Assembly: GCA_022424725.1 (NCBI GenBank)
Contig: JAKMGV010000001.1
Coordinates: forward strand, 1-41,160
Source of the DNA: Paracoccaceae bacterium
Lineage (GTDB): Bacteria; Pseudomonadota; Alphaproteobacteria; Rhodobacterales; Rhodobacteraceae
Reading direction: 5' to 3'
Length of the DNA: 41,160 nt
The notes beneath the pieces are model-generated. The model ran no database searches. It saw only the letters and a program-made list of their open reading frames with translations, and was not told the origin of the DNA. How positions within the stretch are numbered: the stretch's first letter is position 1; the number at the start of each line of letters is the position of its first letter. A program made the position numbers and the translations under genes. This document shows, one piece after another, positions 1 through 41,160 of the stretch.

Positions 1-458
1 ATGACATAAATACTGGTGACATCTTTGTCGTGCCGTCTTGGATCGAATGGACGCTCACAACGGAAAGCGGAGTGGACTTGTTCCATTTTTCCGATGCACC
101 AATCATGGAGAAGCTAAGTTTCAATCGCCGCGATGTTTGACGTTGCGGATGTTGGTCGGGGGCGCAGCTTTTCTAAAAAGCATTCGAGATTTAAGTTATC
201 ATGAATTTCAAAAGGATGCCCAGTGCCATCCAGTTAGGTGAAAATGCGTTTGCGTTGAATGCCTTCAATGGACGGGGCGTCGCAATGGCGACTGCAATGG
301 GGAAAGAACACGCGAACTTGATTATAGACCCTAAGCGACCAAGTGCCTTGCCGATCCAAGGATTGAATAAAATACCTTTTCATCCCCTTCGGCAGTTCGG
401 TGTAAGTGTGAGGGTGAGCACTGGTGGGTTACTTGATAAGTTAGATGCCTTCCTCTGA
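1..458 (+). pseudogene. Degraded FAD-dependent oxidoreductase, C-terminal remnant
   Basis: An open frame from 201 to 458 encodes a stretch that reads like the C-terminal end of DAO-family (D-amino-acid/sarcosine oxidase-like) flavoproteins: a MPSAIQLGENAFALNAFNG segment, then GRGVAMATAMGKE, the FAD-contacting motif of this family, then the usual IPFHPLRQFGV tail. Upstream the frame is closed by a TAA at 192-194, and another frame (38-241) carries the region before it, so no intact protein can be made here. The FAD-binding N-terminus is absent from the window or decayed. The family oxidises amines or amino acids. It lies tail-to-tail with the LacI gene. What I see is a broken gene; its former substrate cannot be told. 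A sequencing frameshift is a less likely alternative, because bases 1-200 show no recognisable FAD-domain sequence in any frame. Confidence 0.65.
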
Positions 459-465
459 GCGCTCA
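454..465. repeat. Perfect 12-bp palindrome between convergent gene ends
   Basis: CTGAGCGCTCAG is a perfect palindrome located between the remnant's stop region and the 3' end of the LacI gene. It has no T-run on either side, so it is a poor intrinsic terminator; its role is unknown. Confidence 0.4.
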
Positions 466-471
466 GTGATT

Positions 472-1488
472 TCATTCCGATCCCGATGGCGCTGCCGTTG
501 TATCACGCAGGATCAATTGAGTTTCAATCTGACTGGTTTTCACAGGTTGCAGCGGATCGGCAATTCGATCCAAGATTGTTTTTGCCAATAGTGTTCCCAA
601 TTCATAGGGATGTGTTGAAATTGTGCTGAGCGCTGGAGTTGCAAGGGCCGCATCCTGGACGTCGTCAAATCCAATGATGGAAAGGTCTTTTCCAGGCGCT
701 TTGCCTGTTTTTTGCAATGCAAAGCAAGCGCCTAGCGCGATCATATCACCGTTACAGATGACCGCAGTTGTATGTGGATGTTGTTTTAAAAGCTGATGGA
801 GCTCGTTCACTCCAGATGATTTGTCATCAGGTGCATCCCATACCACATGCTGATCGCTACCGCATTCCTTCATGGCTGATTTAAAGCCTTCGATCCGTTC
901 TTGGCGAACGTCAGAGTGAGGTTCGCCGCCAAAGTATACAATGCGTCTGTGCCCCAAATCTATTAAATGGCGTGTCGCTGTGTATGTGGCTTCGGTATTT
1001 TTTAATCCGATGTGGTCGAACTGTGCAAATTTGCTTTGCCTCAGGAACGTCACCGTTGGGATAGAATGCGTCCGCAACATATCAATGGTTGTTTTTGGGG
1101 TATCATGTGCGGGCACCCAAATTAAGCCACCACGCGAACTACGAATGAATGCTTCAAGGTTCTTCTTTTGATGTTGCACGTCATCACGAGAGTCTAAAAT
1201 CGAAACAAGGTATCCGTGTCTCTCCAGATGATCGCTAACACCACTGATCACTTCCGCATTAAATGGGTTTGAAATGCTATGAATCAGCATCCCAATTTCG
1301 CGCTTTTCCCCTGATCGCATCGACGCCGCGCGCCCATCAGGGACATAGTGCAAACGCTCGGCTGCCTTCAATACTTTCTTTCGAGTTTCCTCGGATATAC
1401 GGCCTGTTCCACGCATCACTTGGCTGGCTGTGGGCACAGAGACGCCAGCAGCTTGCGCAAGGCTTTTGAGGTTAGGTTTATTCGTCAT
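472..1488 (-). CDS. LacI-family transcriptional repressor of the adjacent sugar operon
   Basis: The 338-residue protein has the normal LacI/GalR length. Residues about 6-26 form the helix-turn-helix (LKSLAQAAGVSVPTASQVMR), followed by the hinge helix region and a periplasmic-binding-protein-like effector domain with the family's typical EIGMLIHSISNPF and IIGFDDVQDAALATPALSTI stretches. It is read away from the ABC operon that starts at 1716, and the 227-bp divergent region holds one perfect and one imperfect copy of the same 18-bp palindrome (1603-1620 and 1504-1521). The second lies 16 bp before this gene's ATG, suggesting autorepression. The effector is probably the imported sugar or a breakdown product. 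Family assignment is firm; the ligand is inferred from the neighbours. Confidence 0.93.
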   Translation of the reverse strand: MTNKPNLKSLAQAAGVSVPTASQVMRGTGRISEETRKKVLKAAERLHYVPDGRAASMRSGEKREIGMLIHSISNPFNAEVISGVSDHLERHGYLVSILDSRDDVQHQKKNLEAFIRSSRGGLIWVPAHDTPKTTIDMLRTHSIPTVTFLRQSKFAQFDHIGLKNTEATYTATRHLIDLGHRRIVYFGGEPHSDVRQERIEGFKSAMKECGSDQHVVWDAPDDKSSGVNELHQLLKQHPHTTAVICNGDMIALGACFALQKTGKAPGKDLSIIGFDDVQDAALATPALSTISTHPYELGTLLAKTILDRIADPLQPVKTSQIETQLILRDTTAAPSGSE

Positions 1489-1503
1489 AGCGCTATCGTG
1501 ATT

Positions 1504-1521
1504 TTACATAACGATATATCA
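1504..1521. promoter_or_regulatory. Candidate LacI operator, imperfect copy
   Basis: Read on the minus strand this site is TGATATATCGTTATGTAA, matching the perfect palindrome at 1603-1620 at 15 of 18 positions. It sits just upstream of the repressor's own start codon, the position expected for autoregulation. A short TATCA/TGATA inverted repeat (1517-1530) overlaps it. Confidence 0.55.
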
Positions 1522-1602
1522 AAAATGATACTTTTGCAAATATAAATTTCACTATAAAGTTCATAACATATTGAAAATATTCATTATATAATTATTGACG
1601 AT

Positions 1603-1620
1603 TGATATAACGTTATATCA
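1603..1620. promoter_or_regulatory. Candidate LacI operator, perfect 18-bp palindrome
   Basis: TGATATAAC followed directly by GTTATATCA is a perfect palindrome with a central CG step, the symmetry typical of LacI-family operators. A TTGACG element, usable as a -35 box, lies at 1595-1600, so a bound repressor would cover the start region of the operon promoter. It is 95 bp upstream of the binding-protein ATG. Confidence 0.7.
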
Positions 1621-1715
1621 AGATAATGCATAGATGCCGAATGAACCAAGATTCGTTTGGCATAGTCACGTGTGTATTTGCGCGCGTAGTTATAACGAAA
1701 CTCTGGGAGGGTTTG

Positions 1716-2984
1716 ATGAAACTAAAAGTAAAATTAACCAGCGCGGTTTCTGCGATCGCACTTAGTTTGACGGCTGTTGCGGTGCAGGCGGATGTGTTGT
1801 TCTGGTCTACTCAGGCGAAACCTGTGGAAGAAGCGCAAGCGATGCGTGATCAGGTGTTGTCTGGTGCCGATATGGCAGTTGACTATCAACCAAATGATGG
1901 TGGTCCTTGGCTGACACGTTTGAATGCTGAACTTCAGGCGAGTTCAGGGTCAATTGGTGTCCTGGGCGCACTTCATGGTGATTTCTCGGCTATGGATGAT
2001 GCGGATCTTGTTGATTTGGGTAGCATGGGCGTTGCCTCTGCCTCTGCAACATTTAACGAACTTGCAAAACTTGGTACGGGTGACATGCAGTACATCCCGT
2101 GGATGCAAGCAAGTTACATCATGGCGGCCAGTAAAGAGGCGCTGCCATACCTGCCAGAAGGTGCGGATATTGATGCGCTTACGTATGATCAATTGATCGC
2201 TTGGGCGGGGAACATCAAGGAAGCAACAGGTGAAGCGAAATTTGGTTTCCCAGCAGGTCCAAAAGGATTGAAGCACCGCTTCTTCCAAGGGTATTTGTAT
2301 CCATCATATACAAACGGCGTTGTGCGCACCTTCGCATCTGACGAAGCGGTCACAGCATGGGAAAAAATGCGCGAATTGTGGGCAGTTACAAACCCAGCCT
2401 CAACAAACTTCTCATTCCTACAGGAACAGTTGTTGAACGGTGATGCATGGATTGCATTCGATCACACATCACGACTTGCGGGTGCGTTCAACGAACGCCC
2501 AGATGATTTTGTTGCGTTCCCTGCACCAGCTGGTCCAACAGGTCGTGGCTTTATGCCCGTTATCGCGGGTGTTGCGATCCCACGTACGGCTCCTGATATG
2601 GAGGCGTCAAAAGCAGTTGTTGCACACATGTTAAAACCAGAAACGCAATTGGCGACGCTGCGTGCGACAAACTTCTTCCCTGTCGTCGATGTGGAACTTC
2701 CTGGTGATCTACCGCCGGCGGTTCAGGCTGCAGGTGGCGCAGTTGCCAAAATGTCGGGATCTGCAGATGCGAACCCAGGGCTGCTTCCTGCGGGATTGGG
2801 TGCCAAAGGTGGTGACTTCAACCGTGTCTTCGTAGACAGCTTTGAGCGTATTGTTCTTGCAGGCCAAGATATCCGCACGGTTTTGGATGATCAAAAAGGC
2901 AAATTGGCTGCGATCATGAATGAAACTAGCGCACCATGCTGGGCACCAGATGCACCATCCGAGGGCGCATGTCCCGTCGAATAA
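1716..2984 (+). CDS. ABC transporter sugar-binding protein (family 1 solute-binding protein)
   Basis: The start at 1716 is chosen because GGGAGG lies 5 bases upstream and the protein then begins with a good Sec signal peptide (MKLKVKLTSAVSAIALSLTA, cleavage near VQA-DV); a longer frame reaching back to 1626 would bury it. The product is 422 residues, the usual size for extracellular carbohydrate-binding proteins of importer clusters with two permeases and an MsmX/UgpC-type ATPase. It should capture the substrate in the periplasm and present it to the permeases at 3079-4757. A stem-loop pair follows the gene. The ligand is not readable from the protein itself; the glycosidase and isomerase in the same operon suggest a mannosyl- or glucosyl-conjugate such as mannosylglycerate. 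Confidence 0.9.
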   Translation: MKLKVKLTSAVSAIALSLTAVAVQADVLFWSTQAKPVEEAQAMRDQVLSGADMAVDYQPNDGGPWLTRLNAELQASSGSIGVLGALHGDFSAMDDADLVDLGSMGVASASATFNELAKLGTGDMQYIPWMQASYIMAASKEALPYLPEGADIDALTYDQLIAWAGNIKEATGEAKFGFPAGPKGLKHRFFQGYLYPSYTNGVVRTFASDEAVTAWEKMRELWAVTNPASTNFSFLQEQLLNGDAWIAFDHTSRLAGAFNERPDDFVAFPAPAGPTGRGFMPVIAGVAIPRTAPDMEASKAVVAHMLKPETQLATLRATNFFPVVDVELPGDLPPAVQAAGGAVAKMSGSADANPGLLPAGLGAKGGDFNRVFVDSFERIVLAGQDIRTVLDDQKGKLAAIMNETSAPCWAPDAPSEGACPVE

Positions 2985-3008
2985 GGCATTGAATTTCCTA
3001 TTCTGTCC

Positions 3009-3040
3009 GGTGGGGTTTGCCCCATCGGGCGGAACCCGAT
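3009..3040 (+). terminator. Two overlapping stem-loops between binding-protein and permease genes
   Basis: The first stem pairs GGTGGGG (3009-3015) with CCCCATC (3020-3026) around a TTTG loop, with one G-U pair. The second pairs ATCGGG (3024-3029) with CCCGAT (3035-3040). They share three bases, so they compete. No T-run follows, so this looks like an mRNA-stabilising or attenuating hairpin rather than a full terminator, as is common after binding-protein genes. Confidence 0.45.
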
Positions 3041-3078
3041 ATTCACCTGAATAAATCCAAGTAAACTGAGGTTACGCA

Positions 3079-3924
3079 ATGCAAGCGCGCTATCTGCCCT
3101 ACGTTCTAATCGCGCCCGTCTCTGTTTTCTTGGGACTATTTTTCCTCTATCCCTTTTATCTGGTGGCACAGACCGCGTTTTATGATGGCGCGGGTTGGTC
3201 ATTGAAAAATTTCCAAGAGGTGACATCCTATTGGAAATTCCCAATCTCGTTCAAAAATACACTTTGGCTTGCCGCCGTTGTCGTTCCAATCCAATTGGCG
3301 CTTGCGCTGTTGATGGCGACAATGGTGAATGCCATGAAAAAGGGACGTGATTTGGTTTTGTATATTTGGACCATTCCCTTGGGGATTTCTGATCTTGCCG
3401 CTGGGATCATTTGGCTCGCTATTTTTGAACAGTCAGGGTTCCTAAATTCAATGATGCATGGCTTGGGCTTTATTGACCGCCCAACCGCGTTGATCAGTTA
3501 TCAAAACCCCACATTGATCTTTGTGGCAATTGCACTTGCTGAAATTTGGCGGGCAACGGCGATTATGCTTGTGATCCTGGTTGCGGGTATCGGACTGATC
3601 CCAAGGGAATATTATGAGGCTGCGCAGGTTTTTGGCGCAGGACGGTGGAAACAGTTTCTACGCATCACTTTGCCATTACTGCGTCCGTCGCTTTCCACTG
3701 CATTGGTTTTGCGCGTGATCCTTGCATTTGAAGTGTTCGCGGTGGTGCAGGCGCTGGGTGGAACACTCTTCCCTGTGTTGATGAGTGAAACATATGCCTA
3801 TCAATTCGAATTGTTGAACGGCAGTGCGGCCGCTGCCGTTGCGCTGATCATTCTTGGGATTTCGATTGCCTCAACAATTGTGATCCTGCGTGTCCTACGC
3901 GTTCCAAAAGGAGCGACGATCTGA
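3079..3924 (+). CDS. Sugar ABC transporter permease 1 (MalF type)
   Basis: This 281-residue inner-membrane protein shows about six hydrophobic segments, beginning with YVLIAPVSVFLGLFFLYPF. The cytoplasmic EAA loop that docks on the ATPase is visible as YYEAAQVFGAGRWKQFLRI followed by LPLLRPSL. Length and order match MalF/UgpA-type permeases without the long periplasmic loop of E. coli MalF. It would form a heterodimer with the product of the next gene, whose ATG overlaps this stop by one base, indicating coupled translation and equal amounts. The substrate is set mainly by the binding protein upstream. Confidence 0.93.
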   Translation: MQARYLPYVLIAPVSVFLGLFFLYPFYLVAQTAFYDGAGWSLKNFQEVTSYWKFPISFKNTLWLAAVVVPIQLALALLMATMVNAMKKGRDLVLYIWTIPLGISDLAAGIIWLAIFEQSGFLNSMMHGLGFIDRPTALISYQNPTLIFVAIALAEIWRATAIMLVILVAGIGLIPREYYEAAQVFGAGRWKQFLRITLPLLRPSLSTALVLRVILAFEVFAVVQALGGTLFPVLMSETYAYQFELLNGSAAAAVALIILGISIASTIVILRVLRVPKGATI

Positions 3925-4757
3925 TGACTATGGTATCTTCTGCACCTCGTGATCCACGGCGCACAGGTCGCTATGTCTATGCGACTGCTGTATTTTTGCT
4001 ATGCGCATGGGTTTTGGGCCCACTGTATCTATTGTTCGTGAACACCCTGTCATCTCCCGAGGCAGTTAACAGTTTCCCAAAGACTTATGTCCCCGAATTT
4101 AACTTTGAAAGTATTGAATTTTTCATGGAATTCGCGGGCATGACCGGTGCCCTGTGGAATTCTATTCAGGTGGCTACATTGACAATGATCATGTCCATTT
4201 TGGTGGGGGCCCCTGCGGGCTATGCGCTGTCTCGATTTGAGTTTAAGGGAAAAGAAACTTTTCGTATTCTCATCCTGCTGACACGTGCGTTTCCGCTACC
4301 TCTCTTGGCACTGCCATTGGCGGTTTTGTTCATTCGCACGGGATTGGATGATACAATCTTTGGCCTTGCTTTGGTTCACACAACGCTTGCGGTGCCCTTC
4401 GCGGTATTGATTACCTTTTCGCTGTTTTCTGGCATCCCGATGGAATTAGAAGAGGCGGCTTGGACATTGGGTTGCAACAGATTGACCGCGTTCATCAAAG
4501 TCGTTCTGCCTCTCATCCTTCCTGGTATCACGGCCTCGGCAATTTTTGCATTCGTCATCTCATGGAACGAGGTATTTGCCGCTGCGGTTCTTACGATTGA
4601 AAACCGAACTCTGACGGCCTTTTTGCTGCAAAACTTGGATACCTCGGCCCTGCATCTGAAATTTGCGGGCGGCTTCATCCTCGTGGTTCCAGCACTCATT
4701 TTCATTTTTGCGGTTCGCAAATACCTATTCGCGATGTGGGGCATCGCAAACCGTTAG
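3924..4757 (+). CDS. Sugar ABC transporter permease 2 (MalG type)
   Basis: The 277-residue protein has six predicted membrane segments and a clear EAA loop, LEEAAWTLGCNRLTAFIKVVL followed by PLILPGI, in the position usual for MalG-type permeases. It starts at the ATG overlapping the stop of permease 1 (TGATG), preceded by AAGGAG at 3907-3912. It ends near the typical KYLFAMWGIANR C-terminus of carbohydrate permeases. Together with permease 1 and the ATPase at 4767 it makes the membrane part of the importer. Nothing in it is unusual. Confidence 0.93.
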   Translation: MTMVSSAPRDPRRTGRYVYATAVFLLCAWVLGPLYLLFVNTLSSPEAVNSFPKTYVPEFNFESIEFFMEFAGMTGALWNSIQVATLTMIMSILVGAPAGYALSRFEFKGKETFRILILLTRAFPLPLLALPLAVLFIRTGLDDTIFGLALVHTTLAVPFAVLITFSLFSGIPMELEEAAWTLGCNRLTAFIKVVLPLILPGITASAIFAFVISWNEVFAAAVLTIENRTLTAFLLQNLDTSALHLKFAGGFILVVPALIFIFAVRKYLFAMWGIANR

Positions 4758-4766
4758 GACTTCTCA

Positions 4767-5828
4767 ATGGCTGAAATAAAAATCAAAAATGTTGCCAAAA
4801 ACTTTGCCAGTTATCAGGCATTAAATGACATCAATCTGACTGTGTCAGATCAAGAATTTATGGTTCTATTGGGTGCATCAGGGTGTGGAAAAACAACCCT
4901 ATTGCGCATCATCGCGGGCTTGGAAACTGCAACGCAGGGTGAGGTGTGGATCAATGATCGACGGGTTGATCACCTGCCGCCCAAAGATCGTGGGATTGCG
5001 ATGGTGTTTCAAAACTATGCTGTTTTCCCGCATTTAACTGTGTTTGAAAACATCGCATTTGGTTTGCGTATGCACAAACACCCCAGTGCTGAAATCACAA
5101 AACGCGTGCATCGTACGGCGGAACTGATGCACATCGAACAATTGCTGAAACGCTATTCGGGTGAATTATCGGGCGGACAACGTCAACGTGTGGCTGTTGC
5201 GCGTGCATTGGCAATGGAACCTGATGTGATCCTGATGGACGAACCACTGTCCAATCTGGACGCATTGCTACGTCTTGAAATGCGGGCCGAGTTAAAGGGT
5301 GTTCTGGCAGAAAGTAAAACAACTGCGATTTATGTGACCCATGATCAGGTTGAGGCGATGAGCCTGGCAGATCGCATCAGTGTCATGAACCAAGGCCGCA
5401 TTGTACAGGCCTCTGATCCTGTCGATATTTATCGCAATCCAGCTGAAAAATTCGTGGCGGGGTTCATTGGCAATCCGCCCATGAATTTTCTGGTCGCAGA
5501 CAAACAGGCTGATGGTCGCTGGAATGTCGCTGGACAGTCCTATGATGGTCCATCGTGCGCAGAAAACACATTGGATTTTGCTATTCGGCCCGAAGATGTG
5601 GTTTTGGCTGAAACGGGTATTTCAGCAAAGGTGAACGTTGTTGAACCCTTGGGCGTGCATTTGTTGGTGACATGTGATGTGAACGGGGCGCAGTTCCGCG
5701 CAACCTTGGACAGTGATGCGAACATTGGGCGTGGGGACACAATCGCGCTACAGCCACAACTTGATAGAATACGATGGTTTGAACCATCAAATGGGATGCG
5801 ACAGTCGTTGGAGAAGAATGATGTCTGA
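4767..5828 (+). CDS. Sugar ABC transporter ATPase (MsmX/UgpC family)
   Basis: The 353-residue protein has Walker A GASGCGKTT (residues 36-44), Q-loop QNYAVFPHL, signature LSGGQRQRVAVARAL, Walker B VILMDEP and switch histidine in YVTHDQVEAM. A C-terminal regulatory TOBE-like domain of about 110 residues contains FAIRPEDVVL, as in MalK/UgpC proteins. It energises the two permeases encoded just upstream. The 3' end overlaps the start of the glycosidase gene by 8 bases, so transporter and hydrolase are translated from one message. The substrate is inferred from the operon, not from this protein. Confidence 0.94.
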   Translation: MAEIKIKNVAKNFASYQALNDINLTVSDQEFMVLLGASGCGKTTLLRIIAGLETATQGEVWINDRRVDHLPPKDRGIAMVFQNYAVFPHLTVFENIAFGLRMHKHPSAEITKRVHRTAELMHIEQLLKRYSGELSGGQRQRVAVARALAMEPDVILMDEPLSNLDALLRLEMRAELKGVLAESKTTAIYVTHDQVEAMSLADRISVMNQGRIVQASDPVDIYRNPAEKFVAGFIGNPPMNFLVADKQADGRWNVAGQSYDGPSCAENTLDFAIRPEDVVLAETGISAKVNVVEPLGVHLLVTCDVNGAQFRATLDSDANIGRGDTIALQPQLDRIRWFEPSNGMRQSLEKNDV

Positions 5829-7098
5829 AAATTTGATTTCGAAAGCTGCTGAGATCCTAAAGTTAAATGATCTTGGCCACTACACGGTACCAACGCATGG
5901 CCTGTATCCATTTCAGTGGAATTGGGACAGTTGTTTGACTGCCCTTGCCCAGGTCTATTTCGACGAGGCACGCGCATGGGTCGAAATTGAAACGCTGTTT
6001 GCACATCAATGGGATGATGGCATGGTCCCACACATCATTTTTCATAAAATGGATGATGGGTATTTTCCTGGTCCGGACGTATGGTCCACAGGACGTGACG
6101 TGCCAACCTCTGGCATCACGCAACCGCCCGTCGCGGGGTTTGCTATTCGTCAAATCTTTTCACGTTCCAAAGATCGCGATGCAGCATCAGAGCGCGCGCG
6201 TGCTCTATTGCCCAAGGTTCTAAAATGGCATGAATGGTTTTATCGGTGTCGTGATCCGCGCGACAGTGGTTTGGCCGCAATTATCCATCCGTGGGAAACA
6301 GGCCGCGACAATTCGGTCGATTGGGATGCGCCATTTGAACGTGTGCCGACAGATGGAGTGTTGCCCTTTGTGCGACGCGACACCCAGCACGCAAATCCTG
6401 CGCACCGACCAACACAGGCACAATATGAACGCTATATCTGGTTGGTTCAAAAATTCCGCTCACTAAATTGGAATAACGAATTACTGCATGATGCGTCGCC
6501 TTTCCAAATGGTTGATCCGGGTTTTAACGCAATTTTGCTGCGATCAATCCAAGAAACCGCAGAATTGGCCGAAGAGTTGGGTGAGCATGACATTGCAGCG
6601 GCGTCGAAAGCCCAATTGGAAAAGGGGTTAGCGGCCTTAGAAACGCTGTGGAACGACGATATTGGGCAATACACCTGTTATGATCGCGTGATGGGCGAAT
6701 TGTCTTCGATCCCGTCTGTGGGTGGAATCCTTGCGGCATTCGCCCCCATTAAATCAGAACGTGCGGCTCAGATCGCTGGTCGGATTTCTGCGATGAAGGA
6801 CTATAGCACATATGCGGTACCCAGCCATGATCCAAAGGATGCTGAATATGACGGAGAGCGTTATTGGCGTGGGCCTGTGTGGTTGATCGTGAACTATATG
6901 ATTGCAAACGGATTGGCGCGTGCAGGACAATCAGATGTGGCCAATGTCATCGAAAATGACAGCCTGACCCTGATCGAAAAAAGTGGATTTGCCGAATACT
7001 ACGATCCAATTACGGGCGCGCCCTGTGGAGGTGGTCAATTTACATGGACCGCTGCAATGGTTATTGAGTTCATAAAACAGTCAAAGGCAGTGGCATGA
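5821..7098 (+). CDS. GH63-type glycosidase, candidate mannosylglycerate/glucosylglycerate hydrolase
   Basis: The 425-residue cytoplasmic protein (no signal peptide) reads as an (alpha/alpha)6-barrel glycosidase of the GH63/mannosylglycerate-hydrolase type. Marks are GLYPFQWNWDSCL (residues 28-39), WETGRDNSVDWD (158-169; the Asp of the DN motif is the expected general acid) and AEYYDPITGAPCGGGQFTWTA (391-411; Glu392 the expected base). Characterised relatives of this short form cleave 2-O-mannosyl- or glucosyl-D-glycerate to the sugar and glycerate. Start 5821 is preferred over the ATG at 5818 because GGAG at 5810-5813 is then seven bases away. It lies between the importer ATPase and a mannose/lyxose isomerase-type gene, which favours a mannoside. 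Trehalase-like or other alpha-glucosidase activity remains possible. Confidence 0.78.
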   Translation: MSENLISKAAEILKLNDLGHYTVPTHGLYPFQWNWDSCLTALAQVYFDEARAWVEIETLFAHQWDDGMVPHIIFHKMDDGYFPGPDVWSTGRDVPTSGITQPPVAGFAIRQIFSRSKDRDAASERARALLPKVLKWHEWFYRCRDPRDSGLAAIIHPWETGRDNSVDWDAPFERVPTDGVLPFVRRDTQHANPAHRPTQAQYERYIWLVQKFRSLNWNNELLHDASPFQMVDPGFNAILLRSIQETAELAEELGEHDIAAASKAQLEKGLAALETLWNDDIGQYTCYDRVMGELSSIPSVGGILAAFAPIKSERAAQIAGRISAMKDYSTYAVPSHDPKDAEYDGERYWRGPVWLIVNYMIANGLARAGQSDVANVIENDSLTLIEKSGFAEYYDPITGAPCGGGQFTWTAAMVIEFIKQSKAVA

Positions 7099-7781
7099 AA
7101 CGGTCCCAAATCAACGAGATAATGAGCGCAGCAGACGATTTAATTCGGTCGCATGGCTTTAATCTACCTCCGTTTGCATATTGGAGTGTTGATGAATTTC
7201 GGGCGCGCAAGGATGATGCAAAACCTGTGATTGATGGCCGATGCGGTTGGGACATCACTGACTATGGTGCTGGTCAGTTTGAAACGATGGGGCTGTTCCT
7301 ATTCACTCTTAGAAACGGACGCCTATCTGATTTAGAAGGCGGGCGCGGCATGTGCTATGCCGAGAAACTCTTGATCAGCCGTCAAGATCAACTATCGCCG
7401 ATGCATACCCATATAATCAAGGCCGAGGATATCATCAATCGCGGTGGTGCGACATTGATCGTTGAACTGTTTGGGTCGGATGATCAGGGTAATTTTGCAG
7501 AAGATCGTGGCGGTGTTGTTTATTGCGATGGGATCCGGCGCGAATATAGCCCGGGCGAGAAGCTAGTGCTTGCCCCCGGTGAAAGTGTGACACTGATGCC
7601 AGGGGATTGGCACGCGTTTTGGGGCGAGGGCGGCGATGTCCTGATTGGGGAAGTGTCAACAGTCAATGACGATGAAACCGATAACGTGTTCCGTGAACCG
7701 ATTGGCCGATTTGCGAATATCGAAGAGGATGTTGACCCAATGCACCTGTTGGTAAGTGATTATGCGACATGGTTGAAATAA
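7095..7781 (+). CDS. D-lyxose ketol-isomerase family cupin (D-mannose/D-lyxose isomerase)
   Basis: The 228-residue protein has the features of the D-lyxose isomerase family: GWDITDYGAGQFE near residues 51-63, then cupin metal ligands in MHTHIIKAEDI (His104, His106, Glu111) and DWHAFW (His173). Characterised members interconvert D-lyxose and D-xylulose and also D-mannose and D-fructose, using a divalent metal. The start overlaps the glycosidase stop as ATGA, so the two are coupled. The pairing suggests that mannose freed by the glycosidase is isomerised to fructose for glycolysis. It is the last gene of the operon. The alternative is a D-lyxose or xylulose role, noting that a xylulokinase gene lies elsewhere in the window. 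Confidence 0.8.
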   Translation: MKRSQINEIMSAADDLIRSHGFNLPPFAYWSVDEFRARKDDAKPVIDGRCGWDITDYGAGQFETMGLFLFTLRNGRLSDLEGGRGMCYAEKLLISRQDQLSPMHTHIIKAEDIINRGGATLIVELFGSDDQGNFAEDRGGVVYCDGIRREYSPGEKLVLAPGESVTLMPGDWHAFWGEGGDVLIGEVSTVNDDETDNVFREPIGRFANIEEDVDPMHLLVSDYATWLK

Positions 7782-7878
7782 AGATCAATATATTGGTAGG
7801 TTTATTCTTTGGATCGACAATATTAAATAGGAGATCGCCGTTATGAGTTATCTGGGTCACCCCTAATTATTTTGTAAC

Positions 7879-9081
7879 TTACTGATTTCCGAAATGCTCA
7901 GCTGCTTTGGCAAGTACGCGCAGCCCAGCGACCAAATCTGCCTCATCTGTGTCCTCGGCGAAATCATGACTGATCCCATTTATGGACGGCACGAACAACA
8001 TTGCAGTTGGTATAAGAGACGAAACATTGGCTGCATCATGTAATGCACCTGATGTCATTTTTCTCCACTTTCCTGTGCATTCGCTTTCGGCTGCGTCGGA
8101 CAATATGGTTTGTAGGCGATCATCCATAGCGGTTGGTTTGATGCCCAAAACGGGACCAAAAGTTACCTGCATGTCCATCTCTGTGGCGATTTCATCCGCG
8201 GTTTCACGAATGATTTTTTCCATGCGATCTAATCGAACAACATCTCCATCCCGCCACTGCATCGAAAAACTGCAACGGCCCGGGACGACAGAATGCGCAT
8301 TTGGATGCAGATCAACATGACCAGTCGTCCAAACTGTGCTGGGTACGACGACATTCTGAAACCGTTGGTTAATTTTTTGGCTGAATTGGCTTAGCGCTTG
8401 AAAGGCATCCTTGCGCCGATGCATGGGAGTTGTTCCCGCGTGGTTTTGTTCCCCGTCAAACGTGATTGTGCAATCCCGAATGCCCACGATGTCCGTTACG
8501 ACACCGATTGTTTCAGCTGCCTCATGCAGCCATGGACCCTGCTCAATGTGGCATTCAATGAAACCGCTAAAGATGTTTGGATCTAGAAATTCTGTCGCGC
8601 GGTTTGGCATTCGATTGCGCGCACCCAAGAATGTGATGCCCTTTGCATCGGTCAGATTGTCAGCTTGCTCCAATGGCAACGTGCCTGCCCAAATTGCGCT
8701 GCCTGTTGTAACGCCAAATCGCCCTTCTTCGTCCTGAAAACTAACGACAGAAACCGCAGGCCCACCAGCCTCAATGGCGGCGCGCGCCAGTTCCAAACCA
8801 CAAACAACCCCCAATGCGCCGTCCAACCAGCCACCTTCGGGTTGTGTATCCGTGTGGGATCCGATCAAAATTGATTTTCCCTGGGCCAAACCAAAGGTAT
8901 TTCCAACAGGATCTATGTAGGGCGTTAAGCCGATTTCAGAAAATTTTGTGCACAACCAATCCCGCGCTGCCATGTCCGTTTCCGAAAATGCAGGGCGCAC
9001 GACGCCTTTCCCTACACCTGACGCCCCGATCTTTCGCAATTCATGCAGATCAGATAAAAATCGTTTCGGATTTACGTTCAT
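7879..9081 (-). CDS. M20-family Zn-dependent amidohydrolase (N-carbamoyl-amino-acid hydrolase/allantoate amidohydrolase type)
   Basis: From the ATG at 9081 the protein has 400 residues, the normal size for the AmaB/HyuC/AllC group; a 15-residue upstream extension is not supported. Binuclear metal ligands are visible: His76 in GSHTDT, Asp87 in [10 protein letters not shown], Glu118/Glu119 in DEEGRFG, His178 in ECHIEQGP and His372 in [10 protein letters not shown]. The family removes a carbamoyl or ureido group, or cleaves amides, from small amino-acid derivatives in the cytoplasm. It shares orientation with the LysR gene at 9393 and may belong with the catabolic genes read from 10350. Members cannot be separated by substrate without structure or tests. 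Confidence 0.88.
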
Positions 9082-9192
9082 TGATTGGGATCCCTTTGTT
9101 ATCCTGCATGATCGAGCATTGTCCATTCGATTACTGTCGACAAGGATTTTGTTGCCAATCCAAAAATCAGGGTTGAAGATAGATTAACCTGA

Positions 9193-9360
9193 TCAGGCAT
9201 TGTCTGCCGTGTCAGTCCATCCATTCTTCATGATCAGATCATTGATGTCGATCTGATGGCGCCAGCCGCGGGCCCGCGCCAGATCTTCCCTGGCTTCCCG
9301 ATTCTCCCTAATGGGCACCTGATGGTGGATTGTTAGCAGGACGCTAAGCCGTGCGTCAAA
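9193..9360 (-). pseudogene. C-terminal gene fragment between hydrolase and LysR genes
   Basis: A 55-codon open frame bounded by an in-frame stop at 9361-9363 has no usable start codon at its head, yet reads like real protein: DARLSVLLTIHHQVPIREN, then REAREDLARARGWRHQIDIN, then DLIMKNGWTDTADNA and a TGA at 9193-9195. The charged, non-repetitive composition looks like a genuine coding tail rather than random sequence. I do not recognise the family. It most likely is the end of a gene deleted between the LysR regulator and the M20 hydrolase. The rest of the interval 9082-9392 shows nothing else. Confidence 0.4.
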
Positions 9361-9392
9361 TCAAATACGTCGTAGTTTTTGAGATGACTGGG

Positions 9393-10244
9393 CTAGGTGG
9401 AGATGCCCAACTTACCCACGAGCCAATCAGCAAAGTCGCAAGCGTGCGTATTCTCTTGCCTGACGGCTAAAAAATAACCTTCAGAGGATGGGATTTCCGA
9501 TGGATCAATCTGAACCAAGTGTCCTTGCGCGATCAAGGGTTTTGCAAGAAGTGAACTGACCAATGCCATTCCAACCCCGTTCACCGCCATGGAAAGTGCA
9601 ACGCCGTAAGAGTCCACAAAAATCGTTGGTTCTGTACTTAAGGCTGTTTCCGATTGTCCGCACCAGTCTTTCCAGCCTTCTGTCGTTCCGACAGCTTCGA
9701 TCAATGGAAGCATGTCCCAAGGATCAGTTGTCGGTGCGCAAACCGCGATCAATGCATCAGGCATCAGGCGTTTGGCATTGTGTCCAACATTGCTGGCCGC
9801 GCCAAAGCGTACTTCGACATCTGCGATTGAGGATTTAAAATCATCAGCCCAAATCGTTCCCAATATCCGCGTTTTTAGGTGCGGATGTGTTTTCGAAAAC
9901 TCGGCCAAATTGGGCGCGATGACCCACTGTGCAATACTAACCGACGCTGCAACCGTTAGGTTTCCAGTGCTGGGACCAATGTCAAACATGTCCGTTGCAT
10001 GTTTCAGATTCTCGATTGAGGAACTAACTTTTGGTAGTAATTTTCGCCCTGCATCGGTCAGCAGCAGACCACGAGGTTGGCGCAGAAATAACTGCGTTGC
10101 CAGACGTTCTTCCAGTGCTCTGATCTGCTGACTGACTGCGGATTGTGTCATGCCCAATTCATCCGCCGCGACGGTGAATTTTTGATGTCTTGCTGCGGCT
10201 TCAAAAACGCGAAACCAATTCAATGGCGGAAGATGTCGGGTCAT
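9393..10244 (-). CDS. LysR-family regulator, GcvA type
   Basis: The 283-residue protein starts LPPLNWFRVFEAAARHQKFT, the signature opening of GcvA-like LysR regulators, with a winged helix-turn-helix over residues about 6-65 (TQSAVSQQIRALEERLATQLF) and a C-terminal effector-binding domain. It is read divergently from the cluster starting at 10350, the classic arrangement for a LysR activator controlling the opposite operon. The intergenic DNA holds an ATTAG-N12-CTAAT repeat (10258-10279) that fits a LysR site. The effector is unknown; the adjoining genes suggest a pathway substrate. Confidence 0.93.
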   Translation of the reverse strand: MTRHLPPLNWFRVFEAAARHQKFTVAADELGMTQSAVSQQIRALEERLATQLFLRQPRGLLLTDAGRKLLPKVSSSIENLKHATDMFDIGPSTGNLTVAASVSIAQWVIAPNLAEFSKTHPHLKTRILGTIWADDFKSSIADVEVRFGAASNVGHNAKRLMPDALIAVCAPTTDPWDMLPLIEAVGTTEGWKDWCGQSETALSTEPTIFVDSYGVALSMAVNGVGMALVSSLLAKPLIAQGHLVQIDPSEIPSSEGYFLAVRQENTHACDFADWLVGKLGIST

Positions 10245-10257
10245 AGTATTTATTGAT

Positions 10258-10279
10258 ATTAGCTTAACTTATACCTAAT
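10258..10279. promoter_or_regulatory. Possible LysR-binding site
   Basis: ATTAG (10258-10262) and CTAAT (10275-10279) form an interrupted inverted repeat with a 12-base spacer in the divergent region between the LysR gene and the PF06684 gene. LysR sites often show a T-N11-A dyad. The arms are only five bases and AT-rich, so chance is possible. Confidence 0.3.
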
Positions 10280-10349
10280 GCTTATATTTCATAATTTGTC
10301 AAATTTCGCTTTACGCGGCACCTTGCCCAGAAAGGCAAAGGATTGTGGA

Positions 10350-10949
10350 ATGGACCCTGAAATTCGCAAAATCGTAACCTATGATGAAGAAACGCTGATC
10401 GAAGGGTATCGCGCCGCGGAAACGCCGTGGCGCATGTTCGCGGTTGCGGCTGTTGTGCGTAATCCTTGGGCAGGTCGATTCGTCGAGGATTTGAAACCTG
10501 AAATTATGGCCTATGGTCCAAAATTGGGTGAGATGATGACACAGCGTATGATTGCGCTTGCAGGCAGCGGCGATGCAATCGAAGCCTATGGAAAGGCCGC
10601 AGTCGTTGGTTTGAATGGCGAAGTCGAGCATGCCTCGGGACTGATCCATACACTGCGGTTCGGAAATTTCTATCGCGAGGCGGTTGGCGCGAAATCTTAC
10701 TTGGCCTTTACGAATACCCGCGGTGGGGCGAATGCGCCGATTATGGTGCCGCTTATGGACAAAAATGATGCGGGTCGGCGGTCGCATTACCTGACGATCC
10801 AGTTCTCAATTCCTGACGCCCCGCATGATGATGAAATTGTGGTTGTCCTCGGGGGTGCAACATCCGGTCGTCCGCACCATCGTATCGGTGACCGTTACCA
10901 AGACCTAAAGGATCTGGGCCATGATGTGGACAACCCAGCCGCGGTCTAG
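10350..10949 (+). CDS. PF06684 'amino acid synthesis' family protein (formerly DUF1185)
   Basis: From the ATG at 10350 (MDPEIRKIVTYDEETLIEGY) the protein has 199 residues, normal for this family; a 24-residue upstream extension is AT-rich and unlikely. Recognisable family stretches include AAVVRNPWAGRFVEDLKP, GKAAVVGLNGEVEHASGLIH and GGATSGRPHHRIGDRYQDL. Family structures have a chorismate-mutase-like fold, and a role in amino-acid or small-aromatic metabolism has been proposed, but no reaction is established. It is the first gene of a five-gene run and overlaps the start of the next by 29 bases. Its frequent pairing with hydrolases and flavin monooxygenases is my recollection and should be checked. 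Confidence 0.85.
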   Translation: MDPEIRKIVTYDEETLIEGYRAAETPWRMFAVAAVVRNPWAGRFVEDLKPEIMAYGPKLGEMMTQRMIALAGSGDAIEAYGKAAVVGLNGEVEHASGLIHTLRFGNFYREAVGAKSYLAFTNTRGGANAPIMVPLMDKNDAGRRSHYLTIQFSIPDAPHDDEIVVVLGGATSGRPHHRIGDRYQDLKDLGHDVDNPAAV

Positions 10950-11706
10950 GGTCGGCTCTCTTGCTGCGATTTGTGCAGGGCAGGGGCCGTCCGTCACACT
11001 TTTGCATGGCGTGGGATTGAACGCGGATGCATGGGGTGCACAGATTGATGCGCTGTCGCAGGATTATGGGATTACCGCGTTTGATATGGCAGGTCACGGT
11101 GACAGTGCGGGGGTGAAGATAGCTAAGCCCACATTATCCGACTACGTCGATGCGGTGCGTGTCAATCTAACTGCACCAACGGTTGTTGTGGGCCATTCCA
11201 TGGGCGCCATGATCGCATTGAAGCTGGCACAGGATCCCGCCGTGATTGGCGTGGTTGCGCTGAATGCGATTTACCAGCGAACGTCAACGGCATCCGCCGC
11301 AGTGGGTGCAAGGGCCAAGCAGTTGTGGGATGAGTGCTCGGTCAATCCCGAGCCCACGTTGACGCGTTGGTTCGACGATCTGACCTCACCCGAGGCGATG
11401 GCCTGTGATCGCTGGCTACGCGCGGTTCCGATGGACGGGTATCGTGCCGCGTATTCCGTGTTTGCCAATGAAAACGGCCCCACTGCATCCGAATTACAAT
11501 CGCTACACAAACCTGCGCTTTTCATCACGGGCGAGCGAGAGCCAAACTCAACACCTGAGATGAGCATTCAGTTGGCGGAATGTTGTCCCATGGGTCAGGC
11601 GCATATCGTCAAAGATGCCGCGCATATGATGCCCATGACGCATGCGGGCGAAGTCAATGCACACCTGCGGGCGTTCATATCGCAGTGTCACCAAGGAGAG
11701 GTCTGA
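10921..11706 (+). CDS. Alpha/beta-hydrolase
   Basis: The 261-residue protein shows oxyanion-loop HGVG (residues 29-32), nucleophile elbow GHSMG with Ser93, and a C-terminal catalytic His235 in AAHMMPM. The usual acidic residue position carries GEREPNSTPE, with Glu207 where Asp is more common, so the acid should be confirmed. No signal peptide is seen, so it is cytoplasmic. It begins inside the preceding gene and its TGA overlaps the ATG of the monooxygenase, so the three are translationally coupled. It may hydrolyse an ester, lactone or enol-lactone made in this pathway. The reaction is not predictable from the sequence alone. Confidence 0.88.
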   Translation: MMWTTQPRSRVGSLAAICAGQGPSVTLLHGVGLNADAWGAQIDALSQDYGITAFDMAGHGDSAGVKIAKPTLSDYVDAVRVNLTAPTVVVGHSMGAMIALKLAQDPAVIGVVALNAIYQRTSTASAAVGARAKQLWDECSVNPEPTLTRWFDDLTSPEAMACDRWLRAVPMDGYRAAYSVFANENGPTASELQSLHKPALFITGEREPNSTPEMSIQLAECCPMGQAHIVKDAAHMMPMTHAGEVNAHLRAFISQCHQGEV

Positions 11707-12740
11707 TGGATTTTTCACTATTCGCACATATGGAACGGGTCGATCGAACCGATAGCCATGAAACCCTCTATTCGGATTTCATTGATCTTTGCAAAATGGC
11801 GGATCAGGGTGGCATGCGCGCTATTTGGACGGGTGAACATCACGGCATGGATTTCACGATTGCGCCAAACCCCTTTTTGTCACTGGTTGATATTGCACAT
11901 CACACACAAAATGTACGTTTGGGAACAGGCACTGTGATTGCGCCGTTTTGGCACCCCATCGCGCTAGCGGGTGAGGCCGCAGCCACCGATTTGATGACCA
12001 AAGGACGTTTGGAAATTGGAATTGCGCGTGGCGCCTATAGCTATGAATATGAACGGATCATGCCAGGCATGGACGCCTGGGAAGCAGGGCAAAGAATGCG
12101 TGAAACGGCCCCGACACTGCGCAAATTGTGGCAAGGGGATTATGCGCACGAAGGCGAATTTTTTCAGTTTCCCGCAACCACATCTGCCCCCAAACCTGTT
12201 CAAGAAAACGGCCCACCGATTTGGATTGCCGCGCGCGATCCAAACAGTCATGAATTCGCCGTTGCCAATGATTTCAATGTTCAGGTCACGCCTTTGTGGC
12301 AAGGGATGGAGGAAATCACATCCTTGATGGGACGTTTTAATGCGGCCAAGGCGCAGAATCCAGAAAAGTCACCCAAAATCATGCTGCTACACCATACCTA
12401 TGTTGCCAAGGATGCCGCAGATGCGGATCGGGCGATCCAAGAATTGACCAAGTTTTATTGTTATTTTGGGGCGTGGTTTCAAAATAAGCGTCCAGTAACC
12501 CAAGGAGCGATTGAGAAACTGACGGACCAAGACGTCGCGGATAATAAAATGATTTCAGCAGATGAATTAGCGCGTGATTTGACAGTTGGAACGGCGGCAG
12601 AAGTCATTGATCGGATCAAACGATACGAGGATTTGGGATATGATGAATTTGCATTTTGGATTGACAGCGGCATGTCGAGTGATCGTAAAAAAGAGAGCTT
12701 AGCGCGCTTTATCAACGACGTAATGCCAGCATTTCAGTGA
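11706..12740 (+). CDS. Luciferase-like (LLM class) FMN-dependent monooxygenase
   Basis: The 344-residue protein begins MDFSLFAHMERVDRTDSHET at the ATG overlapping the hydrolase stop, with GGAGAGGT just upstream. It has the bacterial-luciferase TIM-barrel pattern: IWTGEHHGMDF, VRLGTGTVIAPFWHPIALAGE and GRLEIGIARGAY, then an alpha-helical insertion and C-terminal GTAAEVIDRIKRYEDLGYDEF. Such enzymes use reduced flavin and oxygen to hydroxylate or open rings, or to cleave C-N or C-S bonds. No separate flavin reductase is encoded nearby, so reduced FMN must come from elsewhere, unless the FAD oxidoreductase at 14305 takes part. The substrate is unknown. Confidence 0.92.
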   Translation: MDFSLFAHMERVDRTDSHETLYSDFIDLCKMADQGGMRAIWTGEHHGMDFTIAPNPFLSLVDIAHHTQNVRLGTGTVIAPFWHPIALAGEAAATDLMTKGRLEIGIARGAYSYEYERIMPGMDAWEAGQRMRETAPTLRKLWQGDYAHEGEFFQFPATTSAPKPVQENGPPIWIAARDPNSHEFAVANDFNVQVTPLWQGMEEITSLMGRFNAAKAQNPEKSPKIMLLHHTYVAKDAADADRAIQELTKFYCYFGAWFQNKRPVTQGAIEKLTDQDVADNKMISADELARDLTVGTAAEVIDRIKRYEDLGYDEFAFWIDSGMSSDRKKESLARFINDVMPAFQ

Positions 12741-12747
12741 GGACAAA

Positions 12748-14223
12748 ATGACAAACCCGCATTTTCAACTTTATATCGACGGTTCATTTTGTGAGGGCGC
12801 TGGAGGTGCAGTTATGCATAGTCAAAACCCAGCCGATGGTAAAAATTGGGCCAGTTTTGCCTGTACCGACAAACAGGATGTTGAACGTGCGGTTGTTGCC
12901 GCAAAGCGTGCCTTGGACAATCCCACATGGCGCGACATGACACAGACCGCGCGTGGAAAGCTGTTGTTCAAACTTGCGGATTTGATTGAACAACATGCAG
13001 GCCGCTTGGGTGAGTTGGAAACGCAGGATAGCGGTAAATTGTTGGCCGAAACTGCGACACAAACTAAATATGTCGCGGATTATTATCGCTATTACGCGGG
13101 ACTCGCCGACAAGGTGGAAGGCGCGGTTTTACCAATCGACAAACCTGACATGCATGTGTTCACCAAACGTATGCCAATCGGTGTGGTTGCGGCGGTGGTC
13201 CCGTGGAACGCGCAAATGTTTTTGTCTGCCACGAAATTGGGTCCCGCCTTGGCGGCGGGGTGTTCAGTGATCCTAAAGGCCTCTGAAATCGCGCCGATCC
13301 CGATGTTGGAATTTGCCAAACTGATCGATCAGGCGGGTTTTCCAAATGGCGTAGTCTCTGTGATAACAGGGGATGCTGAAAATTGTTCCATTCCATTAAC
13401 ACGTCATCCACAGGTCGACCGAATTGCATTCACAGGTGGGCCAGAAACCGCGCGTCACGTTGTGCGAAATTCTGCGGAAAATTTTGCGGTGACCACCCTG
13501 GAGCTAGGGGGAAAATCCCCCATTTTGGTGTTTAAGGATGCGGATTTGGATAGTGCGGCCAATGGTTTGATCGCTGCAAATTTTGGTGCCTCGGGTCAGT
13601 CCTGTGTGGCAGGCTCACGTGGCCTGATCCATCGAAGCATTTTGCCCGACCTTATTGCCCGCATAAAAGATAAGGCCAGTGGAATTGTTGTCGGTGATCC
13701 GTTGAACAGCGCCACGCATGTGGGCCCCTTATGTACAGGTGCCCAGATTGATCGCATCGTTGATACATTGGATAAGGCACAATCGCAGGGTGCGACAATC
13801 CATTTTGGGGGTGCACCTCTGGAACGGGATGGGAACTACATGGCACCAACCTTGGTGGAATGCGCCTCGGAGGATACCGAAACGCTGCACATCGAAATGT
13901 TTGGCCCTGTTATGTCATTGATCCCATTCGATACCGAGGAAGAGGCCATAATGATGGCCAACAACTCGCAATTCGGATTGGGCTCTGGTGTGTTTACCCA
14001 GAATATTGCACGTGCGCATCGTGTTTCTGATCGCATTCGGTCTGGGATTTGTTGGGTCAATACATATCGTGCAATCTCACCAATCGCGCCGTTTGGTGGA
14101 TTTAATCAGTCGGGCTATGGACGCGAGGCAGGTCAGGATGCGATTTTGGATTACACACGCACCAAAACCACGTGGATAAATACATCGGATGCACCGATGC
14201 AAAATCCGTTTGTGATGCGCTAA
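12748..14223 (+). CDS. NAD(P)-dependent aldehyde dehydrogenase
   Basis: The 491-residue protein is a full-length ALDH. Catalytic features are Asn154 in VVPWN, Glu252 in LELGGKSP and the nucleophile Cys286 in ASGQSCVAGSR; the cofactor-binding FTGGPETARHV and the C-terminal GICWVNTYRAISPIAPFGG are also present. It oxidises an aldehyde to an acid in the cytoplasm. It starts 7 bases after the monooxygenase gene and belongs to the same transcript. Its aldehyde could be a product of the monooxygenase step. The sequence resembles betaine-aldehyde-type ALDHs, a broad group, so I do not assign a substrate. Confidence 0.94.
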   Translation: MTNPHFQLYIDGSFCEGAGGAVMHSQNPADGKNWASFACTDKQDVERAVVAAKRALDNPTWRDMTQTARGKLLFKLADLIEQHAGRLGELETQDSGKLLAETATQTKYVADYYRYYAGLADKVEGAVLPIDKPDMHVFTKRMPIGVVAAVVPWNAQMFLSATKLGPALAAGCSVILKASEIAPIPMLEFAKLIDQAGFPNGVVSVITGDAENCSIPLTRHPQVDRIAFTGGPETARHVVRNSAENFAVTTLELGGKSPILVFKDADLDSAANGLIAANFGASGQSCVAGSRGLIHRSILPDLIARIKDKASGIVVGDPLNSATHVGPLCTGAQIDRIVDTLDKAQSQGATIHFGGAPLERDGNYMAPTLVECASEDTETLHIEMFGPVMSLIPFDTEEEAIMMANNSQFGLGSGVFTQNIARAHRVSDRIRSGICWVNTYRAISPIAPFGGFNQSGYGREAGQDAILDYTRTKTTWINTSDAPMQNPFVMR

Positions 14224-14304
14224 GACTTTGCACGGTTGTCGGTTTTGGGCATGTATTCAATGCTAAAGGACGGCATTATGGTACGAGAGTCCCACAGGTG
14301 ATAC

Positions 14305-15669
14305 ATGAGCAGAACAATCACAGAACCCGCAAAACAAATTGATGTCATCCATGAAACTGATGTTTTGGTGGTTGGGTCGGGCCCCGGTGGTTTGGCCGCT
14401 GCGCTGGCCGCCGCACGTATGGGGGTGAAGACGACCCTTGTTGAACGTTTCGGATGTTTTGGGGGCAATATCACCACTGTGGGAGTTGAGGGGTTTGCAT
14501 GGTATCGCCACGAACAAACCGTCGAAGCGGGCGGGTTGGGACGCGAATTTGAAGATCGCGCCAAGGAAATGGGCGCGGCTGTGCCTGAAAGCCAAAGCCT
14601 ATCTTATGAATTAGACTCAGAAGGGTTCAAACTGGTCGCGGACCACCTAATCGAAGAAGCGGGTGTTATCCCGATGCTGCACCGTTTATTCGTCACGCCA
14701 ATAATGGACGGGGATCGCGTTACGGGAGTTATCACCGAATCCAAAGCGGGCAGAGAGGCCTTGTTGGCGAAGGTTGTGATTGATGCCACAGGGGATGCCG
14801 ATATCGCGCATCGCGCGGGTGCCCCCGTCACCAAACCCCCGAAAGAGGACTTGCAAGCGGCAAGTGTGATGTTCCATTGCGCAGGTGTGGATAAGAAAAA
14901 GTTCATGGAAGATGTGAAGGAAAATCCACTAACCTACGCGGATTGGTCAACGGGTGAATGGACCGTGGAAACGGATGGGAAAGAGGACACCATGTTTTCC
15001 CCATTCATCAAAAAACCCTTTGAACAGGCACGTCAATCGGGACTGATCCCTGCGGATTTGTCCACGATTTCGGGAACATGGGGTGCCGTGCATGACACGG
15101 GTGAAATGACCTATATGAATTTGGTACATCTGGCAGAATGTGACGGTACTGATCCCGCGGATTTAACCCACTTCGAAATGGAAGGTCGGCGTCAGGCGAT
15201 GCTGGCGATTGATGCGCTGCGCGAATATGCGCCGGGCTGTTCGGGCATTCGATTACGAAATTTTGGGATGACGATTGGCATTCGCGATACCCGCAAAATC
15301 GACGCACACTATAACATGACCGAAGACGATGTACGCCATCAGGCCCGATTTGAAGACAGTATCGGGATCTATCCCGAATTTATCGACGGATACGGCATTC
15401 TTATCCTACCAACGACGGGGCGTTATATGCATATTCCCTATCGCTCCATGCTTCCAAAAGGGATCAAGGGGTTGTTGGTTGCAGGCCGTGCAACGGGTGG
15501 GGATCGGGTGGCACATGCCGCAACACGAAACATGGCCTGTTGTGCGGTATCTGGGCAGGGCGCAGGGGTCGCCGCAGCCTTGGCGGTAAAAACACTCTGC
15601 GACTTGGCTGATGTTGACATGACTGCTGTGCAGGGCGCGTTGACCAAGCAGGGTGTTCAGTATCACTAA
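14305..15669 (+). CDS. FAD-dependent oxidoreductase (PF12831-like)
   Basis: The 454-residue protein has an N-terminal dinucleotide fold, DVLVVGSGPGGLAAALAAAR (residues about 19-38), followed by VERFGCFGGNITTVGVEGFAW, typical of the FAD_oxidored family. Further marks are VVIDATGDADIAHRAGAPV and a C-terminal FAD motif, GLLVAGRATGGDRVAHAATR. There is no signal peptide. It follows the aldehyde dehydrogenase after 81 bases and is probably in the same operon. Some relatives are merely annotated as succinate dehydrogenase-like flavoproteins, without known substrate. It could dehydrogenate a pathway intermediate; a role in supplying reduced flavin to the LLM enzyme is speculative. Confidence 0.87.
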   Translation: MSRTITEPAKQIDVIHETDVLVVGSGPGGLAAALAAARMGVKTTLVERFGCFGGNITTVGVEGFAWYRHEQTVEAGGLGREFEDRAKEMGAAVPESQSLSYELDSEGFKLVADHLIEEAGVIPMLHRLFVTPIMDGDRVTGVITESKAGREALLAKVVIDATGDADIAHRAGAPVTKPPKEDLQAASVMFHCAGVDKKKFMEDVKENPLTYADWSTGEWTVETDGKEDTMFSPFIKKPFEQARQSGLIPADLSTISGTWGAVHDTGEMTYMNLVHLAECDGTDPADLTHFEMEGRRQAMLAIDALREYAPGCSGIRLRNFGMTIGIRDTRKIDAHYNMTEDDVRHQARFEDSIGIYPEFIDGYGILILPTTGRYMHIPYRSMLPKGIKGLLVAGRATGGDRVAHAATRNMACCAVSGQGAGVAAALAVKTLCDLADVDMTAVQGALTKQGVQYH

Positions 15670-15777
15670 ATCCAGCGTTGTCGTGTGTGGTGTTTCGCCG
15701 ATCACTCAAAGTTCATTTTGACACGGGCAAATGTCGCTCTACCAATAAAGTGTTGGTTTTCATGATTGGATGTGCGC

Positions 15778-16893
15778 ATGCGGTTCGTAATTTTATTTAT
15801 GTTGTTGTTACTTTCCCATGCAGGTTTTGCCGAAACCATCAAGGGCAGCCATGATACAAGCCTACATCTGACATACATCGCCGAATTTAACGAACCTTGG
15901 GCAATCGAACAGTTGGACGATCAATCGATTTTGGTGACGGAAAAATCCGGTCAAATGTGGCGCGTGGATGCTACGGGTCACAAAACGCCAATTCGTGGTG
16001 TCCCTAATGTCGCGTATGGTGGTCAAGGTGGATTGGGGGATATCAGACTGCATCCTAATTTTGTCGAAAATCGCCTCATCTATTTTTCGACTATTGCTTC
16101 AAACGATGGCGGTGCAACCCGCGGTGCGGTGGTCTATCGCGCGGAATTTACGGGTGATGCACTTGAAAACGTGCAGCAGATTTGGCGACAAGATCCCTTT
16201 GTTTCTGGAATGGGACATTTTGGTCATAAACTTGCGTTTGCAAAGGATGCCGCAACAGATCGGGATGTTATTTTTATAACATCGGGGGATCGTCAATACA
16301 TGCATCCTGCGCAAAATTATGGCACCAACATTGGTAAAATCGTTCGTATTTTTGATGACGGTGGCATCCCTGAAACCAATCCATATTTCAGTCGCCCGCC
16401 GCCCACGAACGAAATTTGGAGTGCGGGTCATCGCAATCCATTGGGCATTGCATTTGACCCCACAGGTGCCTTGTGGAGTGTCGAGATGGGGCCAGCAGAT
16501 GGGGATGAGTTAAATTTGATCCAGCCTGCCCGCAACTATGGTTGGCCCATTGTGTCCGAGGGCGAGCATTATGATGGTACACCAATTCCGTCACATGCGA
16601 CGCGTCCTGATTTCACAGCACCAATCAGAAGCTGGGTGCCTACAATTGCCCCATCTGCCATCCGCTTTATGCCCGCGCGTGATGAAAATGAATGGGCCTC
16701 ACATGCCTTTGTCACGGGCTTACGTAGCCGCGCATTGTTTCGTCTGCAAATCGCGGAAGATCGTGTCGCCGTGGAAGAGGTGTTCCAATTTAAACGCCGA
16801 CTGCGGGATGTATTGCCGGTGTCAGATGAGCGTATTTGGTTGATCGAAGACGGTAAATCCGCGCGCCTTCTGATCGTGAAGAAACAAGATTGA
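15778..16893 (+). CDS. Exported PQQ-dependent sugar dehydrogenase (Asd/YliI type)
   Basis: The ATG at 15778 gives a 371-residue protein with a short clean signal peptide (MRFVILFMLLLLSHAGFA). An in-frame TTG at 15766 is less convincing. The mature part reads as the six-bladed propeller of soluble PQQ aldose dehydrogenases: LDDQSILVTEKSGQMWRV, GGQGGLGDIRLHPNF, GHFGHKLAF, YGTNIGKIVRIF, AGHRNPLGIAFDP and EMGPADGDELNLI. It should oxidise an aldose or other sugar in the periplasm and pass electrons to the respiratory chain. It follows the flavoprotein cluster after about 100 bases and could be separately transcribed. PQQ biosynthesis genes are not in the window. Confidence 0.9.
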   Translation: MRFVILFMLLLLSHAGFAETIKGSHDTSLHLTYIAEFNEPWAIEQLDDQSILVTEKSGQMWRVDATGHKTPIRGVPNVAYGGQGGLGDIRLHPNFVENRLIYFSTIASNDGGATRGAVVYRAEFTGDALENVQQIWRQDPFVSGMGHFGHKLAFAKDAATDRDVIFITSGDRQYMHPAQNYGTNIGKIVRIFDDGGIPETNPYFSRPPPTNEIWSAGHRNPLGIAFDPTGALWSVEMGPADGDELNLIQPARNYGWPIVSEGEHYDGTPIPSHATRPDFTAPIRSWVPTIAPSAIRFMPARDENEWASHAFVTGLRSRALFRLQIAEDRVAVEEVFQFKRRLRDVLPVSDERIWLIEDGKSARLLIVKKQD

Positions 16894-16895
16894 AT

Positions 16896-16920
16896 GGGAT
16901 GGCGCAATATGCGTCATCCC
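16896..16920. terminator. Stem-loop between convergent genes, possible bidirectional terminator
   Basis: GGGATGGCGCA (16896-16906) pairs with TGCGTCATCCC (16910-16920) around an ATA loop, eleven pairs with one G-T in the middle. It begins three bases after the PQQ dehydrogenase stop and lies before the end of the convergent DmdA-like gene. No strong T-run follows on either strand. Confidence 0.55.
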
Positions 16921-16970
16921 AATTCCGGACGCGTGATGAATGCGACAGTTTCACTATTGACGTCAGCGGT

Positions 16971-18074
16971 TTAGAAAAACGGCAATTCGCAAACGCTACC
17001 TGTATCGATGTTTCCATCTCGATGAACCTCAACACGATCACCGGGTTGGACATCGACACCTACTAGGATGAAACCGATGACGGTTTCTGCCCGTGGTGAC
17101 CAGCACCCATTGGTCATTTCCCCAATATATGCGCCGTTTTTATACACCTTGAACCACCGCAAATGCCCTGCTTGGGGGGATTGATTGTCCAGTTTTACGC
17201 CCAATTGATGGCGTTTGATGCCTGCTGCATGGAGTTCACGCAACGCTTTGATTCCGACAACCTCATCGGGTAAATGCAGGTCCACATATTTTCCAAGCCG
17301 CACTTCAAATGGATTTGTATTATCGTCGTTGTCGCCGCCATATGACAACAGCCCACTTTCGATCCGTTCAATCGGGCTGGGGTTTCCGGGTCCGATGTCA
17401 TAGGGCGCGCCTGCTTCGCGCATAATATTCCAAAGCTCGTCCGCACGCATTCCATCGCGCAGATAAATTTCATATCCCCCTTGTTTGGAATACCCTGATT
17501 TTTGAACGATCAATGGGATGCCGTTTAGGTCGGTTTCTTTGAACCAAAAATATTTCAAATCATAAATCCAGTCCCCAAAAACATCGGCCACAACATGTAC
17601 GGCCTTTGGACCCTGAAGTGCGATTGGGGACACATCGGGTTCACACATGGTAACATTCAGACCACGCTCGGCCGCGATGGCGCGTGCCCACATCAGTATA
17701 TTGTCATCCCCAATGGATAACCAAAAATGCGTATCAGAGTGTTTTAAGACGACAGGGTCATTGATGATAACACCACGATGGTCGCACATCGGAATGTATT
17801 TCCCTTTCCCCACTTCGATGTTTGATAGATCACGTACTGACAACAGTTGTATCAGCGTCGCTGCATCTGGACCGATGATTTCCACCTGTCGTTCAACGCT
17901 GACGTCCCATAGGGCCACACCGTTCATCAAACGGTCATATTCTTCCATCGGATGACCATAGGACACCGGCATCAACATTTTGTTGTAAGGTGAAAACGCT
18001 GTTACCCCCTCTTCAACAGTTTTTTCAAAAAAGGGAGAAACGCGCAAACGTGTGTTGGGTCCGATTTCAAACAT
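16971..18074 (-). CDS. DmdA-like/GcvT-family tetrahydrofolate-dependent methyltransferase
   Basis: The 367-residue protein belongs to the glycine-cleavage T-protein superfamily and matches DMSP demethylase DmdA in length and in several blocks: LWDVSVERQVEIIG (residues 55-68), VRDLSNIEVGKGKYIPM, SGYSKQGGYEIY (193-204), ERIESGLLSYGGD (236-248) and the ending GSVCELPFF. Many positions differ from the marine DmdA proteins I remember, so it is either a divergent DmdA or a sister enzyme moving a methyl group from another substrate to tetrahydrofolate. It lies 23 bases downstream of a marR gene, in one operon, and opposite a PanB-like/Rieske/deiodinase-like operon. No acuI, dddD or other DMSP gene lies near, which argues against DMSP. 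Confidence 0.8.
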   Translation of the reverse strand: MFEIGPNTRLRVSPFFEKTVEEGVTAFSPYNKMLMPVSYGHPMEEYDRLMNGVALWDVSVERQVEIIGPDAATLIQLLSVRDLSNIEVGKGKYIPMCDHRGVIINDPVVLKHSDTHFWLSIGDDNILMWARAIAAERGLNVTMCEPDVSPIALQGPKAVHVVADVFGDWIYDLKYFWFKETDLNGIPLIVQKSGYSKQGGYEIYLRDGMRADELWNIMREAGAPYDIGPGNPSPIERIESGLLSYGGDNDDNTNPFEVRLGKYVDLHLPDEVVGIKALRELHAAGIKRHQLGVKLDNQSPQAGHLRWFKVYKNGAYIGEMTNGCWSPRAETVIGFILVGVDVQPGDRVEVHRDGNIDTGSVCELPFF

Positions 18075-18097
18075 TGTAGGCCGCCTAGTGATATGGG

Positions 18098-18592
18098 TTA
18101 TTGGTTCAGTGCTGCCGTATGCAGTGCGGTTTTTCTAAGCAATTTCGACAATTCTTGTCGCTCTTGCACATTTAGACCTGCAAAAACATCTTCTTGGCGT
18201 TGGGTAAGATAGGCTGCGATGCGTTTGTGCAACCTTTGTCCCTTTTTGGTGATGGTCAGACTGGCCTCACGTTTATCGACCCTATTGTGCCGACGCTCAA
18301 TCAACTGTTCTGCCACCATGCGATGAACCGCACGGCTGATTGTGTTTCGAGGCCGCATCGAAATTTGCGCCACATCGCGGGCGGTTAATTCATCGTAATG
18401 GGACAGGCAGGCCAATAAAATGTATTCCGCACGCACCAGCCCAAAATCACGTTTGATCGCGGCATAGGTCGGAAACACGATTGAGTTGGCCAGATATGTA
18501 ATCCGATAGGCATCTGAGTATTCAATTGTGTCAAAAATTTCCGTCAGATCTGTTTGCCGTGCAGTTGGATTTGCTGTCGTCGTTTTCTGCAT
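18098..18592 (-). CDS. MarR-family transcriptional regulator
   Basis: Starting at the ATG at 18592 the protein has 164 residues; a TTG-started extension to 18637 would overlap the palindromes and is unlikely. The winged helix-turn-helix region is visible as EYILLACLSHYDELTARDVA, then RPRNTISRAVHRMVAEQLIE, then RRHNRVDKREASLTITKKG with the conserved DxR of the wing. It sits upstream of the DmdA-like gene in one operon and diverges from the PanB-like operon. The intergenic DNA carries TTGATACGTCAA and a 22-bp palindrome, candidate targets for this repressor. The ligand is probably a substrate of the module. Confidence 0.92.
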   Translation of the reverse strand: MQKTTTANPTARQTDLTEIFDTIEYSDAYRITYLANSIVFPTYAAIKRDFGLVRAEYILLACLSHYDELTARDVAQISMRPRNTISRAVHRMVAEQLIERRHNRVDKREASLTITKKGQRLHKRIAAYLTQRQEDVFAGLNVQERQELSKLLRKTALHTAALNQ

Positions 18593-18625
18593 GTTCGTGA
18601 TGAAATTCGTGTTGCGTTGTGAATT

Positions 18626-18637
18626 TTGATACGTCAA
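18626..18637. promoter_or_regulatory. Candidate MarR box TTGATACGTCAA
   Basis: TTGA and TCAA arms flank a TACG centre. The identical 12-mer occurs at 33910-33921, next to the second marR gene of the window. It directly abuts the 22-bp palindrome at 18638-18659. Confidence 0.55.
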
Positions 18638-18659
18638 TATTGTTCCAAATGGAACAATA
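18638..18659. promoter_or_regulatory. Perfect 22-bp palindrome, candidate operator
   Basis: TATTGTTCCA (18638-18647) and TGGAACAATA (18650-18659) are perfect inverted arms separated by AA. The site ends 14 bases before the ATG of the PanB-like gene, so a bound protein would block that operon's start region. Its GTTCC/GGAAC core differs from the neighbouring MarR box, so a second regulator may bind here. Confidence 0.65.
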
Positions 18660-18673
18660 AATTTGATAAGTTT

Positions 18674-19540
18674 ATGACCTTGGATAAACGAAAACTAACG
18701 CTACCAGAATTGGCACAGAAAAAGGCTGCTGGTGAGCGTTTGGTGATGGTTGCAGTGGGCGAGGTTTTGACCGCCGCATGGGCCGAACGCGCGGGTGTCG
18801 ATATCATCGGTGTGGGCGACAGTTTGGGCATGACATTGCACGGACATGAAAACACACTGTCGATGACAGTTGATCAAATGATCATGCACACCCAGGCTGT
18901 GCGTCGAGGTGCGCCAAATACTCTGTGTCTGGTCTCAATGCCCTATGGGTCTTATGCGACACCAGAAATGGCCGTAACAAACGCCGTTAGAATGATGAAA
19001 GAAAGCGGCGCTGATGCATTAAAGCTTCAACTGGGGAAAGAGGGTGCGCATATCATCAAAGCAATTGCAGATGCAGGCGTTCCTGTTATGAGCCATGTTG
19101 GATTGCTGCCCCATAAAGTGCATCTGATGGGTGGTTTTAAAATGCAGGGTGGCACAGCGGATGCTGCAATGAAAATCATCGAAGACGCCCAAGCCATTGA
19201 GCAAGCCGGCGCAATCGGGCTTGAGATAGAGGCGATGCCAATCGAAGTCGGGCGTGCGGTGGATCAGGCGGTGTCGATTTTCACATTCTCAATCGGTGCG
19301 GGCGCCGCGGGTACATGCCAGTTGCTGAATGGTTATGACCTGTTGGGGGCATTTGATACCTTCAAGCCGAAATTTGCAAAGCGCTATGCCAATATTGCCG
19401 AAATCGCCACGCAGGCGTTTTCTGACTACGCCAAAGATGTGCGTGCGGGCCGTTTTCCAGATGACGAACATAGTTATCATATGAAGCAGGAAGAGGCGCA
19501 AAAACTGGCTGCAATTTTAGAAAAGAAGGGGACCCGTTAA
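18674..19540 (+). CDS. PanB-like aldolase with altered metal site (ketopantoate hydroxymethyltransferase homologue)
   Basis: The 288-residue protein (ATG 18674) is clearly related to 3-methyl-2-oxobutanoate hydroxymethyltransferase, a TIM-barrel enzyme that condenses ketoisovalerate with methylene-tetrahydrofolate. It retains GVGDSLGMTLHG (Asp49/Ser50, equal to E. coli Asp45/Ser46), LK117 (Lys112) and Glu184 (Glu181). But the metal ligand Asp84 is Ser88 in LVSMPYGSY, and Glu114 is Gln119 in KLQLG; the C-terminal CDGQ-type loop is also changed to GTCQLLN. It therefore probably is not a pantothenate enzyme but performs a related aldol or retro-aldol step on another substrate. Its stop overlaps the ATG of the Rieske gene by one base (TAATG), indicating joint function. 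Confidence 0.82.
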   Translation: MTLDKRKLTLPELAQKKAAGERLVMVAVGEVLTAAWAERAGVDIIGVGDSLGMTLHGHENTLSMTVDQMIMHTQAVRRGAPNTLCLVSMPYGSYATPEMAVTNAVRMMKESGADALKLQLGKEGAHIIKAIADAGVPVMSHVGLLPHKVHLMGGFKMQGGTADAAMKIIEDAQAIEQAGAIGLEIEAMPIEVGRAVDQAVSIFTFSIGAGAAGTCQLLNGYDLLGAFDTFKPKFAKRYANIAEIATQAFSDYAKDVRAGRFPDDEHSYHMKQEEAQKLAAILEKKGTR

Positions 19541-20619
19541 TGAATATCACTGCAAAGAATGGACAAACGATCCCAAACGGAATGTTAGAGGACAACTATC
19601 CCCGCAACATGTGGTGGGTGGCCGCGCATAAGGATGAGGTCACAACGAAACCTCTGGCACGCTGGATTTTGGAAACGCCGGTCGTGCTCTACCGTCACGA
19701 CGATGGCACGCCTGCTGCCCTTTACGATCGCTGTCCCCATCGTTGGGCGCCGCTGTCAGAGGGACATGTAAGCGGTGATAAAATCGTTTGTCCCTATCAC
19801 GGTATGGAATTCAACAATCGTGGGGTTTGTACCAAGGCTCCAACGCAGCATATGAAGCCCAAAACGGCGGAAATCCCATCCTATGCCGTCCGTGAAGTTG
19901 GCGCGTATATTTGGATTTGGATGGGAGATCAGGATGCGATTGACACCGATCCACCCGAAGTGGGCTATCAGGTTGATCCAGATTGGAGTCCTGTAAACGG
20001 ATATTATGAGGTTGCGGCGAATTGGGTTTTGATCCGCGAAAATGTGCTGGACCTGACGCATATCGCGTTTTTGCACAAAAACACCTTCAAACAGGATGAC
20101 TGGATCGTGGCCCCCGACGTTTACATGGAAGGGGAAACCATTTGTTATGAACAAGAGTTTGATCTGGCCCCCTTGTCGCCCCTGTTCTGTGCGGGAATGG
20201 GTCTGCCCGAGGATAAGCCGATCAAACGCATTCAAAAAGGGTGGATGCCAAGCCTTGCGATTTCGTTTTCTGATTGGAAGGTCCATGATCCAAATCCAAA
20301 CCCAGGCGCGCGATCTGATTTCATCGTGCGCGGCTGCCACATCGTGACCCCTGCGCAGCGTGGCAAAACACATTACTTCTGGATGGCGGCATTTGACGTG
20401 CCTGAGTTGATAGAAGAAGTGCAGGAAAAAACCCGCAAAAGTGTGACAGCGGCCTTTGATGAGGACAAGCACCTGTTGGAAAAGTTACAGGCAAGCGTTG
20501 CTACCGATCCGCGCGGAATGGATTTTCTTGAGGTTACTTTGGGTGCGGATGGCGCGGGTATTCGGGTGCGCCAATTGCTGAATAAAAAGCTGAAAGCAGA
20601 AGGCCGATCTCTGGGCTAA
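19540..20619 (+). CDS. Rieske non-heme iron oxygenase, VanA type
   Basis: The 359-residue protein has the Rieske motif CPHRWAPL (Cys65, His67) and CPYHG (Cys84, His87), and the mononuclear iron site in ENVLDLTHIAFLH with a downstream acidic ligand probably in FDEDKH. The opening NMWWVAAHKDEVTTKPLARW is typical of vanillate O-demethylase-like oxygenases. Those enzymes oxidatively remove a methyl group as formaldehyde or hydroxylate a ring. A ferredoxin reductase (VanB type) is absent from the operon, so electrons must come from a partner encoded elsewhere. It is coupled to the PanB-like gene upstream, and the deiodinase-like flavoprotein follows 15 bases downstream. Confidence 0.92.
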   Translation: MNITAKNGQTIPNGMLEDNYPRNMWWVAAHKDEVTTKPLARWILETPVVLYRHDDGTPAALYDRCPHRWAPLSEGHVSGDKIVCPYHGMEFNNRGVCTKAPTQHMKPKTAEIPSYAVREVGAYIWIWMGDQDAIDTDPPEVGYQVDPDWSPVNGYYEVAANWVLIRENVLDLTHIAFLHKNTFKQDDWIVAPDVYMEGETICYEQEFDLAPLSPLFCAGMGLPEDKPIKRIQKGWMPSLAISFSDWKVHDPNPNPGARSDFIVRGCHIVTPAQRGKTHYFWMAAFDVPELIEEVQEKTRKSVTAAFDEDKHLLEKLQASVATDPRGMDFLEVTLGADGAGIRVRQLLNKKLKAEGRSLG

Positions 20620-20634
20620 TTTTAGGAGCAGTTC

Positions 20635-21327
20635 ATGTTCACACGTGAAAAATTAGAATATCAGGCGATCGATGTCCCTGATCGGTTTGATGTCTCTGCC
20701 ACGCAGAGTTTGGATGGCGCCACTGCGTTTTACGAACACATGCGAAAACGTCATACGGTTCGCGCTTTTTCGAATAAGCCCGTTTCGAAAGAGGTGATCG
20801 AAACCTGCATCAAAACAGCGGGCACGGCACCATCTGGCGCCAATCATCAGCCTTGGCATTTTGTGGCAATTTCAAATCCTGAGCATAAGCGAAAAATTCG
20901 CGAAGCCGCAGAAGAGGAAGAGCGAAAATTCTATGCAGGTGGGGCAGGCGATGAATGGATCAAAGCGCTGGAACCCATTGGCACCAATGATCACAAGCCG
21001 CACTTAGAGGATGCGCCTTGGTTGATCGTTGTCTTCGCGCAGCGCTATGGCGAATTCGAGGATGGGACACGGTACAAAAACTATTATGTCCCCGAAAGCA
21101 CGGGTATCGCCTGTGGTTTTCTCTTGGCAGCCTTGCACCACGCAGGACTGGTTGCATTGACCCATACGCCAAACCCCATGAAATTTTTGAACGAGCTTCT
21201 AAAGCGGCCAAGCAGTGAAAAACCGCTGATGATTATTGCCATAGGTCACGCCGCCGAGGGGGCCAAGGTGCCAGCGGTTGCAAAGATCAAGAAACCGTTG
21301 GATGAAATCCTGACCACAATTGAGTAG
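20635..21327 (+). CDS. Nitroreductase-fold flavoprotein of the iodotyrosine deiodinase (IYD) type
   Basis: The 230-residue FMN protein has the nitroreductase-fold motif RHTVRAFSNKPV followed by TAGTAPSGANHQPWHF, and the C-terminal STGIACGFLLAALHHAGLVA. Alignment by eye to human iodotyrosine deiodinase gives the same spacing for the three residues that grip the halotyrosine zwitterion: Glu96, Tyr100 and Lys121 (human Glu157, Tyr161, Lys182). This goes beyond a generic nitroreductase call. IYD enzymes reductively remove iodide, bromide or chloride from halotyrosines. It is the last gene of the PanB-like/Rieske operon, after a GGAG ribosome site. The true substrate in this pathway is unknown, but an amino-acid-like or phenolic halide is plausible. 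Confidence 0.85.
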   Translation: MFTREKLEYQAIDVPDRFDVSATQSLDGATAFYEHMRKRHTVRAFSNKPVSKEVIETCIKTAGTAPSGANHQPWHFVAISNPEHKRKIREAAEEEERKFYAGGAGDEWIKALEPIGTNDHKPHLEDAPWLIVVFAQRYGEFEDGTRYKNYYVPESTGIACGFLLAALHHAGLVALTHTPNPMKFLNELLKRPSSEKPLMIIAIGHAAEGAKVPAVAKIKKPLDEILTTIE

Positions 21328-21338
21328 CCTCAGGACGT

Positions 21339-22241
21339 TTACATCATAGATTTTGCACCCTTATCCTCGCCAGCTTGCGCAGCATAGATCGACGAATAAC
21401 CACCCGACCAATCAGGTGGTAGTTGGCATGGACGGGGATCATGATGCGCCCATTGTACCTGCGATCCTCGGACAACCTTATAGGTGTTTACGGTTGGCGA
21501 CGGGTGTGGCGTATATGGTTTTGCATCGGCCGATGTGTAGCAATTCAATAGAAGCGGCCGCGGAACAGGATTTTTCGACGAAGGCGAATAATGCAAAGTG
21601 CGTGCATTATGGATTGTGATTGAACCTGCCTTGCCCGTCATATATTCGACATCATCCATATTAATGCCTGCGGCGTCGTCATCTGACAACATCCCTGTCC
21701 AATTTCCATTCGCATCATATTGATTAAACAGATCCATGTTATGGGACCCTGTCAATGCAGCCAGTGGACCATTGTCCATTGTGGTGTCTGCTAAATAACA
21801 ACCGATTGTCAAAACATTATAATTTGTGTGCGGGAAAAATTGAATGTCCTGATGCCATTTGACCGTATCTGATGCATCGAACCATTTGAAATTTAGTTTA
21901 GAGTGATGAAAGACAACGTTCGGGCCAACCAAATCAGCCGCAACATCCGCCATCAACCCAGTTGAAAAATTCCAATAGGCATCACTTGCTGTATCCGGGG
22001 ATTTAAGGCGCCGCAGCACGGGGTTATTCGCGCTGTGATCTGGGCCAATGTCAAACCGATCATCGCTTGCGCTTATGCTTTTGCTTTGTTCCACAAAATC
22101 TTGTGTCGTGTCCTGCAGGGATTTCAGAATATCAGCGGGGACAATTTCGTCCACGTTTACAAACCCTTTGTCAAAATATGCCTTACGCTGTTCTTGGGTC
22201 AGGACGCGCGCGGGATAAGAAAGAATTTCATCTGGTGTCAT
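21339..22241 (-). CDS. Phytanoyl-CoA dioxygenase (PhyH) family Fe(II)/2-oxoglutarate oxygenase
   Basis: From the ATG at 22241 the protein has 300 residues. The iron facial triad is visible as WHQD (His and Asp in VKWHQDIQFFPHTNYN) and a distal His in ITIHNARTLHYSPSSKNP, followed by the 2-oxoglutarate-binding Arg in PRPLLL. Such enzymes hydroxylate unactivated carbons of small metabolites in the cytoplasm. It is 69 bases downstream of frcK on the same strand and convergent with the deiodinase-like gene, so it could be the tail of the frc transcript or an independent gene. The substrate cannot be read; PhyH members are very diverse. Confidence 0.87.
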   Translation of the reverse strand: MTPDEILSYPARVLTQEQRKAYFDKGFVNVDEIVPADILKSLQDTTQDFVEQSKSISASDDRFDIGPDHSANNPVLRRLKSPDTASDAYWNFSTGLMADVAADLVGPNVVFHHSKLNFKWFDASDTVKWHQDIQFFPHTNYNVLTIGCYLADTTMDNGPLAALTGSHNMDLFNQYDANGNWTGMLSDDDAAGINMDDVEYMTGKAGSITIHNARTLHYSPSSKNPVPRPLLLNCYTSADAKPYTPHPSPTVNTYKVVRGSQVQWAHHDPRPCQLPPDWSGGYSSIYAAQAGEDKGAKSMM

Positions 22242-22310
22242 TTTAGCCCCCAAAACGGTATCAACACCCGAATGAGGCCAATTTCAAACACGCCTGTCAA
22301 GGTCTTCGTG

Positions 22311-22937
22311 CTAGTTGCTCAGTGTCAGATCACTTGGCATCCTGTGATTAAGAACGGTTGCCGCGTTGACTATATCGTTGTCATGGGCCCGCTTTTTTGC
22401 GGCTGTGTGTTCCAATCCGTGGTCCAGCCAACGGTTGATCAGTCGGCGTTCCAATTCGTCAAAATCGGCCTCAACAAAAACGGAATAGCCCCAGAACTGA
22501 CTTAGGTCGCGCCAATCCTCTTGGTCCAGCAGTAGATAGTTGCCTTCAACGATGACATATTGGTCGCCACCCGTAATTTTTGCCGCATTGGGTATTGTAC
22601 AATCTTTCGCACGATCAAACAGTGGAATGGATACTTCGTCATCATTCAACAGGTTTTCCAAGGTCGATTTGAACGCCGACACGTCAAACGTCTTTGGCGC
22701 CCCTTTGCGATGCAGTAACCCTTTCGCAATCAGGGTGTCGTTATCCATATGGAACCCGTCCATGGGAACGATGGCGGCTTGTTTTTTTACTTGGTTCAGC
22801 TTGTCACAGAGGCATTCGGTCAATGTGGATTTCCCAACCGCGGGTGGCCCTGCGATCGCAACAAGGCAGCGTTTGTCTGATTGGAGATGTGCCGACAACG
22901 CATCGAAAATGCGATTTGTTGTGTGTTCCAACGTCAT
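22311..22937 (-). CDS. frcK: FrcK-type sugar kinase (P-loop uridine/pantothenate-kinase-like)
   Basis: The 208-residue protein has a Walker A motif GPPAVGKSTL (residues about 30-39), a PMDGFHMDN motif like uridine and pantothenate kinases, and VIVEGNYLLLDQ in the Walker B region. Genes of this type close the frcBCAK operon of rhizobia, where FrcK is the presumed kinase of the fructose importer operon. Here it follows frcA by 14 bases, the same order. It would phosphorylate an imported sugar, but its activity is less well established than the transporter's. Its stop is a TAG at 22311-22313. Confidence 0.82.
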   Translation of the reverse strand: MTLEHTTNRIFDALSAHLQSDKRCLVAIAGPPAVGKSTLTECLCDKLNQVKKQAAIVPMDGFHMDNDTLIAKGLLHRKGAPKTFDVSAFKSTLENLLNDDEVSIPLFDRAKDCTIPNAAKITGGDQYVIVEGNYLLLDQEDWRDLSQFWGYSVFVEADFDELERRLINRWLDHGLEHTAAKKRAHDNDIVNAATVLNHRMPSDLTLSN

Positions 22938-22951
22938 TGGTTGTACGCGTC

Positions 22952-23710
22952 CTACGTCGGGTTTTTTGCGCCTGTCATATAAGCGACGGCGTCAGACATC
23001 TCATGGTCTTTTGGGTCTATAACGGTCAGTCGTTTTCCCAAACGGTGAATATGAATGCGATCACAAACTTCAAAAACATGTGGCATGTTGTGACTGATCA
23101 GGATGATCGGAATGCCACGGGATTTCACGTCTTGGATCAACTCAAGAACACGCCGACTTTCTTTTACGCCTAGGGCTGCTGTTGGTTCATCCAAAATGAT
23201 GACTTTCGATCCGAATGCAGCGGCACGTGCCACGGCGACACCTTGGCGTTGCCCCCCTGAAAGTGTCTCGACCGCTTGGTTGATATTTTGAATGGTCATC
23301 AAGCCCAACTCAGATAGTTTTTCACGCGCAAATTCCTGCATACGCTTTTTATCCAATTGCTTGAAAACAGATCCCATAATACCCGGTTTGCGCAACTCGC
23401 GACCCATGAACATATTATCCGCAATCGATAATGCGGGGCTCATGGCCAATGTTTGATACACGGTTTCAATGCCGTGCTTGCGCGCGTCAATTGGTGATGT
23501 GAACGAGACCGGCTTGCCATCCAAGTATACGCTGCCTTCGTCTGGTGTGACCGCGCCGCATAGTGCCTTGATCAGGGTTGATTTACCCGCGCCATTGTCA
23601 CCAATAACGCCCAAAATTTCACCGGGCATCAATTCAAAGTCACAGTGATCTAGCGCCGTCACACGGCCGTAGCGCTTCACAAGTCCTTTTGCAGAAAGAA
23701 TAGGTTCCAT
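22952..23710 (-). CDS. frcA: FrcA-type sugar importer ATPase
   Basis: The 252-residue single-domain ATPase (ATG at 23710) has Walker A GDNGAGKSTL, Q-loop VYQTLAMSPALSI, signature LSGGQRQGVAVARA and Walker B VIILDEP. Unlike RbsA/XylG it contains one, not two, nucleotide-binding domains, the form found in FrcA. It pairs with the permease FrcC, whose stop overlaps this ATG by one base (TAATG). An eight-residue upstream extension is not needed. It energises uptake of fructose, mannose or ribose, the known substrates of the family. Confidence 0.9.
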   Translation of the reverse strand: MEPILSAKGLVKRYGRVTALDHCDFELMPGEILGVIGDNGAGKSTLIKALCGAVTPDEGSVYLDGKPVSFTSPIDARKHGIETVYQTLAMSPALSIADNMFMGRELRKPGIMGSVFKQLDKKRMQEFAREKLSELGLMTIQNINQAVETLSGGQRQGVAVARAAAFGSKVIILDEPTAALGVKESRRVLELIQDVKSRGIPIILISHNMPHVFEVCDRIHIHRLGKRLTVIDPKDHEMSDAVAYMTGAKNPT

Positions 23711-24777
23711 TAGCTTGTTACCTTTCTGATCCATTGATCAACTGTTACCGCGCCAATGATCAGCATGCCGATCAACATGAATGTCCACTGGGGATCTGCA
23801 CCCGCCATCCGAAGGCCCAGTTCAAATACACCAACGATCAAGGCGCCGAAAAGTGCGCCGACAATGGATCCGCGCCCGCCAAATAGGGAGATGCCGCCGA
23901 TCACAACCGCTGTGATAGCCTGAATATTTCCCACCACACCTGTCGAGGCAGAGGGGGATACCGAACTAAACCGTCCAATCATAACCCATGCAGCCAAGGC
24001 GCAGATGAAACCAGCAAGCATGTACACAGACATCAACGTGCGGTGCACGTCGACGCCTGCAAGTTCAGCGGCCTCGGGGTCATCACCAACGGCATAAACA
24101 TGGCGCCCCCATGCGGTTGAACGCAGCGCGTAGGCCAAGATAATCACCAATCCAACCATGAGCACCACACCAAATGTAAATGTCGCGCCACCGAATTTGA
24201 TTTTGGTGCCCAAGAACTGCAGGAAGGCCGCCTGTTCTGCGATATCCTGACTGCGCAAAGTTTCGTTTGCCGAATAGAGGTAGTTCGCGGCCAAAACGAT
24301 TTGCCACATACCCAGCGTCACGATGAATGGGGGAAGCTTTACGCGGCTAACCAACCAACCGCTGATTGCGCCAAGTCCAGTGCCCACAGCCAAGCCAAGT
24401 GCCACGGACATGGGCGCAGGAATTCCATATCGAAAACTAAATTGCCCCATGATCACGGTGCAAAATACAGCAATCGCACCAACAGACAGATCGATCCCCG
24501 CGGTCAAGATAATAAGGGTTTGCGCCGCTGCAAGAACACCGACAATTTGAACCTGCTGCAAAATAAGGGTCAGCGCGAAGGGCGAGAAAAATTTTGACCC
24601 CAATAAAATGCCAAATAATGCGATGGCAAACACAAGGACGATTAACGGAACAAGGGCAGGGGTCACATGAAGCGCGTGTTGCAAACGGCCGACGAATCCT
24701 TTGCGATGATCGTCGAAATCGGCCACTTCATCGGATGCGTCCGAGACTGCCTTTTCATAATCTTGCGAAGATGACAT
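23710..24777 (-). CDS. frcC: FrcC-type sugar ABC transporter permease
   Basis: The 355-residue membrane protein has a roughly 35-residue cytoplasmic N-terminus and about eight to ten hydrophobic segments. The family motif is visible in LTAGIDLSVGAIAVF and YAVGDDPEAAELAGVDVHR, with AVVIGGISLFGGRGSIVGAL near the end, characteristic of RbsC/FrcC permeases. It follows frcB after a 117-base gap that contains two stem-loops, and GGAAGGA precedes its ATG. It forms the membrane channel of the importer with FrcA and FrcB. Confidence 0.92.
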   Translation of the reverse strand: MSSSQDYEKAVSDASDEVADFDDHRKGFVGRLQHALHVTPALVPLIVLVFAIALFGILLGSKFFSPFALTLILQQVQIVGVLAAAQTLIILTAGIDLSVGAIAVFCTVIMGQFSFRYGIPAPMSVALGLAVGTGLGAISGWLVSRVKLPPFIVTLGMWQIVLAANYLYSANETLRSQDIAEQAAFLQFLGTKIKFGGATFTFGVVLMVGLVIILAYALRSTAWGRHVYAVGDDPEAAELAGVDVHRTLMSVYMLAGFICALAAWVMIGRFSSVSPSASTGVVGNIQAITAVVIGGISLFGGRGSIVGALFGALIVGVFELGLRMAGADPQWTFMLIGMLIIGAVTVDQWIRKVTS

Positions 24778-24834
24778 TTACATTCCTTCCTCAATCGACC
24801 GCGGTCTCAGTTTATATGTCATATTATATGCTGA

Positions 24835-24880
24835 GAGCGGACGATTGTCCGCTCCCAAATTCCTGATGGCCCAAGGGCCA
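24835..24880 (-). terminator. Two stem-loops between frcB and frcC
   Basis: GAGCGGAC (24835-24842) pairs perfectly with GTCCGCTC (24847-24854) around a four-base loop, and TGGCCC (24867-24872) pairs with GGGCCA (24875-24880) across two bases. Both lie just after the frcB stop, read on the minus strand. No T-run follows, so transcript stabilisation or partial attenuation is more likely than full termination. Confidence 0.5.
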
Positions 24881-24894
24881 ATCGGGAGGAGAAA

Positions 24895-25914
24895 TTATCC
24901 CCAGCAGAGGTTTGTACCTTCTGCAACATTGATGCTGTCGACACCATCAACTGCTTCTGCAGCAACCAATGATACACCAGTGTCTAGGAAGTTTTTGCCA
25001 GGTGTGTTTGCAGGCAATGTTCCGTCTTTTGCAAATTGTGCAATCGCTTCGATACCAAGGGATGCCATCAACAATGGGTATTGTTGTGATGTCGCTGCAA
25101 TCACGCCGTCTGCAACGTTTTTAACACCTGGGCATCCGCCGTCTACAGATACGATTGTGACATCGTTTTCACGACCAATTGCCTTTAGCGCTTCGTATGC
25201 ACCTGCGGCCGCTGGTTCGTTGATTGTGTAGACAACGTTGATCATCGGATCTTGGGCTAGGCAGTTTTCCATCGCTGTGCGACCGCCTTCTTCGTTACCC
25301 GCTGTGACTTCGTTACAAATGATGCGTGCGTCTGTTTCGTCGCCCCATTTGTTTGGGTCACCTAGGTCAATACCAAAGCCTTTAAGGAAACCTTGGTCAC
25401 GTAGAACGCCAACTGTTGGCTGGCTGATCGCAAGGTCAAGCATCGCGATTTTTGCATTTGCCGCATCTGCGCCAAGTGCTGCTGCTGCATATTGACCGAT
25501 CAATTCACCCGCTAGGAAGTTATCTGTTGCGAATGTTGCGTGTGCCGCGCCAATTGGTTCCAGCGGAGTATCAAGCGCGATCACCAATAGACCTGCATCT
25601 TTCGCCTGTTCAACCGAAGGAACGATTGCAGCTGTGTCAGACGCTGTCAAAAGGATACCTGATGCACCATCTGCGATACATGTTTCGATTGCAGCAACTT
25701 GGCTTTCGTTGTCGCCGTCGATTTTACCCGCATAGCTCTTTAGCGTGATGCCAAGCTCTTCTGCTTTTGCAGCAGCGCCTTCACGCATTTTTACGAAGAA
25801 GGGGTTTGTATCTGTCTTTGTGATCAAGCATGCGCTTGTAGAGTGGCTGCCCGCAAGCGCGGCGCCAGAAGTAGCGACAAGGGCAATCGCAGTCGCTGTC
25901 ATTAACTTTTTCAT
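24895..25914 (-). CDS. frcB: FrcB-type periplasmic sugar-binding protein
   Basis: From the ATG at 25914, with GGGAGAA upstream, the protein has 339 residues and a clear signal peptide ([20 protein letters not shown], cleavage near LAG). The mature part is a type I periplasmic binding protein of the RbsB/FrcB group: [20 protein letters not shown], then [26 protein letters not shown] and [17 protein letters not shown]. It should bind a monosaccharide, by analogy fructose, mannose or ribose. It is the first gene of frcBCAK and lies opposite frcR, which probably represses it. Confidence 0.91.
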
Positions 25915-26006
25915 TTTATTCTCCCATTGGTTGTGCCGAGTGAAGCGCACTCACGAACGCCACACTCGAATGCTGCACATTAAGCGACGATTCTTGAGGT
26001 TAGTCA

Positions 26007-26029
26007 ATAAATAAATCAACTTTATTTAT
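26007..26029. promoter_or_regulatory. Candidate FrcR operator
   Basis: ATAAATAAA (26007-26015) and TTTATTTAT (26021-26029) form a perfect inverted repeat with a TCAAC spacer in the divergent frcB-frcR region. AT-rich arms of this type with a short centre are usual for ROK repressors. Location fits control of both promoters. Confidence 0.6.
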
Positions 26030-26103
26030 AATTGAATTTTTGATTTGATTTCGGTATTAATTAACGCGATAGACCGCAGAGCTCTGACGCGGGATGGGGA
26101 AGA

Positions 26104-27267
26104 ATGACGGACCAGGCCTCAAAATTTGATGTTGAAGGAACGAATCAATCGGGCGTGCGGGAACGCAACGAACGACTTGTGTTATCGATCCTGCGTCGGG
26201 AAGGTCCATTGCCCAAAGCGGAAATTGCACGTCGTACCGGTTTATCGGCGCAAACGGCATCTGTGATCATGCGCGCATTAGAAAGCGATGGTCTGATCGC
26301 CAAGGGGGAAAAGGTGCGCGGGCGCGTGGGCCAACCATCGGTTCCAATGTCACTTGCACCTGACGGTGCTTATTTCTTTGGGCTGAGCGTGGGACGGCGT
26401 TCTGTTGAATTGATTCTGACGAATTTTATGGGAGAAAAAATCACGCACCGCCGCGAAAGCTATGCTTACCCCCTGCCGTCTAATGTTTTGGACTTCGTGC
26501 AGTCAGCTTCAGATGAAATCTTGCAGGATTTAGAGCCTGCACAAGCAGATCGAATATCTGGCATGGGAATCGCGATTCCCTTCTTTTTATGGGATTGGGC
26601 GGTCATGATTGGTGCCGACCCTGAAAAAATGGATCACTGGAAAAATTTTGATCTTCGGAACGAATTGTCCAAATTATTTGAATTTCCAATTTACCTTGGG
26701 AATGATGCTTCCTGTGCCTGTGGCGCTGAACTGGTGTTTGGCGTTGCGGAAACGCCTGCCGATTTTCTGTATATCTATTTTGGCCACTTCATCGGTGGGG
26801 GTGTTGTCATGAATGGGTCAATGTATAAAGGTTCCTCTGGAAATGCGGGCGCGATTGGCCCCTTTCCAATCAATGGGCGTCAAATGGTGGATGTTGCGTC
26901 GTTGAACGGATTGGAACGTCGTCTTATTGAGGCGACAGGTAGTGCCGCTGAAATAGTCGAAAAAACCGAAAATTGGAATTTGGACGCCAAAATTTTGGAA
27001 GATTGGCTGGCCGAAGCAGTTCCAGCGGTTACGCGAATGATCACTGGTGCGATTTCCATAATCGATTTCCCTGCTGTTTTAATTGATGGAAATTTACCAA
27101 CCGATCTGAGGGAAGTATTGGTTGACCGAATTACAATGGAACTCAAAAACGAAAATCTGGCAGGCTTGGTCGCACCACAAATTATTGAGGGTTCACTGGG
27201 TCCCAAAGCGCGCCCCATGGGGGCAGTGAGTTTACCACTCGCCAAGCGGTATATGTTAGAGGCCTAA
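26104..27267 (+). CDS. frcR: ROK-family repressor, FrcR type
   Basis: The 387-residue protein has a winged helix-turn-helix at residues about 15-65 (LVLSILRREGPLPKAEIARR, then TGLSAQTASVIMRALESDGL) and a ROK sugar-kinase-like domain with YLGNDASCACGAELVFG and FGHFIGGGVVMNGSMYKG. The CXCGXXGCXE zinc motif of ROK kinases is not seen, which fits a pure regulator. It is divergent from frcB, with an inverted repeat between them. Its stop lies one base from the convergent xylulokinase stop. By analogy to rhizobial FrcR it represses the importer until the sugar is present. Confidence 0.88.
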   Translation: MTDQASKFDVEGTNQSGVRERNERLVLSILRREGPLPKAEIARRTGLSAQTASVIMRALESDGLIAKGEKVRGRVGQPSVPMSLAPDGAYFFGLSVGRRSVELILTNFMGEKITHRRESYAYPLPSNVLDFVQSASDEILQDLEPAQADRISGMGIAIPFFLWDWAVMIGADPEKMDHWKNFDLRNELSKLFEFPIYLGNDASCACGAELVFGVAETPADFLYIYFGHFIGGGVVMNGSMYKGSSGNAGAIGPFPINGRQMVDVASLNGLERRLIEATGSAAEIVEKTENWNLDAKILEDWLAEAVPAVTRMITGAISIIDFPAVLIDGNLPTDLREVLVDRITMELKNENLAGLVAPQIIEGSLGPKARPMGAVSLPLAKRYMLEA

Positions 27268-27268
27268 A

Positions 27269-28723
27269 TCAGCAACTTAGCGAACGATACGCAGCGAAAT
27301 TTTGTTTAAAATTTTGATAGGCCCGTTCAAAGGCGTCTATGAGATTGGTATCAGGTTTAACAACACGGCTGACGGTTGGGCTGCGCATAACAGTGTTATA
27401 ATCTGATCCACAGCTTGCAATTTGAGCAAGGCGCGCGGCACCAAGTGCGGGCCCAAAATCCCCATCCTCGGGGACCTGCAATTCGATTTGAAGAACTGTT
27501 GCCAATAGCTTGAGCCAATAATCTGACTTTGCACCTCCGCCGATCGCGTAAAGCGCTTTTGGCAGCGCGCCTGTTTGCCGAAGTGCCTCGAGCGAATCTC
27601 GTAATCCAAAGGCGACACCTTCCAAAACGGATTGGGTTAAATCAACTGCATCATTTTGAATGGAGACATTGAGGAAGCCTCCACGAACCTTGGCATCATT
27701 GTGGGGTGTCCTCTCGCCCGAAAGATAGGGCATGAACTTCACTGCACTTGGTGTGCGCAATGCATCAGGCAAGGCGCGGGTAAGTTGTGCAGGTGTTTGT
27801 CCTGTGATCTTGGAAAGCCAATTCAAACTGTCTGTGGCCGATAACATGACACCCATTTGATACCACCGGGCGGGCAGAGCATGACAAAACGTGTGTACTG
27901 CGGTTGCGGGTGCGGGATAACATCCATCGCGGGCAATTAAGATAACGCCCGATGTCCCCAAGGAAACAAAACCCTGACCCTCTTTGAACGCACCGATGCC
28001 ACATGCGGCGGCGGCGTTATCGCCTGCGCCGCCTGCGATGACGACATCCTGTTTCAATCCCCATTTCCGTTTCAAATCCTGTCGTAACATACCAGCGGCG
28101 TCACAACCTTCGACCAGGTTGGGCATCTGGGACACGTCCACGCCGCCAATGGACAAAAGCGTATTTGACCAGTCGCGCGCATTAATATCCAACCACGATG
28201 TGCCCGCACTGTCGGAAAAATCAGCCACATAGTCGCCCGTTAAGTGGTAATTTAGATAGGCTGCGGGCAATAAAACTTTCGCGGTTTTTCTGAAAATTTC
28301 AGGTTCGTGTTTCGCGACCCAAGCCAGTTTTGGCGCAGTGAACCCAGGAAATACGATATTGCCCGAAATATCGCGGAACACGGGATTTTGATCTATGGCT
28401 GCTGCTTCTGTCGCAGCGCGGGTGTCGTTCCACAAAATGCAGGGGCGCAGAACATTCCCCATGTCGTCCAATAATGTTGCCCCGTGCATATGTCCTGCAA
28501 CGCCGATGCCGATTAGATTAGCAAAGCGTGGCTCGGTGATGCGGAGTTCCTCAACAACCGCATCCAACGCATCAATCCATAGTTTGGGATCTTGTTCTGA
28601 CCAACCGGGTGCAGGAGAGCGCGTGCTGTAGGCGGCCTCTACCGTACGAATTGCTAAACCCGCCTCGTCCATAAGCATTGCACGCAGGCCCGATGTTCCA
28701 AGATCAATTCCCAAAAAGCTCAA
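27269..28723 (-). CDS. xylB: Xylulokinase (FGGY family)
   Basis: The 484-residue protein has the FGGY kinase form: phosphate-binding FLGIDLGTSGLRAML at the N-terminus, GHMHGATLLDDMGNVLRPCI, the catalytic Asp region IAGGAGDNAAAACGIGAF, and the C-terminal ATP motif YAIGGGAKSDYWLKLLA. Length and motifs match XylB, which makes D-xylulose 5-phosphate. It lies tail-to-tail with frcR with a single base between stops. Neighbours suggest the frc importer may also serve a pentose or that D-xylulose arises from the lyxose-isomerase-type enzyme at 7095. Other pentulose or hexulose kinases of the family are a less likely reading. Confidence 0.88.
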   Translation of the reverse strand: MSFLGIDLGTSGLRAMLMDEAGLAIRTVEAAYSTRSPAPGWSEQDPKLWIDALDAVVEELRITEPRFANLIGIGVAGHMHGATLLDDMGNVLRPCILWNDTRAATEAAAIDQNPVFRDISGNIVFPGFTAPKLAWVAKHEPEIFRKTAKVLLPAAYLNYHLTGDYVADFSDSAGTSWLDINARDWSNTLLSIGGVDVSQMPNLVEGCDAAGMLRQDLKRKWGLKQDVVIAGGAGDNAAAACGIGAFKEGQGFVSLGTSGVILIARDGCYPAPATAVHTFCHALPARWYQMGVMLSATDSLNWLSKITGQTPAQLTRALPDALRTPSAVKFMPYLSGERTPHNDAKVRGGFLNVSIQNDAVDLTQSVLEGVAFGLRDSLEALRQTGALPKALYAIGGGAKSDYWLKLLATVLQIELQVPEDGDFGPALGAARLAQIASCGSDYNTVMRSPTVSRVVKPDTNLIDAFERAYQNFKQNFAAYRSLSC

Positions 28724-28827
28724 AATACATCTCCGTCATGAACAATGCCGCTGTGTCAACATAATGCCGTTGAGCAAGGCGGATCAATGCGAATCCTCAC
28801 CGTCCGTGGTTTGTTCATCCGTAAAAT

Positions 28828-28855
28828 TTGGATTACGGGCAGGGTGAGATATGCT
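28828..28855 (+). promoter_or_regulatory. Possible sigma-70 promoter of the pentapeptide-repeat gene
   Basis: TTGGAT (28828-28833) and TATGCT (28850-28855) are separated by 16 bases, 37 bases before the ATG at 28892. This is a fair match to vegetative consensus by eye; no other signal was seen in 28724-28891. Confidence 0.3.
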
Positions 28856-28891
28856 AAGATCAAAACAAACTATTATTGTGGTGAATAACCT

Positions 28892-29326
28892 ATGCTGCAT
28901 CGCTTTTTATGGGCAACGACCCTATCCCTTTTGTTGACAGGTCCTGCTTTTACAATGTGTGCCGACTGTGACTTCAGCGGGCAAAATTTGGCCTTTGCGG
29001 ACTTCCGTGATCAAGATTTGTCGGGTGCAAATTTTTCTGATGCCTATTTGGTCAACGCAAAGTTTGACGACGCAAATCTTGAAAGTGCTGATTTTTCGGG
29101 TGCACGTGCAAACAACGCAACATTTCGCAATGCGCGATTGAGCAATGCAAGCTTTGCTGGGGCCGAAATTGAGCTGGTGGATTTCACAGGTGCCAAAATG
29201 ACAGGTGCCGACTTTGACGATGCATTTGTGCGGCATGCCAAAATGACGAAAGATCAAGCTCTACAGAGTAATTATTGCGAAGTGCCGTTGCGTGATGGGT
29301 CTGCACGTGGAACGTTGTGCGAATGA
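28892..29326 (+). CDS. Exported pentapeptide-repeat protein
   Basis: The 144-residue protein starts with a signal peptide (MLHRFLWATTLSLLLTGPAF), then about eighteen A(D/N)LXX-like five-residue units such as DFSGQNLAFADFRDQDLSGA and ANFSDAYLVNAKFDDANLES, predicted to form a right-handed quadrilateral beta-helix. Cysteines flank the repeat (CADC before, CEVPL and GTLC after), so disulphides may cap it in the periplasm. It stands alone between xylB and the reductase gene. Function is unknown; intracellular Qnr-like gyrase protection is excluded by the export signal. Confidence 0.87.
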   Translation: MLHRFLWATTLSLLLTGPAFTMCADCDFSGQNLAFADFRDQDLSGANFSDAYLVNAKFDDANLESADFSGARANNATFRNARLSNASFAGAEIELVDFTGAKMTGADFDDAFVRHAKMTKDQALQSNYCEVPLRDGSARGTLCE

Positions 29327-29460
29327 AAACCAATTCTCAAAAATATAATTAATGACGATTTACGACCTCTTGTCATGAAACGAACAGATGGGTTTGCCGA
29401 GTCGGGTATATCCATGCCATTTCAATTTCGGCATTGGTTCTTTTTTGAACTGTCGTCTGA

Positions 29461-30396
29461 TTAATCAAACTGCGCTTCGCGTGCGCGGATGACGGCGCAG
29501 ATCGTTTCGTTGTACGGGGTCGGCATATTCAATTCGTTGCCCAATTTTAGGATTGTGCCATTTATCGTCCCAATTTCGGATGCACGCTGTGCCTCGTGAT
29601 CTTGCAACATAGAGGGTTTGGCAGTGCCGACACGATCCGCAAACTCGGTGACATATTGTACAGGATCATCGAACGAAAAATTGATGCCCAAATGCATACC
29701 AATCGCATATGCCTCTTTCATGCAGGATAGGGCAATTTTCCATTCCGCGGCCTGCGCGCGTAGTTCGGCCACGTTTCGACCAAAGGCCGTACAAGGGCCA
29801 GAAAGGGTAACGTTGCACAGCAGTTTTTCCCAAATCAATTGTGCAATGTCGTCATAAATTTCGATATGGAATCCTCCATCGCGCCAGGCGTTGGCGATGT
29901 CGGATAACCTGTGTTCATCGGCCCCTTGCATCAGGCCCAAACGGATTTGTTTCATTGATGTGTGTGCTGCATGTGCAGGCCCTCTCATTGACGCGCCAAA
30001 CCCCTCGGCAACGCCCAGAATGATTTGAGATTTTGGAATGAAGGCGGCGACATCATCGCCTGCGCCAAGGCCGTTTTGAATGGTCAGCACCATCGCGTCG
30101 GGCGTAAGTGTTTTGGCAATCGCCTCTGCACTCTTGCACACGGCAAAGGATTTTGTTGCAATGATATAGAGATCAAAGGGTTCATCGGGTGGCAGTTCGC
30201 GGGTTGCCCGAATGTTGGCTGCCTTTAATCGACCCTCTGGTCCATCAATTGTTAGGCCATCTGCATTCATGCCATCAACGTGATCTGCCCAAAGATCTAT
30301 GGCAGAGACAGAGTGGCCCGCGTTTGATAATCGCGCCGCGTAAATGGATCCCATGGCCCCCGTCCCAATGATCGCTATTTTCAATGGTGTGTTCAT
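29461..30396 (-). CDS. 2-dehydropantoate 2-reductase-like NADP(H) oxidoreductase (PanE/ApbA family)
   Basis: The 311-residue protein has the Rossmann motif IIGTGAMGSIYAARLSNAG and retains the ketopantoate reductase residues by position: Asn in IQNGLGAG, Lys in WEKLLCNV, Ser in KPSMLQDHE and Glu in SEIGTINGT. It therefore should reduce or oxidise a 2-keto/2-hydroxy acid resembling pantoate. Its ATG overlaps the stop of the mttB-like gene (ATGA), so it is the last gene of the marR-sulfatase-mttB-like operon. That setting suggests a catabolic substrate rather than pantothenate synthesis. A true PanE role cannot be excluded. Confidence 0.86.
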   Translation of the reverse strand: MNTPLKIAIIGTGAMGSIYAARLSNAGHSVSAIDLWADHVDGMNADGLTIDGPEGRLKAANIRATRELPPDEPFDLYIIATKSFAVCKSAEAIAKTLTPDAMVLTIQNGLGAGDDVAAFIPKSQIILGVAEGFGASMRGPAHAAHTSMKQIRLGLMQGADEHRLSDIANAWRDGGFHIEIYDDIAQLIWEKLLCNVTLSGPCTAFGRNVAELRAQAAEWKIALSCMKEAYAIGMHLGINFSFDDPVQYVTEFADRVGTAKPSMLQDHEAQRASEIGTINGTILKLGNELNMPTPYNETICAVIRAREAQFD

Positions 30397-31886
30397 GTCG
30401 ATGTTCCAATTCCGAACTCTGCCGCCAAAGCGTCATGAATGTGTTTTGGTAGATGGGTTTGTTTTGGGCCGTTGCTTATGTCTTGTGCCCTTTGGATGGC
30501 ACGCTGCTGCATGTCGGCCGCCTCAGATTGGCCAAGGTCTGTTGCCCCTGCACGTTCAGAGAGGTCAGGGTAGACAAAATCACTGCGCATGCGGGCATAG
30601 GTTTCTGGTTGTCCCAAGAAATGGCCCTCACCTTCCACCACTGCTTGGATGGTATCTAGCGCGAGTGTGTCTTGCGAAATCGTAACGGGCGCTTGTGCGC
30701 GCAACACTGCGCCCAGCATATCATTATCTGCAACCATTCCAGCAAGGCTGGTTCCCATTAGGCTTGCTTGACTGCCTGCGGCTTGCGTCACCAAATTGGC
30801 ACCTGCGGAAATGGCGGCCGAAATGCCCAATGCTTTTTCATACCCTGCTTGGTGATCGACATGTCGGCTGCCTGTTGCGCCCGCGATGATGGAACAGGGA
30901 ACATCCATATGCCGCAGAACCTGCAACACCATTGTGTTGGCCAGTGCCTGTTCACCGGATCCCCCCGCCAAACCACCTGTGCGCAGGTCGGTGATCATGG
31001 GGCGGGGCCCCGCGATGCGGGGGGCCACGGGGTCGATCATATGCACCCACACCAATCCTGCTAGGGTTTCCGCAAGCGTTTGTGCAGCAGCGCCCGCCAA
31101 TGTGACGGGGCTTGATGCGCCAACTTGGCCAAACACGTTACAATGCACAGGAATACCAAATTTGATGGCAGTTCGCATAACCAACATGCTTTCGTTGTGC
31201 AAACGCAGGGGCGGCACAGCGTGATTGATGTTTAGCGATAAAAAGGGGCGGGCGCGAAATGCACCCTCGCCACCTGCGATATCATAACAAAGCTGCGCGA
31301 TGTCACCCACATGTGCCGCGTCTGAGGCTTGGACCATCACATGTTTGGCACATCCCATAAGCGATGCAGCCGTTGTTGCACGATCAAGTTTCAGGGGGTC
31401 GTCGATGTCGCGCGCGACAACGGAACGCGCAAAAAAATCGATGTGCCTGCAATTATGGGCGATGCGAGCTGCGTCATATAAATCGCGCAACTCAGCGGCC
31501 CTGTAATCCGTAGATGTCAAATCCTGCACCATGGGCGCTGCGCCACCCGTCCCTAAATAGACGTTTTCGCCGCCGACCTGCATGTCAAACTCGGCTGCTT
31601 GGCCTGCCAGCAAAACGGTTTTCGGCATTTCATCGACAGCTTCTAAAACAAGGGTTCGGGGTATTGTGATGCGCCCGCCCGACAACTGTGCGCCTGCGTC
31701 ACACATTGTGTCGCTGATTTCTGATGAAACCTCGGCCAATCCAATGGTTTCCAAAATTTGAATGGCAGCGTCCAGCAATAGGTTTAGGTCGTCTTGTGAT
31801 AGTCGATGGATGCCACCGCCGACGCGGTGGTTTATGGGCATGCCGCCTGTCTTGTCCGTACTCGATTTGTTTCGATTTCTGCGCAT
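30393..31886 (-). CDS. MttB-family trimethylamine/betaine:corrinoid methyltransferase-like protein (no pyrrolysine)
   Basis: The ATG at 31886 gives 497 residues, the size of the MttB superfamily; a TTG-led extension to 31925 would run into an inverted repeat. Family blocks are RLSQDDLNLLLDAAIQILET near the N-terminus, NVYLGTGGAAPMVQDLTSTD, PFLSLNINHAVPPLRLHNES and DTLALDTIQAVVEGEGHFLG near the C-terminus. There is no internal amber codon, so it is one of the non-pyrrolysine members, some of which demethylate glycine betaine, proline betaine or carnitine via a corrinoid protein. No corrinoid protein is present in this window. It lies 82 bases downstream of a sulfatase and overlaps the reductase gene, so all probably act on one methylated compound. 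Confidence 0.85.
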   Translation of the reverse strand: MRRNRNKSSTDKTGGMPINHRVGGGIHRLSQDDLNLLLDAAIQILETIGLAEVSSEISDTMCDAGAQLSGGRITIPRTLVLEAVDEMPKTVLLAGQAAEFDMQVGGENVYLGTGGAAPMVQDLTSTDYRAAELRDLYDAARIAHNCRHIDFFARSVVARDIDDPLKLDRATTAASLMGCAKHVMVQASDAAHVGDIAQLCYDIAGGEGAFRARPFLSLNINHAVPPLRLHNESMLVMRTAIKFGIPVHCNVFGQVGASSPVTLAGAAAQTLAETLAGLVWVHMIDPVAPRIAGPRPMITDLRTGGLAGGSGEQALANTMVLQVLRHMDVPCSIIAGATGSRHVDHQAGYEKALGISAAISAGANLVTQAAGSQASLMGTSLAGMVADNDMLGAVLRAQAPVTISQDTLALDTIQAVVEGEGHFLGQPETYARMRSDFVYPDLSERAGATDLGQSEAADMQQRAIQRAQDISNGPKQTHLPKHIHDALAAEFGIGTST

Positions 31887-31895
31887 TCTGAAATC

Positions 31896-31924
31896 TGATC
31901 CTATTGAATTCGGCAATAGGATCA
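31896..31924. repeat. Perfect inverted repeat ahead of the mttB-like gene
   Basis: TGATCCTATTG (31896-31906) and CAATAGGATCA (31914-31924) form 11-bp perfect arms around AATTCGG. It lies between the sulfatase stop and the mttB-like start, ten bases before that ATG. It could be an mRNA hairpin separating expression of the two genes or an operator. No T-run follows. Confidence 0.7.
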
Positions 31925-31968
31925 ATTGCTATTATTCGCCCAAGATCACAAAAGAATGCGGTTTGAAA

Positions 31969-33396
31969 TCATACCTTGGGTGGCGGCGTCGCTCCGGGGG
32001 CGCCTAGTGCGAGTGCCGCATCGCGACCGCCGTGGAATTCGATTAGATCCGCTTGATCCGCAAATGCGATCTTATCAACAGCCTCTGGGTCCAAAATGGC
32101 GCGAAGCTCGGCCTCTAGGCGTGCAAGGGTGTCGGCATGTTCTGGATCATTGGCCAAATCAAAATGTTCTTTCGGATCATTTTGTAGGTCAAACAATTCA
32201 GGCGGAAAATCAACGTAATGGTTCAGTTTCCAGCGCCCTTTTTTATACATATAGGCCCCTGAGACCGCACCTGCTGCGTGATATTGGCTTAGGATTGGGC
32301 GGTCGGGTTGTTCCACCGCTGTAATTACATCATGCAAGGGCTGATGGGATGCCCGGCCGTCGAATGCAACGCCAAAGTGATCAGGGATCGTATGGGCCAA
32401 ATCCAAAAGCGACACAGGTGTTTTGCATTCGCCAACGGGCACGTCAGGCCCCGCCATGATCATTGGGACATGAACACTTTCTTGGTATAGATTTGATTTA
32501 CCCCACAGACCGCGTTCACCAACATTATCCCCATGATCTGATGTGTAGACCACGGTTGTATTATCCGTCTGACCCGATGCGTCCAAGGCGTCCATGATCA
32601 AACCGATGTTGTGATCCAGCCATGTGACCAGACCATAATAGGCAGAAAAGGCGCGACTTCGTTCTGCGGCGTCCACAAATTGGTCTTCGCTGTTGAAATT
32701 GCCATTTTGTTTTTCAACCCAAGGATGGCGTTCATACCCAGTTTTGGGGTGTAATTCAGGTTCAGGAACGGAACCTTCTGGATACATTTCGTAATATTCT
32801 TCTGGAACGACCAGTGGGAAGTGGGGCGCAACCAATCCAACATAGAGACACCAGGGTGTATCGCGGTTTGCGGCTTGTTTGATCCATTCGATGGTTCGTT
32901 CGGTTACGGCGGCGTCATATTCGGTGTACTTGCTTTCGCCAGGGCCGATATATCCGCCCAGCATTCGGGCATTGGGGGTGATGCGTTCATCCTCTTTCCG
33001 AATGGATGCCCAAACCATACCGACGCCACCAACAACCATCATTGGAATATGTTCAACGTCAAATCCTGCTGGGTCTTCCTCGCTGCGATAATGCAATTTT
33101 CCAATCGACTCGACAGGAATGTTATTGTCCTGCAGTGCGTGCCCCCAGCCTGGCAATTGTCCAGTATAGGGCATTGCGTTATCCCACAGGCGCGTTTCAT
33201 GCACATGTTTACCTGTTGCAAAAGATGCACGGGCGGGAACGCAAATCGGACAGGGTGTATAAGCCTCGCTAAAGCGTGTTCCGCGCGCGGCGAGGCGATC
33301 CAAATTAGGCGTTTTTACGAAATCAAGCCCCGCACATCCCATGGCGCGACCTTGGTGTTCATCTGACATGATAACCAAAAAATTTGACTGGCTCAT
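31969..33396 (-). CDS. Type I sulfatase, cytoplasmic (choline-sulfatase/arylsulfatase-like)
   Basis: The 475-residue protein carries the formylglycine signature CVPARASFATGKHVH with Cys52 as the residue to be modified, the N-terminal metal ligands in IMSDEHQ (Asp12), and a second metal site in VVYTSDHGDNVGERGLWGK. No signal peptide is seen, so the substrate must be imported first. It overlaps the upstream marR by four bases (ATGA) and is followed by the mttB-like gene. It hydrolyses a sulfate ester of a small molecule; the family is too broad to name it. A formylglycine-generating enzyme is required and is not in the window. Confidence 0.92.
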   Translation of the reverse strand: MSQSNFLVIMSDEHQGRAMGCAGLDFVKTPNLDRLAARGTRFSEAYTPCPICVPARASFATGKHVHETRLWDNAMPYTGQLPGWGHALQDNNIPVESIGKLHYRSEEDPAGFDVEHIPMMVVGGVGMVWASIRKEDERITPNARMLGGYIGPGESKYTEYDAAVTERTIEWIKQAANRDTPWCLYVGLVAPHFPLVVPEEYYEMYPEGSVPEPELHPKTGYERHPWVEKQNGNFNSEDQFVDAAERSRAFSAYYGLVTWLDHNIGLIMDALDASGQTDNTTVVYTSDHGDNVGERGLWGKSNLYQESVHVPMIMAGPDVPVGECKTPVSLLDLAHTIPDHFGVAFDGRASHQPLHDVITAVEQPDRPILSQYHAAGAVSGAYMYKKGRWKLNHYVDFPPELFDLQNDPKEHFDLANDPEHADTLARLEAELRAILDPEAVDKIAFADQADLIEFHGGRDAALALGAPGATPPPKV

Positions 33397-33848
33397 AATT
33401 CATCCTCTGACAGGTGTGCCGCCTTTTCCAGCTTTTCTAACGCCGAATAGATGGCCTTGATTTCGGTTTCGTCTAAATGAGCAAACAAACTGCGTTGCCG
33501 ATTGCGCATCAAGGGCAAGGTTTGATCATAAATCTTCTGCGCCTTGGCCGTCAGCTTCAAATTTGATTTTCTATGATCTTTGGCGTCTGTTTTAAATTTT
33601 ACATACCCTGCGTCAGACAAACCACGAATTGTGCGCGAAAGTTGCCCTTTATCCATCCCAATTTGACGTTCGATATCTGACGAATTTTTGCAATCTGTTC
33701 CCGCAAGTAGGGCGATCACCCGCCACTGCGTCAATGTGAGGCCCGCGTTTCGTTTCAGAATTCCGATTGCTTGTGCGTTCAACCGCATGTGCGTACGCGC
33801 AAGCCGGTAGGTCAAAAATTGTTGGACTTCTAGGTCATCTATATTCAC
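33393..33848 (-). CDS. MarR-family transcriptional regulator of the sulfatase cluster
   Basis: The 151-residue protein has the winged helix-turn-helix of the family: LTLTQWRVIALLAGTDCKNS, then MDKGQLSRTIRGLSDAGYVK, then the wing with DAKDHRKSNLKLTAK. It is the first gene of the marR-sulfatase-mttB-like-reductase operon and diverges from tctC at 33986. The divergent region contains AGTTGA-N4-TCAACT with the same TTGATACGTCAA core as near the other marR gene, a likely operator. The ligand is probably the transported sulfate ester or a product. Confidence 0.93.
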   Translation of the reverse strand: MNIDDLEVQQFLTYRLARTHMRLNAQAIGILKRNAGLTLTQWRVIALLAGTDCKNSSDIERQIGMDKGQLSRTIRGLSDAGYVKFKTDAKDHRKSNLKLTAKAQKIYDQTLPLMRNRQRSLFAHLDETEIKAIYSALEKLEKAAHLSEDEL

Positions 33849-33907
33849 GCGCAGGCCCCAAATATTATGTGAAATCCGTTGTTCATCAGCAAAGAAAACG
33901 TTAAATT

Positions 33908-33923
33908 AGTTGATACGTCAACT
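33908..33923. promoter_or_regulatory. Candidate MarR operator in the marR-tctC divergent region
   Basis: AGTTGA (33908-33913) and TCAACT (33918-33923) flank TACG. The core TTGATACGTCAA (33910-33921) is identical to 18626-18637. A TTGACC element (33930-33935), usable as a -35 box for tctC, lies just downstream, so a bound repressor would block it. Confidence 0.65.
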
Positions 33924-33985
33924 TTTTTCTTGACCGAAGAACGCCGAACGGTTCAGAGTATGTCAATCTAATCGGGAGGATTATC

Positions 33986-34939
33986 ATGTTTCAATGGCTG
34001 AAAACAGGTGCTGCGGCACTTGGTATTGTCGCGGCGACTGCGTTTGGCGCAGCTGCAGAAGACTGGAAACCAGCGGGTCCAGTAAAACTTATGATAGCAT
34101 TCGCAGCTGGGGGTGGCGCAGATACCCAGGCACGTTTGATCGCAGAAGAGTTAGAGGCAACTTTGGGTTGGTCCTTTATTCCTGAGCAAGTCACAGGCAA
34201 AGGTGGTTTGAACCTTGCGGCGGCGATGAAGTCAGAAGCAAATGACGGCACGGTTATTGGTATGGCCGTGACCGAAACGCTTGGGTATAACATGGCTGCT
34301 TCAAACAGTGGCATGACACCTGCTGACTTTACACCGATCACAACAACTGCGGGTTTCCAAATGGGCGTTGTGGCGCGGTCTGACAAAGGTTGGAACACAA
34401 TGTCAGATGTCGTTGCGGCGGCAAAATCTGGTCAGGATATCCGTTTCGGTGTGATGAGCCCACGCTTGGCCGATCTTGCCTATCTTTTGGGTAAGGCGCA
34501 GGGTGTTGATTTCAACATCATCTCGGTAAAAGGTGGCAAAGCTGTCATGAACGGAGTGAATGCTGGTGACATGGACATTGGTTTCATGGCAGGTATCCAA
34601 GCCAAGGGCGTTGCCGCGGGTGATTTAGTAAACCTTGCATCGGCACTTAAGGCACCGTTGGTTCAAACACCTGATGCCCCAACATTTGCGGATATGGGCG
34701 TCGAATTTTCTGCAGACGGGTATTTCATGTTCATGGGGCCAGCGGGTATGCCCGATGACGCGCGCGCGGCATTGGCCAATGCGATCAAAGGTGTTGTCGA
34801 AAACCCTGAAACAAAAGCTGGCGGTTTGATCAAAAAGGCATTCGGTGGTGCATCTGTCATCATGGGTGGTGATCTGGATGCAATGGTCGCTTCGGATTAT
34901 GCGTCGGCAGGTGATCTGCTGAAAGCTGCTTCTGAATAA
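33986..34939 (+). CDS. tctC: Tripartite tricarboxylate transporter substrate-binding protein TctC
   Basis: The 317-residue protein has a signal peptide (cleavage near AAA-ED) and the TctC/BugT fold pattern: VKLMIAFAAGGGADTQARLI, then VTGKGGLNLAAAMK and KGGKAVMNGVNAGDMDIGFM. GGGAGG-type ribosome site GGGAGGA lies upstream of the ATG. It captures a carboxylic acid in the periplasm for TctAB. The family binds many organic acids; two sulfatase genes, one in this operon and one opposite, point to a sulfated carboxylate. A strong terminator-like hairpin follows the gene, which should raise its level over the membrane subunits. Confidence 0.92.
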   Translation: MFQWLKTGAAALGIVAATAFGAAAEDWKPAGPVKLMIAFAAGGGADTQARLIAEELEATLGWSFIPEQVTGKGGLNLAAAMKSEANDGTVIGMAVTETLGYNMAASNSGMTPADFTPITTTAGFQMGVVARSDKGWNTMSDVVAAAKSGQDIRFGVMSPRLADLAYLLGKAQGVDFNIISVKGGKAVMNGVNAGDMDIGFMAGIQAKGVAAGDLVNLASALKAPLVQTPDAPTFADMGVEFSADGYFMFMGPAGMPDDARAALANAIKGVVENPETKAGGLIKKAFGGASVIMGGDLDAMVASDYASAGDLLKAASE

Positions 34940-34952
34940 CCTTAATGCAGCG

Positions 34953-34981
34953 AAAGGGCCCCTGAAATTTGGGGCCTTTTT
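34953..34981 (+). terminator. Strong intrinsic terminator/attenuator between tctC and tctB
   Basis: AAAGGGCCCC (34953-34962) pairs with GGGGCCTTTT (34971-34980) around an eight-base loop, with one G-T pair and five T in a row at the 3' side. It ends only eight bases before the tctB ATG. Some read-through is needed if tctB and tctA share the tctC promoter. Confidence 0.8.
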
Positions 34982-34988
34982 ATTTGTC

Positions 34989-35543
34989 ATGACACCAAAC
35001 AAATTCACAGCAGGCATATTTTTGGTCTTCGCCATCGTCGTTTTAGGCGTATGGATCCCCAATGATGTCGAAACAGGATTGTTGGAAAAAATGCGTCGTC
35101 ATTGGGTGATTGGGGATTCCTTGGCACCAACGCTTGCCGCAGGATTTGTGTTGATTGGGGCGGTTTTGATCCTGCTATTTGAAACGCAAGATGAGGCGCA
35201 ATTCACGATGGTGTCTGCGCAATTTGTCTTCTTCCTCAAACTTGTCATTGTCATCTTGGTCGCTCTCTCGGTGATGCGTCATTTGGGGCCGATTTTGGTT
35301 AACACCTATGTGGCGATTTCTGGTCTGGATCTAGAATATCGATTGCTGCGTGACATGATTGGGATCAAACATATCGGATTTTTGATTGGCGGAGTGATCA
35401 TGGTTGGCGGTATGATCACCGTCGTCGAAGGACGCCTGTCGCGTCGTGCGCTGATAATCGGTCTAATTTGGTCACTTGTGTTGATACTGGTCTACGATCT
35501 TCCGTTTGAGGATCTCTTGTTGCCGCCCAACGGGGACGTGTGA
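34989..35543 (+). CDS. tctB: Tripartite tricarboxylate transporter small membrane subunit TctB
   Basis: The 184-residue protein has four hydrophobic segments (starting FTAGIFLVFAIVVLGVWIP) and the size and layout of TctB. No ribosome-binding sequence stands directly before the ATG at 34989, because the preceding bases are the T-run of the terminator; the only purine run is the terminator's own GGGG at 34971. Translation may therefore depend on the hairpin being open. It overlaps tctA by four bases (ATGA). It forms the membrane complex with TctA. Confidence 0.85.
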   Translation: MTPNKFTAGIFLVFAIVVLGVWIPNDVETGLLEKMRRHWVIGDSLAPTLAAGFVLIGAVLILLFETQDEAQFTMVSAQFVFFLKLVIVILVALSVMRHLGPILVNTYVAISGLDLEYRLLRDMIGIKHIGFLIGGVIMVGGMITVVEGRLSRRALIIGLIWSLVLILVYDLPFEDLLLPPNGDV

Positions 35544-37120
35544 TGAGCGTGCTTGATTACATATGGTTGGGCATTTTGGCCGTCTTTCAGGGGCCCGAGG
35601 CATTTTCGATTTTCGGCTTGGCCATTTCGATCACTGTAGTAATGGTGATTTCTGGTTTCTTTTTGGGCATTTTGGTGGGCGCAACCCCTGGGTTGGCGGG
35701 GCCTGTTGCGATGGCGATTTCGCTGCCCATTTTGATTTCGACATTTGGTTACAATACCGATGCGTTGCTGCCTGTTTTGGGATTTTTGATTGGGGTGATG
35801 AAGGGGGCGACCGTTGGCGGTGCCGTACCCGCCATTCTGTTCAACACACCGGGGACACCGGATGCGTTTATGACAACACTGGATGGCTATCCCATGGCCA
35901 AACGGGGCGAGGCGAAACGCGCCCTGCGCATTGCGCATTTTTCATCCGTATCGGGTGATACATTTTCAGATTTGGTGTTGATTATCGGCGCACCCTTCTT
36001 GGCGATAATGGTGGAACGTTATTTGGACCTGCCAGAAAAAACCGCCCTATTGATCCTTTCCCTATCGTTCATTTCCGCTGTGGTTGGCGGGTCCGTCGGA
36101 CGGGGATTGATTTCGACAGGCTTAGGATTGTTGGCGGTCTATGTCGGTACGGGTGAGGATTTTTATCCACGTTTATCGATGGGCACGCAAACCTTGGCAC
36201 AGGGGTTTCCAATTGCAACCTCGGTTCTGGGGGTACTGATCATTGGCGCGGTGTTCAAGGAATTGGATGAGCTGCGATCTGATCAACGCGCCAGTCGCAT
36301 GAAACCTATTACAACATCTGATACCAACAGCGCACTAACACTGGCAGAACGAGTAAAACTAGCCCCCACTATTTTCCGCTCGGCGGTTATTGGTACGGTT
36401 GTTGGCGCCCTTCCTGGGATTGGTTCAACCCTTGCGGCAACATTGGGTTACACCGCTGCCAAACGCCGCCACGATGATACAGAAGGTGGTAAATTTGGGG
36501 AAGGCGCGCCCAAGGGGATCGCCGCAACAGAAGCGGCCAATTCTGCTGTTTCTGGGGCAAATCTAATGCCCGTTTTATCACTGGGCATTCCTGGCAATGC
36601 GGCTGCTGTATTTCTACTGCTGGCGATGGACAGCATCAGTGGGTTCAACCCAAGCCCGACGGTGTTTAAATTCGATCCCGTCAATTTGAATCCTGAATTG
36701 GTTATGGCCTTTGGGATTTTTACAACGATGTTTTTGGCAAACGCCCTGAATTGGACCGTGGGCGGGCGCGTCATGCGCACGATGAGGTTCATGATCCGCA
36801 TTCCAAAACACATTTTGTTACCAAGCGTTCTGTTGCTAACCCTGACGGCAATCTATGTTCAAGAGACACGGATCGAAGCCTTGTATTTTGCCGTTGGGTT
36901 TGGTGTCTTGGGCTATTTGATGCGGGTATTTGGTATTTCGCCACTGCCCTTTGTCATTGCCTTTATCCTTGGCGCAAAACTGGAAGAAACCGCGCGTCAA
37001 GCTTATGCAGCCACAGGGAATGATCCGTGGTTTTTGTTCACCCATCCGGTTGCCGCTGTTTTTGTGGCCGTATCGGTTGGAGTTATGATTTTAACATCTA
37101 GAAAAAGAGGCAGCGTATGA
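35540..37120 (+). CDS. tctA: Tripartite tricarboxylate transporter large membrane subunit TctA
   Basis: The 526-residue protein has about twelve membrane segments and the family signature in GILVGATPGLAGPVAMAISL, with a second copy-like stretch IGTVVGALPGIGSTLAATLG, as expected for the inverted repeat of TctA. It also has NTPGTPDAFMTTLDGYP and LMPVLSLGIPGNAAAVFLLL. It is the channel for an organic acid driven by the sodium or proton gradient. It is coupled to tctB upstream and to the second sulfatase downstream by ATGA overlaps. Confidence 0.94.
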   Translation: MMSVLDYIWLGILAVFQGPEAFSIFGLAISITVVMVISGFFLGILVGATPGLAGPVAMAISLPILISTFGYNTDALLPVLGFLIGVMKGATVGGAVPAILFNTPGTPDAFMTTLDGYPMAKRGEAKRALRIAHFSSVSGDTFSDLVLIIGAPFLAIMVERYLDLPEKTALLILSLSFISAVVGGSVGRGLISTGLGLLAVYVGTGEDFYPRLSMGTQTLAQGFPIATSVLGVLIIGAVFKELDELRSDQRASRMKPITTSDTNSALTLAERVKLAPTIFRSAVIGTVVGALPGIGSTLAATLGYTAAKRRHDDTEGGKFGEGAPKGIAATEAANSAVSGANLMPVLSLGIPGNAAAVFLLLAMDSISGFNPSPTVFKFDPVNLNPELVMAFGIFTTMFLANALNWTVGGRVMRTMRFMIRIPKHILLPSVLLLTLTAIYVQETRIEALYFAVGFGVLGYLMRVFGISPLPFVIAFILGAKLEETARQAYAATGNDPWFLFTHPVAAVFVAVSVGVMILTSRKRGSV

Positions 37121-38646
37121 CGCGTCCAAATATTTTGCTGATTTCTGCAGATCAACAACGTGCAGATTGTTTTGGGTTTAAGGGGCGCAATGTCAAAACG
37201 CCCCATCTCGATGAATTGGCTGCATCAGGTACGCATTTTAACAATTGCATCACATCCTGTGTGGTGTGCCAGCCTGCGCGGGCTTCTATCCTGACGGGGC
37301 AGTTGTGCCGCACCCATGGTGTTCACGACAACGGGATCGATTTGAACCCAGACATCGGGGAACAGGGGTTTGCGGGATCACTCTCTGCAGCTGGGTATCA
37401 AACATCGTTTTTTGGAAAAGCGCATTTTTCCACCTATCACACATATGAAAAAACAGGGACGCCCGAATGTTTGAAATCATCTGCGGATTATCCAGACACA
37501 TGGCACGGGCCATATATGGGATTTCAGCACGTTGAAATGATGTTGGTGGGGCACAATTGGTTTTTGCCTGAAAAACCACCCGCTGGTCAGCATTATGAAA
37601 AATGGTTTTATGCCGATGGCAAAGGGGACGAAAAAAACGCCCTTTATCGCGAAAATGCGGGCGACACGAAAGAGGCCGCACAGACGTGGCATTCCAAACT
37701 GCCAACGGCATGGCACAACACTACATGGACCGCAGATCGCGCGATTGATTGGTTGAAGAATGGCCGTGATCAGGACACTCCATTTTGCACATGGATCAGC
37801 TTTCCAGATCCCCATCACCCCTTTGATGCTCCTGAACCTTGGTCGCGATTGCATGATCCTGCCGAGGTAGATTTGCCAGCACATCGCACTCGCAGTTTTG
37901 AGGGGCGTCCGTGGTGGCACGAGGCAGTTCTGACGGCCGAACCTGCGGGCGAGAAAAAGCACGCAGAAGTGCGGAAATCTTATAGCCGCATATCCGAACA
38001 AAGTGATGATCAGTTGCGTGAAATTATTGCAAATACCTATGGGCAATTATCGTTGATTGATCACAACGTGGGCCGCATCATGATCGCCTTGGCTGAGGCG
38101 GGCTTGGATGAAAATACAATTGTTATCTATATTTCTGACCATGGCGATTGGTTGGGGGATCATGGTCTGATCCTAAAGGGGCCAATGCATTATGATGGCC
38201 TTTTAAAGGTCCCAATGATCGTAAAAGGACCCGGAGTTCCCATCGGAAAGCGCGTAGAGGATCCTGTTTCAACTCTCGATCTGACGGCGACATTTTGTGA
38301 TTACGCGCAAACGGATGCGCAATTGCCCCAGCATGGATCATCCTTGCGCAAGTTGATTGAAACGGATGAGGGTAGCCGTGAATTCGCGATGAACGAATGG
38401 GAGTTGTTGCCAACGCGCGCAGGTGTTGCGCTTTCCCTTCGGACGGTACGCACCAAAACGCATAAATTGGTTTATGATTATCAGTCCCAAACCGGCGAGA
38501 TGTATGATCTTGAAAAAGACCCGCATGAATTGAACAACATCTACGACGATCCAAATGTTGCAAATATTCAGGGGGCTTTGTTTGCCATGTTGGAACAGCG
38601 ACCCGAGGATATTCAACCCAATGGAACCCAAGTCGGATTGGCGTAA
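37117..38646 (+). CDS. Type I sulfatase, cytoplasmic, coupled to the Tct transporter
   Basis: The 509-residue protein has the formylglycine motif CQPARASILTGQ (Cys51), N-terminal metal-binding ISADQQRADCFG and the later ISDHGDWLGDHGL, all sulfatase hallmarks. There is no signal peptide. Its ATG overlaps the tctA stop, so it is made together with the importer and would act on the imported compound. It differs clearly from the sulfatase at 31969 in length and in the middle of the protein, so the two may cleave different ester positions or different substrates. C-terminal KTHKLVYDYQSQTGEMYDLE resembles the usual sulfatase C-terminal sub-domain. Confidence 0.92.
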   Translation: MTRPNILLISADQQRADCFGFKGRNVKTPHLDELAASGTHFNNCITSCVVCQPARASILTGQLCRTHGVHDNGIDLNPDIGEQGFAGSLSAAGYQTSFFGKAHFSTYHTYEKTGTPECLKSSADYPDTWHGPYMGFQHVEMMLVGHNWFLPEKPPAGQHYEKWFYADGKGDEKNALYRENAGDTKEAAQTWHSKLPTAWHNTTWTADRAIDWLKNGRDQDTPFCTWISFPDPHHPFDAPEPWSRLHDPAEVDLPAHRTRSFEGRPWWHEAVLTAEPAGEKKHAEVRKSYSRISEQSDDQLREIIANTYGQLSLIDHNVGRIMIALAEAGLDENTIVIYISDHGDWLGDHGLILKGPMHYDGLLKVPMIVKGPGVPIGKRVEDPVSTLDLTATFCDYAQTDAQLPQHGSSLRKLIETDEGSREFAMNEWELLPTRAGVALSLRTVRTKTHKLVYDYQSQTGEMYDLEKDPHELNNIYDDPNVANIQGALFAMLEQRPEDIQPNGTQVGLA

Positions 38647-38654
38647 AGCGATGA

Positions 38655-38674
38655 CCTGCCGTTATTGCGGCAGG
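38655..38674. terminator. Stem-loop at the convergent ends of sulfatase and SDR genes
   Basis: CCTGCCG (38655-38661) pairs with CGGCAGG (38668-38674) around a six-base loop that contains the SDR gene's stop codon (38662-38664). No T-run follows. It could terminate or shield both transcripts. Confidence 0.5.
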
Positions 38675-39399
38675 CTCAGTTTGCTCATCCTGCCGCCGTC
38701 TACACGATAAATTTCACCTGTGATGAATGCAGCGTCATCTGATGCAAGAAAGGCAATAAGCGCTGCAACATCCTGTGGTTTGCCCGTACTGCCGACGGGG
38801 TGAATTTTTGCAATATCACGGCGAAAGGCGTCTGGATCGGGCATGTTGTCGATGTAATCCTCGTTCAAATCTGTGTCGATCCAGCCAGGTGCTACCGCAT
38901 TGCAACGAATGCCATCTTTGCCATGATCCACCGCAATTGCCTTGGTCAGTCCATGCAATCCTGCCTTAGATGCGCCATAGGCTGCATGCATTGGGTTTGA
39001 TCCCAACCCCTCGATCGAACCAGTATTCACAATTGCCCCTTTTGTTTTTCGCAAATGCGACAGTGCGGATTTGATCAATAGGAACGGGGCAGTCAGGTTG
39101 ACATTGATTGTGCGCATCCAATCATCAAGCGTCATATCCTCGGCATAGGCCTCTTGCATGATGCCTGCGTTGTTGATCAAAACGTCCAACTGACCATGCT
39201 TCGCTACGACCTGATCCACCACGGTGCTGGTGGCGATGGGATCGGCAAAATCGACGCTGATTGATGGAAAGTCTGAATTGGTTCCGCGCTGCGCCGTAAT
39301 AACGGTTGCACCTTCATCGCGTAGGCGTTTTGCAGTGGCCCCTCCAATCCCGCTGCGTCCCCCTGTGACAAGGGCAACTTTGTTCTCAAACCGCTTCAT
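38662..39399 (-). CDS. Short-chain dehydrogenase/reductase (SDR)
   Basis: The 245-residue protein has the classical SDR pattern: cofactor motif TGGRSGIGGATAKRL, NNAG at LINNAGIMQ, catalytic Ser in NTGSIEGLG and Tyr-x3-Lys as YGASK, then CNAVAPGWIDT. It oxidises an alcohol or reduces a ketone with NAD(P). Its ATG overlaps the stop of the SDR upstream (39396-40130), so the two are co-translated and may carry out successive steps. It is convergent with the tct-sulfatase operon. The substrate is not readable. Confidence 0.91.
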   Translation of the reverse strand: MKRFENKVALVTGGRSGIGGATAKRLRDEGATVITAQRGTNSDFPSISVDFADPIATSTVVDQVVAKHGQLDVLINNAGIMQEAYAEDMTLDDWMRTINVNLTAPFLLIKSALSHLRKTKGAIVNTGSIEGLGSNPMHAAYGASKAGLHGLTKAIAVDHGKDGIRCNAVAPGWIDTDLNEDYIDNMPDPDAFRRDIAKIHPVGSTGKPQDVAALIAFLASDDAAFITGEIYRVDGGRMSKLSLPQ

Positions 39400-40130
39400 G
39401 ACACGGGCTTTCCACCGTTGACCTCAACCAATGTGCCCGTGATGTAGCGCGACTGCTCAGAGGCAAGGAATAGCACTACGTCGGCGATATCTTCGGGTTC
39501 TGCGATACGGCCCACTGGCACAGTTTTGCCCAGTTCCGCAATGGCCGTATTAGGATCAAACCCGCGCATGCGCAACCCTGTGCGCAGCATTGGTGTATTC
39601 ACCTCATTCGGGCAGACGGCGTTGACACGAATGTTCTGGTGTCCGTGGTCCATGCCCAAACATTCCGTCATCGATGCAATTGCGGCCTTTGTCATGCAAT
39701 AAAGCGGGTGGTTTGGGCCGGGGGCTTTTCCGCCCCAACAGGATGATGTGTTTACGATGACACCACCGCCCTGTTTCGCCATCACTGGGATCGCCGCGCG
39801 GCAAATACGAAACGGTGCCTCGACATTGACGCCCATGGACAGCGCCCAATCAGCGTCAGTTGTTTCATCAATCGTGCCGCGCGTGATGACGCCTGCGTTG
39901 TTCACGATGATGTCGATGGACCCCAATGACGCAGCCGCCGCGTTTATCAATCCATCACAGTAATCTGGGTTTAATAGGTCACCGTCCAAATGCGCATCTG
40001 CGGGAATGGCACTGCTGTCGCGATCTGCTGTTGCTACACGTGCGCCTTCCGCACGTAATCCCGCAACAATCGCCTGCCCAATTCCGCCAGCTGCACCCGT
40101 GACAAGCGCGGTTTTCCCAGAAAATCTCAT
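39396..40130 (-). CDS. Short-chain dehydrogenase/reductase (SDR), first of pair
   Basis: The 244-residue protein shows TGAAGGIGQAIVAGL, IIVNNAGVITRG, catalytic Ser in NTSSCWGG and YCMTK (Tyr-x3-Lys), followed by VNAVCPNEVNTPML. The Cys-Pro-Asn stretch replaces the more usual Ala-Pro-Gly of this loop, which some sugar-acid dehydrogenases also vary. It is the first gene of a two-SDR operon. A role with the neighbouring sulfatase/transport operon is an inference from position. Upstream 40131-40208 shows no clear operator. Confidence 0.9.
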   Translation of the reverse strand: MRFSGKTALVTGAAGGIGQAIVAGLRAEGARVATADRDSSAIPADAHLDGDLLNPDYCDGLINAAAASLGSIDIIVNNAGVITRGTIDETTDADWALSMGVNVEAPFRICRAAIPVMAKQGGGVIVNTSSCWGGKAPGPNHPLYCMTKAAIASMTECLGMDHGHQNIRVNAVCPNEVNTPMLRTGLRMRGFDPNTAIAELGKTVPVGRIAEPEDIADVVLFLASEQSRYITGTLVEVNGGKPVS

Positions 40131-40208
40131 AATCCGTTCCTTATGTATTTGGAACGAGCCAATCGCGAAAAGTTCAGGAAAAACCGCTTAATTGCGACAT
40201 CGCGGATG

Positions 40209-40649
40209 TTAACTTAGTTCGCCGTGCAACACATATTTCAGGATTTGTGCAACCTGTGCTGGGGTGGATGTCACGGCCAGCGCGGCGGCGTCTACCTCTT
40301 TTAGGGCGTGCTGATGATCGTCACCGTGCATGATGATTAGTGATTTTCCAAGTGCGGCTGCATAGCCTGCATCAAACGCTGCGTTCCATTGTTTGTATTT
40401 TTCGCCAAAGCGGACCACGACGACATCTGCATCACTGATTGCCTTGCGCGTTCGGATGGCGTTTACTTTGGCGCCCTTATTGTCATGCCAAAATTTATTG
40501 TCCTCAGCCCCCAAAATGGTGACGCCGCAATCATCACTTGCTGCGTGGTCCAAAACAGGAGAGGTAAAGGTCACATTTAGCCCCTGACACAGTTCCATAA
40601 TTTCATCGCGCCAATTTGTATGGATTTCGCCTGATAGGTAAATTTGCAT
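40209..40649 (-). CDS. ytoQ: YtoQ-family protein
   Basis: The 146-residue protein opens MQIYLSGEIHTNWRDEI and contains VVVRFGEKYKQWNAAFDAGYA, the hallmark of the YtoQ family, which is related to nucleoside 2-deoxyribosyltransferase-like folds. Its biochemical function is not established as far as I know. A good ribosome site, AAGGAAG, precedes the ATG. It diverges from the pterin dehydratase gene at 40765 and does not appear to belong to the SDR operon. Confidence 0.85.
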   Translation of the reverse strand: MQIYLSGEIHTNWRDEIMELCQGLNVTFTSPVLDHAASDDCGVTILGAEDNKFWHDNKGAKVNAIRTRKAISDADVVVVRFGEKYKQWNAAFDAGYAAALGKSLIIMHGDDHQHALKEVDAAALAVTSTPAQVAQILKYVLHGELS

Positions 40650-40764
40650 AATCGACTTCCTTTTGCTTCGAATGGATGTAATGGGATTTACGCATTTTGC
40701 AAATGTTGAAGATGTGCGCGCGCGGCTTATTTTTCATCATATAGTTGTTTATAGGGTCAGTCGA

Positions 40765-41040
40765 ATGGATTACAAAATACTGGAAGAGGGCGGCTGGACA
40801 GTCGCACCCGATGGTCACTCCGCCAACAAAACATATCACTTTCCAAGCTTTTCAGCGGCGATTGCGTGGATGGCGTCACTTGTTGATCAGATCGACGCCC
40901 TAAACCATCATCCAGAATGGCAAAACGTTTATAATCGTGTGGAGGTGCGCCTTGCGACACATGATGTAGAGACGCTGACCGAGTTGGATATCCAACTGGC
41001 AGGTGTTTTGGATCAAAGTTTTGACCTTATGCAGGGTTGA
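40765..41040 (+). CDS. phhB: Pterin-4a-carbinolamine dehydratase (PCD/PhhB)
   Basis: From the ATG at 40765 the protein has 91 residues, close to the 95-100 typical of the family. Diagnostic parts are YHFPSFSAAIAWMASLV, then HHPEWQNVYNRVEVRLATHD followed by LTELDIQLA; the His-His-Pro-x-Trp stretch is the active-site core. The enzyme recycles the 4a-hydroxy-pterin formed by aromatic amino acid hydroxylases, and in some proteins also acts in transcription. The frame is open back to 40663, but the extra residues do not resemble the family. The 3' end overlaps the convergent DUF2237 gene by 14 bases. Confidence 0.85.
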   Translation: MDYKILEEGGWTVAPDGHSANKTYHFPSFSAAIAWMASLVDQIDALNHHPEWQNVYNRVEVRLATHDVETLTELDIQLAGVLDQSFDLMQG

Positions 41041-41160
41041 ATTCGCACTCCTTCAGCAGATCAAGTGGGACAATATCCAATGCGCGCGCATGTGTTGCCT
41101 TTAGCACGACTTTGGGTGCGCAGCCCTCTTGATAGGCTTGCAAAAAGCGCCCGGCACAAA
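41027..41160 (-). CDS. DUF2237 family protein, 3' part only
   Basis: Reading from the right edge of the window the minus strand encodes CAGRFLQAYQEGCAPKVVLK followed by ATHARALDIVPLDLLKECEF and NPA before a TAA at 41027-41029. This is the recognisable C-terminal end of DUF2237 proteins. About 44 codons are visible and the start lies outside the window. Function is unknown. It overlaps the pterin dehydratase gene's end in the opposite direction. Confidence 0.75.
   Translation of the reverse strand, partial: CAGRFLQAYQEGCAPKVVLKATHARALDIVPLDLLKECEFNPA

Follow-up and report, generated by a model that had tools for sequence, protein, structure and literature searches.

Related enzymes in described systems

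PanB (ketopantoate hydroxymethyltransferase, EC 2.1.2.11) binds its metal ion through D45, D84 and E114, with E181 acting as the catalytic base, and the reaction can in principle run in either direction. Formaldehyde is a product of VanA-type Rieske enzymes, and in the related dicamba O-demethylase (DdmC) the residues N230 and W285 bind dicamba. DmdA is the DMSP demethylase. A combination with some resemblance to the one described here occurs in the methanesulfonate region of Filomicrobium, where a gcvT and a panB gene are annotated close to sulfur genes and a cluster encoding a Rieske-type monooxygenase (PMC4433239). The likeness is one of annotation; the Rieske family there is a different one (MsmA), and a MarR regulator, an operator and PhyH are not noted in the available part of that report (PMC4433239). 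Our literature search found no paper that describes these genes together, in keeping with the initial annotation, which named no described pathway with this set, and the gene module is apparently undescribed. Homarine catabolism was rejected as a match, since nothing matching was found in the literature searched.

Organization of the locus

The locus lies within a window of 41,160 nucleotides, the whole stretch of DNA that was analysed. Its features are as follows.

16971–18074, minus strand: DmdA-like folate-dependent demethylase of type A, 367 aa, with GCV_T and GCV_T_C domains; 38% identity to Pelagibacter DmdA
18098–18592, minus strand: MarR-family regulator, on the same strand as the dmdA-like gene with a 23-base gap
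18640–18657, no strand: operator palindrome TTGTTCCAAATGGAACAA, the presumed MarR site, conserved in the marR/panB intergenic region
18674–19540, plus strand: PanB-fold paralog with an altered metal site, 288 aa (PF02548, AF2 model, own clade)
19540–20619, plus strand: VanA/DdmC-type Rieske oxygenase, 359 aa, with Rieske and VanA_C domains and iron ligands
20635–21327, plus strand: IYD-type flavoprotein, 230 aa, a lineage-specific passenger; best match 5ko7
21339–22253, minus strand: PhyH-type Fe/2-oxoglutarate dioxygenase, 304 aa, 71–82% identical to PhyH genes within module operons

The initial annotation had placed five genes at 16971–21327, and all five are present in the order and on the strands claimed. 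The true unit is wider than that interval, and the gene set was incomplete; both the PhyH dioxygenase, which belongs to the module, and the operator had been missed. The regulator probably starts at ATG 18592, with an open frame continuing to TTG 18637. The PanB-like protein probably starts at ATG 18674, because the upstream TTG of its frame lies beyond the operator. The panB and oxygenase genes overlap by one base and the IYD-type gene follows after 15 bases, and therefore co-transcription looks likely.

The genes recur together in distant bacteria

The combination of genes for MarR, the PanB-like protein, the Rieske oxygenase and the DmdA-like protein is found again in Alphaproteobacteria, Gammaproteobacteria and Acidimicrobiia. 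This grouping is beyond chance and is conserved across phyla, and it is nearly certain that it constitutes a real gene module, one that marine bacteria from two or more phyla share. Co-occurrence is not confined to this locus for four of the five genes listed initially, the IYD-type gene being the exception. A marR homolog lies divergently beside panB in 32 of 66 loci, and a DmdA-like gene is found within 4 kb of 41 of the 66 module-type PanB genes, so is not universal. When the same 149 genomes were searched for both, Rieske oxygenases of >60% identity and module-type PanB fell in the identical five. The genome of locus L054 has kept the oxygenase, the PanB-like protein and PhyH on three separate contigs.

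The composition varies with lineage. The DmdA-like gene is transcribed with marR in the window, and lies downstream of the oxygenase in other lineages. These add PhyH, a CitE/RipC-like lyase, SBP56, a [2Fe-2S] ferredoxin and a TRAP transporter, of which the lyase, SBP56 and ferredoxin are often module members. SBP56 is within the operon in L037, L045, L046 and L091, and in L261 it is beside GFA and rhodanese genes; the protein scores 163 bits against 650 for the NCBI methanethiol-oxidase model, far below it. PanB relatives of about 78% identity in L197 and L200 are accompanied by a methyltransferase and MTTB, without a Rieske gene. The best explanation of the locus in the window is a conserved catabolic module in the form that it takes in the HIMB11 lineage.

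A conserved palindrome separates marR from its divergent neighbor

The palindrome TTGTTCC-N4-GGAACAA is present with at most one mismatch between marR and the divergent neighbor in 31 of 32 loci. Its core TGTTCC-N4-GGAACA, again allowing one mismatch, occurs in 31 of the 32 marR/panB intergenic regions compared with 0.01 in shuffled sequences. We presume that this is the MarR operator of the module. The earlier proposal of a divergent module with its own MarR is borne out, and is now backed by this putative operator. The exact sequence TTGTTCCAAATGGAACAA is found at this one position in the window and in the searched part of its genome. Since the exact palindrome normally occurs once per genome, a genome-wide regulon was rejected. 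Further copies with one mismatch precede the TRAP gene dctP in L037 and L053. Two of the extra sites, one inside nusB (L236) and one inside an open frame (L228), look like chance.

The PanB-like protein has lost two metal ligands

The fold of the PanB-like protein is that of PanB. It matches PF02548 with 293 bits in a profile search, and passes the NCBI PanB cut-off (TIGR00222, 260.4 against 207.55). The AF2 model has a pLDDT of 92, and its best PDB match is ketopantoate hydroxymethyltransferase, with Z = 33.8 to 1o68 and 33.6 to 1m3u. Identity to PanB is 35–38%; D45, S46, K112, H136 and E181 are kept, but D84 is replaced by S or A, E114 by Q, and Y25 is lost. The module sequences form their own clade (SH-aLRT 98), with neighbors different from those of PanB. 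E114 is Q in all 60 module-clade sequences and in 11/11 of a sister clade, where position 84 is C, and E181, S46, K112 and H136 are invariant or nearly so in both clades. D45, D84 and E114 are all retained in 14 canonical PanB copies from the same genomes, and it is on this contrast, together with general knowledge, that the metal-ligand roles are assigned. The proposal of PanB-like hydroxymethyl transfer must be qualified, as two canonical metal ligands are gone. The sister clade has PhyH, TRAP, FA-hydroxylase and DUF6166 genes as neighbors, with a DmdA-like gene in none of its 11 loci.

The DmdA-like protein and the two oxygenases

The DmdA-like protein matches PF01571 (142.8 bits) and also contains PF08669. 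It does not reach the cut-off of the DmdA model NF009133 (356.1 bits against 410). Module DmdA-like proteins are of two types that are only about a third identical, and the type-B proteins of L037, L040 and L053 pass NF009133 with 448–483 bits. The window protein, at 38% identity to Pelagibacter DmdA, keeps the folate-site residues and many of the pocket residues; it differs from DmdA in being linked to the Rieske and PanB-like pair. A separate DmdA (533 bits) is encoded elsewhere in the window's genome. Family membership and the retained residues thus support the methyl/folate theme of the initial annotation. A further match, with 158 and 121.6 bits, is to the folate domain of TMAO demethylase.

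The Rieske oxygenase has dicamba O-demethylase as its best solved relative. It shares Rieske and VanA_C domains, iron ligands and an RGxHIxTP motif with DdmC and VanA, at about 30% identity, but N230 and W285 of the dicamba site align with non-matching letters. The Rieske CxH...CxxH motif is present in 63 of 65 homologs, and the mononuclear iron site D171/H174/H179 in all 65, with D309 in 64. In contrast to VanA systems there is no VanB-type reductase beside the gene; L045 and L046 do have a ferredoxin close by. The PhyH protein keeps its HxD...H and R residues, and its 71–82% identity is to module-operon genes of L037, L046, L048, L053, L085 and L088. Among 395 genomes, PhyH and module PanB co-occur in four of the six that have PhyH (p about 3e-6).

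The IYD-type flavoprotein is a passenger

The best solved relative of the flavoprotein is 5ko7 (238 bits), followed by vertebrate iodotyrosine deiodinases, and the E/Y/K residues that bind the zwitterion of halotyrosine are aligned. It is probably a true enzyme of the IYD type, but it is not part of the module as had been thought. Its gene is next to the module at two of the 66 loci, those of the window and HIMB11, and nine other module-bearing genomes encode IYD elsewhere. We therefore rejected it as a module part and regard it as a local addition. With the enzyme a passenger, the suggestion of a possibly halogenated compound loses its support. Nor is a phenolic compound supported; no ring-cleavage gene was seen to recur among module loci, and the TRAP binding protein of L188 is of keto-acid/hydroxy-acid type. 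Taken overall, the MarR module and the methyl/folate theme of the initial annotation stand, while its IYD, halogen and phenolic parts do not.

Possible function of the module

In our preferred reading, to which we give about equal weight for and against, the module catabolizes a small methylated carboxylic acid using folate. The inducer would be the substrate or an early product, and the substrate would be imported via the TRAP transporter where present. The Rieske enzyme and PhyH would hydroxylate or activate it, and the DmdA-like enzyme would pass a methyl on to tetrahydrofolate. The PanB-like enzyme retains carboxylate-binding and base residues without the full metal site, and may form or cleave a C–C or hydroxymethyl bond, with folate as a possible partner. 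In lineages that have them, the lyase would finish the carbon skeleton and SBP56 would remove methanethiol.

More tentatively, and with the balance somewhat against it, this could be a new pathway, found in marine alpha- and gammaproteobacteria as well as Acidimicrobiia, whose PanB-fold enzyme lacks the usual metal site and performs a folate-linked or metal-free C1 or C–C step. The compound acted on would be a methylated carboxylate, possibly a sulfonium, and a dedicated MarR would act as the switch. The pathway would then be an unrecognized route for dissolved methylated acids in the sea, in widespread roseobacters and others, whose genes family models would label 'PanB', 'DMSP demethylase' or 'vanillate demethylase'. 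For enzymology, the PanB-fold subfamily that lacks two metal ligands is a well-defined question.

An unlikely, yet credible, alternative is that the substrate is incidental and the genes trap formaldehyde. The oxygenase would take a methyl group off O, N or S and release it as formaldehyde, as VanA-type enzymes do, and the PanB-like and GcvT/DmdA-like proteins would load tetrahydrofolate. The match to the TMAO demethylase folate domain agrees with this, as does the gcvT and panB pair annotated near the genes of another formaldehyde-releasing system, that for methanesulfonate in Filomicrobium (PMC4433239). But the sister PanB clade manages without a DmdA-like gene, and PhyH and CitE-like partners would be superfluous.

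It is also rather improbable that the module carries out a folate-saving C-demethylation, in which the Rieske oxygenase, PhyH or both hydroxylate a C-methyl group adjacent to a 2-oxo acid and the PanB-like enzyme works in reverse to move the hydroxymethyl group onto tetrahydrofolate. Both PanB clades are constantly accompanied by hydroxylating enzymes (Rieske, PhyH or FA-hydroxylase type), the TRAP binding protein tested (L188) is of keto-acid type, and the base E181 is kept together with K112 and S46. An enzyme that has lost D84 and E114, however, would coordinate a 2-oxo acid to metal less tightly.

A reading in which a methoxylated and perhaps halogenated phenol or aromatic amino acid is broken down, and IYD serves as the reductive dehalogenase, is very unlikely. 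The dicamba O-demethylase relationship, the zwitterion residues of the flavoprotein and its apparent co-transcription in the window are all consistent with it, but these are outweighed by the rarity of the IYD adjacency, the mismatched dicamba site and the lack of a recurring ring-cleavage gene.

Least probable of all is an ordinary pantothenate-biosynthesis PanB with neighbors serving separate pathways. It would fit the fold, the TIGR00222 score and the fact that no other PanB was found in the window's genome, which is 77% complete. It was rejected as the main reading since a second PanB, canonical and with D84 and E114, is present in HIMB11 and in most of the other module genomes examined, and the module copy forms its own clade, has both ligands replaced and keeps the same neighbors in distant taxa.

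Candidate substrates

The TRAP binding protein of L188, a single protein linked to the module PanB subfamily, resembles binders of keto acids and lactate. Close relatives are present in only 3 of 23 module genomes, and it was rejected as a general module partner for that reason; none was found in the window's genome (77% complete). Through the conserved operator and the regulon's TRAP binding protein, the substrate of our proposed pathway would be directly findable. As to its class, our best guess is a carboxylate other than DMSP that bears a dimethylsulfonium or another onium group. Two kinds of compound with hydroxymethyl groups, mycosporine-like amino acids and betaine-lipid head groups, were also considered as candidates.

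Gene content and recurrence of the module

The initial annotation identified five genes in this region; all are confirmed at the following positions, and their solved relatives agree.

Genes and palindrome of the window copy
16971-18074, minus strand, DmdA-like protein; solved relative DmdA
18098-18592, minus strand, MarR regulator
18640-18657, palindrome TTGTTCCAAATGGAACAA; sole exact site in the 41-kb window
18674-19540, plus strand, PanB-like protein; solved relative KPHMT
19540-20619, plus strand, Rieske oxygenase; closest solved relative dicamba O-demethylase
20635-21327, plus strand, IYD-type flavoprotein; closest solved relative IYD
21339-22253, PhyH, just beyond the stretch originally annotated

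Comparison of sequences leaves the module and its predicted operator well supported, and a catabolic role with methyl transfer to folate likely. The PanB-like and Rieske genes overlap by 1 base. The IYD-type gene starts 15 bases after the Rieske gene, and may be co-transcribed with the module genes in the window. The genome that holds the window is incomplete (77% complete). Its close relative Rhodobacteraceae bacterium HIMB11 has a collinear locus (L032) with 91-99% protein identity.

With the Rieske protein as query, 84,980 genomes yielded 68 loci. The Rieske gene is present in these by construction, and the accompanying genes are the informative part. In an enlarged set, 59 of 73 Rieske loci also have a PanB-like gene, or 59 of 63 once a single-cell-genome clade is excluded. 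Linkage of the two genes is lost in that clade: the L054 genome has its Rieske, PanB-like and PhyH genes on three separate contigs. Within 4 kb of 66 module-type PanB genes, a few of which represent one genome reached twice, are Rieske (59), DmdA-like (41) and MarR (37) genes, the last adjacent and divergent at 32; CitE-like (15), PhyH (12), GntR (11) and IYD (2) genes also occur. The taxa include Paracoccaceae, Roseobacteraceae, further alphaproteobacteria, Granulosicoccaceae, further gammaproteobacteria and Acidimicrobiia. Thus of the four enzymes proposed to form a unit, the PanB-like, Rieske and DmdA-like proteins recur with MarR across taxa, but IYD does not. It adjoins the module only in the window and HIMB11, and nine other module genomes have a homolog elsewhere.

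The PanB-like query, free of Rieske bias, found 10 module-type copies in 395 genomes of the family. Among 149 genomes the Rieske gene (>60% identity) and module-type PanB are confined to the same five. The window PhyH has intact iron ligands and is 71-82% identical to PhyH genes inside module operons. At ≥70% identity PhyH occurs in 6 of the 395 genomes, four of them among the 10 with module PanB (p about 3e-6). In keeping with the proposal that no described pathway has this gene set, no paper describing it was found in the literature searched, which covers only a minority of subscription journals.

In L085 and L210 the PanB and Rieske frames, 79-81% identical to the window, are fragmented, so reflecting either module decay or assembly errors. 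L087 carries the module in a record titled Oceanobacillus, probably mislabelled or mixed. In L197 and L200 module-type PanB is followed by MTTB and SAM methyltransferase genes, without a Rieske gene. A PanE/ApbA-type reductase adjoins an MTTB-family methyltransferase at 29461-31925 of the window.

A palindrome between marR and panB

TGTTCC-N4-GGAACA is exact in 24 of 32 marR/panB intergenic regions, and seven more have one mismatch; shuffled regions gave a mean of 0.01 loci with the palindrome. Of 28 genomes, most have the exact sequence just once, at the module. Two of the extra sites, those of L236 and L228, fall within coding frames. L037 and L053 have further copies with one mismatch upstream of dctP, which would place the TRAP transporter in their regulon. 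In L188 the homologous binding protein most resembles the SmoM/TakP type, binders of keto acids and lactate.

The PanB-like protein

The protein scores above the NCBI PanB cut-off. Its AlphaFold model (pLDDT 92) best matches KPHMT (Z 33.8), the next family being PrpB (Z 19.6). E114 and D84, which we take to be PanB metal ligands, are nonetheless replaced, the first by Q in all 60 module copies and the second by S or A wherever a copy has a residue at that position. Canonical copies from the same genomes retain D84 and E114. In the tree a single branch separates each of the module, sister and canonical sets from the rest (SH-aLRT 98, 96 and 99, respectively). We therefore do not assign the protein to KPHMT. 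D45, S46, K112, H136 and E181 are retained in module and sister PanB.

Sister relatives (46-51% identity) have E114 to Q and D84 to C in 11 of 11 copies. Their 11 loci have no nearby Rieske or DmdA-like gene; the neighbours are GntR (10), an FA-hydroxylase-family protein (9), and PhyH, DctP, DctM and DUF6166 (8 each). Oxygenases and an acid transporter are therefore the usual company of this subfamily. The sister-clade locus of L192 and L217 combines GntR, PanB, DctPQM, PhyH and FA-hydroxylase; it comes from a 1.3 Mb single-contig alphaproteobacterial genome (G831), possibly SAR11.

The DmdA-like protein and sulfur genes

The window DmdA-like protein shares 38% identity with Pelagibacter DmdA and retains the residues examined. 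It scores under the DmdA cut-off, and the genome encodes a proper DmdA elsewhere. A second type (L037, L040, L053) exceeds the cut-off, with 448-483 bits. SBP56, the family to which methanethiol oxidases belong, is represented downstream in L037, L045 and L046, accompanied by a [2Fe-2S] ferredoxin in the latter two. In L261 the same pair lies beside formaldehyde-activating-enzyme (GFA) and rhodanese genes. Given the DmdA-like types and these neighbours, we infer that a sulfonium substrate is to be preferred. The L261 row (11900-16830: SDR, GFA, rhodanese, SBP56, ferredoxin, CoA-binding protein, FMN-dependent dehydrogenase) looks like a methanethiol-oxidation cluster.

Other regions of the window

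Upstream, at 11700-15669, are successive genes for a luciferase-like monooxygenase, an aldehyde dehydrogenase and an FAD oxidoreductase, a row retained in HIMB11 and not near the module in other genomes. An ABC transporter with a Peripla_BP_4 binding protein, a uridine-kinase-like protein, a ROK regulator and an FGGY kinase occupy 22311-28723, and PhyH is the final gene of this run, on the same strand. At 472-7098, genes for a LacI regulator, a sugar-type ABC transporter and a glycosidase resembling mannosylglycerate hydrolase follow one another, probably as an operon for the uptake of a compatible solute or a sugar.
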